Below, one piece after another: positions 1-64,000 of a DNA stretch of 64,000 bases. The stretch covers positions 124,001 to 188,000 of the forward strand of contig SNWL01000003.1 of NCBI GenBank assembly GCA_004362315.1, written 5' to 3'. Under the pieces are notes generated by a model. The model had not been told where the DNA came from. It saw only the letters and a list, made by a program, of their open reading frames with translations, and did not search any database. Made by a program: the position numbers and the translations under genes. The number at the start of each line of letters is the position of its first letter. Within the stretch, counting starts at the first letter, position 1. The stretch comes from Mycobacterium sp. BK086 (GTDB lineage: Bacteria > Actinomycetota > Actinomycetes > Mycobacteriales > Mycobacteriaceae).

Positions 1-828
1 CACGACGGTGGCCACGACGTCTCCGACCGGGCTGAAGAAATGACCGGTTCCCAGCCCGCGCGACTCCGCGGCGACCGGCGAGTTGGTCGAGTACAACACC
101 CACTCCGAGAAGTCGACCTGCCGGTGAAACCACACCGAATGATTGACGGTCACCGCGAAGATGCGGTCCCAGCCCCAGGACAGCCCATGGGTGGTGATGA
201 TCGAATCCAGCACCGTGGTGTCCGACGAGTAGATCATCGCCGCCGTGTGCAGCGTCGGGTCATCGGGCATCACGCCGTCGGCCTTCAACCACACCTGATT
301 GCCGGTGAGCGTGCCGCCCTTCTCGCGCATGATCCACGACGGGTCATTGGTGTAGCGCCACTCGATCGGCCGCAGCGCTTCGACGAACCCGGGCACCACT
401 TTCTCGTAGCCGACAAGCAGCTGATCGATCGTGGAGAGAGTCTCCGGCGCAGGCAGATTGGGCATCGGAACGCCGTGCTCCAGCCCACTTCCCGCCGACG
501 TGTAGGACACCAGGGCGGTGGCCAGCAGCGTGTCACCCTGCATCGCGTCGACCCGCCGGTTGGCAAAGCGCCGCTCGTCCCGCAAGCGAACGACGCGGTA
601 TTCGATATCGGCCGCCGGATCGCCGCCTGCGATGAAGTGCACCGACAGCGCGCTCGGTGCGATGGCATTGGCCAGGGTGCGGCTGGCGGCGACAAAGGAC
701 TGCGCCATCAGCTGTCCGCCGAAGGTGCGGGGCGGATTCTTGCGGGGGTGGGCCCCGGCGAACACGTCGTCGCCGAGCGGGGACAGATCGAGAATGGCCA
801 GCAGGTCGTCGAGATCTGAGTTGGCCAA
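1..828 (-). CDS. tesB: Acyl-CoA thioesterase II (TesB), 3' end cut by window edge
   Basis: Hydrolyses acyl-CoA to free fatty acid and CoA in the cytosol. The 276 residues present read as the tandem hot-dog fold of the TesB family: an N-terminal segment with NPPRTFGGQLMAQS, then the second-half signature SLDHSVWFH-like stretch (NHSVWFHRQ) and the conserved WVLYSTNSP. The C-terminal end, probably about 25 residues, lies outside the window. I start it at the TTG at 828 because GGAG lies eight bases upstream, directly after the pykA stop; no ATG or GTG fits the conserved N-terminus better. It follows pykA by 12 bases and is likely cotranscribed with it. The pykA-tesB pairing is, as I recall, conserved in mycobacteria (Rv1617-Rv1618). 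Confidence 0.9.
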   Translation of the reverse strand, partial: MANSDLDDLLAILDLSPLGDDVFAGAHPRKNPPRTFGGQLMAQSFVAASRTLANAIAPSALSVHFIAGGDPAADIEYRVVRLRDERRFANRRVDAMQGDTLLATALVSYTSAGSGLEHGVPMPNLPAPETLSTIDQLLVGYEKVVPGFVEALRPIEWRYTNDPSWIMREKGGTLTGNQVWLKADGVMPDDPTLHTAAMIYSSDTTVLDSIITTHGLSWGWDRIFAVTVNHSVWFHRQVDFSEWVLYSTNSPVAAESRGLGTGHFFSPVGDVVATVV

Positions 829-840
829 CAGTCTGTCTCC

Positions 841-2259
841 TTAGTGGTCGTCCTCCCCGATCCGGTGCACATGAATCAGGTTGGTCGAGCCTACTGTCCC
901 CGGCGGCGCACCTGCGACGATGACCACGAGGTCGCCGCGCTTGTAGCGACCCAGCTCCAGCAGCGACTGGTCGACCTGCCGGATCATGTCGTCGGTCGCT
1001 TTCATGTGCGGAACGATGAACGTCTCGGTTCCCCACGTGAGCGCCAGCTGGCTGCGCACCTCGGGCAGCGCGGTGAACGCCAGAAGCGGCAGCGGGGTGT
1101 GCAGCCGAGCCAGCCGTTTGACGGTGTCACCGGACTGGGTGAACGCGACCAGCGCCTTGGCGTCCAGTCGCTCGCCGATATCGCGGGCGGCGTACGAGAT
1201 GACACCCCGTTTGGTGCGGGGCACGTGGGTCAGCGGCGGGGCGGCCGTCGAGTTCTCCTCGACCGCGCCGATGATCCGCGCCATCGTCCGGACGGCCTCC
1301 AGCGGGAACTTGCCGACCGAGGTCTCCCCGGAGAGCATCACGGCGTCGGCGCCGTCGAGCACGGCGTTGGCGACGTCGGAGGCCTCGGCCCGGGTGGGCC
1401 GGGAGTTCTCGATCATCGACTCGAGCATCTGGGTGGCCACGATCACCGGCTTGGCGTTCTCGCGGGCCATCTGAATGGCCCGCTTCTGGACCAGCGGGAC
1501 CTCTTCGAGCGGCAGTTCGACGCCGAGGTCACCACGCGCCACCATGACGGCGTCGAAGGCCAGGACGATGGCCTCGAGGTTGTCGATCGCCTCGGGCTTC
1601 TCCAGCTTCGCGATCACCGGAACCCGGCGGCCGACCCGGTCCATCACCTCGTGCACCAGTTCGGCATCGGCCGGCGAGCGGACGAACGACAACGCCACCA
1701 GGTCCACACCGAGGCGCAGCGCGAACTCCAAGTCCTCGATGTCCTTCTCCGAGAGCGCGGGCACCGACACGTTCATCCCGGGTAGCGATAGGCCCTTGTT
1801 GTTGCTGACCGGACCGCCCTCGGTGACCATGCACACCACGTCGTCACCGTCGATGTGCTCGACGACCAGCGCCACTTTGCCGTCGTCGACCAGCAGCCGA
1901 TCGCCGGCCTGGGCGTCCTTGGCGAGCTGCTTGTAGGTGGTCGAGACCCGGTCGTGGGTGCCTTCGCACTCCTCGACGGTGATGCGCACTGTTTCGCCGT
2001 TGGCCCAATAGGTCGGGCCGTCCGCGAAGCGTCCCAGGCGGATCTTGGGTCCCTGCAGGTCGGCGAGGATGCCGACGGCACGGCCAGTCACGTCGGACGC
2101 CGTCCGGACACGTTTGTAGGCGGCCTCGTGGTCGGCATAGTCACCGTGGCTGAAGTTCAGGCGGGCGACATCCATGCCGGCGTCGACGAGGGCCCTGACC
2201 GATTCGTCGGTGCTGGTGGCCGGGCCGAGGGTACAGACAATCTTGCCGCGTCTAGTCAC
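841..2259 (-). CDS. pykA: Pyruvate kinase
   Basis: Last step of glycolysis: phosphoenolpyruvate plus ADP to pyruvate plus ATP. The 472-residue length equals that of mycobacterial PykA. Visible signatures are the N-terminal KIVCTLGPAT, the barrel motif NFSHG, the PROSITE-type active-site segment VPVIAKLEKPEAI holding the catalytic lysine, MVARGDLGVELP, VATQMLESMI, and the SGETSVGKFPLEAV stretch near the B/C domain boundary. It starts with GTG; the sequence TATGCT sits eight bases upstream and no Shine-Dalgarno is present, so the mRNA may be leaderless. It lies 68 bases after gltD on the same strand, so it may also be read from gltBD. tesB follows closely. Confidence 0.97.
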   Translation of the reverse strand: MTRRGKIVCTLGPATSTDESVRALVDAGMDVARLNFSHGDYADHEAAYKRVRTASDVTGRAVGILADLQGPKIRLGRFADGPTYWANGETVRITVEECEGTHDRVSTTYKQLAKDAQAGDRLLVDDGKVALVVEHIDGDDVVCMVTEGGPVSNNKGLSLPGMNVSVPALSEKDIEDLEFALRLGVDLVALSFVRSPADAELVHEVMDRVGRRVPVIAKLEKPEAIDNLEAIVLAFDAVMVARGDLGVELPLEEVPLVQKRAIQMARENAKPVIVATQMLESMIENSRPTRAEASDVANAVLDGADAVMLSGETSVGKFPLEAVRTMARIIGAVEENSTAAPPLTHVPRTKRGVISYAARDIGERLDAKALVAFTQSGDTVKRLARLHTPLPLLAFTALPEVRSQLALTWGTETFIVPHMKATDDMIRQVDQSLLELGRYKRGDLVVIVAGAPPGTVGSTNLIHVHRIGEDDH

Positions 2260-2267
2260 GATGACTC

Positions 2268-2273
2268 AGCATA
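2268..2273 (-). promoter_or_regulatory. Candidate -10 box of pykA (leaderless start)
   Basis: On the minus strand TATGCT ends eight bases before the GTG of pykA. It fits the mycobacterial TANNNT -10 element, placing the transcript start at or within a base or two of the start codon. No -35 is obvious. No Shine-Dalgarno sequence is seen before the GTG. Confidence 0.45.
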
Positions 2274-2327
2274 GTCGCGGCTCACGGGCATCTCGACCGA
2301 TACAGATCGCGGTGGCAGGCTATTCAC

Positions 2328-3827
2328 TCAGACGACGGCCAATGGCAATTGGTGCGGCCGTACCGGCTCCGGGAGATCCGACTCCCCCATGAGAAACGCG
2401 TCCACCGCGTGCGCGGCGGCACGGCCCTCCGCGATCGCCCACACCACCAGCGAGGCGCCCCGGTGGGCGTCCCCGCAGACGAAGACACCGGGAGCGTCGG
2501 TCTGCCAGTCCGATCCGCAGCCGATCACCCCGCGTGGGGTCAGCGTGATACCGAGATCGTCGAGCAGCGTCATGTGCTCGACACCCTCGAAGCCGATCGC
2601 CAGCAATGCCAGATCGCAAGGGATTTCCAGCGATTCACCGACCGGCGTGATGACCCGGCGACCGTCGACGCGTTCGACCTTCACCTCGGCGATCTGCATC
2701 GCGCGCAGATTGCCGTCGTCGTCACCGACGAAGCGCTGCACGGCCACCTGGTAGTGAACGGTGCCACCCTCGGCGTGCGCGGGCGAGCTACGGAGCACCA
2801 ATGGCCAAGTGGGCCAAGGGGAAAGATCCTCATCGCGGACGTCCGGCGGCTGCGGGTTGTAGTCCAGCTGAGTCACCGATGCCGCACCTTGGCGGTGCGC
2901 GGTGCCCAGGCAGTCGGCGCCGGTGTCGCCGCCGCCGATGATCACCACATGCTTGCCCTTGGCCGAGATCTCCGAGGGGCCGTCGCCCTCGCACTCGTGG
3001 TTGGCCGGAACGAGGTGCTCCATCGCCAGGTGAACGCCGTTGAGATGACGGCCCTCGACGTCGTTGTCCCGGCCGCGCAGCGCACCGACCGCGAGCACCA
3101 CCGCGTCGAAGCGGTTGCGGAGCTCCTCGACCGAGACGTCCACCCCGACCTCGCACTCGGTGACGAAACGCGTTCCCTCGGCACGCATCTGGGCCAGCCG
3201 CTGGTTGAGCGTGGCCTTCTCGAGCTTGTACTCGGGGATGCCGTACCTCAGCAAGCCGCCGAGCCGGTCGTCGCGTTCGTAGACGGTGACGTGATGCCCG
3301 GCGCGGGTCAGCTGCTGCGCGGCGGCCAACCCCGCGGGCCCCGAACCGACAACGGCGACGCTCTTCCCGGTGCCGATGGCCGCGGGCTGCGCCTCGACGA
3401 TGCCCATCCGCCAGGCCTGGTCGACGATCGTGTTCTCGATGCGTTTGATCGTGACGCTGCCGCCGGTGTCCTCCTCGGCGATGGACAGCACGCAGGCCGC
3501 CTCGCACGGTGCGGGACAGAGCCGTCCGGTGAATTCCGGGAAGTTGTTGGTGGCGTGCAGGCGTTCACTGGCGGCGTCCCAGCGACCCCGGCGGACCAGG
3601 TCGTTCCACTCCGGGATCAGGTTGCCCAGCGGGCAGCCGGCAGTTCCGGAGTGGCAGAACGGGATTCCGCAGTCCATGCAGCGACGGGCCTGCTGTGACA
3701 CCTCGCCCGCGCGGTCCTTGGGGTCTTGACGTTCGTAGACCTCGCGCCAGTCGCCCACCCGCTCGTCGACGGTCCGCTTGGCGGCCTCGATCTTGGGAAC
3801 CTTCAGAAATCCGGTGGGATCAGCCAC
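2328..3827 (-). CDS. gltD: Glutamate synthase (NADPH) small subunit
   Basis: Supplies electrons from NADPH, through FAD and Fe-S centres, to the GltB subunit for glutamate synthesis. The N-terminal third carries two cysteine clusters, [16 protein letters not shown] and CPAPCEAAC, that bind the [4Fe-4S] clusters. A first dinucleotide site ([14 protein letters not shown], about residue 155) is for FAD and a second ([15 protein letters not shown], about 290) for [22 protein letters not shown] near the end is typical. I chose the GTG whose first bases overlap the gltB stop by eight bases; the open frame runs further upstream, but that extension lies inside gltB and lacks homology. The 499 residues match the usual family length. 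Translational coupling to gltB is likely. Confidence 0.95.
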
Positions 3828-6800
3828 GGGTCGCCTCCATGATCGCGGTGTCCACGTCACGCCCCTCGGCCTTGGCCATCCGGGTGGCTTCGAGCACCTT
3901 CTGGTAGTCGGTGGGCATGATCTTGGTGAATTGAGCGCTGCGCCTTGGCCAGTCCGACAGCACCGACTTGGCCAGCGTGCTGCCGGTGTGATGGACATGG
4001 CGGGCCACCACGTCGTGCAGCCACTCCAGATCGTCGGGATCCAGGCTCTGCAGCTCGACCATCGCCGTGTTGACCTTCGCCGGATTCAGGCCCAGCACAT
4101 AGGCGATACCGCCGGACATCCCCGCGGCCATGTTGCGTCCGGTGCGGCCGAGCACGACGACGCGCCCACCGGTCATGTATTCACAGGCGTGGTCACCGAC
4201 ACCTTCGGTCACCGCCAGCGCCCCGGAGTTGCGGGCGGCGAACCGCTCCCCGACCCGGCCGCGCAGGAACACCTCGCCCGACGTCGCCCCGTAGAGCAGG
4301 GTGTTGCCGGCGATCACGTTGTCCTCGGGCAGGAACAGGACGTCGTCCGGCGGGCGCACGATCACCCGGCCCCCGGAAAGGCCCTTGCCCACATAGTCGT
4401 TGGCGTCGCCGATGAGGTCGAGGGTGATACCCGGCGGCAAGAACGCCCCGATGGATTGCCCGGCCGAGCCGGTAAGCGTGATGTGGATGGTGTCGTCGGG
4501 CAGGCCCGCGGCGCCGTAGCGTCGGGTGACCTCCGAACCGAGCAGCGTGCCGACGGTGCGGTTGACGTTGCGCACCGGCAATTCCAGCCGCACCGCGTGG
4601 GCGTCCTCCAGGGCTCCTTCGGCCAGTGCCATCAGGGTCTGGTCCAGGGCGTGCTCGAGACCGTGCTCCTGATCGCGCAGGCGACGCCGCTGGGGCAGCG
4701 GACCACCGTGGGCATCGGTGGGCACGGCGAAGATCGGGCTCAGGTCCAGCCCCTTGGCCTTCCAGTGCGCCACACCGTCAGCGGTGTCGAGCAGTTCGGC
4801 GTGACCGACCGCCTCGTCGATGCTCCGGAAGCCCAGCTCGGCCAGCATTGTGCGGACGTCCTCGGCGATGAAGCGGAAGAAGTTCTCGACGAATTCCGGC
4901 TTGCCGTTGAAACGTGCTCGCAATTCCGGGTTTTGGGTGGCCACACCGACGGGGCAGGTGTCGAGGTGACAGACCCGCATCATGATGCAGCCCGCCACGA
5001 TCAGCGGGGCCGTCGAGAAGCCGAACTCCTCGGCGCCGAGCAGAGCGGCGACCATGACGTCGCGGGCGGTGCGCAGCCCGCCGTCGCACTGGACCGTGAT
5101 GCGGTCCCGAAGACCGTTGAGTACCAACGTCTGCTGGGTGTCGGCAAGGCCGATCTCCCACGGTGCCCCGGCATGCTTGAGGCTCGTGAGCGGCGCCGCG
5201 CCGGTGCCGCCGTCGTATCCGGAGATCAGCACGACATCGGCGTGCGCCTTCGATACGCCCGCCGCCACCGTGCCGACGCCGACCGAGCTGACCAGCTTGA
5301 CGTGAATCCTGGCCTCGGAGTTGGCGTTCTTGAGGTCGTGGATCAGCTGGGCCAGATCCTCGATCGAGTAGATGTCGTGGTGCGGCGGTGGCGAGATCAG
5401 GCCGACGCCCGGCGTGGAGTGCCGGGTCTTGGCGATGTTGGGATACACCTTGAACCCGGGCAGCTGACCGCCCTCGCCGGGCTTGGCTCCCTGCGCCATC
5501 TTGATCTGGATGTCGGTCGCATTCACCAGATAGTCACTGGTGACGCCGAACCGGCCCGAGGCGACCTGTTTGACGGCGCTGCGCCGGCGCGGATCGTAGA
5601 GCCGGTCCTCGTCCTCGCCACCCTCGCCGCTGTTGGACCGCCCGCCGATGTTGTTCATGGCGATCGCCATGGTCTCGTGGGCTTCCTGGGAGATCGAGCC
5701 ATAACTCATGGCGCCGGTGTTGAACCGGCTGCAGATGGCGTCGACGGACTCCACCTCGTGCAGCGGGATGGGCGCGCGCAGGCCCTTCTTGAAGGAGAAC
5801 AGCCCGCGCAGCGTCCCGCCCTCCTGGGAGAGTCGGTTGACCTCGTCGGAGTACTTGGCGAACACCTCGTTGCGCCCGGTCCGGGTCGAATGTTGAAGCA
5901 GGAAGACGGTTTCCGGGGTGAACAGATGTAGCTCGCCCTCACGACGGAACTGGTACTCGCCGCCGACCTCCAGCCGGCGGTGCACCCGCTCGGTCGGGTT
6001 CTCCGGGTAGGCGCGGCGGTGCCGCTGTTTGACCTCCTCGGCGAGCACGTCGAGTCCGACACCGCCGAGCTGGCTGACCGTCCCGGTGAGATACTCGTCG
6101 ACCACGTCCGTGCTCAGCCCGACGGCCTCGAAAGCCTGTGCCGCCGTGTAGGACCCGACGGTCGAGATGCCCATCTTGCTCATCACCTTCATGACGCCCT
6201 TACCGAGCGCCTTGAGGTAGTTGCGGACTGCCGCGCCGGCGTCGATCCCGGTGAGCTCACCTTCGCGGATGAGATCCTCGATCGACTCGAAGGCCAGGTA
6301 CGGGTTGACCGCGGCCGCGCCGTAGCCGATCAGCAGCGCGATATGGTGGACCTCGCGGGCGTCACCGCTCTCCACAACCAGCGCCACCATGGTGCGCTGC
6401 TTGGTCCGCACCAGGTGATGATGGACTGCGGCGACGGCCAGCAGCGACGGGATCGGCGCCCGGGTGTGGTCGGAATCGCGGTCGGAGATCACTAGTGTGC
6501 GTGCGCCTTTGGCGATCGCCTCGGTCGCGCGGTGACGCAGTTCCTCGATGGCCTCGGCCAGTCCTTCCCCACCCCGCTCGACCTCGTAGAGCGCCTTGAG
6601 GACCGCGGTCTTCAGACCGGGCTGCTCGCCGTCGTCGTTGATATGGACGATCCGGTTCAGCTCGTCGTTGTCCAGAACCGGCCAGTGCACGAGGATCTGG
6701 CGGCAGGAGGCCGCGGTGGGCTCCAGCAGATTCTGCTCGGGGCCCATGACGCGGGCCAGCGAGGTGACGATCTCCTCCCGGATGGCGTCCAATGGCGGGT

Positions 6801-8376
6801 TCGTCACCTGGGCGAACAGTTCGACGAAGTAGTCGTAGATCAGCTTGGGGCGCTGCGAAAGAACGGCCACCGGGGTGTCGGTGCCCATCGATCCGAGCGG
6901 CTCCTGTCCGGACGCTGCCATCGGCGTGAGCATGATCCGCAGGTCTTCTTCGGTGTAACCGAAGGCGATCTGACGGCGGACCACCGATTCGTGATTGGGC
7001 GAGACGCGAGTGCGGGCGGGCAGGGTCGCGATGTCGAGCAATCCGGCATGCAGCCATTCGCCGTACGGGTGCTCGGCGGCCAGCTGACCCTTGATCTCGT
7101 CGTCCGAGATGATGCGACCGGCGGCGGTGTCGATCAGGAACATCTTGCCTGGCTCGAGCCGCCCCTTGGCGACGACTTCGCCCGGCGGGATGTCCAGCAC
7201 ACCGCTCTCGCTGGCGAGGATGACCCGGTCGTCGATGGTCCGCCACCACCGGCCGGGCCGTAATCCGTTGCGGTCCAACACCGCTCCGACGACGGTTCCG
7301 TCGGTGAACGTCACGCAGGCCGGGCCGTCCCACGGCTCCATGAGCGAGGCGTGGTACTGGCAGAAGGCCCGGCGGGCCGGGTCGAGGGTGGAGTTGTTCT
7401 CCCACGCCTCGGGGATCATCATCATCACGGCGTGCGGCAGGCTGCGGCCGCCGAGGTGGAGCAGTTCGAGCACCTGGTCGAAGGATGCCGAGTCCGAGGC
7501 GTCGGGCGTGCAGATCGGCGACAGCCGGCTCAGGTCACCCGGGATCTTGGCGCTGGCGAGCATGGCTTCGCGGGCGTGCATGCGGTTGCGGTTGCCGCGC
7601 ACGGTGTTGATCTCGCCGTTGTGGGCCACGAAGCGGAACGGATGCGCCAGCGGCCACGACGGGAAGGTGTTGGTGGAGAAGCGACTGTGCACGATGGCGA
7701 TCGCGCTCATGCAGCGTTCGTCACGCAGGTCGGCGAAGTACTTCGGCAGCTGCATCGTGGTGAGCATGCCCTTGTAGGCCAGTGTGCGACTGGACAGCGA
7801 CGGGAAGTAGACGTCGCCCTGCTCGGCACGCTTGCGTACCGGGTAGACCAGGCGATCGAGGTCGATTCCGCCGGGACGGCTGCCATTTCGCTCGGGCGCG
7901 GCGACGAACAACATCGACATGTGGGGCATGCAACCCAGCGCTGTCGCACCGACCTCGGCGCCGCTCGGATCGACTGGCACCGCACGCCAGCCGAGAACCT
8001 GCAGACCTTCCTCGTCGGCGATGGCCTGCACCCGGTCCACGGCCGCCACCCGGGCGACCGGATCCTGGGGCAGGAAGCAGATGCCGGCCGCAAACGTGCT
8101 GCAGCCGTTGGCCGTCGGCGCGGGCAGATCGAATTCGACGACTTCCCTGAGCAATTCGACCGGCAGCTGCAGCAGAATGCCCGCACCGTCACCGCTGTTC
8201 GGCTCGGCGCCTGCGGCGCCGCGGTGTTCAAGGTGCTCCAGCGCGGTCAGACCGTCAGCGACGATCTGATGCGATCGGCGGCCCTGAATATCGGCGACCA
8301 TCGCAACGCCGCACGAATCGGACTCGTTCCGGGGGTCGTAGAGACCCTGCGCTTCGGGAAGTGCTGAGAACAGCAT
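3820..8376 (-). CDS. gltB: Glutamate synthase (NADPH) large subunit
   Basis: Makes two glutamates from glutamine and 2-oxoglutarate. At 1518 residues it is full length. The N-terminal glutamine amidotransferase nucleophile is Cys22 ([10 protein letters not shown]), so 21 residues are probably removed as a propeptide. The central and FMN-binding synthase domains follow ([25 protein letters not shown]), with the [3Fe-4S] motif [12 protein letters not shown] near residue 1130 and the C-terminal GXGXG beta-helix domain. A strong Shine-Dalgarno GGAGGAG precedes the ATG. gltD follows with an eight-base overlap. In M. smegmatis, as I recall, gltBD also sit next to pykA and tesB, whereas in M. tuberculosis gltBD lie elsewhere. 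Confidence 0.97.
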
Positions 8377-8514
8377 TCCAGGCTCCTCCGCGGTCGGTCA
8401 TGCGGCGGGAAGGCTGGTGCTGAATTGTGGCTTGCCGCAGTCTGACGTGTGTTGTCCAGGGACTGCATCGGCCCGATGAATTGCAGTTGCGATTGTATCA
8501 GCGCGCGCGGATCG
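8377..8514 (-). promoter_or_regulatory. Upstream region of gltB with candidate -10 box
   Basis: This 138-base gap separates the DUF2752 gene from gltB on the same strand. On the minus strand TACAAT (8497 down to 8492) fits a TANNNT -10 element and would give a leader of about 105 bases ending in the GGAGGAG Shine-Dalgarno of gltB. I see no clear GlnR box, riboswitch or terminator hairpin. A short open frame beginning at 8468 runs into gltB in another frame and is probably chance. Confidence 0.35.
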
Positions 8515-8922
8515 CTACTGACTGATTAATGTGGGGACCAGCGGGAAGCCGGGCAGATTGCGCACCACGCCCCAGACGACGGCCGCGATCACGATCACGG
8601 CAACCGAGGGCACCGTGAAGGCTCGCTCCCCCCGCCTGATCCGCCACAACACCCAGATGGCGAGCACCGGCAGACCCACCAGCAGGAAGACATTGTCGAC
8701 GACGGCGGCGCCGAGGTCGCCGTGCAGCAAGTCGTGGGTCATCCGCAGACCGCCGCAGGCCGGGCAGTTCCAACCGGTCAGCAGACGGAACGGACAGGGC
8801 GGGAACAGTGAACCCGGTACATGCGGGTCGACCACACCCACGTAGGCCAGGGCGCCGACCGCGAGGGCACCCGTACCGATCGAAAGGGCGCCCGTCCTGA
8901 TCGAAAGAACGCTACGTGCCAT
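8515..8922 (-). CDS. DUF2752 membrane protein
   Basis: Function unknown. The 135-residue protein fits the DUF2752 family: the signature CPFRLLTGWNCPACGGLRMTHDLLHG holds the conserved Cys-Pro-x-Cys-Gly-Gly core. Hydrophobic segments lie at about residues 10-30, 75-93 and 102-120, so it should be an inner-membrane protein with three helices. Its ATG overlaps the end of the upstream TM2-domain gene by 11 bases, so the two are probably translationally coupled. The pair corresponds in order and type to Rv1616 and Rv1615 of M. tuberculosis, as I recall. No catalytic role can be read from sequence. Confidence 0.85.
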   Translation of the reverse strand: MARSVLSIRTGALSIGTGALAVGALAYVGVVDPHVPGSLFPPCPFRLLTGWNCPACGGLRMTHDLLHGDLGAAVVDNVFLLVGLPVLAIWVLWRIRRGERAFTVPSVAVIVIAAVVWGVVRNLPGFPLVPTLISQ

Positions 8923-9298
8923 CGCGCAAGGGCCGCCCCTGCGGGTCGCGCACCTTGTCGGTGAGGATCAGGATCGCGTCGACGATCCCCCAGACGACGG
9001 CGCCGATCCCACACGTGACGAGTCCGACGAGTAGCTGCGCGATGCCCAGTCCCGTGTAGCCCAGGTAGATGCGGCCGATGCCGACAAGGCCGAACAAGCC
9101 GAGCAGCTGCAGCAGGCCGCCGACGACCTTCGACTTGTCCGACAGCGGTTCACCGGTGATGGGATGCCGACCAAAAGGCGCCGACGGGTCGACGTAGCCT
9201 CCCGGGCCGGGATACTGCGGCGGCATCGGGTAGCTCTGCGGAGGCTGATAGTTGGGCGGGGGTGCGCCCTCGGTGCCTCCGAACTGGGGCTCAGTCAT
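8912..9298 (-). CDS. TM2-domain membrane protein with Pro/Gly-rich N-terminus
   Basis: Function unknown. The first 50 residues are rich in Pro, Gly, Tyr and Gln, a low-complexity cytoplasmic tail common in mycobacterial membrane proteins. Then come SDKSKVVGGLLQLLGLFG, a GxGRIYLGYTGLGIAQLL turn and a second hydrophobic stretch ending ILILTDKVRDPQGRPL, the pattern of the TM2 domain (two helices joined by a short polar loop). I start it at the ATG at 9298 rather than four codons earlier because MTEPQ matches the usual start and CATGCT lies seven bases upstream as a weak leaderless -10. It overlaps the DUF2752 gene. Confidence 0.85.
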   Translation of the reverse strand: MTEPQFGGTEGAPPPNYQPPQSYPMPPQYPGPGGYVDPSAPFGRHPITGEPLSDKSKVVGGLLQLLGLFGLVGIGRIYLGYTGLGIAQLLVGLVTCGIGAVVWGIVDAILILTDKVRDPQGRPLRDGT

Positions 9299-9328
9299 GC
9301 CACACAGCATGCCAGAGCGGGGGCCAAC

Positions 9329-10771
9329 CTAGAAGGGTGGCGCGTCGTCATCCGAGCCCGGCGGGCCCGGACCAACCGCTGGTACGCGTTGCGCCCGGTT
9401 GCGGGCCCGCTCGGCCGCGATGTGGTGGGCGCGGTTCTGCGCTCGGGTGGTCCGGCGCCTGGGCATCATCACCGACCTGTCGCCGCAGCGATGCTCCGCG
9501 GGAGGCGGGGTCGCCGCCGGACCGGTCGGTGTCATCAGCGCGGGAAAGAGCACCACACTGCCCGGCGTCGTCACATAGGTTTCGCCGTCGGGAAGGGTCC
9601 AGATCACGGTGCCATCTGGTAGCTGTTGGTCTTTCCAGCCCCAGAAGGTCTTCATGATGTGGTGATCACGGCACAGGCATTTGAGGTTGGACGCGTCTGT
9701 CCCGCCGTAGGGCCACGGCACCGTGTGGTCGATGTCGCAGTGGGTCGCGGGCTTGTCGCAGCCCGGAGCCCGGCAGGTGAGATCGCGGCACCGCACGAAG
9801 TCCGCGAGTGCCCGCGACGGGTGATAGCTGGGGCACGGTGGCTCGTCGCACGGAATGACCACCGGGCGCTCACGGGCCTTCGCTTTGAGCTCGGCCAGCA
9901 GCTGCGGGGAGATCAGCTCTCCGGTGTCGAGCACGTAGGCAGGTTTGTTGGCCGTGCCGTCGAGCGTCGCCTGGTCGGCGACGACATGGATGACGACCGA
10001 GCCGGTAGGCGATTCGGTTGCGGGGCAGTCAGACTCACCACATTCACAGGTCAGCCGCTCCGCCCCTAAGCCGAGCGCCCCCAAAGAGTCGGCACGACGT
10101 TGGCCGACCGTTCGAGGATCCGTCTCGCAGACAGACTTGGCCATGGCGTCAATCCGCTTCTTCAGCGCCGCGCCGTTGGCGGCCGACAGGCGAGCGGTGA
10201 GGTCGATGTAACCGTCGCTGGACTCCCAGAACGTGACGTCACGATCAGTCCCACGGTCGTGTATCCGGCGGACCGCATCGGGATCGTGTTGAACCACAAC
10301 GTCGTCGATCTCGGTCGCGAGCTTGCCTCGGGTCATCGACGGCCAGCGGCCGACGTGCGCCGCGAGCTCGGCGTCGATTTCTGCCATGGCGTCGGTGTCG
10401 GTGACGAGATGAGTGCGGTAGACGATCGTCTGATACAAGCGGACGTCGATGTCTCCCGCTTCGAAGACAGCGGCCACGGCTGGTAGGCGCAGCATGGCCA
10501 GCGCATAGTTCATGTAGCTGTTGGCTTTACTCAGGCTCAGCCGCAGTGCTGCTGCGACCTCCGCGCCAACCGCTTTCCAGGTATCCACGGCCCAGTCCTC
10601 GCGCTCGCCAAGCGATTCGCGGCGCATCTCGAAGACGTCGGCGATGATCCGCAGCCGCTGAGCGGCGGCCACGTTCTCCAGCCGCGACACATTGGTGAGC
10701 CGACCGATCAGCTCGCGTGACCGCGGCGTATCGGGCAGCTCGGCGTACTCGCCGGGCCAATGATCGAACAT
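9329..10771 (-). CDS. 13E12 repeat family protein (DUF222 plus HNH nuclease)
   Basis: A member of the multicopy mycobacterial REP13E12 family. The N-terminal two thirds are DUF222-like (helical, with LSLSKANSYMNYALAMLRLP and ARLSAANGAALKKRIDAMA). The C-terminal part holds an HNH endonuclease-like motif: CRAPGCDKPATHCDIDHTVPWPYGG, then NLKCLCRDHHIMKT, with zinc-type cysteines and the paired histidines. The tail after residue 400 is Arg/Pro-rich and probably disordered. I use the ATG at 10771, which has CATACT seven bases upstream; the frame is open for 20 more codons. In M. tuberculosis, REP13E12 copies serve as integration targets for phiRv1-type prophage. No integrase or direct repeat is visible here. 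Role in the cell is unknown. Confidence 0.85.
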   Translation of the reverse strand: MFDHWPGEYAELPDTPRSRELIGRLTNVSRLENVAAAQRLRIIADVFEMRRESLGEREDWAVDTWKAVGAEVAAALRLSLSKANSYMNYALAMLRLPAVAAVFEAGDIDVRLYQTIVYRTHLVTDTDAMAEIDAELAAHVGRWPSMTRGKLATEIDDVVVQHDPDAVRRIHDRGTDRDVTFWESSDGYIDLTARLSAANGAALKKRIDAMAKSVCETDPRTVGQRRADSLGALGLGAERLTCECGESDCPATESPTGSVVIHVVADQATLDGTANKPAYVLDTGELISPQLLAELKAKARERPVVIPCDEPPCPSYHPSRALADFVRCRDLTCRAPGCDKPATHCDIDHTVPWPYGGTDASNLKCLCRDHHIMKTFWGWKDQQLPDGTVIWTLPDGETYVTTPGSVVLFPALMTPTGPAATPPPAEHRCGDRSVMMPRRRTTRAQNRAHHIAAERARNRAQRVPAVGPGPPGSDDDAPPF

Positions 10772-10847
10772 GTGTTCGAGTATGCCATAGCCGGACGACA
10801 AGTTCAGCGGCGGCGAAAATGGGTGGAGCACGAAAACGATCGCCTGA

Positions 10848-10853
10848 TACGGT
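10848..10853 (+). promoter_or_regulatory. Candidate -10 box for tRNA-Leu transcript / leader ORF
   Basis: TACGGT fits the TANNNT -10 pattern and lies seven bases before the ATG at 10861, so a transcript would begin at that ATG and run through a hairpin into tRNA-Leu. This is the only promoter-like element I find upstream of the tRNA. Confidence 0.4.
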
Positions 10854-10860
10854 CGCGCCC

Positions 10861-10905
10861 ATGTCTGGGTTCCGCTTGAGCCTGTCCTCGCTGCTACTTA
10901 GTTAG
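10861..10905 (+). CDS. Putative leucine-rich leaderless micropeptide (14 aa)
   Basis: A 14-codon frame, MSGFRLSLSSLLLS, starting exactly where the TACGGT promoter would start transcription, and ending one base before a 7-bp hairpin. Five of 14 codons are leucine: one TTG, two CTG, one CTA and one CTT, the last two being rare in this GC-rich genome. The tRNA 28 bases downstream reads CTG. This resembles a leader peptide whose translation would report charged tRNA-Leu, but no coding-bias statistic is possible at this length. It could equally be chance in a tRNA precursor. Confidence 0.25.
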   Translation: MSGFRLSLSSLLLS

Positions 10906-10924
10906 CGGAGGGCACGCCCCTCCG
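10906..10924 (+). terminator. Hairpin between leader ORF and tRNA-Leu
   Basis: CGGAGGG and CCCTCCG form a perfect 7-bp stem around a five-base loop. There is no T-run, so it is either a weak or attenuator-like terminator or a processing structure in the tRNA precursor. Confidence 0.35.
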
Positions 10925-10932
10925 CGCCCCGG

Positions 10933-11017
10933 GCCTGAGTGGTGGAATTTGGTAGACGCACTGCGTTCAGAGCGCAGCGGCCGTGAGGCCATGAGGGTTC
11001 GAGTCCCTCCTCAGGTA
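10933..11017 (+). tRNA. tRNA-Leu (CAG anticodon)
   Basis: A class II tRNA. The acceptor stem is GCCTGAG at 10933-10939 paired with CTCAGGT at 11010-11016 (one G-U pair at the end), with discriminator A at 11017. The D-arm has TGGTAGAC. The anticodon stem CTGCG/CGCAG closes the loop TTCAGAG, giving anticodon CAG. A variable arm GGCCGTGAGGCC and a T-arm GAGGGTTCGAGTCCCTC complete the fold. The CCA end is not encoded (CTT follows). It converges with lgt; the two ends are 13 bases apart. Confidence 0.95.
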
Positions 11018-11030
11018 CTTGCAAGCCGCG

Positions 11031-12400
<1,370 letters not shown>

Positions 12401-12404
<4 letters not shown>

Positions 12405-13213
12405 GAAGCAGGCACCTTCTGTCGCACACCCACGGCCAACTCTTCGGTCAGCGTCCGCACTGCCGCCAACCCATCGGTCAGGGCCGACACTAGCGCCGAG
12501 CCGACGATCACGCCCTCTGCGAACGCCGCGATCTCGGCGGCCTGCTCACGCGAGCGCACACCGAGTCCGACCCCCACCGGAATGTCGGAGACCTCCTTGA
12601 CCCGCTGCACCAGTTCGGGCGCCGCACTGGACACCACGTCGCGGGCACCTGTCACACCCATGGTCGACGCCGCGTAGACGAATCCGCGCGAAGCCTCCAC
12701 GGTTTTGGCCAGCCGCTCCGGGGTCGACGACGGCGCCACCAGGAAGATCCGGTCCAAGTCGTGGGCTTCGGACGCGGCCATCCATTCGTCGGCCTCGTCG
12801 GGAATAAGATCCGGGGTGATCATGCCTAGTCCCCCGGCCGACGCGAGATCGCGTGCCCACGCGTCAATCCCGTAGTGCAGCATCAGATTCCAGTAAGTCA
12901 TGACCACCGCGTTGCCGCCGGCGGCACTGATGGCCTCCACCGCACGCAAGGTGTCGCGAACGCGGACTCCGCCCTGCAGCGCGGCTTCTGTGGCCGTCGC
13001 GATCACCGGTCCGTCCATGCCCGGATCGGAGTACGGAACGCCGACTTCGACGATGTCGCAACCGGATTCGACCAGCGCCACCAACGCGTCGATCGAGACG
13101 TCAACGGAGGGATAGCCGGTCGGCAGGTAGCCGATCAACGCGGCCCGCCGCTGGTCGCGGCATGCCGAAAAGACCGAACCCAGCCGCCCGGATTGGCTGT
13201 GCTGAACCGTCAT
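12401..13213 (-). CDS. trpA: Tryptophan synthase alpha chain
   Basis: Cleaves indole-3-glycerol phosphate to indole and glyceraldehyde 3-phosphate inside the TrpA2B2 complex. The TIM barrel shows the catalytic Glu in [13 protein letters not shown] and the catalytic Asp just after it (DPGMDGP), plus [33 protein letters not shown] and the phosphate-binding [13 protein letters not shown]. The ATG overlaps the trpB stop as ATGA and gives 270 residues, the length of the M. tuberculosis enzyme; the frame extends upstream but only inside trpB. The stop overlaps the lgt start. Confidence 0.97.
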
Positions 13214-14481
13214 GAGGCTCCCGGGCCGGACTTGTCGAACAGCCCGAACCACTTGGCCGCCGTCTCCACGTCCTTGTCACCGCGGCCCGACAGATTGACC
13301 AGGATGATCGACCCGGGGCCCAGCTCGGCGGCGAGCTTCACCGCGCCGGCCACCGCGTGCGCCGATTCGATCGCCGGGATGATCCCTTCCAGGCGGCACA
13401 GCAGGCGGAACGCGTCCATCGCCTCGGTATCGGTGATCGGCTGGTACTCGGTGCGGCCGAGATCCTTGAGGAACGCGTGCTCGGGGCCGACACCCGGGTA
13501 GTCCAGTCCGGCCGAGATCGAATGCGATTCGATGGTCTGGCCGTCTTCGTCCTGCAACAGGTACGAGTACGAACCCTGGAACGCACCCGGCGTCCCGCCG
13601 GTGAAAGTCGCTGCATGCCTTCCGGTTTCGACACCATCGCCCGCGGCCTCGAACCCGACGAGGCGCACCGAGGGATCGTCGATGAACCGGTGGAAGATAC
13701 CGATCGCATTGGACCCGCCACCGACGCACGCGGCCACCACGTCGGGCAGCCGGCCGGCCTGCTCCAGAATCTGCGCCCGCGCCTCCATCCCGATGATCCG
13801 CTGGAAGTCGCGGACCATAGTCGGGAACGGGTGCGGTCCGGCCGCGGTCCCGAAGCAGTAGTAGGTGTTGTCGGCGTTGGTGACCCAGTCGCGGAAGGCG
13901 TCGTTGATGGCGTCCTTGAGCGTCTTGGACCCGGACTCCACCGACACCACCTCGGCGCCCAGCAGCCGCATCCGCGCCACGTTCAGCGCCTGGCGCGCGG
14001 TGTCCACCGCGCCCATATAGATCACGCACTCCAGACCGAGCAGCGCACAGGCCGTCGCGGTCGCGACGCCATGCTGGCCAGCGCCGGTCTCGGCGATCAC
14101 CCGGGTCTTGCCCATCTGTTGGGCCAGCAGCGCCTGGCCCAGCACGTTGTTGATCTTGTGCGACCCGGTGTGGTTGAGGTCTTCGCGCTTGAGGAACACC
14201 CGCGCCCCGCCGAGGTGTTCGCCCAGCCGGACCGCCTCGTAGAGCGGCGACGGACGCCCGGCGTAGTGGGTCTGCAGATTGTCCAGCCGATCGAGGAATT
14301 CCTGGTCGGTGCGGGCCTTTTCGTAGGCGGCCGTCACTTCCTCGATGACGGCCATCAGCGCCTCGGGCACGTAGCGGCCGCCGAAGACACCGAAGTGGCC
14401 GCGAACGTCGGGATCGTGGACCGTGGGCTCGGCGACGGCCGCACTCATGCGCGGCACGTTCGGGGTGGAGGTGTCAGCCAC
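13210..14481 (-). CDS. trpB: Tryptophan synthase beta chain
   Basis: PLP enzyme that joins indole (channelled from TrpA) with serine to give tryptophan. The PLP lysine is in [30 protein letters not shown] binds the PLP phosphate, and [16 protein letters not shown] and [11 protein letters not shown] are family signatures. It starts at GTG, three bases after the trpC stop, and has an N-terminal extension of about 25 residues before [12 protein letters not shown]; an in-frame ATG at residue 12 is an alternative start. Length 423 is slightly over the family norm of about 400-410, which fits that extension. Confidence 0.97.
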
Positions 14482-14484
14482 GAC

Positions 14485-15303
14485 TCAGCGGGCGGGTTTC
14501 GGGCAGGAAGGGTGGGCTCCTGCGGTCACCAGGTCAGCGACGGCGCTGCGTGGATCCCCACTGGTCACCAGGCCCTCACCGACCAGCACGGCGTCCGCCC
14601 CCGCGCCGGCGTATGCCAGCAGATCACCGGTGCCGCGCACGCCGGACTCGGCGACCCGGATGGTGTCGGACGGCAGCCCCGGCGCGATCCGCGCGAAGCA
14701 GTCCCGGTCGACTTCCAATGTCTTGAGGTCGCGGGCGTTGACACCGATCACCTTGGCGCCGGCTTCCAGTGCCCGGGAGGCCTCCTCCTCGGTGTGCACC
14801 TCGACCAGCGCGGTCATGCCCAGCGATTCGGTGCGCTCCAACAGCGACTCCAGCGCCGGCTGCTCGAGTGCGGCCACGATCAGCAGCAGCATGTCCGCGC
14901 CGTGCGCCCTTGCCTCGTGGATCTGATACGGCCGAACGATAAAGTCCTTGCGCAGCACCGGAATTCGCACGGCGGCACGTACCACGTCCAGGTCGGCGAG
15001 TGAACCGTGGAAACGACGCTCCTCGGTCAGCACGCTGATCACCCGGGCTCCGCCGCTCTCGTAGGCGCGGGCCAACTCGGCGGGATCGGCGATGTTGGCG
15101 AGCTGGCCACGGGATGGGCTGGCGCGCTTCACTTCGGCGATGACGGCGATGCCCGGCGCGCGCAGTGCGGCCAGCACATTCAGCGGAGCCGGAGCGGCCT
15201 CGGCAGCTGCCTTGACCTCGGCCAGCGGAACGATCGCCTCACGGGCGGCAACGTCTTCGCGCACTCCCTCGATGATGGAGTCGAGCACGGTCGCCGAACT
15301 CAT
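14485..15303 (-). CDS. trpC: Indole-3-glycerol phosphate synthase
   Basis: Closes the ring of 1-(2-carboxyphenylamino)-1-deoxyribulose 5-phosphate to form indole-3-glycerol phosphate. The TIM-barrel signature [15 protein letters not shown] holds the catalytic lysine; [48 protein letters not shown] and VAESGVRG follow in the right order. The ATG at 15303 gives 272 residues, the same as M. tuberculosis TrpC, and has AAGGGA ten bases upstream; the frame is open 21 codons further but without family similarity. It is a stand-alone TrpC without a fused TrpF. A 66-base gap separates it from the membrane protein gene upstream. Confidence 0.97.
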
Positions 15304-15369
15304 GCGAAGCGGATCCCTTCTCGCGCGCTGATGTCCCTGAAAGGGTAGTCGTAGTACGCCACGCATTCG

Positions 15370-15969
15370 TCACCGACCCTCGGTGTCGGGGCGTCGCTCG
15401 GTGGGATCGACACCCTCGTCCAGGGCGTCCCACATGCCCCGCTCGGAGATCGCCGGGTCACCGTCCTCGCTGTGTACGGCGTTGCGGCGGGCCGCGGGCG
15501 CGGCGTATTTGGCCGTGGCGCCCCGCCCGGAGCCGGCCGACCGCATCAAGAGCACGGCGGCGACCAGCGCACAGACCGCCGCGGCAATGGTCAGGCCGGC
15601 GCCGGTGACGTGCCGCTCGCTGGCCACCAGCGACGCCACCGGCAGCTGGGCCAGGTCGGCGCCACGCGGTCCGACGTCAGGCGTGATGATCAGGCTGACG
15701 CCGAGATAGCCCAGCAGCAGCGTCACCACGGCGACCAGCAGCGCGACCGCCCGTAGCCCCCAGCCCCGCACCGCGAGCCCGGCCACCGCGGCCGCCAGCA
15801 GCAGCACCGCCAGCGGGATCAGGGCGTTGGACCAGGCGGCACCGGTCAGCGTGACGGTCTTGGGCTGGCCGAGGCCGTCGAAGGACGTCACCGACACCCA
15901 CGTCATCCGCGAGGCCACCCACAGCAGGAGTGCCGACACGACCAGCAGCAGCTGCCCGATGCGGATCAC
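15370..15969 (-). CDS. Trp-operon-associated membrane protein (TIGR02234 type)
   Basis: Function unknown. The gene sits between trpE and trpC, as its homologue (Rv1610 as I recall) does in other mycobacteria. The 199 residues contain four hydrophobic helices at roughly 6-24, 50-68, 73-92 and 121-141, with the conserved [17 protein letters not shown] after helix 1. The C-terminal 50 residues are polar, ending with [20 protein letters not shown], a segment typical of this family. The GTG overlaps the trpE stop (GTGA). Conserved placement suggests a link to tryptophan or indole transport or to the membrane, but this is inference from position only. Confidence 0.85.
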
Positions 15970-17486
15970 GGCGCGCCGAGCGTTTCCGCGGCCGCGATCG
16001 CGCTGAGCACCGCCTTGGCCTTGTTCGACGCCTCGGTGTACTCGTACGGCCCGTTGGAGTCGGCCACCACACCGCCGCCGGCCTGCACGTACGCGGTGCC
16101 CTTGCTCATCAGGGCGGTACGGATCGCGATCGCGAAGTCGGCATTGCCCGCAAAATCCAGGTAGCCGACGACACCGCCGTAGAGACCGCGGCGGGTCTTC
16201 TCGACCTCTTCGATGAGCTCCATGGCCCGCACCTTCGGCGCACCGGTCAGGGTGCCGGCCGGGAAGCACGCCGTGACGGCGTCCAGCGGCGTACGACCGT
16301 CGGCGAGCAGGCCGGTGACCGTCGACACCAGATGCATGACGTGGCTGTAACGCTCGATGTGGCTGTAGTCCTCCACACGCACGGTGCCCGGTACACACAC
16401 CCGGCCCAGATCGTTGCGGCCGAGGTCGACCAGCATCAGGTGCTCGGCGCGTTCCTTCTCGTCGGCCAGCAGTTCCTTCTCCAGCAGCTGGTCCTCTTCC
16501 TCGGTCTGACCGCGCCACCGCGTTCCGGCGATCGGATGCGTTGTGGCCCAGCCGTCCTTGACCGTCACCAACGCCTCCGGGCTGGAGCCGACAATCGAAA
16601 ACGCCGTTCCCCCAGCCTCATCCGGGACATGCAGCAGATACATGTACGGGCTGGGGTTGGTGACCCGCAGCATCCGGTACACGTCGATCGGGTCGACGGC
16701 GGTGTCCATCTCGAAGCGCTGCGACGGCACCACCTGGAAGGCCTCACCGGCCTCGATCTCCTTGACCAGTCGCTCGACGATCGCGCTGTACTCCTCGGGA
16801 GTGCGCTGCGAGCGGTGCCGCGGTTGCGGCCGGGAGAACGTCGCCACGGACGACGGCAGCGGCTGGCTCAACGCCTCGGTCATCACGTCGAGGCGGGCGA
16901 CGGCATCGTCGTACGCCCAGTCGACGCGCTCGTCGGTGCCGTTCCAGTTCACCGCGTTGGCGATCAGGGTGATCGTGCCCTCGTGATGGTCGACGGCGGC
17001 CAGATCGGTGGCCAGCAGCAGCAACATATCCGGCAGGCCGAGGTCGTCGACGGCCAGTTCTGGCAACCGTTCCAGGCGCCGGACGACGTCGTAGGCGAAG
17101 AACCCGACCATGCCGCCCGACAGCGGCGGCATACCCGCCAGCGGGCCGGTGGACAGCAGCGCCATCGTCTGGTGCAGCGCCTGCAGCGGATCGCCGCCGG
17201 TGGGCGCGTCCTGCGGGGTGGCGCCCAGCCAGACCGCTTCGCCGTCACGAACTGTGAGTGCGGACGGTGCCCCGGCCCCGATGAACGACCAACGCGACCA
17301 CGAGCGCCCGTTCTCGGCGGACTCGAGCAGGAAGGTTCCGGGCCGGTTGGCGGCCAGTTTCCGGTACGCCGACAACGGTGTCTCACTGTCCGCGAGCACC
17401 TTGCGGGTCACCGGCACCACGCGGTGTTCGGCGGCGAGCGCACGGAACTCCTCGCGTGTGGTGGTGGCGGCGAGGTTGGATTGCAC
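15966..17486 (-). CDS. trpE: Anthranilate synthase component I
   Basis: Converts chorismate and ammonia or glutamine-derived nitrogen to anthranilate, the first step of tryptophan synthesis. The N-terminal FLLESAENG carries the LLES-type element that binds feedback tryptophan. The C-terminal chorismate-binding domain has [57 protein letters not shown] and [12 protein letters not shown]. The GTG start follows GGGAGGA. The glutamine amidotransferase partner TrpG is not in the window. The gap to the divergent bcpB gene is only 54 bases, so there is no room for a long attenuator leader; control is probably by promoter and feedback. Confidence 0.97.
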
Positions 17487-17527
17487 CGATACATCCTCCC
17501 AGACCCGCTGGCCGCGTTTGACCGGCG

Positions 17528-17533
17528 TAGCCT
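17528..17533 (+). promoter_or_regulatory. Candidate -10 box of bcpB (leaderless start)
   Basis: TAGCCT fits TANNNT and ends seven bases before the bcpB ATG, which lacks a Shine-Dalgarno sequence. The transcript would begin at the start codon. Confidence 0.5.
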
Positions 17534-17540
17534 GCTCCCC

Positions 17541-17996
17541 ATGAAACGTGGAGACCGGGTTGCGGACTTCGAACTGCCGGATCAGACCGGCACCGTGCGC
17601 TCACTGACGAGCCTGCTGGCCGACGGGCCGATCGCCCTGTTCTTCTATCCCGCCGCGATGACGCCCGGCTGCACCAAGGAAGCCTGTCATTTCCGGGACC
17701 TGGGCTCCGAGTTCGCCGCGCTGGGCGCCAGCCGGGTCGGCATCAGTACCGACGCCGTCGAGAAGCAGGCCCGGTTCGCCGACTCCCAGAGTTTCGACTA
17801 CCCGCTGCTGTCCGATGCCGACGGTGCCGTCGCGACGTCGTTCGGCGTCAAGCGCGGGCTGCTGGGCAAGCTGATCCCGGTGAAGCGCACGACGTTCATC
17901 ATCGACACCGACCGCACCGTCCTGGAGGTCATCTCCAGCGAGGTCAACATGGACGCCCACGCCGACAAGGCGCTGGAGGTTCTGCGGTCTCGCTGA
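17541..17996 (+). CDS. bcpB: Peroxiredoxin (BCP/PrxQ class)
   Basis: Thiol peroxidase that reduces hydrogen peroxide and organic peroxides in the cytosol. The 151-residue thioredoxin-fold protein has the peroxidatic cysteine in [15 protein letters not shown]; a second cysteine five residues later is the resolving residue of atypical 2-Cys BCP proteins. [14 protein letters not shown] and [13 protein letters not shown] are typical. It closely matches my memory of M. tuberculosis BcpB (Rv1608c), which also sits beside trpE. The ATG at 17541 has a leaderless-type promoter. An open frame on the same strand reaches much further upstream, but that part is antisense to trpE. Confidence 0.95.
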
Positions 17997-18007
17997 CCGC
18001 GTACGCT

Positions 18008-18030
18008 ACTCCTCAGACAAGTTGAGGAGT
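18008..18030. promoter_or_regulatory. Perfect inverted repeat overlapping the gntR ribosome site
   Basis: ACTCCTCA and TGAGGAGT are exact reverse complements separated by GACAAGT. The right arm includes GAGGAG, which serves as the Shine-Dalgarno six bases before the GTG of the GntR gene. A repressor bound here, or the RNA hairpin it forms, would block expression of the regulator and ABC gene; autoregulation is the likely reading. Confidence 0.55.
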
Positions 18031-18035
18031 TCGTC

Positions 18036-18704
18036 GTGGTCACTCAGGTACAGCGTCATCCACTGGCGGCACAGACGGCTGCGTTGTTGATGACTCGCAT
18101 TCGCAACGGTGAATGGCCGCTGGGACACCGACTTCCCGGTGAGACGACGCTGGCCGCACAACTGGGCGTCGGCCGTTCCACACTGCGCGAGGCGATCCGC
18201 GAGCTCGCGGGCAAGGGTGTGCTCGACAGTCGTCAGGGCGCAGGGGTTTTCGTCACTGCGCTCGAGGTCACCGAGGATTGGGACACCATCCTGCGGCGCA
18301 CGACCATCGCCGCCGTGATCGAGGCGCGGATCGCGATCGAGGCCGAGGCCGCGGCACTCGCGGCCGTCCGGCGAACACCGTCGGACCTTCGCGCCATTCG
18401 CCGCACCCTGGCGGCTCGCGGTGTGACGGGCCAATCGGTGCCCGACCACGTCGACGCCGACGCCGCGTTTCACCGGGCGGTGGTCGCGGCAGCCCACAAC
18501 GACGTGCTGACGCAGCTGTTCGACGCGTTCCTCCCCCGGTTGCGGCAGGCGATGATCGACATGCTCAAGATCCGGCCGGTTCCCGAAGACGAGGATCATC
18601 TCGCTCATCAGCAACTCGCGGATGCCATCGCCGACCGCGATCCGGTCTCAGCCGCCGCGGCCAGCAGATCGCATCTGAGCTCGCTGAAGGATTCCTACTC
18701 GTGA
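18036..18704 (+). CDS. GntR family regulator, FadR (FCD) subfamily
   Basis: Transcription factor with an N-terminal winged helix (residues about 8-75: LMTRIRNGEWPLGHRLPGETTLAAQLGVGRSTLREAIREL then DSRQGAGVFV) and an all-helical FCD ligand-binding domain (about 85-215). The latter has the family ARIAIEAEAAALAA, the DADAAFHRAVVAAAHN segment whose Asp and His usually bind a metal, and a late HQQLADAIADRD. The ligand is unknown. It ends inside the start codon of the next gene (GTGA overlap), so it is coupled to an ABC ATPase that it may control through the inverted repeat just upstream. Confidence 0.9.
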   Translation: MVTQVQRHPLAAQTAALLMTRIRNGEWPLGHRLPGETTLAAQLGVGRSTLREAIRELAGKGVLDSRQGAGVFVTALEVTEDWDTILRRTTIAAVIEARIAIEAEAAALAAVRRTPSDLRAIRRTLAARGVTGQSVPDHVDADAAFHRAVVAAAHNDVLTQLFDAFLPRLRQAMIDMLKIRPVPEDEDHLAHQQLADAIADRDPVSAAAASRSHLSSLKDSYS

Positions 18705-19498
18705 CACCGGTTTTGGAGCTCGACGACGTGACGTTCCGTCGCGACGGCAAGCAGATCATCGACGGCATCTCCCTGACCGTGAACGCGGGTGAACACTGGG
18801 CGTTGTTGGGGCCCAACGGTGCAGGCAAGAGCACGCTGCTCGGATTCTGCGCGGCGGTGACGTTCCCGACGACCGGCGCGGTGACGATCTTGGGCAGCCA
18901 GATGGGGCGAACCGATCTGGCCGTGCTGCGGCACTCGATCGGACACGTGAATCCCCGTCACCGGCTGCAGTATTCGCTGACCGTGCGCGAGGTGGTGCTG
19001 ACCGGCATCACCGCGACCATCGACATTCCGATGCGCTGGACCCCGACCGCCACCGAGGCAGAGCGGGCCGACGCGATGATCGCCGCGGTGGGGATGACAC
19101 GCAAGGCCGACAATGTGTGGCCGACCTTGTCCCAGGGCGAGCGGGGCCGCGCTCTCATTGCGCGAGCGCTGGTTTCAGAACCGAAGCTGCTGCTGCTGGA
19201 CGAGCCGACAACGGGTCTTGACGTCGCGGCACGTGAACAGCTGCTGGAGACGATCGACACGCTGGACCAGACACATCCCGACGTCGCGTCGATCTTGGTG
19301 ACCCATCACCTCGAAGAGCTGCCGACCACCACGACGCACGCGCTGCTCATCGCCGACGGCCGCACCGTGGCCAGCGGCCCGGCGCGCGAGACGATTTCGA
19401 CGGACAACGTGACCGCCGCGTTCTCGCATCCGATCGCGGTGGGGTACGACGAAGGCCGTTGGACGGCGCGGGCGAAGGCCAGCGCGATCGACGTCTAG
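18701..19498 (+). CDS. ABC transporter ATP-binding protein, orphan
   Basis: Cytosolic ATPase subunit. Walker A is GPNGAGKST near residue 37, the signature is LSQGERGRALIARAL (an E in place of the usual second Q), Walker B is LLLLDEPTTGLD and the switch histidine is in LVTHHLEELP. It resembles the ModF/iron-uptake-like single ATPases. No permease or binding protein is encoded nearby, so the partner is unknown and it could serve a distant transporter or a non-transport role. It is translationally coupled to the GntR gene. Its stop shares the tetranucleotide CTAG with the stop of the convergent TetR gene. Confidence 0.88.
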   Translation: MTPVLELDDVTFRRDGKQIIDGISLTVNAGEHWALLGPNGAGKSTLLGFCAAVTFPTTGAVTILGSQMGRTDLAVLRHSIGHVNPRHRLQYSLTVREVVLTGITATIDIPMRWTPTATEAERADAMIAAVGMTRKADNVWPTLSQGERGRALIARALVSEPKLLLLDEPTTGLDVAAREQLLETIDTLDQTHPDVASILVTHHLEELPTTTTHALLIADGRTVASGPARETISTDNVTAAFSHPIAVGYDEGRWTARAKASAIDV

Positions 19499-20115
19499 TA
19501 CTTGGACAGCGACATCATCCGCGGATAGAGAATCGCCGGACCGAGCCATCGCCCGAGGAAACGGCGTAGTTCGGCGCCATCCTGCGAAGCCCGCCTGGGG
19601 TCGGTCAAGAGGGATTGCACAGTGCGCGCGGTCATTTCACAGAGATCGCGCAGTGCCGTGGCGTCAAAGCCGTGAACTGCCCAGTCCACATCGAAGCGGT
19701 GAAAGACGGACAAGCAGAAGGTGATCGCCGTGTCGGACGTCAGCGAGGCGACGGCTTCACCCTCCTGACGCCGGGTCAACACATTCTCCAACTGCGGATC
19801 GCCGACGAGGTTCTCGATCCCGAACGACACACTCTCCACGACGGCACTGACCGGGTCGCTGAGCCCGCGGACATGTTCGACGACCTGGTCGATGAATCCG
19901 TCGACCGCTCGCATCGAGCTGGCGATGAGCAGCGCATCGGCGTTCGGGAAATAGCGGTACACCGTCTGGCGAGTCACACCGAGCGTGCGGGCGACATCGG
20001 CAAGGCGTATCGCCGATCCATGTTCGGCGACGACCTCGTCCACCGCGTCGAGAATGCGGGCGATAGCCTCCTCATCCGTGGCGGGGGTGGACCCGGCCCA
20101 GCCGCGACTACGCAT
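19495..20115 (-). CDS. TetR family regulator of the adjacent P450
   Basis: N-terminal TetR helix-turn-helix at residues about 18-62: AIARILDAVDEVVAEHG, LADVARTLGVTRQTVYRYFPNADALL. The remaining 140 residues form the ligand-binding domain, which shows no motif that identifies a ligand. Its ATG overlaps the end of the P450 gene by eight bases, so the pair is coupled and the regulator probably represses its own operon through the inverted repeat at 21385-21445. The 3' end converges with the ABC ATPase gene, both stops lying within CTAG. Confidence 0.9.
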   Translation of the reverse strand: MRSRGWAGSTPATDEEAIARILDAVDEVVAEHGSAIRLADVARTLGVTRQTVYRYFPNADALLIASSMRAVDGFIDQVVEHVRGLSDPVSAVVESVSFGIENLVGDPQLENVLTRRQEGEAVASLTSDTAITFCLSVFHRFDVDWAVHGFDATALRDLCEMTARTVQSLLTDPRRASQDGAELRRFLGRWLGPAILYPRMMSLSKY

Positions 20116-21349
20116 CCGCTGTCACAAGCACTTCGGCGTCGAACTCGATGGGAAGTGTTGTCGGACCCGTCATTCCCAACACAGACTTCCACGGGGCCGG
20201 ACCGGCGCGATGCACCGCAGGCAGGCGGCGAGTGAGGACCACCAGCGCCTCCGCCAGCTCCCGACGCGCCAGGTTCGCCCCAAGGCAGTAATGGGCGCCG
20301 CCGCCGAACGTCAGGATCGCCGGCACGTCGCTTCGGGTGATGTCGAACCGGTCAGCGTCGTCATAGATCGCTGGATCACGGTTGGCGGCAAAGGTATTCA
20401 CGAGGACAAAGGTTCCGGCCGGGAACAGGTACCCACCGAACTCCGCATCCTCGACGGCCGCCCGCGGCACGATGCAGGCGGCCGGCGAGTGCCGCATGCT
20501 CTCCTCGACCGCCTGCATGGCAAGTTCCGGTTGGTCGCGTAGCGCCGCCCACTGATCCGGATGCTCGCAGAGCACCTGCACCGACGCCGCGAGTTGGTTT
20601 CGTGTGGTGTCCGTTCCCGCCATCAAGAAGCCGGCCACCAGTCCGCGGAGTTCCTCGAGGTTCAGCCGCTCGCCGTCACTTTCCGCGCGGATGAGCTCCG
20701 ACACCAGGTCGTCGGTCAGATTGTCCCGGCGAGCGGCAACCATGCCGTCGACGTAATTGTCGAGTTCGCCCCACGCACGCATGATCTCGGACTCGTCGAA
20801 CGCGGCGTCTGGCTGAAAGTTGAAGGCTTTGAAGATCTCCTCGGTCCAATCCGCGAACAACTGCCAATCCTCGCTGGGCGCTCCGAGTAGCGCGCAGATG
20901 ATCGGAGTCGGGTAGCGACGCGCGATATCGGGGACGACGTCGCACTGTCCGGCGTCCATCACCCGATCGATCAGCCCGTTCATCACCTCGTGAATGGTGT
21001 CGGAAAGGCGGGACGTCGCGCGCGGAGTGAACGCCTTGGCGACCAGCTTGCGCAATCGGATATGCGGTGCGCCCTCCAGCCCCAGAAGGCTATTCGTCAA
21101 CTTCTCGTACAGCGGGCCAGACGTGATGCCCTGCGCCGCCAGCGTGATACCGGGCGGCAGGCGGAATCTGTTGTCGCGAAGCATGTCTCGAGCCAACTCG
21201 TACGACAGAATCTCCGGACCGAGGGGGCCGATCGCGATGGGCGAGCGCGATTGCGCGCTGCGAAGATCGTCGAAGATGTCATTCGGCGTAGCGGTCATGT
21301 CGTAACTGATGGTGGGCAGGCCGGCTTCGAAGACGCTGGTAGCAGTCAT
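20108..21349 (-). CDS. Cytochrome P450
   Basis: Soluble bacterial haem monooxygenase, 413 residues. The haem-ligand cysteine is Cys355 in FGGGAHYCLGANLARRELAE; the I-helix oxygen-activation motif is AGTDTTRNQ, the ExxR motif of helix K is EESMRH, and the PERF-like region reads ADRFDITR. The A in the haem loop (GAHYCLG) and general length are like other mycobacterial P450s acting on lipids or sterols, but the substrate cannot be deduced. No ferredoxin or reductase gene is adjacent. It is followed by an overlapping TetR gene and preceded by a promoter with an inverted repeat. This pair interrupts the hisI-trpE interval, which in M. tuberculosis, as I recall, holds other genes. Confidence 0.95.
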   Translation of the reverse strand: MTATSVFEAGLPTISYDMTATPNDIFDDLRSAQSRSPIAIGPLGPEILSYELARDMLRDNRFRLPPGITLAAQGITSGPLYEKLTNSLLGLEGAPHIRLRKLVAKAFTPRATSRLSDTIHEVMNGLIDRVMDAGQCDVVPDIARRYPTPIICALLGAPSEDWQLFADWTEEIFKAFNFQPDAAFDESEIMRAWGELDNYVDGMVAARRDNLTDDLVSELIRAESDGERLNLEELRGLVAGFLMAGTDTTRNQLAASVQVLCEHPDQWAALRDQPELAMQAVEESMRHSPAACIVPRAAVEDAEFGGYLFPAGTFVLVNTFAANRDPAIYDDADRFDITRSDVPAILTFGGGAHYCLGANLARRELAEALVVLTRRLPAVHRAGPAPWKSVLGMTGPTTLPIEFDAEVLVTADA

Positions 21350-21382
21350 CGCAATCTCTCGTTGACGGACATTTCTACCGCG

Positions 21383-21412
21383 AGTGTATGACCACTATTG
21401 CGAATGCGTCAA
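21383..21412 (-). promoter_or_regulatory. Promoter of the P450-tetR operon
   Basis: On the minus strand TTGACG (21412-21407) and TACACT (21388-21383) are spaced by 18 bases, a good sigma-70-type promoter. The transcript would start near 21376, giving a leader of about 27 bases. The -10 overlaps one arm of an inverted repeat. Confidence 0.6.
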
Positions 21413-21445
21413 TGACGGCCTACAGCGATCCGCTGTGGTCATACA
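21385..21445. repeat. Inverted repeat flanking the P450 promoter, probable TetR operator pair
   Basis: TGTATGACCAC at 21385-21395 recurs as its exact reverse complement GTGGTCATACA at 21435-21445, 39 bases apart. One arm covers the -10 box, the other lies upstream of the -35. Two operator sites bound by the adjacent TetR protein is the simplest explanation; a long-loop hairpin after hisI is an alternative. Confidence 0.6.
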
Positions 21446-21471
21446 TTTTGAAGAAGAACGTCGGTAGCGGG

Positions 21472-21819
21472 TTAGTTCTCCGGAGCCAGCAGCTGGTCGG
21501 CGTCGAAGCAGCTGTGGTCGCCGGTGTGACAGGCTCCCCCGACCTGGTCGACTTCGAGCAACACCGCATCGCCGTCGCAGTCCAGTCGCACCGAGTGCAC
21601 GTGCTGGGTGTGCCCCGATGTCGCGCCCTTGATCCACTGCTCGCCGCGAGAGCGCGAGAAGTAGGTGGCTTCGCGAGTCTCCAGCGTGCGCGCCAACGCG
21701 TCGTCGTCCATCCACGCCACCATCAGCACGTCGCCGCTGCCGTGCTCCTGCACGATCGCCGCGAACAGACCGTTGGCATCGCGCTTGAGGCGCTTGGCGA
21801 TATCGGGGTCGAGGCTCAT
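21472..21819 (-). CDS. hisI: Phosphoribosyl-AMP cyclohydrolase
   Basis: Opens the purine ring of PR-AMP, the third step of histidine synthesis. The 115-residue single-domain form shows [10 protein letters not shown], the signature [34 protein letters not shown] for Mg binding and [13 protein letters not shown] with the Zn cysteines. The ATG overlaps the hisF stop as ATGA. It is not fused to HisE, which must lie elsewhere. It is the last his gene; a 122-base gap with a separate promoter then precedes the P450. Confidence 0.97.
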
Positions 21820-22589
21820 CGGACCGTGATCCCTTCGGCCGCCATCGCGGCCTTGACCTCACCGATCGTGAGTTCGCGGAAGTGGAAGACGCTGGCCGCG
21901 AGCACCGCGTCGGCACCGGATTCCACCGCCGGCGCGAAGTGGTCCACCGCCCCGGCACCGCCGCTGGCGATCACCGGCACCGTGACGGCCTTGCGGACCG
22001 CCCTGAGCATCTTCAGGTCAAAACCGGCCTTGGTGCCGTCGGCGTCCATCGAGTTCAGCAGGATTTCGCCGACGCCGAGTTCGGCTCCACGCGTTGCCCA
22101 TTCGACCGCGTCGATACCGGTCCCCTGCCGCCCACCGTGGGTGGTGACCTCCCAGCCAGACGGCGTGGGCGCCGAGCCCTCGGGCACTGTGCGGGCGTCC
22201 ACCGACAGCACGATGCACTGCGAACCGAACTGCCGCGACAACTCGGCCAGCAGCTCAGGGCGAGCGATCGCCGCGGTGTTCACCGACACCTTGTCCGCGC
22301 CGGCACGCAGCAGCATGTCGACATCGGCCACCGAACGCACTCCCCCGCCGACGGTCAGCGGGATGAAGACCTGCTCGGCGGTGCGGCGCACGACGTCCAG
22401 CATGGTCGCGCGCCCAGACGACGACGCGGTGACGTCCAGGAACGTCAGCTCGTCGGCGCCCTCGGCGTCATAGGCGGCGGCAAGCTCGACGGGATCGCCT
22501 GCGTCACGCAGGTTTTCGAAGTTGACGCCCTTGACCACCCGCCCGGCATCGACGTCCAGGCAGGGAATCACGCGTACGGCGACGTCCAT
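21816..22589 (-). CDS. hisF: Imidazole glycerol phosphate synthase cyclase subunit
   Basis: With HisH, makes imidazole glycerol phosphate and AICAR from PRFAR and ammonia. The barrel has the catalytic Asp in [16 protein letters not shown] and the second in IVLSVDART, with [21 protein letters not shown] and [10 protein letters not shown] at phosphate-binding loops. The ATG overlaps the impA stop by one base (TAATG); the open frame extends far upstream only inside impA. The 257 residues are standard. HisH is encoded three genes upstream in the same operon. Confidence 0.97.
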
Positions 22590-23392
22590 TACAGGTAATC
22601 CTCCGGAGGTCCGACCCTGTCCAGGATCTCCATAACGGTGGCGTGCACGCCGGGTGCTGCCGCCAGCGCCGAGCGAGACGACGGCGTCCATGGCTGACCC
22701 GACAGGTCGGTGACGACGCCGCCGGCGGCGCGCACGAGCGCGACTCCGGCGGCGTGATCCCAGATGTGGTCGCCGAAGCTGATGGCCGCGCCCATGATTC
22801 CGGCCGACACGTAGGCGATGTCGACACCGGTGGCACCGTGCATCCGCATCTTCGAGCACACCCGGCTCAGATTCTCCAGCACCGCAAGCCGGTAGCGACC
22901 GGGGAACCGGCCGCGCCAGTCGACGTTGAAGGTGCCGAAACCGATCACGCACTGCCCGATCTCGCTGTGCCCGATCGGCGGCTGGGCGACGCCGTTGAAG
23001 TACACCGGGCCGCCCACCACCGCGCTGTAGCGCTGGTCGGTGAACGGCAGCCAGGTCAGGCCCGCGACCGGTTCGCCGTCACGCAACAGCCCGAGCAGGA
23101 TCGCGGCCATCGGCGAACCCGCGGCGTAATTGAATGTGCCGTCGATCGGATCGAGGACCCAGACCAGCTCCGAATCGATTGCGGCCCCGCCGAACTCTTC
23201 ACCGTGCACCCCGATCCCGGTCACCGACTCCAGCGCGGCGACAACCTGCCGTTCGATGGCCAGATCAACCTCGGTGGCGAAGTCGTTGCCCTTCTTCTGC
23301 ACAGCCGAGGAAGCCCGATGTCCTGCGATGAACGGTTTGGACACCTCGTCCAAGATCACCGCCGCCTGGGCCACCAGGGTGTCGAGATCCAC
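22589..23392 (-). CDS. impA: Inositol monophosphatase family protein
   Basis: Mg-dependent phosphatase of the inositol monophosphatase superfamily, 267 residues. The metal-site motifs are present: GVHGEEFGG for the first Glu, [18 protein letters not shown] (DPIDGT) and, near the end, [18 protein letters not shown]. Its place between priA and hisF is conserved in mycobacteria (ImpA, Rv1604 as I recall). Two roles are plausible: inositol-phosphate hydrolysis for phosphatidylinositol supply, or histidinol-phosphate phosphatase (HisN type), because no HisB-type phosphatase domain is present in this operon. Sequence does not decide. The GTG overlaps the priA stop by one base. Confidence 0.9.
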
Positions 23393-24126
23393 TACTGGCT
23401 CACCGCGGCAAGTGCCTCCGGCAGCGTGAATCGGCCGGCGTAGAGGGCTTTTCCAACGATCGCACCCTCAACACCGCTGTCGGTCAGGGTCGCGATCGCA
23501 CGCAGGTCGTCCAGGCTGGACACCCCGCCGGAGGCGATGACCGGTGCGTCCGTGCACTCAGCAACCCCCTCGAGCAGGTCGAGGTTGGGTCCGGTGAGCG
23601 TGCCGTCCTTGGTGACGTCGGTGACGACGAACCGCGAACAGCCTTCGCTGTCAAGGCGTTCCAGCACATGCCACAGGTCGCCGCCGTCGGTCTCCCAGCC
23701 GCGGCCGCGCAGCCGGTGCTCGCCCTCGACTATCTGGACGTCCAGCCCGACCGCGACCTTGTCGCCGTACTCCGCGATCGCGGCGGCACACCACAGCGGG
23801 TTCTCCAACGCGGCGGTACCGATGTTGACCCGGGCGCACCCGGTGGCCAGCGCCGCCTTGAGTGACTCGTCATCGCGGATGCCACCGGAGAGTTCGACTT
23901 TGACGTCGAGCTGCCCGACCACCTCCGCGAGCAGTTCGCGGTTGGACCCGCGGCCGAACGCGGCGTCGAGGTCCACCAGGTGGATCCACTCGGCGCCGTC
24001 ACGCTGCCAGGTGAGCGCGGCGTCCAGCGCCGAGCCGTACTCGGTCTCGCTGCCGGCCTTGCCTTGCACCAGGCGCACCGCCTTACCCTCGACGACGTCG
24101 ACGGCAGGCAACAAAATCAGTGGCAC
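23392..24126 (-). CDS. priA: Phosphoribosyl isomerase A (HisA/TrpF bifunctional)
   Basis: Isomerises ProFAR in histidine synthesis and, in actinobacteria, also phosphoribosyl-anthranilate in tryptophan synthesis. The barrel shows the acid-base Asp in [19 protein letters not shown] and the second in [16 protein letters not shown], with [12 protein letters not shown] and [13 protein letters not shown] as phosphate sites. The 244-residue length is normal. I call the bifunctional form because the trp operon here has no trpF and mycobacteria are known to rely on PriA. It starts with GTG directly after the hisH stop, with no gap. Confidence 0.95.
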
Positions 24127-24743
24127 TTAAAGCCCCTCAACCCAATTCGCGAGCAGCGCCGCACCGGCGTCGCCGCTCTTCTCCGGATGAAACTGTGTGG
24201 CCGACAACGGACCGTCTTCGACGGCGGCCAAGAACCGCACGTGATGGTCCGCCCAGGTCAGCAGCGCATCGGGTGCGCCTTCCCACTTCTGTGCGGCGTA
24301 GGAGTGCACGAAGTAGAACCGGGTGTCGGCGTCGAATCCCTTGAACAGCAGGCTGCCCGGCGCCGCGTCGACCACGTTCCAGCCCATGTGCGGGATCACC
24401 GGCGCGTCGAGCCTGGTGACCGATCCAGGCCATTGACCGCAGCCCGTCGACTCGACCCCGAACTCCACACCCCGGGCGAACAGGATCTGCATACCCACAC
24501 ACACGCCGAGCACCGGCCGGCCGGCGGCCACCCGCTCGGCGATGATCTGCTCCCCGCCGATCCCCCGCAGCCCGGTCATGCAGGCCTCGTAGGCACCGAC
24601 GCCTGGAACGACCAACCCGTCGGCATTCAGCGCGCGCTGCGCGTCGGCGGTCACCTCGACGTCGGCGCCGACGCGTTCCAGCGCCCGCTGCGCCGAGCGC
24701 AGGTTGCCCGAGCCGTAGTCCAGAACCACGACGGATTTGGCTG

Positions 24744-24747
<4 letters not shown>
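24127..24747 (-). CDS. hisH: Imidazole glycerol phosphate synthase glutaminase subunit
   Basis: Class I glutamine amidotransferase that feeds ammonia to HisF. The nucleophile is in [14 protein letters not shown], and the His and Glu of the triad in [24 protein letters not shown] and [11 protein letters not shown] are also typical. It starts at GTG overlapping the hisB stop (GTGA) and ends exactly before the priA GTG. Length 206 is normal. Confidence 0.97.
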
Positions 24748-27783
<3,036 letters not shown>

Positions 27784-27861
27784 CGGTTCAATTGTCCCCG
27801 ATCGGTGCACCCGAATAAAAATCGATTGAGCGCGAGTCGCCGCGGCCCGGATACTGCCGTT

Positions 27862-28497
27862 ATGCAATGGGAGCTGTGGCTGGCCTTCGTCGGCGCCGCG
27901 ATCGTCATCAGTGTCTCGCCGGGCGCCGGTGCGATTCAGTCCATGGCGACCGGTCTGGCGTACGGCCTGCGCCGCGGATATTGGAGCATCACCGGGCTCG
28001 AGATCGGCCTGATGCTGCAGCTGGCGGCGGTCGCCGTCGGGCTGGGCGCCGCGGTGGCGCAATCGGTGGTCGCGTTCACCGTCATCAAGTGGATCGGCGT
28101 GGTCTACCTGATCTACCTGGCCGTCCGCCAATGGCGCAGCACGCCCTTTGACCTGGATCAACAGGTCAGCGTGGACGCCGGCGGCGGACGATGGTCCCTG
28201 CTGGTGCGCGGGTGCCTGGTCAACGTCACCAACCCCAAGGGGCTGGTGTTCCTGCTCGCTGTGCTGCCGCAGTTCGTCGTTCCGACGGCTCCGCTGCTCC
28301 CCCAATATCTGGCGATCGGCGCGACGATGGTGGTCGTCGACCTCGTCGTCATGGGTGCCTATACGGGGCTGGCGGCCCGACTGCTGGGCTGGCTGCGCAC
28401 GCCGCGCCAGCAGCGGGCGATGAACCGGACGTTCTCGGGCCTGTTCGCGACGGCCGCGGTGGTGCTGTCCCTGGTGCGCCGGGGCGCTGCCGCCTAA
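27862..28497 (+). CDS. LysE/RhtB family amino-acid exporter
   Basis: Inner-membrane exporter of amino acids or related metabolites. The 211 residues contain six hydrophobic helices with the family N-terminus [27 protein letters not shown] (usual form PGP, here PGA) and [22 protein letters not shown], the conserved NPK motif. Substrate unknown. It is divergent from hisD (78-base gap) and followed within ten bases by an oxidoreductase gene. The ATG is preceded by GATACT six bases upstream, a near-match to a leaderless -10. Confidence 0.92.
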
Positions 28498-28500
28498 CGT
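28495..28500 (+). promoter_or_regulatory. Candidate -10 box of the deazaflavin oxidoreductase gene
   Basis: TAACGT, whose first three bases are the stop codon of the LysE gene, fits TANNNT and ends seven bases before the ATG at 28508. This supports that ATG as a leaderless start over the GTG three codons earlier. Confidence 0.45.
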
Positions 28501-28507
28501 GGGCGCC

Positions 28508-28921
28508 ATGTCGACCAAGGATCATCCGAACAACGCGCCCGGGGTGCCCATGCGGTTCCCGGTCTGGTTCGAGAACTTCCAGATCAAGTACTTCAACCCC
28601 GTGATGAAGCCGCTGGCCAAGTACATGCCGGGAATGTCGGTCATCTCCCATCGCGGCCGCACCTCCGGCACCCAGTACGAGACCGTGGTGTCGGCCTTCC
28701 GCAAGGGCGACACCCTCGCGATCATGCTCGGCCATGGCAAGACCAACTGGGTCAAGAACGTCCTGGCCGCCGGCGAGGCCGATATCCGGCACGGACGCAA
28801 GACTCTGCACCTGGTCAACCCGCGCGTCGTGCCCGCGGGTACCGACGACCCGTCGCTGCCCGGTGTTGCCCGCCGGGGTGTGAAGGGTGGCGTCGGCGCG
28901 TTCGTCGCCGATATCGCCTAG
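28508..28921 (+). CDS. Nitroreductase / F420-binding (DDN-like) family protein
   Basis: Small split-barrel protein of the deazaflavin-dependent nitroreductase family, 137 residues. [19 protein letters not shown] is the characteristic RGRxSG phosphate/F420-binding stretch, followed by [26 protein letters not shown], also typical (the W-x-x-N-x-x-A-G motif). Such proteins bind F420 or FMN in mycobacteria; reaction and substrate are not known. The homologue next to hisD in M. tuberculosis is Rv1598c as I recall. The stop shares CTAG with the convergent VOC gene. Confidence 0.85.
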
Positions 28922-29298
28922 GCGTCTTCGGGAATCAGGTTCGTGATGCAGAACGGGTGACCGGCGGGGTCGATGAGAACCCGCCAGTTGTCCGGCTGAG
29001 GCTGCACGTCCGCCTTCGTCGCACCGAGCCCGATGATGCGGGTCTCCTCGGCATTAAGGTCGGACACCGCAAGCTCCAGATGGAGCTGCTTGGGCACCGG
29101 GCCCTCTGGCCAGTCGGCCACCCGATGGTCGGCGACGCGCTGGAACGTCAGGAACACGCTGCCCGCACCCTTGAGTGCGACGAAGTCCGGCGAGGTCATC
29201 ATCTCTTCGAGGCCGAGCATCTCCCGATAGAACTCACCGAGTGCGGCCGGGTCGACGCAATCGATCGAAATCGCGCCCAGCCGTGCGGTTCCCGCCAT
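28918..29298 (-). CDS. VOC (glyoxalase-like) family protein
   Basis: A 126-residue vicinal oxygen chelate protein. It has two beta-alpha-beta-beta-beta units: the first holds SIDCVDPAALGEFYREMLGLE, the second LHLELAVSDLNAEETRIIGLGA and the closing VLIDPAGHPFCI. Potential metal residues include the His in QLHLEL and the Glu-rich region, but not all ligands can be assigned, so catalysis is uncertain. AGGAG overlapping the stop of the upstream secreted-protein gene is its Shine-Dalgarno, so it is likely the last gene of the nad operon. Confidence 0.88.
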   Translation of the reverse strand: MAGTARLGAISIDCVDPAALGEFYREMLGLEEMMTSPDFVALKGAGSVFLTFQRVADHRVADWPEGPVPKQLHLELAVSDLNAEETRIIGLGATKADVQPQPDNWRVLIDPAGHPFCITNLIPEDA

Positions 29299-29306
29299 GG
29301 CGACTC

Positions 29307-30038
29307 CTAGATGTTCTTTGCGATCCCTTGAAAGGCGTTCGCCTGCTCGGCCGCGATCGCTTCGATCTTGTCCCGGACTTCTTGTTGGATATCCATCATC
29401 TGCTGTTTGAGTTCGGCTTGCGACAGAGGGTCGACGGCCTGTGCCCTCTTCTCGAGGATCTCGCTGGTCTTGTCGTAGTCATACTGCTGCACCGCGTCCA
29501 TCGCATCCAGCGAACTCATTATCTGGCCGACTCCCTGCACGATGGCCGCACTTTGCTGTGCTTGGTCGGCGAATTCACTGGCCTGCGACCTCTTTTCGGC
29601 CACCAGCGCCTGTCGGCCCTGGGCGTCCTGCGCGAGCTGAGCGAGTGCGGCCCCGGTGTCGTTGGTATCGAGAGCGGTGAGAACCGCAGCTTCGTCATCG
29701 GCGTCGGATGCCTCTATTGCGACGGTCGACTGAGCCGAGCTGAGCTGCTGGAGCGCCGAAAACTTGCTCTGAACATCGGCGTCCAATTGCGCCGTCTCGA
29801 GTCGCCTCGCGAGGGCCTGTTCCTGTGCTTTGGCCAAGGCGTCGGCCTTCATAGCGGTCCTGCTCTCGAGGTCCTGCCATGCCTTGGCCTCGGTGGCGGC
29901 AGTGCGCGTTGGTTTTGCCGAGGAGCTGTCGCCGGCATTGCGCGCCGAGCCAGAATCGTTCGGTTCAGCGGACGCGACAGGCGCGAGCACCATCCCGGCT
30001 ACCGTCACGATTGCCGCAAGCGGCGCTTTACATCTCAC
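29307..30038 (-). CDS. Secreted coiled-coil protein coupled to nadC, function unknown
   Basis: Not recognised. The GTG overlaps the nadC stop (GTGA), giving 243 residues. The first 24 residues form a Sec signal peptide (basic MRCK, hydrophobic core, cleavage after ASA before EPNDSG) with no lipobox. After a Ser/Thr-rich linker the protein is almost wholly charged and helical, with Gln/Ala heptads such as LAKAQEQALARRLETAQLDADV and EILEKRAQAVDPLSQAELKQQM. It has no cysteines in the mature part and no catalytic motif. A secreted coiled coil in an NAD biosynthesis operon is unexpected; the coupling to nadC is clear from sequence, the role is not. Confidence 0.8.
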   Translation of the reverse strand: MRCKAPLAAIVTVAGMVLAPVASAEPNDSGSARNAGDSSSAKPTRTAATEAKAWQDLESRTAMKADALAKAQEQALARRLETAQLDADVQSKFSALQQLSSAQSTVAIEASDADDEAAVLTALDTNDTGAALAQLAQDAQGRQALVAEKRSQASEFADQAQQSAAIVQGVGQIMSSLDAMDAVQQYDYDKTSEILEKRAQAVDPLSQAELKQQMMDIQQEVRDKIEAIAAEQANAFQGIAKNI

Positions 30039-30892
30039 AGGTCCAGCCCCACGTCGAGAACTCGCACTGAGTGAGTCAACGCCCCGACCGCCAGGAAGTC
30101 CACCCCTGTGCCGGCGTAATCCGCGGCGCTGTCCAGGGATAGGCCACCGGAGGACTCGAGCTGCACACCGGGGGCATTGGCGTCGCGGCGCTGCACGGCG
30201 ATCTGGGTCTGCCAGACAGGGAAGTTGTCGAGCAGGATCAGCTGCACGTCCTCGGCCAGGACATCGTCGAGCTGCTCCAGAGTGTCCACCTCGACCTCGC
30301 ACGGCAGATCGGGCGCGGCCGCTCGCACAGCCCGCAGGGCGGCCACCACCGAACCGGCCGCGGCCACGTGGTTGTCCTTGATCAGCGCGGCGTCGCCGAG
30401 GCCCATCCGGTGATTGACCCCGCCGCCGAGCCGTACGGCGTACTTCTGCAGCGCCCGCAGCCCGGGCAGGGTTTTGCGGGTGTCGCGGATCTGAGCCTTG
30501 GTTCCCTCGACGGCATCCACCCAGGCCGCGGTGGCGGTCGCGATGCCGGACAGGTGACAGACCAGGTTCAGCAGGGTCCTCTCGGCCGTCAGCAGCCCGC
30601 GGGTCGGGGCTTCTACCCGAAGCAGCGCGGCACCTGGCTCCAACCGGGTCCCGTCGTCGACGCGGTCGACCACCCGGTACCCCGCCTCGCCGAGCACCTC
30701 GTCGAGAACGAGTAAGGCCACGTCGATGCCGGCGGCGACGCCGGGCTCCCGGGACACCAGCGACGCGACGGTGGTGGCGTCCGCCGGCACGGTGGCCAGC
30801 GTGGTGACATCGGGCCCGTAGCGCAGATCCTCATCGAGGCCGCGCAGGATCGTGATACGAGCTTCGGCGAGCTCGTCGTCGGTCAGTTTCAT
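30035..30892 (-). CDS. nadC: Nicotinate-nucleotide pyrophosphorylase (quinolinate PRTase)
   Basis: Converts quinolinate and PRPP to nicotinate mononucleotide, CO2 and pyrophosphate. Visible motifs are AERTLLNLVCHLSGIATAT, QIRDTRKTLPGLRALQKYAV (Arg and Lys contacting quinolinate), GGGVNHRMGLGDAALIKDNH and, late, QLESSGGLSLDS. The ATG overlaps the nadB stop (ATGA) and gives 285 residues, the M. tuberculosis length. The third gene of nadABC. Confidence 0.97.
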   Translation of the reverse strand: MKLTDDELAEARITILRGLDEDLRYGPDVTTLATVPADATTVASLVSREPGVAAGIDVALLVLDEVLGEAGYRVVDRVDDGTRLEPGAALLRVEAPTRGLLTAERTLLNLVCHLSGIATATAAWVDAVEGTKAQIRDTRKTLPGLRALQKYAVRLGGGVNHRMGLGDAALIKDNHVAAAGSVVAALRAVRAAAPDLPCEVEVDTLEQLDDVLAEDVQLILLDNFPVWQTQIAVQRRDANAPGVQLESSGGLSLDSAADYAGTGVDFLAVGALTHSVRVLDVGLDL

Positions 30893-32451
30893 CGCAGGCA
30901 CGCCTCCGCGTGGTCCCCGTGCAGGGTGCGGCTGAACCCCTGGGCCGGATCGGTATCGGGGTGGTCGCCGCGATGGTGACAACCACGAGATTCGGTGCGG
31001 GCCAAGGCCGCTGCAGCGACGGCGCGGGCCGTGACCGTGAGTGCGACGTCCTCGGCGGCGGCGCGGGTGGTCATCGCTCGCGGTGTCGCGTCGGCGAGCC
31101 TGTCGGTGAGGCGACGCAGCCCGGCGGCATCGCGGACCACCGAGGCGTAGTCGGTCATCGCGGCCTGCAGTACCTTCCGGTCGAGCGCAGTGTGGTTCAG
31201 CTCCTCGGCTTTCGCCATCGGGGTGCCCGCATCGCCCGCGTGCTCGACGGCGGCACGTCCGGCGCGACCACCGACGACCAGCCCTTCCAGCAGGCTGTTC
31301 GAAGCCAGCCGGTTGGCTCCGTGCATGCCGGTGCGGGCCACCTCACCGGCGGCGAACAGGCCGGGCAGGTCGGTGCGACCGGACACGTCGGTGGCGACGC
31401 CGCCGCAACTGTAGTGCGCACCGGGAACGACGGGGATCGGCTCGCGGGTGGGGTCGATGCCGGCGGCGCGGCAGGCCGCCGTCACCGTCGGGAACCGTTG
31501 GGAGAAGCGGGCGACGGCGCGCGCATCGAGGAAGACGCACTCGTCGCCGGTCTCGCGAAGACGCGCTTCGATGGCTGCGGCGACGACATCGCGCGGGGCG
31601 AGGTCACCCATCGGATGGTGCGCCGTCATCGGTTCGCCACGAGCGTCGCGAAGTACCGCACCTTCGCCGCGCAGCGCCTCGGTGATCAGCGGGCGGCGCC
31701 CGGAACCGTTGCGGTCGAACAGCATCGTCGGATGGAACTGGACGAATTCGATATCGGTGACGCCCACACCGGCCCAGAGTGCCAGCGCGATGCCGTCGCC
31801 GGTGGAGCCTTCGGGGTTGGTGGTGGCGCGGTAGAGATGACCGAGCCCGCCGGTGGCCAGGATGACCGACGGCGCGTGCACGATACCGAGCCCGTCGGCA
31901 TTGCGGACCAGTACGCCGGTGACCGCCGTACCGTCGTGAAGCACCTGCAGCGCAACATGATTGCGCCGGATGTCCAGGGTGGCGGCGGCGTGGTCCAGTG
32001 CGCGCTGCACCTCGGCACCGGTGGCATCGCCGCCGGCGTGGATGATCCGACGCCGGGAGTGGCCACCTTCTCTCGTGAGCGCCCACTGCCCGGGGGTGCT
32101 CTCGTCGAAACGCGCACCGTCGTCGACCAGGTCGGCCACCGCCCGGTAGCCGTCGGCGACGATGGACCGCACCGCGTCGGGATCACACAGCCCCGCACCC
32201 GCCGCCACGGTGTCGCGGACGTGGGCGTCCACAGAATCGTCGGTGTGCGGCAGCACCACGGCGATCCCGCCCTGCGCGTAGAACGTCGCGGTGTCGGGGG
32301 CCTTACTCAAAACGACTGTGCGGCTGCCCTTTCGGTGCGCGACCAGGGCGGCTGCCAATCCCGCTACCCCGGTCCCGATCACGACGACGTCGGCACGCTG
32401 CTGCCAGTCGACTCCGCCTGCGCCGGCGCCGCAGGCGAACGAGCGGGTCAT
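30889..32451 (-). CDS. nadB: L-aspartate oxidase
   Basis: FAD enzyme that oxidises aspartate to iminoaspartate for quinolinate synthesis. FAD site [15 protein letters not shown], substrate region FYAQGGIAV, capping-domain arginine region [21 protein letters not shown], and [15 protein letters not shown]. The C-terminal helical part ends with [11 protein letters not shown], a motif shared with succinate dehydrogenase-type flavoproteins. Its ATG overlaps the nadA stop. Length 520 is normal. Confidence 0.97.
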
Positions 32452-33497
32452 TCCCCGCCGCCGGGCTGACCGATCTCGATCATGCGCTGCACGCTGCGTC
32501 GAGCGGCGGCCGCAGTATCAACATCGACGTCGACCTCGTCGGCACCCTCGACCAGGCAGCGCAGCAGCGCCGCCGGGGTGATCATCTTCATGTACTTGCA
32601 GGACGCCCGGTCGTTGACGGCCTGGAAGTCGATACCCGGTGCGGCACGGCGCAACTGGTGCAGCATGCCGACCTCGGTGGCGACCAGAACCTGCTTGGCG
32701 TTGGAGGCCTTGGCGGCGTCGAGCATGCCACCGGTGGACAGGATGTGGACTCGGTCGGCCGGGAAGGCCCCCTCACCGGCGAGGTACAACGCGGAAGTCG
32801 CGCAACCACATTCGGGGTGCACGAACAGTTCGGCATCGGGGTGGGTGCGGGCCTGGTCGGCCAGCTCATCACCGTTGATACCCGCGTGCACGTGGCACTC
32901 ACCGGCCCAGATGTGCAGGTTGGTGCGTCCGGTCATCCGGCGGACGTGGGCACCCAGGAACTGGTCCGGGCAGAACAGCACCTCACGGTCGGCGGGAATG
33001 GAGGCCACCACCTCGACGGCATTGGAGGACGTGCAGCAGATGTCGGTGAGCGCCTTCACCGCCGCGGTGGTGTTCACATACGACACGACGACCGCACCGG
33101 GGTGCTCGTCTTTCCAGCCGGCCAGGTCCTCCGCGGTGATGGAGTCAGCCAGTGAACAGCCGGCCCGCTGGTCGGGGATCAGAACCGTCTTCTCGGGGCT
33201 GAGGATCTTGGCGGTCTCGGCCATGAAGTGCACGCCGCAGAACACGATGGTCTCTTCGGCGGCCTCGGCCGCGATCCGGGACAGCGCCAGCGAGTCACCG
33301 ACGTGGTCGGCGACGTCCTGAATGGCCGGCAACTGATAGTTGTGAGCCAGAATGGTCGCGTTGCGCAAGGTGGCCAGGCGGCGCACCTCGGCGGCCCATT
33401 CCTCGTCACCGTTCACCCCGGTGTAACCACCGGGCCCGTCGGTGATGCGGGCGACAAGGCCGCTATCGACAGCGTCAGCACGATCCAAGACGGTCAT
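32448..33497 (-). CDS. nadA: Quinolinate synthase
   Basis: Condenses iminoaspartate with dihydroxyacetone phosphate to quinolinate using a [4Fe-4S] cluster. Ligand cysteines lie in [22 protein letters not shown] and [12 protein letters not shown], and the substrate motifs [15 protein letters not shown] and [11 protein letters not shown] are present. AGGAGG lies five bases before the ATG. The gene heads nadABC and diverges from nrtR, with the NrtR operator in the 49-base gap, so it is probably repressed by NrtR according to NAD status. Confidence 0.97.
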
Positions 33498-33523
33498 TTC
33501 CGCCTCCTAGTCTCACTTCCGAG

Positions 33524-33546
33524 GTTTTCGACTTACAATCGAAAAC
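33524..33546. promoter_or_regulatory. NrtR operator and nrtR -10 box
   Basis: GTTTTCGA and TCGAAAAC form a perfect 8-bp inverted repeat around CTTACAA, ending directly at the nrtR GTG. Within it TACAAT (33534-33539) fits a -10 element seven bases before that GTG, so nrtR should be leaderless and the operator would cover its core promoter. The nadA coding start is 27 bases away on the other side. Confidence 0.8.
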
Positions 33547-34239
33547 GTGCCCAATACTAGCACCGAACACGAAGCGCTCGCCGTTGTATTCCAGGTTGGC
33601 GACGCACACTCCCGTAAACCCGCGCTTAACGTGCTGTTATGGCAGCGCGCGCTGGAACCGGAGCGGGGCAAGTGGTCACTGCCCGGCGGCCGGCTGCGCG
33701 CCGACGAGGACCTGACCAGTTCGGTACGCCGACAGCTCGCCGAGAAGGTCGATGTCCGTGAGATCGCCCACTTGGAACAGCTCGCGGTCTTCTCCGATCC
33801 GGGCCGGGTCCCGGGTATTCGCACGATCGCCTCGACATTCCTCGGGCTGGTGCCGTCGGTCGCCACTCCCCTGCTTCCGCCCGACACCCGCTGGCATCCG
33901 GTGAGCGAGCTGCCGGAGATGGCGTTCGACCATGCCCCGATGGTGGAATACGCCAGGACCCGCCTGGTGGCCAAGTTGTCGTATACCAATATCGGATTTG
34001 CTTTGGCACCAACCGAATTCGCGCTCTCGACACTGCGCGATATCTATGGCGCCGCGCTCGGCTACCAGGTCGACGCCACCAACCTGCAACGAGTTCTGGC
34101 CCGCCGCGGCGTCATCACCCCGACCGGCACGACCGCCCATCCGGGCCGCACCGGAGGCCGGCCGGCAGCCCTGTATCGCTTCACCGACTCCCAGATCCGG
34201 GTGACCGACGAGTTTGCCGCGTTGCGCCCGCCCGGGTGA
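33547..34239 (+). CDS. nrtR: NrtR, Nudix-related repressor of NAD synthesis
   Basis: Transcription regulator made of an N-terminal Nudix domain and a C-terminal winged helix. The Nudix box region GGRLRADEDLTSSVRRQLAEKVDV lacks the catalytic REUXEE glutamates, as in NrtR proteins that sense ADP-ribose or NAD rather than hydrolyse. The C-terminal half (about 140-225) has LSTLRDIYGAALGYQVDATNLQRVLARRGVI, then GGRPAALYRF, the wing. It is divergent from nadABC with a perfect operator between, matching the NrtR arrangement described in M. smegmatis. The GTG start abuts the operator. Length 230. Confidence 0.93.
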   Translation: MPNTSTEHEALAVVFQVGDAHSRKPALNVLLWQRALEPERGKWSLPGGRLRADEDLTSSVRRQLAEKVDVREIAHLEQLAVFSDPGRVPGIRTIASTFLGLVPSVATPLLPPDTRWHPVSELPEMAFDHAPMVEYARTRLVAKLSYTNIGFALAPTEFALSTLRDIYGAALGYQVDATNLQRVLARRGVITPTGTTAHPGRTGGRPAALYRFTDSQIRVTDEFAALRPPG

Positions 34240-34282
34240 GTCGACTGGATTCTTAGACCCCTCTTAAGGTAAGAATGTCTGA

Positions 34283-35617
34283 ATGCATCCGGTGAGCGCC
34301 GGGGCTCCCAGCCCCGAATGGATCGGGCGCGCCCCGCATGAGACGTTCACGCGCGGCGCGCATCCTGCGCTTCCGGCCGACGACCCGTTCTACGAACCTC
34401 CGGCCGGCTTCGAACACGCCGAACCGGGCACCGTCCTGCGCTCTCGCGACGTGGAACTGGGCTTTCTGGGGCTGATCCCGCAGCGGGTCAGGGCCACGCA
34501 ATTGCTGTATCGCACGACCGACCACAACGGGCTGCCGCAGGCCACCGTGACCACGGTGCTGATCCCGACCGGCCACACCCCCACCCAGGTCCGCAACGTC
34601 GTCTCCTACCAATGCGCCATCGACGCCGTTGCCTCGCGCTGCTTCCCGTCGTATGCGCTGCGCAGGCACGCCAAATCCCTCGGCTCGATCGCGCAGCTGG
34701 AATACCTGCTGATCGCGGCCGCGCTAGCCGAGGGCTGGGTGGTGTCGGTCCCCGACCACGAGGGCCCGAACGGCATGTGGGGCGCCCCGTACGAACCCGG
34801 TTACGCCGTCCTCGACGGATTGCGGGCCGCGCTCGGCTTCGAGCGTTTCGGCCTGGCTAAGGACAACCAGATCGGCCTGTGGGGCTACTCCGGTGGCGGG
34901 CTGGCCAGCGCCTGGGCTGCCGAAGTGCACGCCGAGTACGCGCCCGAGCTGAACATCGTCGGCGCGGTGCTGGGCTCACCAGTCGGCGACCTGGGGCACA
35001 CCTTCCGCAGGCTCAACGGCTCCTACCTGGCCGCGCTGCCCGCGCTGGTGGTGTCGGCGCTGACCAAGACCTACCCCGACCTCCATCGGGTCATCGAGGA
35101 GCACGCCACCGAGGACGGTAAGGCGCTACTGCGGCGGCTCGAGCGGATGACGACGGCAGAAGCCGTCATCCGGCTGTTCCGCACCGATATGGACAACCTG
35201 GTGGGTCCGCCGCTCGAGGACGTGCTGGCGATGCCCGAGGTCCAATACGTCTTCGACAACATCAAACTCGGCAAGTCGGTGCCCGATCTGCCGGTGCTGA
35301 TCGTGCAGGCGGTGCACGACTCGGTGATCGCCGTCGAGGACATCGACGACCTGGCACACACCTACTCCGCCGGCGGCGCGCAAGTGACCTACCACCGGGA
35401 CATGTTCAGCGAGCACATGCTGCTGCACCCGATGTCGGCTCCGATGACCCTGCGCTGGCTGACCGACCGGTTCAACGGCCGCCCGATCGACGAGCACATC
35501 GTGCGCACCAAGTGGCCGACCCTGCTCAACCCGATGACCTACGCCGGCATGATGCGCCTGGGCGGCATCGTCGCCCGCGTAGTCACCGGCGGCCGGGTTC
35601 CCTTCCGCCCGCTGTAG
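34283..35617 (+). CDS. Lipase of the LIP family (Rv1592c-like)
   Basis: Alpha/beta-hydrolase, 444 residues, of the secretory-lipase (LIP) family. The nucleophile elbow is [16 protein letters not shown] (Ser in GYSGG); the Asp is likely in [15 protein letters not shown] and the His in [13 protein letters not shown], the usual order. [21 protein letters not shown] and [17 protein letters not shown] are also very close to my memory of Rv1592c. I see no signal peptide at this ATG, so it is probably cytosolic or exported by another route. TAAGGT lies 12 bases before the ATG as a possible -10. It is convergent with the next gene, one base between stops. Confidence 0.9.
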
Positions 35618-35618
35618 A

Positions 35619-36302
35619 TCAGGGGCGGCGCCCCCACAGCAGAAGGGTCCGCACCGCGGGATCGCAGTGCACGACATCGGTGACCGGACCCCCGGATGTA
35701 AAGACGTTGGGCTGCATGGCTGCAACCGTTGTCAAGGCATGTTCGGCAAGCCGCGGATCGCTGAGCGCGGCCATACTGATCGCATCGGAGCCAACGATGT
35801 CCCAACGGTGAAGCACCAGTTCGCTTTCGATGTGCTGGATCAACGTCGGCGCGTCCATCGCCACTCCGGTGAACATCACCCGCCGCTGCCCGCCGTCCAC
35901 TGCCGCCAGCCGCTCGACGGCCACGGTCGCTCGCAGCGCTTCAGCAAAGAAACTGCGGCGCAACTTCTTCGGCGAAAGTGTTCGATACGGGGCCTCCCGT
36001 TCTTCGAAATCACGGGTCGGCCTGGAACGGCCCTCGACGAGTTCGAGTTGAATCAGGTCGGCGATCTCGGCCGAGCCCGCCGCCAGATGCGCGGTGAGTT
36101 CGTGCACAGTCCACCCCTCACACGCAGTCGGGGCATGGGCATCGGTTGCCGTCAAGGTGTCGGCCAGAGCGCTGAACGCCTTCTCGGCGGGCGGTTTGAG
36201 GAATTGCAGAACCTTGGTGGCTCCAGGCAATTCGGCGAGAGCGCGGGCGCACGAGGCCTGGCTTGTGCGCGAATCCAGGACATCGACCACGACTTTGTTC
36301 AC
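35619..36302 (-). CDS. Mycothiol-dependent maleylpyruvate isomerase-like protein
   Basis: DinB-fold protein of the maleylpyruvate isomerase N-terminal family. CEGWTVHELTAHLAAGSAEIADLI carries the conserved W-T-V-x-x-L-x-x-H and the metal histidines; IQHIESELVLHRWDIVG supplies the third. The C-terminal part (MQPNVFTSGGPVTDVVHCDP) is like the SCP2-type tail of this family. Substrate unknown; such enzymes use mycothiol in actinobacteria. The start is uncertain: I use the GTG at 36302, while the frame is open further up and another GTG lies at 36290. It follows DUF2567 with a 52-base gap. Confidence 0.78.
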   Translation of the reverse strand: MNKVVVDVLDSRTSQASCARALAELPGATKVLQFLKPPAEKAFSALADTLTATDAHAPTACEGWTVHELTAHLAAGSAEIADLIQLELVEGRSRPTRDFEEREAPYRTLSPKKLRRSFFAEALRATVAVERLAAVDGGQRRVMFTGVAMDAPTLIQHIESELVLHRWDIVGSDAISMAALSDPRLAEHALTTVAAMQPNVFTSGGPVTDVVHCDPAVRTLLLWGRRP

Positions 36303-36354
36303 GCCGCCAACAACACCATCGGCAGATACCGGTGCGCTGGCGGAATTGCGACCT

Positions 36355-36933
36355 CTAGGGCGCTGTGGCGCCGATCGGCGTGCGCTCCGCCTGCGGCTCG
36401 GCGCCCAGGTCGTCACGCGGCGTCGCCACCGCCATCAATGCATAGGTGAGCGCGCCCAGCGCGGCCGGGAACAGCAGCGTCGTCGCGATCTGCAGCGGGC
36501 CGCGCGCGAAGAAGACCGGCGGGGCCTCGGAGTAATAGAAGACCCGGTTCTCCGGGGTCACCGGAGCCGTGTCGAACGGCACCGCGCCGTAATGCCAGTG
36601 CACCAGCACCGCACCGACACCCGCCGCGGCGCCGGCGGCGGCCACCAGGCCCACCCACAGTGCCGTCGCGATCAGCGGTCCCCGGTGCGCACGCCACTGC
36701 CACACCAGCACGGCGGCAATGACCGCCATCGACGTCAGCAGCCCGATGAGCAGTGCCGCCGAGACGAACAGATGGTCGGATTCGCTGCCCAGGTAGGTCT
36801 GCACGCGCTGACCGGAGCGCGTCAGCGCGATCACACCATGAGCCGACGGGGCCAGCACCGACCACACGCCGCCGATGACAGCGCCGGCCAGCGTCAGGCC
36901 GATGACAACGGTGAGAGCCGCACGCTGCCTCAC
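36355..36933 (-). CDS. DUF2567 membrane protein
   Basis: Function unknown. The 192 residues hold four hydrophobic helices: [21 protein letters not shown] near the start, then about 62-82, 92-113 and 145-165. It fits DUF2567, with the conserved extracytoplasmic [32 protein letters not shown] between helices 3 and 4. The GTG overlaps the bsaP stop (GTGA), so it is the third gene of bioB-bsaP-DUF2567, the same order as M. tuberculosis Rv1589-1591. A role related to biotin is possible only from position. Confidence 0.85.
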
Positions 36934-37160
36934 CGCTGCGCCTCGAGATCGTGACTGTCGACCCGGCCGTGCCGCGCACACTTGGCCCACCAGCCGTCGG
37001 GACGCACCTGTACGACCATCCGGCGGCCGCATTCCGCGCAGAACCGCGGCGGCTCGAGCCCCAGCTGGGCCGCGGTGGGGACCACACTGCCGGCAGGCCC
37101 GCCGGTGTAGACGTTGTAGATCCCGGCACCGACCGGTGCGGGCAGCTCTTCAACCATCAC
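36930..37160 (-). CDS. bsaP: Biotin synthase auxiliary protein BsaP
   Basis: Small iron-sulfur protein reported to be needed by mycobacterial BioB to turn dethiobiotin into biotin (Rv1590 family). The 76 residues show [33 protein letters not shown], with three cysteines and a histidine as candidate cluster or metal ligands. It overlaps bioB: the GTG at 37160 shares GTGA with the bioB stop, and an ATG follows immediately at 37157 (TGATG), so start choice changes one residue. Placement directly after bioB fits its role. Confidence 0.88.
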
Positions 37161-38170
37161 AGGCTGGCGTTGAGAGCCTTGATCGGCATCTGCAGATCCT
37201 CGAGCAACTCCAGATCCGCTTCGGCCGGCCGGCCCAGCGTGGTCAGGTAGTTCCCGACGATCACGGCGTTGATACCACCGAGGATGCCTTGCTTGGCGCC
37301 CAGGTCGCCGAGCGTGATCTCACGGCCGCCGGCGAACCGCAACATCGTGCGCGGCAACGCGAGACGGAACGCGGCCACCGCCTTGAGCGCCTCGGACGCC
37401 GGCAGCACCTCCAGATCGCCGAACGGAGTGCCCGGTCGCGGGTTCAGGAAGTTCAGCGGCACCTCGTGCGGATCGAGCTCGGCCAGGTTGGCGGCGAACT
37501 CGGCGCGCTGCTCGAGCGTCTCCCCCATGCCGAGGATGCCGCCGCAGCAGACCTCCATGCCGGCTTCGCGCACCATTTCCAGTGTGCCCCAACGCTCTTC
37601 CCACGAGTGGGTGGTCACGACGTTCGGGAAGTAGGACTGCGCGGTCTCAAGATTGTGGTTGTAGCGGTGGACACCCATCTCCTTGAGCCGGTCCACCTGC
37701 TCCTGGGTGAGCATGCCCAGCGAACAGGCGATCTGGATGTCGACCTCGTTGCGGATGGCCTCGATGCCGGCAGCCACCTGAGCCAGCAGGCGCTCGTCGG
37801 GCCCGCGCACCGCGGCCACGATGCAGAACTCGGTGGCACCGGACTTCGCGGTCTGCTTGGCGGCCTCGACCAGGCTGGGGATGTCCAGCCACGCACTGCG
37901 CACCGGGGAGGCGAACAAGCCCGACTGCGAGCAGAAGTGGCAATCCTCCGGGCAGCCACCGGTTTTCAGGCTGATGATGCCTTCGACCTCGACCTCGGGA
38001 CCGCACCACTTCATCCGGACCTCGTGGGCCAGGGCCAGCAGTTCCTCGAGATGATCGTCGGACAGCTGCAGGACTTCGAGCACCTGATCGCGATTGAGGC
38101 CCTCGCCACGCTCGAGCACCTGCTCGCGCGCCAGTGCCAGTACGTCCACCGCTGCCTGCGTCACCTGCAT
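37157..38170 (-). CDS. bioB: Biotin synthase
   Basis: Radical SAM enzyme that inserts sulfur into dethiobiotin. The CxxxCxxC motif is in [15 protein letters not shown], and the second-cluster cysteines and arginine are in [14 protein letters not shown] and [11 protein letters not shown]-type stretches; [14 protein letters not shown] and [12 protein letters not shown] are conserved. AGGAGG precedes the ATG. Its promoter has TAGCCT as -10 fused to the BioQ palindrome, so BioQ bound there would cover the -10 and transcript start. Length 337 is normal; bsaP overlaps its end. Confidence 0.97.
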
Positions 38171-38192
38171 GTCCTCCTACGTCCAGCGAACT

Positions 38193-38205
38193 TGAACAGT
38201 GTTCA
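38193..38205. promoter_or_regulatory. BioQ operator between bioB and bioQ
   Basis: TGAACAGTGTTCA, a perfect 6-1-6 palindrome. On the minus strand the bioB -10 TAGCCT (38210-38205) ends on its first base. On the plus strand it lies three bases before the bioQ -10. One bound dimer can therefore block both promoters. The same 13 bases recur before bioF. Confidence 0.9.
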
Positions 38206-38208
38206 GGC

Positions 38209-38214
38209 TAGAGT
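38209..38214 (+). promoter_or_regulatory. Candidate -10 box of bioQ (leaderless start)
   Basis: TAGAGT fits TANNNT and ends six bases before the GTG of bioQ, which lacks a Shine-Dalgarno. It overlaps the divergent bioB -10 by two bases. Confidence 0.55.
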
Positions 38215-38220
38215 ACCGGT

Positions 38221-38799
38221 GTGCAGCTCCACAAACGCGACGTGGTCGACGCAGCGACGACACTGCTGGACAACTACGGCATGGCCGATCTGTCGATGCG
38301 CCGGCTGGCCCGTGAACTCGCGGTCACCCCCGGCGCGCTGTACTGGCATTTCGCCAACAAGCAGGAGCTTCTCGGCGCGGTCGCCGACCGGATCCTGACC
38401 AACGTGGCCGACATTTCCGCGGACTGGCGGGTCCGGATCGCCGGCATCTGCGGCCAGCTGCGCGACGCCCTGCTGTCGCACACCGACGGCGCCGAGCTGG
38501 TGTCCGCCAGCTTCGCCGCGGGCCAGTCCGAGGCGATGGCGCGAATCCTCGATTGGCTGGCCGACGCATCGGCCGCCGCGGGCGTCGATACCGAGCACGC
38601 CGCGGTGGCCGCCCGCACCGTCCTCTACTACGTGCTGGGCTTCACCGCCGACGAGCAGTCGCGATTGCAGTGGGATGCCGCCGGCGCCGACCTCCCCGCC
38701 GATCAGTCCGTGCTGGAGTCCGATCCGGGCCGCCGGTTCGACTTCGGGGTCCAGCTGCTGCTCGACGGGATCGCGGCCCGGCGGATGTCAGCCGTGTGA
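38221..38799 (+). CDS. bioQ: BioQ, TetR-type repressor of biotin genes
   Basis: TetR-family regulator, 192 residues. The helix-turn-helix is at about 20-48: LLDNYGMADLSMRRLARELAVTPGALYWHFANKQELLGAV. The C-terminal domain is helical. Its position divergent from bioB with a shared palindrome, and the second copy of that palindrome before bioF, identify it as BioQ, the repressor of biotin synthesis described in M. smegmatis and Corynebacterium. It appears leaderless and autoregulated. The stop overlaps the YjbR-family start by four bases (GTGA). Confidence 0.93.
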   Translation: MQLHKRDVVDAATTLLDNYGMADLSMRRLARELAVTPGALYWHFANKQELLGAVADRILTNVADISADWRVRIAGICGQLRDALLSHTDGAELVSASFAAGQSEAMARILDWLADASAAAGVDTEHAAVAARTVLYYVLGFTADEQSRLQWDAAGADLPADQSVLESDPGRRFDFGVQLLLDGIAARRMSAV

Positions 38800-39131
38800 T
38801 CACCGTCGACCAGGTGCGGCCGATCGCGCTCGGATTGCCGCGGGCGTACGAAACGATCGTCAGCGACCGGATCACGTTCCGCGTCGGCCGGCTGGTCTTC
38901 CTGAAGTTCTCCCGCGACGAGACGCTGATGGGTGTCGGGTTCTGGAAGGAAGAACGGGCCGCGATGGTGGCCGCCGAACCCGAGAAATTCATGCTGCCCC
39001 GCGCGTCGGACATGCGCTACAACTGGATCCACGTCCGGCTGGACGCCGTGACCCTTGACGAGGTCCGGGATCTGGTGATCGAGGGGTGGAAGATGTGTGT
39101 GCCGAAAAGCATTGCCGCACAGATCAACTGA
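38796..39131 (+). CDS. MmcQ/YjbR family protein
   Basis: A 111-residue protein of the YjbR/MmcQ fold (DUF419), described as a DNA-binding-like fold. RPIALGLPRAYETIVSDRITFRVGRLVFLKFS and the late LDAVTLDEVRDLVIEGWKMCVPKSIAAQI are typical. Molecular function is unknown. It is coupled to bioQ by a GTGA overlap, though no link to biotin is known. Its 3' end overlaps the convergent 2H phosphoesterase gene by eight bases. Confidence 0.88.
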   Translation: MITVDQVRPIALGLPRAYETIVSDRITFRVGRLVFLKFSRDETLMGVGFWKEERAAMVAAEPEKFMLPRASDMRYNWIHVRLDAVTLDEVRDLVIEGWKMCVPKSIAAQIN

Positions 39132-39621
39132 TCAGGTAATCGCGTTTGGCATCGCCGTCCCAGCGCCGCAGCCCGATACTGCTGGCCCGGATGTCGGCCG
39201 CGATCCCGTCGACCGCCGCCAGCGCCTCACCCACCTGAGCCGCCGTGAACCGGCGGGCGAGCGTCACGTGGGGAGTCCACCGGCCCGGCGAGCTGTGGGC
39301 GAACAACGTCGACACGAACGGCCCGCACAGGTTGTAGATCTCCTGGTGCAGCGCCAGCAACGCAGCCGACGGAACGACGAGCCGCGCCAGGGTCAGCCGG
39401 TCGCTGCCGAAGGTCAGCGGCGCACCCAGAACAACGGGCAGCGGAAAATTGCCGACCAAGCCGGCCAACACCCGGTCGACGTCGGGGCTGATGCGTTCGG
39501 CGGCGATGAGCGTGATGTGCGGGCGATGGGTGGTGGCCGAGCGGACGCCCAGTTCTCGCCACATCTGGCGGATCGCGGTGTCGGCGCGCTCGTCGAGCAG
39601 TAGTTCGATCGAGTGCGCCAT
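39124..39621 (-). CDS. 2H phosphoesterase (2'-5' RNA ligase-like)
   Basis: A 165-residue member of the 2H phosphoesterase superfamily. The two catalytic H-x-T motifs are present: THRPHITLIAAE (about residue 35) and WTPHVTLARRF (about 117). Substrate unknown; relatives act on cyclic phosphates of RNA or nucleotides. The start is one base past the bioD stop, making it the fourth gene of bioA-F-D. In M. tuberculosis a gene after bioD (Rv1571) occupies the same place. Confidence 0.88.
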   Translation of the reverse strand: MAHSIELLLDERADTAIRQMWRELGVRSATTHRPHITLIAAERISPDVDRVLAGLVGNFPLPVVLGAPLTFGSDRLTLARLVVPSAALLALHQEIYNLCGPFVSTLFAHSSPGRWTPHVTLARRFTAAQVGEALAAVDGIAADIRASSIGLRRWDGDAKRDYLIS

Positions 39622-39622
39622 C

Positions 39623-40300
39623 TCAGATCAGGCCAGTGACCCAGTCCGGGTCGAACGCGCGTGCGCTGAACAACGCGAAGTCCTTCGGCGACACCGCGGC
39701 CACCCCGGCCGGCAGCGCCGCCCGCACCGGAGCCAGCCGGGCCAGCGCGTCACGGTTCGACTTCTCGGCGGCACCGGGCTGCGCAGGCCACGAGCCGATC
39801 ACCAAGCCGGCACACGAAAGACCCTTTGCCGCAAGCCCTTCCAGGGTCAACGAGGTGTGATTGAGGGTGCCCAGCCCAGGTTCGACGACGACGAGCACCG
39901 GCGCGGCCAGCTCTACCGCCAGATCGCGCAATGTCACGCCGCCCGCGGCCAGCTCGACAACGAGGCCGCCCGCGCCTTCGACCAGCGTCAGCCGGCCGGG
40001 CCGGTCCACCCCGCGGATGGACGCCAACAGTTCATCGGCGCTGGGCAGGGGCAGCCCGGCCTGTTCGGCCGCGGCGGCCGGCGCCAGCGGCTCGGGATAC
40101 CGGGCCACGCCCACCAGTTCGGAGACCCCGGAGAGCCGGGCAACCTCGGCCAGGTCGTCGTCACCACCGGCGGTCCCGGTCTGCACCGGTTTGCACACCG
40201 CCACATCGTGTTCGGACACCCGGGCGTGGCAAGCCAGCGCCGCGGTCACGACGGTCTTGCCGACGCCGGTGCCGGTTCCGGTGATGACCAGGATGCTCAT
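39623..40300 (-). CDS. bioD: Dethiobiotin synthetase
   Basis: ATP-dependent carboxylation of 7,8-diaminopelargonate to dethiobiotin. P-loop [18 protein letters not shown], substrate site [10 protein letters not shown], and [14 protein letters not shown] are conserved. The 225 residues match the mycobacterial enzyme. ATG overlaps the bioF stop (ATGA). Confidence 0.97.
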
Positions 40301-41445
40301 CGCGGCTGCGCGCCCAGGACCGTGGACAGCACCTCGCGGGCGGTGTCCATCTCGTCGTCGGTCAGCGATGCCCGTGCGGTCAGCCGCAGCCGCGACGTGC
40401 CCGCGGGCACCGTCGGCGGCCGGAAGCAGCCGACCCGAACACCGGCGTCCAAGCAGGCGGCGGCCGCGGCCACCGCGATCTCGGGATCACCGAGGATCAC
40501 CGAAACCACTGCGGATTCCGGAGTTTCGGGGACGTCGCACATCTGCGCGAGCTGTCGGGCCCGCTCGATCACAGCCGCGGCTCGCCGTGGTTCGGCGGTC
40601 ATCACCGTCAGCGCGGCCAGTGCGGCGCCGACAGGTGCCGGGGCCAGCCCGGTGTCGAAGATCATCGTGCGAGCGGCGTCGATTAAATGGTCGCGGACCA
40701 CGGCGGGCCCGAGCACAACACCGCCCTGGCTGCCCAGCGACTTGGACATGGTCGTCGTCATGACCACATCGGGTGCGCCCGCCAGGCCGGCCTCGTGGAT
40801 CAGGCCTCGCCCGCCCGCACCACGCACCCCGAGCCCGTGCGCCTCGTCGACCAGCAGCACCGCCCCGTGCTTACGGCACACCTCATGCAGCCTGCGCAGC
40901 GGCGCCAAGGCCCCGTCGGTGCTGAACACCGACTCGGTGATGACCAGCGCCCGTTCCTCGTCGCGCTCGGCAAGGGCTGATTCGACCGCATCGACATCAC
41001 AGTGCGCAGACACCACGACCCGCGCCCTCGACAGCCGGCACGCATCGACCAGCGAGGCATGCGACAGCGCGTCGGAAACGATCAGCGAGCCCGGTCCTGA
41101 CAATGCGACAGTGGCGCCGATGTTGGCCGTGTAGCCCGACGAGAACACCAAACCTGCTTCGGCACCGACGAATTCGGCCAGCGCGGTTTCGAATTCCTCG
41201 TGCAGCTCGGTGTTGCCGGTGACCAGTCGGGAGCCGGTCGAACCCGCGCCCCAGGTGCGCAGCGCGGCCACGCCGCCGTCGATGACCGCAGGATGCTGGG
41301 ACAGGCCCAGATAGTCGTTGGATGCCAAGTCGAGTTCGGTGGCCACCGCGGGCCGCGTGCGCAGCGACCGGCGCAGGCCGGCCTGCCTGCGCTGCTGCTC
41401 GACGGTGTCGAGCCAAGCCAGCGGCGAAAGACCTACGCGCGTCAT
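40297..41445 (-). CDS. bioF: 8-amino-7-oxononanoate synthase
   Basis: PLP enzyme that joins pimeloyl thioester and alanine with loss of CO2. The PLP lysine is Lys235 in [45 protein letters not shown] and [18 protein letters not shown] are signature stretches. AAGGAGG precedes the ATG. It has its own BioQ-type promoter: TAACCT fused to the 13-bp palindrome, which overlaps the bioA stop. It may thus be expressed both from bioA and from this internal promoter. Confidence 0.97.
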
Positions 41446-41456
41446 CGTGCCCTCCT

Positions 41457-41469
41457 TGAACAGTGTTCA
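41457..41469. promoter_or_regulatory. BioQ operator inside the bioA-bioF junction
   Basis: An exact copy of TGAACAGTGTTCA. On the minus strand -10 TAACCT (41474-41469) ends on its first base, the same geometry as at bioB, and the bioA stop codon TGA is the first three bases of the palindrome. The bioF Shine-Dalgarno follows directly. Confidence 0.88.
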
Positions 41470-42759
41470 GGTTAATGCACGGGCGACGGCGACCATCGCC
41501 GAGGTGACCTGGGCTATCTCGTCGGGGGTACAGATGAACGGCGGCATCGCGTAGATGAGGTTGCGGAACGGCCGCAGCCAGACGCCGTTGTCCAGGGCGA
41601 CCGGGGTGGCGACCGTGAGGTCGACGGGCTCCCGCGTCTCGATCACTCCGATCGCGCCGCAGACCCGCACATCGGCGACCCCGGGCAGGGTGCGCGCGGG
41701 TTCCAGGCCATCGGCCAGGCCGGCGCTGATCTCGGCGACCCGGCTCCGCCAGTCCTGGGCGAGCAGCAGTTCGACCGAGGCCACCGACACCGCGCACGCC
41801 AGCGCGTTGGCCATGAATGTCGGGCCGTGCATCAGCGCCCCGGCCTCGCTACCGCTGATCGTGCGCGCGATCTCCAGCGTGCACAGCGTCGCCGCGAGGG
41901 TGACGTAACCACCGGTCAGCGCCTTTCCGACACACATGATGTCGGGGCTGACCCCGGCGTGATCGGCGGCGAACAGCTCCCCCGTTCGGCCGAACCCGGT
42001 GGCGATCTCGTCGAAGATCAGCAGCACGCCGGCGCGGTCGCACATTGCGCGCAGATCGCTCAGATAGCGCGGGTCGTGGAACCGCATGCCGCCAGCGCCC
42101 TGCACCACGGGTTCGACGATGACCGCGGCGAGCTCGTCGGCGTGCTCGAGCAGCTGCGCCTCAAATGCCGCGATATAGGCCGGGTCATACGCACCCGGCA
42201 CCGGCGGCGCGAAGACTTGCGGGAACAGGACGTCCGTCCACAGCGAATGCATCCCGCCGTCGGGGTCGCACACACTCATCGGGGTGAACGTGTCGCCGTG
42301 ATATCCGCCACGCCAGGTCATCAGGCGGCGCTTGCCGAACCGGCCCGCGCTGCGCCAGTACTGCAGCGCCATCTTGGCGGCGACTTCCACGGCCACCGAG
42401 CCGGAGTCGGAGAAGAACACGGTGTCCAGACCCTGCGGGGTGATGTCGACGAGCAGCTGCGCAAGGCGCGCGGCCGGCTCGTGGGTCAGCCCGCCGAACA
42501 TGACGTGATTCATCACCGAAAGCTGGCGGGTCATCGCCGCGTCGAGAACCGGATGCCCGTGCCCGTGTACCGCCGTCCACCAGGACGCCATCGCATCGAG
42601 GACCCGGATCTGCGTGCCGTCCCGGACGAGCGTCAGCCATGCGCCGTCGGCGCCGACGGCAACCACCGGAGCCATCGCCTCGGCGCCGATCGTGCTGTAC
42701 GGGTGCCAGATGTGCGCGGCGTCGATCGCGCTGATCTGGTGGGGAGTCAACGCAGGCAC
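41467..42759 (-). CDS. bioA: Adenosylmethionine-8-amino-7-oxononanoate aminotransferase
   Basis: PLP aminotransferase that uses S-adenosylmethionine as amino donor to make diaminopelargonate. IWHPYSTIGAEAMAP, SWWTAVHGHGHP, MNHVMFGGLTHEPA, FDEIATGFGRTG and the PLP Lys279 in CVGKALTGGYVTLA are all present. It starts at GTG with TAGGCT eight bases upstream and no Shine-Dalgarno, suggesting a leaderless message. I find no BioQ palindrome in its promoter, unlike bioB and bioF. Length 430 is normal. Confidence 0.97.
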   Translation of the reverse strand: MPALTPHQISAIDAAHIWHPYSTIGAEAMAPVVAVGADGAWLTLVRDGTQIRVLDAMASWWTAVHGHGHPVLDAAMTRQLSVMNHVMFGGLTHEPAARLAQLLVDITPQGLDTVFFSDSGSVAVEVAAKMALQYWRSAGRFGKRRLMTWRGGYHGDTFTPMSVCDPDGGMHSLWTDVLFPQVFAPPVPGAYDPAYIAAFEAQLLEHADELAAVIVEPVVQGAGGMRFHDPRYLSDLRAMCDRAGVLLIFDEIATGFGRTGELFAADHAGVSPDIMCVGKALTGGYVTLAATLCTLEIARTISGSEAGALMHGPTFMANALACAVSVASVELLLAQDWRSRVAEISAGLADGLEPARTLPGVADVRVCGAIGVIETREPVDLTVATPVALDNGVWLRPFRNLIYAMPPFICTPDEIAQVTSAMVAVARALT

Positions 42760-42767
42760 GCTGTGTG

Positions 42768-42773
42768 AGCCTA
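42768..42773 (-). promoter_or_regulatory. Candidate -10 box of bioA (leaderless start)
   Basis: TAGGCT on the minus strand fits TANNNT and ends eight bases before the bioA GTG. The remainder of the 127-base gap to the divergent acyltransferase gene shows no TGAACA-type operator; TAGATT at 42870-42875 on the plus strand is a possible -10 for that gene. Confidence 0.4.
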
Positions 42774-42886
42774 GTCGAGCTCAGCAGCGTCGCCCGCGCG
42801 CGTTTGCTCAACGGAATCCGTCGTCAAGACGCGCGGTTCGCTGGAGATGAGAGACATACCCGGGTTGGGTAGATTGATTTCCGATC

Positions 42887-45001
42887 ATGCTGACCCCTAC
42901 TCGGACCCCGTTCTATCGCCACGACCTCGACGGGCTTCGCGGTGTCGCGATCGCCCTCGTTGCCGTGTTCCACGTGTGGTTCGGGCGGGTGTCGGGCGGC
43001 GTCGACGTGTTCCTGGTGCTCTCCGGATTCTTCTTCGGCGGTTCACTGTTGCGCACCGCGCTGAACCCCGACTCGTCGCTGTCCCCCTGGCCGGAGATCC
43101 TCCGGCTGGTACGGCGACTGCTGCCGGCACTCGTCGTGGTGCTTGCCGCGGGCGCGGTGTTGACCATCCTGGTGCAGCCTCAGACGCGCTGGGAGACGTT
43201 TGCTGACCAAAGCCTGGCGAGCCTGGGCTACTTCCAGAACTGGGAGCTGTCGGCAACGGCGTCGAACTATCTCCGGGCCGGTGAGGCGGTCAGTCCGCTG
43301 CAACACATCTGGTCAATGTCCGTTCAGGGGCAGTTCTACATTTCGATGCTCGCCGTTGTTTTCGGGTTTGCTTATTTCCTGCGCCGGCGACTCGGCAAAC
43401 GGTTGCGTGTGACTCTTGTGACTTTGCTGGTCACCGTCACGGTCGCGTCATTCGTCTTTGCCGTCATCCTCCACCTCTCCGATCAGACGGCCGCGTACTA
43501 CAACAGCTTCGCCCGCGCCTGGGAGCTGCTGCTCGGCACTCTCGTCGGTGCGGTGGTGCCCTACATCCGGTGGTCGATGTGGCTGCGGACCCTGCTGGCT
43601 AGCGCCGGGCTCGCCGCGATCGTCACGTGCGGCGCCTTCATCGACGGGGTGCGCGAATTCCCCGGCCCGTGGGCGCTGGTGCCCGTCGGCGCGACCGTGC
43701 TGATGATCCTGGCGGCGGCCAACCGACATGCCAGCCCCTCGACGCGCGACCGGCTACCGCTGCCGAGCCGCCTGCTGTCCGCGGCACCGTTGGTGACGCT
43801 GGGCGCGATGGCCTACTCGCTGTACCTGTGGCACTGGCCGCTGCTGATCTTCTGGCTCGCCGCCACCGACAAGAGCCATGCCGGCGTCGTCGACGGCGCG
43901 GTCATCCTGGCGATCTCGGGTGTGCTGGCGTACCTGACGATGCGCTTCGTCGAAGAACCACTGCGCTCCGGTCGGCGCGCCGGTTCGGTACCGAGCCCGC
44001 AGCAGATCACGCTCTCGTGGCGGGCCCGCCTGCGCAGGCCGACGATCGCGCTGGGCACCACCGTGGCACTGCTCGGGGTGGCACTGACGGCGACGTCCTT
44101 CACCTGGCGCGAACACGTCACCGTGCAGCGCGCCAACGGCAAGGAACTGGTCGCACTGTCCACCGACGGCTACCCGGGGGCACGGGCACTGACCCAACAT
44201 GCCCGGGTGCCGAAGCTGCCGATGCGGCCGACTGTGCTGGAGGCACAGAACGACCTGCCGGAGTCCACCAACGACGGCTGCATCAGTGATTTCGACAACA
44301 CCGACGTCATCAACTGCACCTACGGCGACAAGACCGCGACCAGGACGATCGCACTGGCCGGTGGGTCGCACGCCGAGCACTGGATCACCGCGCTGGACGC
44401 GCTGGCCAAGATGCATCACTTCAAGGTCGTCACCTACCTGAAGATGGGTTGCCCGCTGACCACCGAGGAACAACCTCTGGTGATGGGCGACAACCGGCCC
44501 TACCCCAACTGCCACACCTGGAACCAGAAGGTGATGGCCAAACTGATCAGCGACCACCCGAGCTTCGTGTTCACCACGTCGACCCGGCCGTGGAACATCA
44601 AGCCCGGCGACGTGATGCCGTCGACCTATATCGGAATCTGGCAAACGTTGTCGGACAACAATATTCCGATTCTCGCGATGCGCGACACCCCGTGGCTGGT
44701 GCGCAACGGCGCACCCTTCTTCCCGACGGACTGCCTGGCCAAGGGCGGTGACGCGGTGTCCTGCGGGATCGAGCGCTCCGAGGTGCTCTCCGACCGCAAC
44801 CAGACCCTGGACTTCCTGCCGATCTTTCCGCTGATGCGTGTCCTGGATCTCAGCGATGCGGTGTGCCGTGCCGACGTGTGCCGCGCGGTCGAGGGAAATG
44901 TGCTGGTCTACCACGACTCTCATCACATCTCCGCGACCTACATGCGCACCCTGATCCCGGAACTGGGCCGGCAGATGGGTGCGGCCACCGCCTGGTGGTG
45001 A
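42887..45001 (+). CDS. AT3-SGNH acyltransferase (OafA/YrhL type)
   Basis: Inner-membrane O-acyltransferase fused to an SGNH hydrolase-like domain, 704 residues. Residues 1-385 form the acyltransferase-3 domain with about ten helices: RHDLDGLRGVAIALVAVFHVWF holds the catalytic histidine region, then GGVDVFLVLSGFFFGG. A further helix near 390 leads to the extracytoplasmic SGNH domain (about 450-700), with the block I variant ALAGGSHAEHW and the block V YHDSHHISATYM. It would O-acylate an extracytoplasmic glycan or lipid; substrate unknown. The homologue Rv1565c sits, as I recall, in the same place between bioA and treX. Confidence 0.92.
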   Translation: MLTPTRTPFYRHDLDGLRGVAIALVAVFHVWFGRVSGGVDVFLVLSGFFFGGSLLRTALNPDSSLSPWPEILRLVRRLLPALVVVLAAGAVLTILVQPQTRWETFADQSLASLGYFQNWELSATASNYLRAGEAVSPLQHIWSMSVQGQFYISMLAVVFGFAYFLRRRLGKRLRVTLVTLLVTVTVASFVFAVILHLSDQTAAYYNSFARAWELLLGTLVGAVVPYIRWSMWLRTLLASAGLAAIVTCGAFIDGVREFPGPWALVPVGATVLMILAAANRHASPSTRDRLPLPSRLLSAAPLVTLGAMAYSLYLWHWPLLIFWLAATDKSHAGVVDGAVILAISGVLAYLTMRFVEEPLRSGRRAGSVPSPQQITLSWRARLRRPTIALGTTVALLGVALTATSFTWREHVTVQRANGKELVALSTDGYPGARALTQHARVPKLPMRPTVLEAQNDLPESTNDGCISDFDNTDVINCTYGDKTATRTIALAGGSHAEHWITALDALAKMHHFKVVTYLKMGCPLTTEEQPLVMGDNRPYPNCHTWNQKVMAKLISDHPSFVFTTSTRPWNIKPGDVMPSTYIGIWQTLSDNNIPILAMRDTPWLVRNGAPFFPTDCLAKGGDAVSCGIERSEVLSDRNQTLDFLPIFPLMRVLDLSDAVCRADVCRAVEGNVLVYHDSHHISATYMRTLIPELGRQMGAATAWW

Positions 45002-45048
45002 CATCTCGCGCATCGCTGCCGCCACGTCGATAAGGTCGAGAGATGTCA
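44999..45048. repeat. Inverted repeat linking acyltransferase stop and treX start
   Basis: TGACATCTC at 44999-45007 contains the acyltransferase stop; its exact reverse complement GAGATGTCA at 45040-45048 contains the treX ATG. The arms are 32 bases apart. In a read-through RNA they could pair and hide the treX start. Confidence 0.5.
45031..45036 (+). promoter_or_regulatory. Candidate -10 box of treX (leaderless start)
   Basis: TAAGGT fits TANNNT and ends six bases before the treX ATG, which has no clear Shine-Dalgarno. Confidence 0.5.
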
Positions 45049-47187
45049 TCGAGCGAACCCGCACGGACCACGGTGTGGCCCGGTACCGCCTACCCGCTCG
45101 GTGCCACCTACGACGGCGCGGGCACGAATTTCTCGCTGTTCTCCGAGGTGGCCGACCGCGTCGAGCTCTGTCTGATCGCCAAGGACGGCACCGAAACCCG
45201 CATTGAGCTCGACGAAGTGGACGGCTTCGTCTGGCACGCGTACCTGCCGACGATCAATCCCGGCCAGCGCTACGGATTCCGGGTGCACGGCCCCTGGGAC
45301 CCGGCCGCCGGCCACCGGTGCGATCCCAGCAAGCTGCTGCTCGACCCCTACGGTAAGTCGTTCCACGGCGACTTCGAGTTCAGCCAGGCGCTGTACTCCT
45401 ATGACCTCAACGCCGAGGACCTGGCCTCCGGCGGGACTCCGCCGATGGTCGACTCGCTGGGCCACACGATGACGAGCGTGGTCATCAACCCGTTCTTCCA
45501 GTGGGGCTCCGACCACGCGCCGCGCACGCCCTACAACGAGACGATCATCTACGAAGCCCACGTCAAGGGTCTGACCCAAACCCATCCGGGCATCCCCGAG
45601 GAATTGCGCGGCACGTACGCGGGCCTGGGCCACCCGGCGGTGATCGATCACCTCAAAGCCCTCAATGTCACCGCGATCGAGCTGATGCCGGTGCACCAGT
45701 TCATGCACGACCACCGGCTGATCGATCTGGGATTGCGAAACTACTGGGGCTACAACACTTTCGGTTTCCTCGCCCCGCACTATCAGTACGCGGCGACCAG
45801 GCATGCCGGCGGCGCCGTCGCCGAATTCAAGACGATGGTCCGCTCGTTCCACGAGGCCGGCATCGAGGTCATCCTCGATGTCGTCTACAACCACACCGCC
45901 GAGGGCAATCACCTCGGGCCGACGATCAATCTGCGGGGCATCGACAACGCCGCCTACTACCGCCTGATGGACGACGATCTGCGGCTGTATCGCGACTTCA
46001 CCGGTACCGGAAACAGTCTCAACCCCCGGCATCCGCACACACTGCAGCTGATCATGGACTCGCTGCGGTACTGGGTGCTCGACATGCACGTCGACGGTTT
46101 CCGATTCGATCTGGCCTCCACGCTGGCCCGGGAGTTCTACGAGGTCGACCGATTGAGCGCGTTCTTCGACATCGTGCAGCAGGATCCGGTGATCAGTCAG
46201 GTCAAGCTGATCGCCGAGCCGTGGGATGTCGGCGAGGGCGGCTATCAGGTCGGCAACTTCCCCAGCCTGTGGACCGAATGGAACGGCAAGTACCGCGACA
46301 CCGTGCGCGACTACTGGCGCGGCGAACCGGCCACCCTCGGCGAGTTCGCCTCCCGGGTGACGGGCTCCTCGGACCTCTATGAGGCGACCGGTCGCAGGCC
46401 GGGTGCCAGCATCAATTTCGTCACCTGCCACGACGGCTTCACACTGAACGATCTGGTGTCCTACAACGAGAAGCACAACGAGGCCAACGGCGAGGACAAC
46501 CGCGACGGCGAGAGCCACAACCGGTCGTGGAACTGCGGTGTGGAAGGCCCGACCGACGACCCGGAGATCCTTGCGCTGCGTCATCAGCAGATGCGCAATA
46601 TCCTGGTCACCCTGATGCTGTCGCAGGGCACCCCGATGATCGCCCACGGCGACGAGATCGGCCGCACCCAGCACGGCAATAACAATGTCTACTGCCAGGA
46701 TTCGCCGCTGTCTTGGATGGACTGGGACCTGCGCGAGACCAACGCCGATCTACTCGAATTCACCAAGAAGGTGACCGCACTTCGCAAGGCGCACCCCGTC
46801 TTTCGGCGGCGCCGCTTCTTCGACGGCGAGCCGATCCGCAGCGGCGACCAGGTCCGCGACATCGCGTGGCTCACGCCTGCGGGTCAGGAGATGACGCACG
46901 ACGACTGGGGCTCGGGCTTCAAATTCGTGGGCATGTTCCTCAACGGTGATGCCATCCCGGAACCGGACTCGCGCGGCGAACGCGTCGTCGACGACTCGTT
47001 TCTGTTGTGCTTCAACGCCCATGGCAAGCCGATCGACGTCGTCACACCCGACGGCGACTACGCCGAGCAGTGGACGGCGGTCCTGGACACCTCACATGCC
47101 GCAGGCAGCACCGACGCGGTGGTGAAGGCGGGCGAATCGATCACCGTGCCGGGTCGATCGGTTCTGGTGCTTCAAAAGAGCGGCTAG
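45043..47187 (+). CDS. treX: Glycogen debranching enzyme TreX
   Basis: Cleaves alpha-1,6 branches of glycogen-type glucan, giving linear chains for TreY. GH13 enzyme of 714 residues with an N-terminal CBM48-like domain (about 10-150). The catalytic residues read as Asp356 in DGFRFDLAS, Glu392 in LIAEPWDVGEGG and Asp464 in VTCHDGFTLND; NYWGYNTFGFLAPH and VVYNHTAEGNHLGP are also conserved. It heads treX-treY-treZ and appears leaderless. treY starts 17 bases after its stop. Confidence 0.97.
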   Translation: MSSSEPARTTVWPGTAYPLGATYDGAGTNFSLFSEVADRVELCLIAKDGTETRIELDEVDGFVWHAYLPTINPGQRYGFRVHGPWDPAAGHRCDPSKLLLDPYGKSFHGDFEFSQALYSYDLNAEDLASGGTPPMVDSLGHTMTSVVINPFFQWGSDHAPRTPYNETIIYEAHVKGLTQTHPGIPEELRGTYAGLGHPAVIDHLKALNVTAIELMPVHQFMHDHRLIDLGLRNYWGYNTFGFLAPHYQYAATRHAGGAVAEFKTMVRSFHEAGIEVILDVVYNHTAEGNHLGPTINLRGIDNAAYYRLMDDDLRLYRDFTGTGNSLNPRHPHTLQLIMDSLRYWVLDMHVDGFRFDLASTLAREFYEVDRLSAFFDIVQQDPVISQVKLIAEPWDVGEGGYQVGNFPSLWTEWNGKYRDTVRDYWRGEPATLGEFASRVTGSSDLYEATGRRPGASINFVTCHDGFTLNDLVSYNEKHNEANGEDNRDGESHNRSWNCGVEGPTDDPEILALRHQQMRNILVTLMLSQGTPMIAHGDEIGRTQHGNNNVYCQDSPLSWMDWDLRETNADLLEFTKKVTALRKAHPVFRRRRFFDGEPIRSGDQVRDIAWLTPAGQEMTHDDWGSGFKFVGMFLNGDAIPEPDSRGERVVDDSFLLCFNAHGKPIDVVTPDGDYAEQWTAVLDTSHAAGSTDAVVKAGESITVPGRSVLVLQKSG

Positions 47188-47204
47188 CGGGAACAGCCAC
47201 ACCT

Positions 47205-49502
47205 ATGGCCTTCCCGGTGCTGTCCACCTATCGCCTTCAGCTGCGCGGCCCTTCGGCCGGTGACGCTTTCACCTTGGCCGACGCCGAAAAACTCCTCGAC
47301 TACCTCGACGGCCTGGGTGTCACGCACCTGTACCTGTCCCCCATCCTGACCGCGGCCCCGGGCTCCACCCACGGCTACGACGTCACCGATCCCACCGCGG
47401 TGTCCGACGAGCTCGGCGGCCCCGACGGGCTGGCCCGGCTGGCCGAGGCCGCCAAGGCGCGGGGCCTCGGGCTGATCGTCGACATCGTCCCCAACCATGT
47501 CGGGGTGGATCAGCCCGAACGCAATCCGTGGTGGTGGGACGTGCTGCGCCACGGTCGCGATTCGGCCTACGCGGCGTTCTTTGACATCGACTGGTCGGTG
47601 GATCCCGACGGCCGAATCCTGTTGCCGGTGCTGGGTTCTGATGACGATGTGGCCGACCTGACGGTGGACGGCGACACGCTGCGGCTGGGTACTCTCGCGT
47701 TTCCGATCGCTCCCGGCACCGGCGCCGGCAGTGGCGCCGAGGTGCACGACCGGCAGGCGTACAAACTCATCGGCTGGCGCAACGGCGTGTGCGGCTATCG
47801 CCGGTTCTTCTCGATCACCTCGCTGGCGGGGCTGCGCCAGGAGGACCCTGCGGTATTCGAGACATCGCACGCCGAAGTGGCCCGCTGGTTCCGCGACGAT
47901 CTGGTGGACGGGGTGCGCATCGATCACCCCGACGGCCTGACCGACCCGACGGGATACCTTCGGTTGCTCCGCGATCTGATCGGGCCGCGAGCCTGGATCG
48001 TGATCGAGAAGATTCTGGGCGTCGGCGAGCCGCTGGACCCGACCCTGCCGATCGACGGCACCACCGGCTACGACGTGCTGCGCGAGGTGGGCGGCATCTT
48101 CGTCGACCCGACCGGCGCCGAGGCGCTGACCGATCTGGCAGGCGAGGCCGGGTTCGAGTGTTCCTCTGCGCCGGAGATGTTGCGTCAGTTGAAGATCGCC
48201 ACGGCCACCACCACCCTGGCCAGTGAGCTTGCCAGGGTGTGTCGCTCGATCGTCAGCGCCGTGGGTGTTGACCACCCGCAGCTGCCCGATGCGGTGGTCG
48301 CACTGCTCACGAATGTCGGCGTGTACCGGTCGGACTACCTGAATCTCTCGGCATTGCTGTCGGCCGCGTTGGCGCAGACGGTCACCGAGCAGCCGGCGCT
48401 GGCCGCACCGCTGGAACTGGTGTCGGCCGCATTGGTGTCCGCCGAGCCGGCCGCGCGGTTGCAGCAGCTCTGCGGGGCGATGACGGCAAAAGCGGTGGAG
48501 GACTGCTACTTCTACCGCGATCCGCGCCTGGTGTCGCTCAACGAAGTCGGCGGCGAGCCCGAGTGTTTCGGTATCAGTGCCGCCGAGTTCCACCGCAGCG
48601 CCGCTGTCCGCGGCCGGCTGTGGCCGCAATCGATGACCACCCTGTCCACCCACGACACCAAGCGCGGCGAGGATGTCCGCGCGCGGATCGGGGTGCTGTC
48701 GCAGGTGCCGTCGCTGTGGGCCGAGTTCGTGGCCAGCTGGCAGACCACGACGCCGGCACCCGACGCCACGACCGCACTGTTCCTGTTGCAGAACATCTTC
48801 GGGGTGTGGCCCGCTGACGGCGTGGTCACCGATGAGTTGCGCGAGCGGCTGCACGCCTACGCCGAGAAGGCGATCCGCGAGGCCGCGTGGCACACGTCGT
48901 GGAACGACCCGGACACCGAGTTCGAAGACGCCGTGCACTCCTGGCTGGATGCGGTCGTCGACGGCCCGGTCGCCACCGAGCTGACCGGGCTGGTGGTGCA
49001 GCTCGAACCTCATGCGCACAGCGATGCACTGGGCCAGAAGCTACTGGCGTTGACCGTGCCCGGTATCCCGGATGTGTACCAGGGCACCGAATTGTGGGAG
49101 GACAGCCTGGTCGACCCCGACAACCGCCGACCGGTCGACTACGCCGTGCGCGCCGGTGAGCTGGACCGTCTGTCGCACCCCAAGATTCGGGTCGTACGGG
49201 GTGCGTTGCAGGCCCGCCGGGATCGTCCCGACACATTCACGTCAGGTGAGTATCGGCCGGTGCTCGCGACCGGGAGCGCCGCCCACCACGTCGTGGCGTT
49301 CACCCGGGGTTCCGACGTGCTGGTCGCGGTCACCCGCTGGACCGTCCGGCTGCGTCACGACGGCTGGGGTGACACGATTCTGCCGTTGCCGGACGGGGTG
49401 TGGACCGACCGGCTGACCGGTTCACGATTCAGCGGACCGACCCCCGCAGGCGTGGTGTTCGGCGAGCTGCCCGTTGTGCTGTTGGAGAGGTCTGATGCCT
49501 GA
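47205..49502 (+). CDS. treY: Maltooligosyltrehalose synthase
   Basis: Converts the reducing-end alpha-1,4 bond of a maltooligosaccharide to alpha-1,1, making maltooligosyltrehalose. GH13-type enzyme; 765 residues, the mycobacterial length. STYRLQLRGPSAGDAFTLADA and THLYLSPILTAAPGSTHGYDV open the barrel; VDIVPNHVG, DGVRIDHPDGL (nucleophile Asp), WIVIEKILG (acid Glu) and STHDTKRGEDVRAR (third Asp) supply the active site. The stop overlaps the treZ start by eight bases. Confidence 0.97.
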   Translation: MAFPVLSTYRLQLRGPSAGDAFTLADAEKLLDYLDGLGVTHLYLSPILTAAPGSTHGYDVTDPTAVSDELGGPDGLARLAEAAKARGLGLIVDIVPNHVGVDQPERNPWWWDVLRHGRDSAYAAFFDIDWSVDPDGRILLPVLGSDDDVADLTVDGDTLRLGTLAFPIAPGTGAGSGAEVHDRQAYKLIGWRNGVCGYRRFFSITSLAGLRQEDPAVFETSHAEVARWFRDDLVDGVRIDHPDGLTDPTGYLRLLRDLIGPRAWIVIEKILGVGEPLDPTLPIDGTTGYDVLREVGGIFVDPTGAEALTDLAGEAGFECSSAPEMLRQLKIATATTTLASELARVCRSIVSAVGVDHPQLPDAVVALLTNVGVYRSDYLNLSALLSAALAQTVTEQPALAAPLELVSAALVSAEPAARLQQLCGAMTAKAVEDCYFYRDPRLVSLNEVGGEPECFGISAAEFHRSAAVRGRLWPQSMTTLSTHDTKRGEDVRARIGVLSQVPSLWAEFVASWQTTTPAPDATTALFLLQNIFGVWPADGVVTDELRERLHAYAEKAIREAAWHTSWNDPDTEFEDAVHSWLDAVVDGPVATELTGLVVQLEPHAHSDALGQKLLALTVPGIPDVYQGTELWEDSLVDPDNRRPVDYAVRAGELDRLSHPKIRVVRGALQARRDRPDTFTSGEYRPVLATGSAAHHVVAFTRGSDVLVAVTRWTVRLRHDGWGDTILPLPDGVWTDRLTGSRFSGPTPAGVVFGELPVVLLERSDA

Positions 49503-51228
49503 ATTCGCGGTGTGGGCACCACTGCCCAAGCTCGTGCGCCTCGACGTCGACGGGCAGCTGCACGAGATGACGTCCGGCGACGACGGCTGGTGGCGCGCCG
49601 ACGTCGATTGCGCGCCCGATGCCCGTTACGGCTTTGTCCTGGAAGACGATCCGACTGTGCTGCCCGATCCGAGGTCGGCTCGTCAGCCCGACGGCGTGCA
49701 TGAGCGCTCGCAGCGGTGGGATCCTGCGGCGGTGTCGTGGTCGGATCAGCAGTGGGCCGGTCGCTCGATCGAGGGTGCCGTCATCTACGAGCTGCACACC
49801 GGAACATTCACTGACGAGGGCACTTTCGAGGCCGCCATCGAGAAGCTGGACTATCTGGTAGATCTCGGGGTCGACTTCGTCGAGCTGATGCCCGTCAACG
49901 CCTTCAACGGCAGCCACGGCTGGGGATACGACGGTGTGCTGTGGTACGCCGTGCACGAACCCTACGGCGGCCCAGACGGTTTGGCGCGTCTGGTCGATGC
50001 CTGTCATGCCCGCGGGCTCGGCGTGCTGATCGATGCGGTGTTCAACCATTTCGGCCCGTCGGGTAACTACCTTCCCCGGTTCGGACCGTATCTGTCCGCC
50101 GTGAGCAACCCGTGGGGCGAGGGCGTCAACCTCGCCGGGCCGGACGCCGACGAGGTGCGCAACTACATCATCGAATGCGCGCTGCGCTGGATGCGCGACT
50201 TCCACGTCGACGGCCTGCGGCTGGACGCCGTGCACGCGCTCGTCGACAACACGGCCATCCATATCCTCGAGGAACTGTCCGCCGAAACCGATGCGCTCTC
50301 AGCGGTTCTGGGCCGGCCACTGTCGCTGATCGCCGAGAGTGACCTCAACGATCCGCGACTGATCACTCCCCGGGATCGCGGAGGCTACGGCCTGACCGCC
50401 CAATGGGACGACGACATCCATCACGCCATCCACACCGCGGTGTCCGGCGAACGGCAGGGCTACTACGCCGATTTCGGCTCGATGGCCACGCTGGCCAGCA
50501 CCCTGCAGAACGGCTACTTCCACGCGGGCACCTACTCGTCGTTCCGGCACCGAAGGCACGGCAGGCCGCTGGACAGGGCGCTGATCCCGGCCACCCGGCT
50601 GATGGCCTACACCACCACCCACGATCAGGTCGGCAACCGGGCGGTCGGCGATCGGCCCTCGCAAAACCTGGATTTCGGCCAGCTCGCGATCAAAGCCGCG
50701 CTGGTCTTCGGATCGCCCTATACGACAATGCTTTTCATGGGCGAGGAGTGGGGATCGTCTCGACCGTTCCAGTTCTTCAGCTCCCATCCCGAGCCGGAGC
50801 TGGCGATCGCGACGGCCGAGGGACGCAAGGCGGAGTTCGCCGATCACGGGTGGGATGCCGACGATGTGCCAGATCCGCAGGATCCGCAGACCTTCCTGCG
50901 ATCCAAGCTGGACTGGACCGAGATCGCCGGCGGTGACCATGCCCGGCTGCTGGAGTTCTACCGCGGTCTGATCGCGTTGCGCGACGACGAGCCCGACATG
51001 GCAAACGCGTGGCTGGGTGACCTGGTGGTCGACTACGACGAGGACGAGCGCTGGATCGTGATGCGCCGCGGCCGAGTTGCGATCGCCTGCAACCTCGGCG
51101 AGCAAACGGCCAGGGTTCCGGTCACCGGCGAGGTGTTGCTGCACTGGGGTGATCCCGCTGTGAGACCCGGCGGTTCGACCCTGCCCGGCCATTCCGTGCT
51201 GGTAGCGCTGACCGGGGTCGACGCGTGA
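49495..51228 (+). CDS. treZ: Maltooligosyltrehalose trehalohydrolase
   Basis: Releases trehalose from maltooligosyltrehalose. 577 residues: an N-terminal CBM48-like domain (FAVWAPLPKLVRLDVDG), then the GH13 barrel with VELMPVNAFNGSHGWGYDGV, VFNHFGPSGNYLP, GLRLDAVHAL (nucleophile Asp), LIAESDLNDPR (acid Glu) and TTTHDQVGN (third Asp). The ATG overlaps treY by eight bases. The next gene, the large synthase, starts 58 bases after its stop from its own apparent promoter. Confidence 0.97.
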   Translation: MPEFAVWAPLPKLVRLDVDGQLHEMTSGDDGWWRADVDCAPDARYGFVLEDDPTVLPDPRSARQPDGVHERSQRWDPAAVSWSDQQWAGRSIEGAVIYELHTGTFTDEGTFEAAIEKLDYLVDLGVDFVELMPVNAFNGSHGWGYDGVLWYAVHEPYGGPDGLARLVDACHARGLGVLIDAVFNHFGPSGNYLPRFGPYLSAVSNPWGEGVNLAGPDADEVRNYIIECALRWMRDFHVDGLRLDAVHALVDNTAIHILEELSAETDALSAVLGRPLSLIAESDLNDPRLITPRDRGGYGLTAQWDDDIHHAIHTAVSGERQGYYADFGSMATLASTLQNGYFHAGTYSSFRHRRHGRPLDRALIPATRLMAYTTTHDQVGNRAVGDRPSQNLDFGQLAIKAALVFGSPYTTMLFMGEEWGSSRPFQFFSSHPEPELAIATAEGRKAEFADHGWDADDVPDPQDPQTFLRSKLDWTEIAGGDHARLLEFYRGLIALRDDEPDMANAWLGDLVVDYDEDERWIVMRRGRVAIACNLGEQTARVPVTGEVLLHWGDPAVRPGGSTLPGHSVLVALTGVDA

Positions 51229-51272
51229 GTAAATAATTTGTCAAACGCTCAGGTCGTTCTCAGGTTCGGCGG

Positions 51273-51278
51273 TATCGT
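51273..51278 (+). promoter_or_regulatory. Candidate -10 box of the FAAL-PKS gene (leaderless start)
   Basis: TATCGT fits TANNNT and ends eight bases before the GTG at 51287, which lacks a Shine-Dalgarno. It suggests the synthase is transcribed separately from treXYZ; the rest of the 58-base gap has no terminator hairpin. Confidence 0.45.
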
Positions 51279-51286
51279 CATCCGCT

Positions 51287-54200
51287 GTGGACGAGTCGTC
51301 CCTCCCGGGGGTTTTACGTGAGCGTGCCCGCACGCAGCCAGATGAGCAAGCAGTTACCTATGTCGATTACGAGCTGGATCCCGCAGGAGTTGCCGAGACC
51401 CTGACCTGGGCGCAGCTCTACCGGCGGACGTCGAACGTCGCGCGTGCGCTCAGGTCGTGTGGTTCAACCGGCGACCGCGCCGTCATTCTCGCGCCACAAG
51501 GATTCGAGTACCTCGTGGCCTTCCTAGGCGCGTTGGAGGCCGGACAGATCGCGGTTCCGCTACCGCTCCCAGTGTCCGGGTCGGAAGATGAGCGCGTCAG
51601 TTCGGTACTTCTCGACGCGTCGCCGTCCGCGATCCTCACCACATCGGCCGTTGTGGGCAGCCTCGCCGAGTACCTCCGGCGCAGCGCCGGCCAGGCCGCG
51701 CCATCGGTCGTCGAGGTCGACTTGCTGGACCTTGATCTCGAGGTGGAATCCGGCGCGGAGACAGTGAGCCTGCCGCGCGTCGCGCATCTGCAGTACACCT
51801 CCGGGTCGACCCGCACGCCGGCGGGAGTCATGGTTTCGCACGAGAACCTTCGAGTCAATTGCGAGCAGTTGCTCTCCGCGTATTACGGGCACGGCGTTCC
51901 GCCGGACAGCACCGTGGTGTCGTGGTTGCCGTTCTTCCACGACATGGGATTGATCACGAACGTCGCCTTTCCCATCTTCGGCGGATTTCGCACCGTGCTG
52001 ACCAGTCCGCCGGCTTTCCTGCAGCGGCCGGCGCGGTGGATGCAGTTGATGGCCAGCAACAGCGAGGTGTTTTCGGCAGGTCCGAACATTGCGTTCGAGT
52101 TGGCGGCAGCAAAAACCTCAGATGACGACCTGGCCGGGCTTGACCTGGCGGGCGTGCGAAACATCGTCAATGGCGCCGAACGGGTGAACCCCCGGACGCT
52201 GCGGCGCTTCGCAGAGCGGTTCGCCCCGTTCAATTTTCGCCCTGAGGCGCTGCGGCCCTCGTACGGGCTCGCCGAGGCCGTGGTGTACGTGACGACCACA
52301 AAAGCGGGCCAACCACCGCAGACCGTGCACTTCGAGTCCGACAAGTTGATCGCCGGCCAGGCGTCGCGGTGCGCATCCGGCGAAGGCACGTCGTTGGTCA
52401 GCTACAGCCTGCCGCCGTCACCCACGGTGCGGATCGTCGATCCCGAGACCCGGGTCGAATGTCCCGAGGGAACTGTCGGGGAGATCTGGGTGCACGGCGA
52501 CAATGTGTGTGACGGGTACTGGCAGAAGCCGGAAGAAACGGAACGCACGTTCGGGGCAACGCTTGTCGATCCGGCTGACGGCACGCCCGAGTCGCCCTGG
52601 CTGAGAACCGGCGATCTGGGGTTCGCTTCCGACGATGAACTGTTCATCGTCGGCCGGATCAAGGATCTACTGATCGTCTACGGACGCAATTACGCGCCCG
52701 ACGATATCGAGGCGACGATCCAGGAGATCACCGCGGGCCGTGTCGTCGCGGTAGCGGTTCCCGACGAAGACGGTGTCGAAAAGCTGGTCACCATCGTCGA
52801 ATTCAAGTCCCGTGGCGATTCCGAGGAGGCCGCGCAGCGAGTAACCGACGTCAAGCGCAAGATCACCGCCGCGGTTTCGAGGACCCATGAACTGGGGATC
52901 GCCGACCTCGTCATGGTGCCGCCTCATTCGATTCCGCTGACCACCAGCGGCAAGGTCAGGCGACGGGATTCGCTGAAGCTTTATCTGGGCGGCACGTTCA
53001 CCCGGCTCGACGAGCTGATCCGACCGCCGGCGCGCCAAGCGGCCGAGGACACCGATGTCACCCCGGAGGCGGACTCCGGGTGGTCGCAACGCCTGCGCAC
53101 TCTGCGTGCGCAGCAGCAGGACATCCTCCTCGGACTGGTGAGAGCCCAAGTGGCGAGTGTGCTGGACAATCTCAGCCCCGACGACATCGACCCGGAGGTC
53201 CCGTTCCGGGATCTGGGATTCGACTCGGTGAAGGCGACCGAGTTGATCGACCGACTCAAGAACGTCACCGCGCTGACGTTGCCGCCCACATTGGCCTTCG
53301 ACCACCCCACCCCGAATGCGCTGGCCACCCATCTGGGGCACCTGTTGAGCGGATCTGTCCCCGCCGCGGCGCAGGTGGCGTCACGAGCCGAATCGGCGGA
53401 GCCAATTGCCGTGGTGGGCATGGCTTGTCGATTCCCCGGTGGTGTGGAATCGACGGCGGGGTTGTGGGATGTGGTGGCCAGTGGCCGCGAAGCGCTCGGC
53501 CCTTTTCCGACTGACCGCGGCTGGAATTTGGCGAACCTGTTCGATCCCGACCCCGATGCCGTAGGCAAGACCTACACCCGAGTGGGAGGGTTTCTGGCCG
53601 AGGCGGCCGACTTCGACGCGGAATTTTTCGCAATCTCGGACCGCGAGGCCCGAACCATGGACCCACAACAGCGGCTGGTGTTGGAGGTGTGCTGGGAAGC
53701 ACTGGAGAACGCCCGGATCGATCCCGCCGGTTTGGCCGGTTCGAAGACGGGAGTGTTCCTCGGGGCCTGGGCCCAAGACTATGGCGCTGGGGGTTCCGAG
53801 GGCGCCGAAGGGTACGCCATGACGGGCGGGTCTCCCAGCGTTGCCTCCGGGCGCATCTCCTACACGCTGGGTCTGCAGGGACCCGCGATCACCGTCGACA
53901 CGGCGTGCTCGTCCTCGCTGGTAGCCACCCATCTGGCATGTCAGTCGTTGCATAGCGGCGAGTCCAGCATGGCGCTGGCCGGCGGGGTCACCGTGATGGC
54001 CACACCAGCGGTGTTCACCGAGTTCGCCAGGCAACGGGGTCTTGCAGTCGATGGGCGCTGCAAAGCATTCTCCGCCGACGCCGATGGCACCGGCTGGGGT
54101 GAGGGCGCGGCTATGGTCGTCCTGGAACGGCTCAGCGACGCGCGCCGCAACAACCACCCGGTGCTGGCGGTCATCGCGGGATCGGCAGTCAACTCCGACG

Positions 54201-57200
54201 GCGCCTCCAACGGATTGAGCGCGCCCAACGGGCCTGCCCAACAACGCGTCATCACCGAGGCCGCTGCCAACGCCGGTGTCGGACTGGATCAGGTCGACGT
54301 CGTCGAGGCCCACGGCACGGGCACCACGCTGGGCGACCCGATCGAGGCCGGTGCACTGCTCGCCACCTACGGTGCGGCGCACGGGGATTCGCACCCGTTG
54401 TGGCTGGGCTCGATCAAATCGAACATCGGCCACACGCAGGCGGCCGCCGGCGTCGCCGGAATCATCAAGATGATCGAGGCGCTCAACCACGACAGCTTGC
54501 CCCCGACCCTGCACGTCGATCACCCCAGCCCCGGCATCGACTGGTCGACCCGCACCGTTCGCCTTCTCGCCCAACCTGTTCCGTGGCCGGAAACCGATCA
54601 TCCTCGCACGGCGGCAGTGTCATCCTTCGGGATCAGCGGCACCAACGCGCACCTGATCTTGCAACAACCCCCGGCGGCCGAACCGGTTGAACGAACCGCA
54701 ACCGCCGACTTCGGAGTGCGGATGTGGCCGATATCTGCGCGCACCCCTGCGGCATTGTGCGCGCAAGCCGATCGGCTCCATCGTTTCCTGACCGGCAATC
54801 CCGATCTGGATCTGACCGATGTCGCCTACAGCCTGGGCGCCACTCGCGCGCATCACCCCTATCGGGCTGCCATCGCTACCCCGGCGGACTCCGGCACCGC
54901 GCGCGACGACCTGCTGAGCGCTCTGGACGCTCTGCGCAGCGACGAACCCCATCCGCATCTGGTGCGCCACCACTTCCTGGCCCGCCTTCGGGGTAAGACC
55001 GTGTTCGTCCTGCCGGGCCAAGGCGCACAGTACGAGGGCATGGGCCGGGAACTCTACGAACACCACCGCGTCTTCGCCGAAACCGTCGATGCCTGTGATG
55101 AAGCGTTGCGACCGCTGGTCGGCTGGTCAGTCCGCGAGGTCTTACGTCAGGAGCCGTCGGCCCCGGCGCTGGACCGAGTCGATGTGGTTCAGCCCGTGCT
55201 GTTCACCATGATGGTCTCGCTGGCCGAGGTGTTGGCCGGCTACGGGATCGTTCCCGACGCGGTGATCGGTCACTCTCAGGGCGAAATCGCCGCGGCGTAC
55301 ATCGCCGGAGCGTTGACCTTGCCCGAGGCCGTCGCGGTGGTGGCCCGGCGCAGTCAGGCGCTGCGCGCCCTGCGAGGTACCGGCGGCATGGCGTCGGTGC
55401 TGCTGGCGGCCGAGCGGGTGGAGCCGCTCCTGCACCCCTGGGGCGATGCTCTCAGCATCGCCGCGGTCAACGGCCCGTCGCACACCATCGTCAGCGGAGA
55501 CCCCGCCGCGCTGGAAGAGTTCAGTGCGGCATGCGATCGCGACGGCATCCACTTCCGGCTTATCGCCGTCGACTACGCCTCGCATTCCGCTCAGGTGGAA
55601 CCGGCACGTGAGCGGCTGCTGGCCGAACTGGCCGACCTGAAGCCCACAGCCTCCAACATCCCCTTGTACTCCACCGTGGGAGGGGCGCTCGACACCAATC
55701 CCCTCGACACCACCACGATGACCGCCGAGTACTGGTACCGCAACCTGCGCGAGCCGGTGCGGTTCCATGACCGGGTAGCCCAGCTTCTGGCTGCCGGCCA
55801 AACCACATTTGTGGAGTTGTCCCCGCACCCGGTATTGGCCCCTGCGATCACCGACACCGTGACCCAATCGACAGATTCGGCCCAATCGGCGGTGGTCATC
55901 ACGTTGCATCGCGACCGGTCCGACCGCGACAGCCTGGCCACCGCGTTGGCGCAGCTGCACACGCACGGACAGAGCCCGGCGTGGTCGGCCCTGTACCCAG
56001 GAGCCCGCAGCGTCGCGTTGCCCACCTACGCCTTCCAACACCGCCACTACTGGATAACACCCACCCCGGCGCCCGCCGCCGTCAGCAGTCCGGCCGAAGG
56101 GGCGCTATGGCAGGCGATCGACGATGACGCAGTCGATACGGTCGCCGAGCTGTTGGGTTTGAGCGACGGCGACAGCGCGGCACCACTGGGAACCGTCGTC
56201 CATGCGATGCGGCAGTGGCGCAGCACCCTTGGTCTCCGGTCCGCGGCGAATAAGCTTCGCTACCAAGTCAATTGGCGAGCAACAACGCCGAATACGTTCC
56301 CGTCGACCCGGCGCCGATGGCTCGTGTTGGCCTCCCCCGACCAAGCCGATGACGGGTGGATAACCGGCTTGTCGGAGCGGTATGCGGATTCGGTAGAACT
56401 GCTCACTGTCGATCCGGGCGAGGTCGACAGGAGCTCCTTATCGGCCCTGTTGACCACGGCCGCCACCCGCGCTCATTGCGACGGGATCATCTCGTTCCTG
56501 GCCACAGATGACCGGGAGCACCCGGATTTTCCCGGGCTGACGGTCGGCGTGCTCGCCACACTTCTTGTCGCACAAGCCCATTGCGATTCCGGTCTTGGAT
56601 TGCCGTTGTGGGTGGTCACCCACAATGGGGTTTCGGTATCCCCCGACGACGGTGCCGCGCGGCCGAGCCAGTCCGCGGTATGGGGGCTAGGGCAGTCGGC
56701 CTGTCTCGAACATCCCGATCTGTGGGGCGGGTTGATCGATCTTCCGCCCAGCGCTACACCACGCGACATCGAGCAGCTTTACGCGATAGTGAGCTGCCCG
56801 CAAGCAGAAGACCAACTTGCGATACGTAGCCACGGGGTGAGCGCGCGTCGCTTGATCGAGGCCTCGCTGCCGTCGGAACTCTTGGACCGTCCCCACAGCT
56901 GGAATCCGTCGGGACCGGCGCTTATCACAGGTGCGACAGGGCGTTTGGGTAAACACCTGGCCGGCTGGCTGGCCGAAGCGGGCGCCAATCCCATTGTCCT
57001 GCTGAGCCGAAGTGCGGCAACCGATCCGCAGTTGGCCGAATTGGCGAGTGAGCTCCAAGCCCGCGGAGTGACCACGACATCGGTATCGGTCGATCTGACC
57101 GATCGGTCGGCGCTGGCGACCGTCCTGACCGACATTCGCAGCGCACACGGACCCATTCACACTGTCGTACATGCCGCGGCGGCCATCGGATGGAACACCA

Positions 57201-59377
57201 TCACCGACCTGACAGCCGAGGTGTTCTACGACAGTTATGCCGCCAAGGCCGTAGGGGCCGAACACCTGGTTGAGCTACTCGACGACGACCCACCGGAAAC
57301 CTTCATTCTGTTCTCCTCCGCCGCTGCCACGTGGGGCGGCGCCTACCAGGGCGCCTACGCCGCCGCCAATGCCCACATCGATGGGCTGGCGGCGCGGTTG
57401 CGGGCCAACGGCCGCACTGTGCTGGCACCGGCGTTTGGGCTGTGGGCAGACGAGTCCGGCAACATGCCGGCCGAGGTTCTCGACTCTTTCGAACGAATCG
57501 GACTCAACGAGATCCCGCCCACGACTGCGCTGGCCGCACTGCAACAGGCGGTCGAGGCACACGACACGCTGATCACCATCGCCGACGTCTCATGGGACAG
57601 ATTCCTGCCCGCATTCACCGCTCGCCGCTCACACCCGCTGTTCAACGACGTGGTGTCACGACCGGATACCACCGAAACCACCAGCGGCACCGCTACCGCG
57701 AGCGCATCGGCACTTCGCGAAACGCTGGCCGCTCAAACCGCCGAAGAACAGCGACACACCTTGACCGCCATGGTTGCCGGTTCTGCCGCCGCGGTGCTGG
57801 CCCACCCCGACCCGGACGCTCTGCACGACGACGTGGCGTTCAAAGACCTCGGTATCGACTCCCTCACCGCCGTCGAATTGCGCAACTCGCTGGCCACCCG
57901 CACTGGGCTCAGCCTGCCTGCGACCCTGGTCTTCGACCACCCCACCACCACGTCACTGGTGACGCACCTCGTCGACCTACTGAGCGACACCGCTGCGCCT
58001 ACGGCCGCGGCGGCTGCCACCAGCACCAGTAGTGAAGTGGCACCGGACAATAGGCTCGCACTCGTAGATCAGGCGTCCTATCTCGCGGAGCGAGCGGTCC
58101 ATAGCGCGCTGATTCAATTCACCTGGGTCTACAACCGCGGCGTCGATGTCGACGGGTTACGGCGGTTTCACCGCAACCTTGGCGTGGGGTTGTTGGGCCG
58201 CAGGATCGAACGGTCCCCGATCCCGTTCGCCCGTCATCGCTGGGTCCTGTCCCCGGTGTCGGAGGACATCGACTTCGCCGCTACGCCGCGACGGCGCGAC
58301 GAAATAAGCGAATGGGCAGACGAGCGGGCGCGCCGACCTATCGACGCCGAGCACGGACCCGGCTGGCATCTCGGGGTGCTTCCGCTCGAAGACGGCGGGG
58401 CGGCGGTGACTTTGGTGGTTTCACATAACATCGCCGACGGGATGGCCGTCGGCCGGGCGATAGCTGATGCTGTTGAGGGCAGGACGCCCGATCTCGGCTA
58501 TCCACCCGCGGGATCTCGCGCCCGCGGCCGCGCATTCCGTGAGGATCTACGACTCACCGTCGCAGAACTGCCTGCCATTCCTCGGGCGATGACGGCCGTG
58601 ATGCGACGGGCTCGACAGGGTCGCGATGAATTCACGTCACCGGGCAAGGGGGCATTGCCTGCCCGGCGGACGGCCGGCAACGCTCAAGCAGCGGAAGTGC
58701 CTGTCCTGACCGCATTCGTCGACCTGGCAGAGTGGGATGCCCGTGCGAAAGAGCTTGGCGGGAACAGTAACTCGCTGGCAGCTGGATTCGCCTGCAGACT
58801 CGCGGCGAGAGTGGGGCATGTCAATGCCGACGGAACGGTCACGCTACGACTTCCGGTAACCATTCGGACCGAGGACGATAACAGTGGTAATGCCCTTACG
58901 GCTGTCGACGTCCGGGCCGACCCGAGCCACGCCGTGACCGAGCTCGGGGAATTGCACGCGAAGATCACCCAGGCAACCCTGGAAGCGATGGACAACTCCG
59001 ACGAATTCCTGGCGCCGCTCCCCCTCGTGCCGATTACACCGAAATGGGTGATCAGGAAACTGGCAGGCGCGGTGGCCGGTGGTGCCGGCCTCGTCACGTG
59101 TTCCAATGTCGGCGACATGCCCCCGGCGGTGAACCGGCCCGACGGCAGCGACGCCGATTACGTGTACGTCACACCTGTCGAGCCCGGTATCACGAAGAGC
59201 ACACTGGAAGTCTTCGACGGGCGGCTGTTGGTCGTTTCGGGGCGGCTGCGAGGGAAGGTCGTCATCACGATCTCCGCATACCTTCTCGGTGGACCAAATT
59301 CGAAAACCGAACTACGAGAGATTATTTCGCAGACTTTCGCCGAATTCGATCTGACCGCAGAGATGGACTACAAGTAG
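51287..59377 (+). CDS. FAAL-ACP-KS-AT-KR-ACP-acyltransferase megasynthase
   Basis: One 2696-residue lipid synthase. Domains: fatty acyl-AMP ligase about 1-580 (YTSGST at 170-175, [28 protein letters not shown], Lys556 in [10 protein letters not shown]); ACP1 with Ser647 ([11 protein letters not shown]); ketosynthase 705-1125 with Cys874, His1009 and His1049; acyltransferase about 1237-1535 with Ser1330 in [10 protein letters not shown] and YASH at 1430-1433, a methylmalonyl-type motif; a reductase linker; ketoreductase about 1876-2060 with GATGRLG and Tyr2024 (YAAAN), no LDD motif, so probably A-type; ACP2 with Ser2192 ([11 protein letters not shown]). Residues about 2250-2696 resemble WS/DGAT, PapA and condensation acyltransferases, with H2380xxxDG. 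No dehydratase, enoylreductase, thioesterase or terminal reductase. Predicted chain: activated fatty acid, one methylmalonyl extension, ketoreduction, then acyl transfer to an unknown alcohol or amine. It follows treXYZ; its stop abuts that of ilvA. Confidence 0.93.
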
Positions 59378-60658
59378 TCAGGTCAAATACCGGTAGGCAG
59401 GCGAGCCTGGCTCAAGGGCTTCGACGTGGATACCGGAGGCGGTCATCCGCGCCCGCAGTCCGTCGAGCCCGGTGGCCGAGCCGAGTTCCACACCGACGAG
59501 CGCCTCACCGGTTTCCCGGTTGTTCCGCTTGACGTACTCGAACAGCGTGATGTCGTCGTTCGGCCCCAGCACCTCGTCGAGGAAGCGGCGCAGCGCGCCG
59601 GGCTCCTGCGGGAAGTCGACCAGGAAGTAGTGCTTGAGGCCAAGGTGCACCAGCGAGCGCTCCAGTACCTCACCGTATCGGGACACGTCGTTGTTGCCGC
59701 CCGAGATCAGGCACACCACCGTCGAGCCCGGTTCGACATCGGCCTCCAGCAGGCCCGCCACCGTCAGCGCACCGGCGGGCTCGGCGATGATGCCCTCGTT
59801 CTGATAGAGGTCGAGCATCGCCGTGCAGACCGCGCCCTCGTCGACCGTGGTGACCGAGACCATGTCGCCGGCGGCGGCCAGCGCCTGATACGTCAACGTC
59901 CCGGCCTGTTTGACGGCCGCTCCGTCGACGAACTGGTCGACGTGGTCGAGCTGCACCGGGCCGCCGGCGGCCAGTGCCGCGATCATGGATGCCGCGCCGG
60001 CGGGCTCGACGCCCAGCACCGCGGTATTCGTTGTCCGTTCCGCCAGGTAGGTGGTGATCCCGGCGATGCAGCCACCGCCGCCGACCGGCACGATCACCAG
60101 GTCGGGCTCGCCGTCGAGCTGCTCGAGGATCTCCACCGCGATGGTGCCCTGTCCGGCCATGGTGCGCGGATCGTCGAACGGCGGGACCAGGGTGGCCCCG
60201 GTGCGCGCGACGTCCTCCAGCGCGGCGTCGGCGGCCAGGTCGTAGGTGCTGCCACCGACGATCAGCTCGATGAACTCCCCGCCGTGGTAGCGGATACGGT
60301 CACGCTTCTGCTTGGGAGTCTTGGCAGGCACGTACACCCGCCCGTGCACGCCCATCGAGCGGCAGGCCAGCGCAAAGCCCTGGGCATGGTTACCGGCCGA
60401 CGAGCACACCACGCCGGCGGAAAGTTCCTGCTCGGAGAGCTGTCGCAGCAGGTTGTAGGCACCGCGCAGCTTGTAGGACCGCACACTTTGCAGGTCCTCG
60501 CGCTTGAGGTAGACCTCGGCGCCGGTGGCCTGCGAGAGCCGGTCGCTGTGCTGCAGCGGGCTCTGGCTGATCACGCCGGAAATTCGCTGAGCAGCCTCAT
60601 CGATGTCAGCCGCGGTAAGCGGCGCTGACAGTCGGTGCTGGCTCAGTTCGGCGGACAC
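59378..60658 (-). CDS. ilvA: Threonine dehydratase (biosynthetic)
   Basis: PLP enzyme that deaminates threonine to 2-oxobutanoate, opening isoleucine synthesis. Catalytic domain about 1-335: YLKREDLQSVRSYKLRGAYNLL with the PLP lysine, CSSAGNHAQGFA, VGGGGCIAGI and the serine of CLISGGNNDVS. The C-terminal domain (about 340-426, LGLKHYFLVDFPQEPGALRRFLDE) is a single ACT-like regulatory unit; the 426 residues are the short actinobacterial form rather than the 514-residue E. coli form. It starts at GTG. Its stop touches the stop of the convergent synthase gene with no spacer. Confidence 0.97.
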   Translation of the reverse strand: MSAELSQHRLSAPLTAADIDEAAQRISGVISQSPLQHSDRLSQATGAEVYLKREDLQSVRSYKLRGAYNLLRQLSEQELSAGVVCSSAGNHAQGFALACRSMGVHGRVYVPAKTPKQKRDRIRYHGGEFIELIVGGSTYDLAADAALEDVARTGATLVPPFDDPRTMAGQGTIAVEILEQLDGEPDLVIVPVGGGGCIAGITTYLAERTTNTAVLGVEPAGAASMIAALAAGGPVQLDHVDQFVDGAAVKQAGTLTYQALAAAGDMVSVTTVDEGAVCTAMLDLYQNEGIIAEPAGALTVAGLLEADVEPGSTVVCLISGGNNDVSRYGEVLERSLVHLGLKHYFLVDFPQEPGALRRFLDEVLGPNDDITLFEYVKRNNRETGEALVGVELGSATGLDGLRARMTASGIHVEALEPGSPAYRYLT

Positions 60659-60687
60659 CGCTCAATGGTGCCACCACCGGGGGTCAA

Positions 60688-61368
60688 TCAGAGAATCGTG
60701 GTGGCTCTGACCGGCGCCGCGAAGCGCTGCGCCAGCAGTGCCACCAGATCGGGGTGCGCGCCCAGCGGCGCGGTCACCGCGTGCGCGCCGCACTGGCCGA
60801 GCTTGGTGTGGAAGACCCCGGGCGCCAGCAGGTAGGAGGCGATGAACACCCGCCGGCCGGCGGTTCTGATACGGGCTACCAGGTCGGCGACCGTCGGCAC
60901 GCCGGTCGCGACGAAGCCCAGGTGCACTTCGCCGACCAGCTCGCCAAGCAGCGTGGCGGCCTGCATCAGCTCCGCGCGGGCGGCGGGGTCCGACGATCCG
61001 GCCGCCGCCATCACCACCGCGTCGCCGGGTGACCAGCCGACCTCGAGCAGCCGGCCGTGCATGATCTGGGCCAGCACCGGGTCGGGCCCCAGCGCGGGCG
61101 TGATGGTCACGTCCGGATGGCCACTCTCGGCCACCCGGGCCGGCAGGTCGGCGTTGACGTGATAGCCCGACGCGAGGAAGGCGGGCACGACTACAGCGGA
61201 GCCGGCGGTGTCTTCCAGCACCTCACGCGGATTGGGCCCGAGGACATCGACGAAGGCGGTGCGCACCGGTCCGACGTGCTCGGCGACGGCCGCGGCGATC
61301 TCGGTGATGGTGTCCAGCCCCAACGGATTTCGGGTGCCGTGGGCGACCAGGATCAGTTCTGGTGTCAT
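60688..61368 (-). CDS. CbiX/SirB-type sirohydrochlorin chelatase
   Basis: Probably inserts Fe (siroheme) or Co (cobalamin) into sirohydrochlorin. The 226 residues contain two CbiX-like halves: ELILVAHGTRNPLGL with the active-site histidine, then VVPAFLASGYHVNADLPARV, and a second half with FIASYLLAPGVFHTKL. Being coupled to nnaR (ATGA overlap) and near nirBD, whose product needs siroheme, ferrochelatase action is the more likely role. In M. tuberculosis the homologue is Rv0259c, next to the nnaR homologue Rv0260c. Confidence 0.88.
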   Translation of the reverse strand: MTPELILVAHGTRNPLGLDTITEIAAAVAEHVGPVRTAFVDVLGPNPREVLEDTAGSAVVVPAFLASGYHVNADLPARVAESGHPDVTITPALGPDPVLAQIMHGRLLEVGWSPGDAVVMAAAGSSDPAARAELMQAATLLGELVGEVHLGFVATGVPTVADLVARIRTAGRRVFIASYLLAPGVFHTKLGQCGAHAVTAPLGAHPDLVALLAQRFAAPVRATTIL

Positions 61369-62504
61369 GTCGCGTCCAATGCGAGCCGATAGCCCCGCTT
61401 CACGACGGTCTGCACCACCCGGGGCGCGGCCAGGGCCGAACGCAGCCGGGCCATCGCGGTCTCCACCGCGTGGGTGTCGTCACCGCCGCCGGGCAGCTCG
61501 GCCAGCAGTTCTTCCCGGGACACCACCAGGCCCGGCGCCACCAGCAGCCGGCGCAGCAGTGCCATCGCGGCCGGCGGCAGCACCTTGAGCTCGCCGTCCA
61601 CCTCGACGCTGGCACTGCGGACGCTGATGTCGTGCCCACCGGCGCTGTATTTCCGTGCCAAACAAGGCAATTCGTCGGTGATGAGCCTGGCCAACGCGCC
61701 CAGCCGATAGCGCTGCGGGTAGCGCGCGTCGATTCCCAGCCGGGTCAGTGGGGTCGCGGTCACCGGACCGACGCAGAACACCGCGACGTTGTTACGCAAT
61801 GCGTTGATCAAACAATCAAGGGCGCCAGAGGCTTTCGCACGTTCCAGCATGGCCGCCACCGCTGGTGCGCTAGTGAAGCTCACCGCGTCGACGTCGGCGC
61901 CGATGATCGCCGCGATCAACTGATCGACCCGCCTGGAGTCCTCCGGCGGCTCCCAGCGATACACCGGAACCTTGACCACGTGGGCGCCCGCTCGCGTCAG
62001 GGCGTCGCAGATGTCGGTGTCGGGCTCCCACTCACTGGCGGCACCGTGCAACTGAACAGCGATCCGCAGCCCCTCCACGCCCTCGGACAGCAGCCGCTCC
62101 AGCACCTCCACCGAGGATTCCGACTCCGGGCTCCATTCCTCGCAGAGCCCCGCCTGACGCACCGCACCGCGAGCCTTGGGTCCGCGGGCCAGGATTCGCG
62201 TGGACTCCAGCGCGGCAGTGAGTTCGTCGGACACGTCCCAGCCGTGGGCGGCCTCGACCCAGCCCCGAAAGCCGATTCCGGTGGTCACGACGACCAGGTC
62301 CGGCGGCTGCTCGACGAGGTGCGTGGTCACCCGGCGCAGTTCGACGTCGTCGACCAGCGGCACGATCCGGATCGCCGGTGCGTGCACCACGGCGGCGCCG
62401 CGACGCTCCAGGAGCGTGATGAGTTCTTCTGCCCGGCGCGCGGCGGTCACCCCGACGGTAAAGCCGGCCAGCGGGTCAGCGACTTCTGATCTCGACGAAT
62501 CCAT
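61365..62504 (-). CDS. nnaR: NnaR: HemD-like domain fused to winged helix, nitrate/nitrite regulator
   Basis: An uroporphyrinogen-III synthase-like domain (about 10-265: GFTVGVTAARRAEELITLLERRGA, LVVVTTGIGFRGWVEAA, VDAVSFTSAPAVAAMLERA, VFCVGPVTATPLTRLGI) followed by an OmpR/PhoB-type winged helix (about 290-379: LLRRLLVAPGLVVSREELLAELPG, DTHAVETAMARLRSAL, VVKRGYRLALD). This is the layout of NnaR (Rv0260c family), reported to work with GlnR in activating nitrate and nitrite assimilation genes; nirB and nirD beside it agree. Whether it retains HemD activity is not clear. The ATG at 62504 lies 29 bases inside the end of nirD, an unusually long overlap here; no better start is seen. Confidence 0.9.
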   Translation of the reverse strand: MDSSRSEVADPLAGFTVGVTAARRAEELITLLERRGAAVVHAPAIRIVPLVDDVELRRVTTHLVEQPPDLVVVTTGIGFRGWVEAAHGWDVSDELTAALESTRILARGPKARGAVRQAGLCEEWSPESESSVEVLERLLSEGVEGLRIAVQLHGAASEWEPDTDICDALTRAGAHVVKVPVYRWEPPEDSRRVDQLIAAIIGADVDAVSFTSAPAVAAMLERAKASGALDCLINALRNNVAVFCVGPVTATPLTRLGIDARYPQRYRLGALARLITDELPCLARKYSAGGHDISVRSASVEVDGELKVLPPAAMALLRRLLVAPGLVVSREELLAELPGGGDDTHAVETAMARLRSALAAPRVVQTVVKRGYRLALDAT

Positions 62505-62841
62505 CGACCACCCTGACGTCGTAAACCGGCAGCGACTGTGACTCGTCGTCGAGGCACCGACCATCGACAAGGGAGAACACCTGCTTGAGCAACGGCGACG
62601 CCACCGTCGGCTCACCCCGACGGTCCCCGACGATGCCGCGCGACATCACCGCGGCACGACCGAAGGGGTCGATATTGCCGACCGCACGCAGCGTTCCGTC
62701 GGCAAGGAGAAACAGCGCGGCCTGCTCACCGTCGGGCAGCAGCACCGCCGCACCCCGCCCCGCGAGCAACGCGCGCAACGAGCACGCAGGGGTCCAGCTG
62801 TCCAGGTCGAGCCCGGCACGGGTATCCGCGAGAAGTGTCAT
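62476..62841 (-). CDS. nirD: Nitrite reductase (NAD(P)H) small subunit
   Basis: Small subunit of assimilatory nitrite reductase. The 121-residue Rieske-like beta-fold lacks the Rieske cluster cysteines and histidines, as in NirD. GNIDPFGRAAVMSRGIVGDRRGEPTVASPLLKQVFSL is the conserved core, followed by LPVYDVRVVDGFVEI. GGAGG precedes the ATG. It follows nirB by 48 bases and overlaps nnaR by 29. Confidence 0.95.
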   Translation of the reverse strand: MTLLADTRAGLDLDSWTPACSLRALLAGRGAAVLLPDGEQAALFLLADGTLRAVGNIDPFGRAAVMSRGIVGDRRGEPTVASPLLKQVFSLVDGRCLDDESQSLPVYDVRVVDGFVEIRSR

Positions 62842-62889
62842 GGTTTCAAGCCTCCAAGACCTTGATAGAGGGGTCGTGTTTCACAACTG

Positions 62890-64000
62890 TTACGGACGGC
62901 TTTCCGCCGTGTTGACGGCGCTCGGCATGCCCAACAGCAGCGGCACCTTGCGCGGCCCGGTCTCGTCGAACACCACGGTCGGATCCGGCTCACCCGGCGC
63001 ATTGACGAAAGACACGAAGCGCGAGAGTTTTTCCTGGTCGTTCAGGACGCCGGCCCACTCGTCGGCGTACCCCACGACATGACGGGCCATCGCCGCGTCC
63101 AGGTCGGCGGCGATGCCCAACGAGTCCTCACACACCACATCCCTGATGTGATCGAGACCACCCTCGATGGTTTCCTGCCACACCGCGGTTCGCTGCAAGC
63201 GGTCTGCGGTGCGGATGTAGAACATCAGGTAGCGGTCGATGTAGCGGACCAGGGTGTCGGAGTCCAGATCCCCGGCCAGCAGCTGCGCGTGCTTGGGGTT
63301 TGCCCCGCCGTTGCCGCCGACATAGAGGTTCCAGCCCTTCTCGGTGGCGATCACACCGACGTCCTTGCCGCGCGCTTCGGCGCACTCGCGTTGGCAGCCC
63401 GAGACACCCATCTTGATCTTGTGCGGTGAACGCAGTCCGCGATAACGCAATTCGAGGTCGACGGCCATGGCCACCGAGTCCTGCACCCCGTAGCGGCACC
63501 ACGTCGAACCGACGCAGCTCTTCACCGTCCGCAACGACTTGCCGTACGCGTGACCGGATTCCATACCCGCGTCGACCAGTCGCTTCCAGATCAGGGGCAG
63601 CTGCTCGACACGGGCACCGAACAGGTCGATGCGCTGGCCGCCGGTGATCTTGGTGTACAGGTTGAAATCCCGGGCGACCTCGGCGATCACCATCAGCTTC
63701 TCCGGGGTCACCTCACCGCCGGGCAGCCGCGGCACCACCGAGTACGTGCCGTTGCGCTGGATGTTGGCCAGGAAGTGGTCGTTGGTGTCCTGCAGTCCGG
63801 CCGTCTCGTCGTCGAGGATGTGGTCGGACGAGGTGGACGCCAGGATCGAGGCGACGACGGGTTTGCAGATGTCGCAACCGGTTCCGGTGCCGTACTCGGC
63901 GATCAGTGCCGAGAAGGTGCGGATACCGGTGGTCGCGACGATCTGGAACAGCTCGGCGCGAGTCTGCTCGAAGTGCTCACACAGGGCCTTGGACATCGCC
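62890..64000 (-). CDS. nirB: Nitrite reductase large subunit NirB, 5' end cut by window edge
   Basis: C-terminal part of assimilatory nitrite reductase (nitrite to ammonia). The BFD-like segment TGCDICKPVVASIL has two cysteines of the [2Fe-2S] site. The sulfite/nitrite reductase hemoprotein part has LPGGEVTPEKLMVIAEVARDF and the [4Fe-4S]-siroheme motif CVGSTWCRYG followed by GVSGCQRECAEARGKDVG, the expected C-x5-C and C-x3-C. About 370 residues are present; the FAD/NAD domains lie beyond the window. The frame stays open to the edge. It heads nirB-nirD-nnaR-cbiX. Confidence 0.95.
   Translation of the reverse strand, partial: AMSKALCEHFEQTRAELFQIVATTGIRTFSALIAEYGTGTGCDICKPVVASILASTSSDHILDDETAGLQDTNDHFLANIQRNGTYSVVPRLPGGEVTPEKLMVIAEVARDFNLYTKITGGQRIDLFGARVEQLPLIWKRLVDAGMESGHAYGKSLRTVKSCVGSTWCRYGVQDSVAMAVDLELRYRGLRSPHKIKMGVSGCQRECAEARGKDVGVIATEKGWNLYVGGNGGANPKHAQLLAGDLDSDTLVRYIDRYLMFYIRTADRLQRTAVWQETIEGGLDHIRDVVCEDSLGIAADLDAAMARHVVGYADEWAGVLNDQEKLSRFVSFVNAPGEPDPTVVFDETGPRKVPLLLGMPSAVNTAESRP

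Follow-up and report, generated by a model that had tools for sequence, protein, structure and literature searches.

The window, a stretch of 64,000 nucleotides of contig SNWL01000003.1 from Mycobacterium sp. BK086, includes an intact gene for a multidomain synthase, which lies downstream of sucT, treX, treY and treZ in a co-directional run (Table 1). The synthase is encoded in a single frame (GTG start, no internal stop), and its domain architecture FAAL-ACP-KS-AT-KR-ACP-CT, in which CT is a C-terminal acyltransferase domain, is confirmed within one protein. The gene is an insertion between treXYZ and ilvA, and the site is empty in relatives. As treZ and ilvA are often neighbours in relatives, also where the synthase is absent, the insertion site may be a mere landing place. 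The copy of M. sphagni ENV482 (L069) occupies the same site with 96% identity across the ACP2-CT query, and dN/dS between the two synthases is 0.19 overall; thus, the synthase is not a product of chance. A singleton or assembly artefact is ruled out by this same-site copy and by the ACP-CT fusion, detected in no fewer than 44 of the 396 Mycobacterium genomes. This is a lower bound, for which up to three candidates were scored per genome and the listing ended below the weakest fused rows; two of the 44 rows have a stop inside the matched stretch. The architecture, described as unusual in a preliminary description of this DNA, does depart from the separate FadD, Pks and Pap proteins of mycobacteria but is not confined to one genome.

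Table 1. Genes and synthase domains at the locus (positions in the window; residues of the synthase).
Feature	Positions	Strand	Residues	Basis and remarks
sucT	42887..45001	+		NF058601, 1351.8 bits (cut-off 1275); first in the co-directional run
treX and treY (trehalose synthesis)	45043..49502	+		Pfam; names from domains and gene order
treZ	49495..51228	+		Alpha-amylase and DUF3459 Pfam domains; name from domains and gene order; 58 bp upstream of the synthase
Synthase gene	51287..59377	+	2696 aa	FAAL-ACP-KS-AT-KR-ACP-CT; intact ORF
FAAL	51293..53011	+	3-575	NF004509, 917 bits; nearest structures FadD23, then FadD28
ACP1	53138..53335	+	618-683	PF00550; LGFDSV at 643; proposed starter carrier
Ketosynthase (KS)	53399..54517	+	705-1077	PF00109 and PF02801; C-H-H motifs
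AT	55001..55972	+	1239-1562	PF00698; putative methylmalonyl signature RVDVVQ/GHSQGE/YASH
Rossmann structural subdomain before KR	56606..56851	+	about 1774-1855	PF22953, weak (24.7 bits, below cut-off 27)
Ketoreductase (KR)	56918..57451	+	1878-2055	PF08659; putative A-type fingerprint by motif comparison
ACP2	57764..57991	+	2160-2235	Second PF00550 stretch; LGIDSL at 2188
CT	58034..59374	+	2250-2696	Putative WS/DGAT-like HxxxD acyltransferase; H2380, D2384; fold, profile, conserved residues
ilvA	59378..60658	-		PF00291 and PF00585; convergent; stop abuts synthase stop; right edge of insertion

The domains as far as ACP2 are recovered by Pfam above cut-off (AMP-binding at residues 10-412, KS, AT, KR and two PP-binding stretches, the best being ACP1), and their active-site motifs were read straight from the protein sequence. 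The FAAL is a fatty-acid--AMP ligase by NCBIfam (NF004509, 917.4 bits against a cut-off of 775), with the motifs YTSGST at 170 and TTSGK at 552. It aligns to FadD23 (8hd4) at 751 bits (residues 4-576 to 25-597) with small gaps only, and the FAAL-specific insertion is therefore included. The best-scoring named NCBIfam models are FadD21 and FadD28, both below cut-off. The KS has the motifs DTACSSS (871), EAHGTGT (1007) and NIGH (1046), the AT has GHSQGE at 1328 in what is presumably a methylmalonyl signature, and the KR has a ten-residue motif at 1881, SSA at 2010 and YAAAN at 2024. The KR fingerprint, which is without LDD and has a W in TWGG and a Q preceding the catalytic Y, is assumed to be of the A-type. 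KS, AT, KR and ACP, all present with catalytic motifs, form a type I modular PKS module, and the synthase exceeds the cut-off of the NCBIfam PKS_plus_SDR model (NF045894, 1981 against 1740 bits). The Pks13 model (NF040607, 790.7 bits, cut-off 2100) and the model of Pks2/Pks5-type iterative synthases (NF041183, 776.8 bits, cut-off 2400) are not reached, nor is the KS-AT-DH-ER-KR-ACP order of the latter found. DH, ER, sulfotransferase and thioesterase domains are absent from the Pfam scan of the synthase. The domain order and the retained active sites of the preliminary description are thus borne out by the domain calls and motif reading.

Among solved structures, the KS-to-KR stretch scores 1281 bits to 7s6c. 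Other mycobacterial methyl-branched synthases (MAS, Pks2) are iterative, and repeated use of the module here would give a multi-methyl chain. This is very improbable, as the core is closer to DEBS-type modular proteins than to MAS (965 bits to 6c9u and 649 to MAS for KS-AT by itself) and as relatives predicted to make two extensions carry two modules.

The CT comprises the final 447 residues and includes H-NIA-D-G at 2380, the HxxxDG end noted in the preliminary description. Alone, this motif is weak evidence: when the domain was shuffled 2000 times, 244 of the shuffled sequences had an H...D[GA], and the second copy, at 2511, shows no conservation. In the 28 aligned family members, H2380 and D2384 are invariant, while the sixth position is G in 20 and A in 8; thus, the family motif is HxxxD[G/A]. 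No Pfam family matches the CT above cut-off: PF03007 (WS/DGAT) reaches 21.6 bits, or 22.6 in the genome search, against a gathering score of 23.6, and Condensation (PF00668) has an E-value of 0.31. TIGR02946 reaches 28.3 bits (cut-off 309.95). By profile comparison (hhalign), the CT aligns to WS/DGAT with a probability of 97.5% (E 5.1e-12, 409 columns, HxxxDG aligned), and with 97.0% over 264 columns when the narrower alignment behind the CT structure model is used, from which L118 (stop inside), L116 and L146 are left out. The predicted CT model (pLDDT 82) places HxxxD at 131-135, between a strand (123-130) and a helix (136-147), and its Foldseek matches (probability 1.00) are NRPS condensation domains, WS/DGAT 6chj, TRI3 and enacyloxin PKS 6cgo. 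When solved structures were searched with the CT profile, the only matches were five phosphatase activators (E 0.013-0.016), judged to be chance. Predicted fold, profile comparison and the conserved H and D show that the CT belongs to the CoA-dependent acyltransferase (HxxxD) superfamily. Within this superfamily the profile and fold searches place the domain near WS/DGAT, not PapA. Comparison with PapA2-like proteins detected no profile homology (hhalign probability 1%, 11 columns), and identity as a PapA is rejected.

Fused CTs form one clade of the CT tree. One row of this clade was scored as stand-alone (L108), which reflects a contig edge. The nearest large clade consists of 26 stand-alone CTs. 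In 24 of their 26 loci the CT is accompanied by a stand-alone FAAL, which is also the nearest kin of the fused FAALs among those sampled, the FAAL tree being built from CT-fetched loci only; such a pairing is as expected of fused partners. Clade tests covered 43 of 56 fused CT rows, with 13 dropped beforehand, mostly for cut contigs. The test for a single clade of KR-type CTs gave an AU p of 0.235, and that of the L107 group, which is defined from site and FAAL tree, gave p 0.018, a value somewhat flattered as the group was named after the CT tree was seen.

Family members vary in their starter ligase, in how many modules they have and in the reductive loop, and the fingerprints of AT and KR follow this variation. 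The methylmalonyl signature is found in all 42 CT-bearing members without a FadD22-like ligase (41 YASH, 1 YAAH) and the malonyl signature in all five with one. The A-type fingerprint is present in 10/10 loci with a KR-only last module, and LDD/LED without W in each of the remaining 39 CT-bearing rows with a KR, of which 37 are distinct. The five members with a FadD22-like ligase (L110, L148, L180, L181 and L182) combine DH-ER-KR with a malonyl-type AT and are preceded by a chorismate pyruvate-lyase gene; the FadD22 model, run on L110 and L148, scored 1010.6 and 1028.1 bits, below its cut-off of 1228. M. innocens and M. ostraviense have a two-protein, two-module form. Gene calls at the loci are from a simple codon-usage script, and counts are kept separate per search as genome entries overlap named loci (G069 is L071/L102, G124 is L085).

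Gene context, of which the preliminary description made no use, points to trehalose glycolipids through treXYZ in the window and pks5-papA in relatives. The synthase follows treZ on the same strand in the window, L069 and L107, and treXYZ adjacency is found in these three loci only. In the neighbour scan (52 of 57 fused loci), pks5 adjoins 7 of the 10 KR-type loci and papA also adjoins six of those seven, in a set that is not independent (three M. asiaticum strains, two broken two-module forms; L081 lies elsewhere), against 0/42 loci of other types, several on short contigs. Of the five short-contig loci scanned afterwards, L104, a copy truncated ahead of its loop, has papA and pks5 as neighbours, and L076, L089, L098 and L108 have no pks5-papA adjacency. 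The two papA proteins compared score 525 and 562 bits to PapA2, a trehalose-2-sulfate acyltransferase. The window copy itself is not in a pks5-pap locus. Stand-alone CT paralogues of the same genome are located in a pks5-papA-CT-CT cluster that includes a Sap (sulfolipid-1-addressing) gene, and beside MmpS-MmpL genes.

With moderate confidence, the enzyme is proposed to be a self-contained synthase of 2-methyl-3-hydroxyacyl groups, which the CT would pass on; the most likely acceptor is trehalose or an acyltrehalose. The steps from FAAL to KR are deduced from domain content and motifs, and the predicted chemistry as far as ACP2 is well supported. The FAAL would convert a free fatty acid to acyl-AMP and load it onto ACP1, the AT would place a methylmalonyl unit on ACP2, and the KS would condense the starter with this unit once. 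The A-type KR would then reduce the 3-oxo group and, as no DH or ER follows, the product on ACP2 would be a 2-methyl-3-hydroxyacyl chain. The CT would take the chain from ACP2 and esterify a hydroxyl of the acceptor, such that it leaves as a glycolipid and not as an acid. We infer ACP2 as donor from the fusion and trehalose as acceptor from gene context. The literature searched describes no product for FAAL-ACP-KS-AT-KR-ACP-CT enzymes, in agreement with the preliminary description. LOS of M. canettii contain 2-methyl-3-hydroxy acids. On the predicted acids in mycobacterial LOS, 2,4-dimethyltetradecanoate included, the literature searched gave neither support nor contradiction.

The same chain chemistry could end on a lipid alcohol, a diol or another acceptor distinct from trehalose, to give a wax-ester-like or diol ester lipid. 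WS/DGAT enzymes, to which the CT is closer than to the PapA proteins known to acylate trehalose, usually take CoA donors and have lipid alcohols or diacylglycerol as acceptors, so a lipid alcohol may be the acceptor. Many members are also found elsewhere than at trehalose or pks5-papA loci: in the M. kansasii complex they are near met, icd and trpS-like genes, and varied acceptors are suggested by glycosyltransferase, AT3-SGNH, epimerase and ABC-transporter genes in the surroundings of others. Such an outcome is nonetheless rather unlikely, as it is the KR-type members in particular that adjoin pks5 and PapA2-like genes, and the window gene sits behind treXYZ. A CT that does not release the chain, being vestigial or for docking, or that hands it to CoA or a separate PapA, is less probable still. 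The varying last residue of the motif would fit this, as would the PapA2-like protein and two stand-alone CTs encoded about 45-50 kb from the synthase in the same genome. Against it stand the invariant H and D, a CT dN/dS (0.14 against the M. sphagni ENV482 copy) inside the 0.095-0.256 of the other domains (KR 0.095), the retention of one fusion clade in at least 44 of the 396 genomes and the Pfam scan, which finds no other release domain in the protein.

The proposed glycolipid synthase shares traits with several known systems. As described in PMC7261415, FadD32-Pks13 performs mycolic acid condensation, with transfer of the chain onto trehalose by the Pks13 TE, and Pks15/1 serves the phenolic glycolipid starter. 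Like FadD32-Pks13, the synthase has a FAAL that feeds an N-terminal ACP, a KS-AT-ACP core, one predicted condensation and a terminal transfer domain; unlike that pair, its FAAL is fused, its extender is (by signature) the small methylmalonyl unit, a KR is present, and it ends in a WS/DGAT-like CT, not a TE. In L094, L102 and L109 the order is that of FadD32 plus Pks13 except for the last domain. The FadD32-Pks13 logic would recur in a form where FadD is part of the same protein and another domain takes the place of the thioesterase. The five members with a FadD22-like ligase resemble FadD22 plus Pks15/1, FadD22 presumably acting in the phenolic glycolipid starter as its NCBIfam name implies, but each is one fused protein that ends in CT. 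Pks5/Pks2 plus FadD plus PapA systems (LOS, sulfolipid, acyltrehalose) use separate proteins and an iterative PKS. The synthase has in common with these a FAAL of the FadD21/23/28 kind and methyl-branched chains, and their genes adjoin synthase genes in relatives; it differs in that one polypeptide carries a single modular KS-AT-KR together with an acyltransferase other than PapA. FadD23 itself is described as an enzyme of the sulfolipid-1 pathway.

The cyanobacterial olefin synthase, which according to PMC11837247 has the order FAAL-ACP-KS-AT-KR-ACP, a sulfotransferase-thioesterase end and terminal alkenes as products, was the parallel drawn in the preliminary description. The likeness holds for domain order only: the mycobacterial synthase ends in CT without sulfotransferase or thioesterase, its AT is predicted to be methylmalonyl-type, and its FAAL is of the mycobacterial type, near FadD23/FadD28. 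That the enzyme works like an olefin synthase, with terminal alkenes or free acids as products, has next to no probability, and this identity is rejected. Other precedents concern release by the acyltransferase. The enacyloxin condensation domain (6cgo), matched in the fold search, belongs to the superfamily and releases the chain of a PKS; it is a separate protein with a cyclic acid as acceptor, unlike the fused, WS/DGAT-like CT. In fungal PKSs with a C-terminal carnitine-acyltransferase domain, a fused HxxxD acyltransferase off-loads the chain on polyols; these, however, are iterative, lack a FAAL and use another acyltransferase family.

For the family as a whole, it may tentatively be proposed that a single fusion event founded a mobile, mix-and-match platform of mycobacterial lipid synthesis in which an ACP-acting, WS/DGAT-like domain directly esterifies a trehalose-type glycolipid. 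The frame ligase-ACP-KS-AT ... ACP-CT would stay constant, with a fatty or p-hydroxybenzoyl starter, while recombination would swap the loop (none, DH, A-type KR or DH-ER-KR) and the number of modules (one or two). The surface glycolipids of mycobacteria influence colony form, the envelope barrier and recognition by the host, and to our knowledge most of their acyl chains have no assigned synthase outside a few studied species. In this family, branching, oxidation state and number of extensions may be predictable from domains, and with such a platform the gene would tell the chain (2-methyl-3-oxo, 2-methyl-3-hydroxy, 2-methyl, 2,4-dimethyl or p-hydroxyphenylalkanoyl). It would be unusual for a PKS to end in a WS/DGAT-descended acyltransferase that works in cis on a polyketide bound to the ACP, and a natural set of swapped loops in a fixed frame would be useful to PKS engineering. 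The KR-only form predicts 2-methyl-3-hydroxy acids, a known LOS component for which we know of no assigned enzyme, and for M. innocens and M. ostraviense, with their two-module form, a 2,4-dimethyl chain is predicted; 2,4-dimethyltetradecanoate is an LOS acid of M. kansasii.

The synthase of the window belongs to a widespread mycobacterial family whose architectural variation makes its product predictable. Its AMP-binding/FAAL, ACP, KS, AT, KR and second ACP (ACP2) domains all score above the Pfam and NCBIfam cut-offs, and active-site motifs are found in every domain upstream of the C-terminal acyltransferase domain (CT). The preliminary description, which had claimed a single-protein FAAL-ACP-KS-AT-KR-ACP synthase with an HxxxDG acyltransferase end, is borne out: the gene is intact, with the full domain set, its motifs and an HxxxD acyltransferase end. 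The layout is unusual for mycobacteria, as had been proposed, but the synthase is one member of a widespread family. Relative to the M. sphagni ENV482 copy (L069), the whole gene has a dN/dS of 0.192; the values for five individual domains are 0.095-0.256, so these domains are under purifying selection. M. sphagni is also the nearest named record to the ACP2-CT query (96% identity). PMC11837247 reports FAAL-PKS fusions from cyanobacteria and Pseudomonadota and compares the OLS layout with the FAAL-PKS layout of Mtb; fusion of bacterial FAALs to whole PKS/NRPS genes is noted in PMC8460268. No description of this mycobacterial family was found in open-licence literature, nor, by title or abstract within the same literature (subscription papers lie mostly outside this scope), any FAAL-PKS-acyltransferase fusion in mycobacteria.

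Coordinates of the synthase gene, its relatives and associated features
Feature	Locus	Position	Strand	Remarks
Synthase gene	window	51287..59377	+	one frame, GTG start, 2696 aa
pks5-papA(PapA2-like)-CT-CT cluster with Sap (sulfolipid-1-addressing) and glycosyltransferase genes	G000:C1 (own genome; L171, L172)	about 228630-239120		between ileS and lipL
Stand-alone CT paralogue	L173 (own genome)	3611-8551		adjoins MmpS-MmpL genes
Stand-alone CT paralogue	L175 (own genome)	645-8812		adjoins MmpS-MmpL genes
FadD22-like family member	L110	2408-11680		FAAL replaced, malonyl-type AT
Family member	L107 (Mycolicibacterium sp. P1-5)	4313-11668
Two-gene, two-module form	L197	1367-17653
Cut copy	L104 (M. 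simiae)	1-6968
DDE transposase gene	L176 (genome G206)	11557-13299		between synthase and papA

A match spanning both ACP2 and CT is present in at least 44 of 396 Mycobacterium genomes, counted as rows with a match starting at or before query position 13, with three candidates scored per genome and a stop inside the matched stretch in two of the 44. Outside the genus, no frame of synthase length occurs among the matches listed for 298 genomes of the order and 151 of the family; the longest CT-matching frame is 839 aa in the former and, among the matches listed, 1097 aa in the latter. Phylogenetic analysis of 127 CTs places all 56 fused domains, together with one contig-edge row, in one clade (SH-aLRT 100), and since the fused CTs are a single clade, one fusion event is the simplest reading of the sequences.

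Members differ in the segment between AT and ACP2 (the loop), in the number of modules and in the starter ligase. Of 43 named loci scanned for domains, 26 are complete; the remaining 17 are truncated at contig ends, interrupted by unread bases, or divided among several frames or genes. Among the 38 loci, window included, that hold ligase and CT within one frame, the loop is: (i) empty in three (L094, L102, L109), (ii) DH in one (L107), (iii) KR in eight (window, L069, L074, L081, L087, L106, L176, L177), (iv) DH-ER-KR in 21 without a FadD22-like ligase, and (v) DH-ER-KR with a FadD22-like ligase in five (L110, L148, L180, L181, L182). Loop types come from Pfam for the window, L070, L102, L107 and L110, the others being typed by domain hits, motifs or the length of the segment, and ligase type is by NCBIfam for L110 and L148. 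M. innocens and M. ostraviense (L197, L198) encode FAAL-ACP-KS-AT-DH-ER-KR-ACP and KS-AT-DH-ER-KR-ACP-CT as two genes, a two-module form that predicts a 2,4-dimethyl chain. Two further two-module forms (L178/L199 of G246 and L179/L200 of G085, both genomes being single contigs) adjoin pks5, have a second module of the A-type KR kind and are split by frame changes, which may reflect decay or sequencing error.

The FINGERPRINTS of AT and KR track architecture, an agreement that genes in decay or wrongly assembled would not be expected to show. Where a FadD22-like ligase is absent, the AT of every CT-bearing member (42 of 42) has RV[DE]V[VI]Q and GHSQGE along with YASH (YAAH in one), a methylmalonyl signature; in all five members with this ligase it has GHS[VI]GE and HAFH, a malonyl signature. 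The KR has the A-type pattern (no LDD, TWGG) in 10 of 10 loci with a KR-only last module (KR-type), and L[DE]D without W in all 39 remaining CT-bearing rows that contain a KR (37 of them distinct), the B-type pattern typical of a KR that precedes a dehydratase. An Rv2949c-type chorismate pyruvate-lyase-like gene lies directly upstream in 5/5 FadD22-like-ligase loci, called by Pfam for L110 and by similarity to the L110 gene for the other four, and in 0/47 other loci scanned. The FadD22-like ligase is of the p-hydroxybenzoate type by model (L110 and L148), and all five proteins are apparently one-protein phenolic lipid synthases. The predicted chains are p-hydroxyphenylalkanoyl for a FadD22-type protein such as L110 and 2-methyl-3-oxo for one with an empty loop such as L102.

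The last 447 residues of the window protein match no model above a curated Pfam or NCBIfam cut-off. The best sub-threshold matches are WS_DGAT_cat (21.6 of 23.6 bits) and TIGR02946 (28.3 of 309.95 bits), and CT is by score outside the curated WS/DGAT family. The H and D of HxxxD[G/A] are kept in 28 of 28 aligned fused and stand-alone relatives. In a structure model from 26 sequences (mean pLDDT 82.3, pTM 0.83), HxxxD follows a strand and precedes a helix, and Foldseek relates the model to condensation domains, WS/DGAT 6chj, TRI3 and the enacyloxin PKS chain-release condensation domain 6cgo (probability 1.00), with 8s6l (AzeD) as top match (1.4e-16) and moderate TM-scores of 0.43-0.62 on query length among the 50 matches listed. 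By profile, CT compares with eight WS/DGAT proteins of its own genome at 97.5% (E 5e-12, 409 columns), and a narrower CT alignment with the WS/DGAT profile at 97.0% (264 columns). Identity of CT as a PapA was rejected by sequence, the profile comparison with seven PapA2-like proteins giving 1%. Thus, given its fold, profile comparisons and conserved H and D, CT is an HxxxD acyltransferase of WS/DGAT descent and, by sequence, not a PapA.

Upstream of the window gene, sucT, treX, treY and treZ run in the same direction, with 58 bp separating treZ from the synthase; on the other side, the stop codons of the synthase and of convergent ilvA abut. In 15 of 15 genus relatives with a treZ locus, no FAAL was found within 1.5 kb beyond treZ; ilvA is in view in eight, at a distance from treZ of 3 to 1255 bp when measured between aligned ends, and this distance is 3-87 bp in five. 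The treZ-ilvA junction of these relatives is the empty site of the window gene. Acquisition from elsewhere is consistent with the GC3 of the gene, 0.768 compared to 0.83-0.87 in five neighbouring genes, and the transposase gene of L176 is a possible trace of mobility. L107 occupies the same treZ-ilvA site and its FAAL groups with that of the window (SH-aLRT 100), whereas its loop is DH instead of KR and its CT lies on another family branch (forced grouping with the window CT, AU p 0.018, for 43 of the 56 fused rows and with the L107 group named after a first tree was seen). Because site and FAAL are common while loop and CT differ, the second half of the synthase appears to have been exchanged, with recombination downstream of the starter-loading part as the simplest reading. 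A stretch of at least 34 bp spanning the start codon (window 51271-51304) is identical in the window, L069 and L107, although their FAALs diverge by as much as 19% at the protein level; the ribosome-binding-site-like GGAGG of L069 and L107 is GGCGG in the window.

Neighbouring genes were scanned at 10 loci of KR type and 42 of other architecture. Both pks5 and papA adjoin six of the 10, and pks5 a seventh (L200) once the next stretch is included, a tally of related copies (three from M. asiaticum strains) and not of independent events; neither gene is beside any of the 42 others, several of which are short. L104, cut before its loop, retains only ACP2-CT; papA and pks5 come next, on the opposite strand. 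The other four of five additional short loci scanned have no adjoining papA or pks5. In M. asiaticum and genome G522, the synthase gene lies between papA plus pks5 and a second pks5. PapA2, the trehalose-2-sulfate acyltransferase, is matched with 525 bits by the papA product of M. asiaticum and with 562 bits by that of the window's own genome. According to PMC7261415, LOS carry their acyl groups on trehalose, and their synthesis requires a pap gene with a pks5 gene on either side. The own-genome pks5-papA-CT-CT cluster, roughly 45 kb away from the synthase gene, is likely an acyltrehalose cluster. This genome also encodes large NRPS frames, one of 5204 aa (G000:C5 530601-550398). Genes for papA often adjoin MmpS-MmpL genes. 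From the pks5-papA and MmpS-MmpL surroundings, CT relatives therefore associate with genes for trehalose lipids and for lipid export.

How the chain arose is suggested by the closest large clade of stand-alone CTs, which has 26 rows in the CT tree. A stand-alone FAAL is also present in 24 of these 26 loci, the other two being short contigs, and the 24 FAALs form one clade, the nearest kin of the fused FAALs among those sampled from fetched loci. In L111, L131 and L133, read gene by gene, the stand-alone FAAL-CT pair lies alongside MmpL, glycosyltransferase, papA and pks5. Since stand-alone FAAL and CT co-occur and are the nearest sampled kin of the fused domains, the fused synthase looks like adjacent genes of a glycolipid cluster joined into one chain.

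From family knowledge, the synthase would carry out one cycle of methylmalonyl extension with A-type KR reduction to form a 2-methyl-3-hydroxyacyl chain. A single cycle is favoured because the KS-AT core is nearer to modular DEBS-type proteins (965 bits) than to MAS (649 bits). CT would then transfer the chain to trehalose or acyltrehalose, an acceptor that, from gene context, is somewhat more likely than not. FadD32-Pks13 follows the same logic, with its thioesterase domain moving the chain to trehalose, as set out in PMC7261415.
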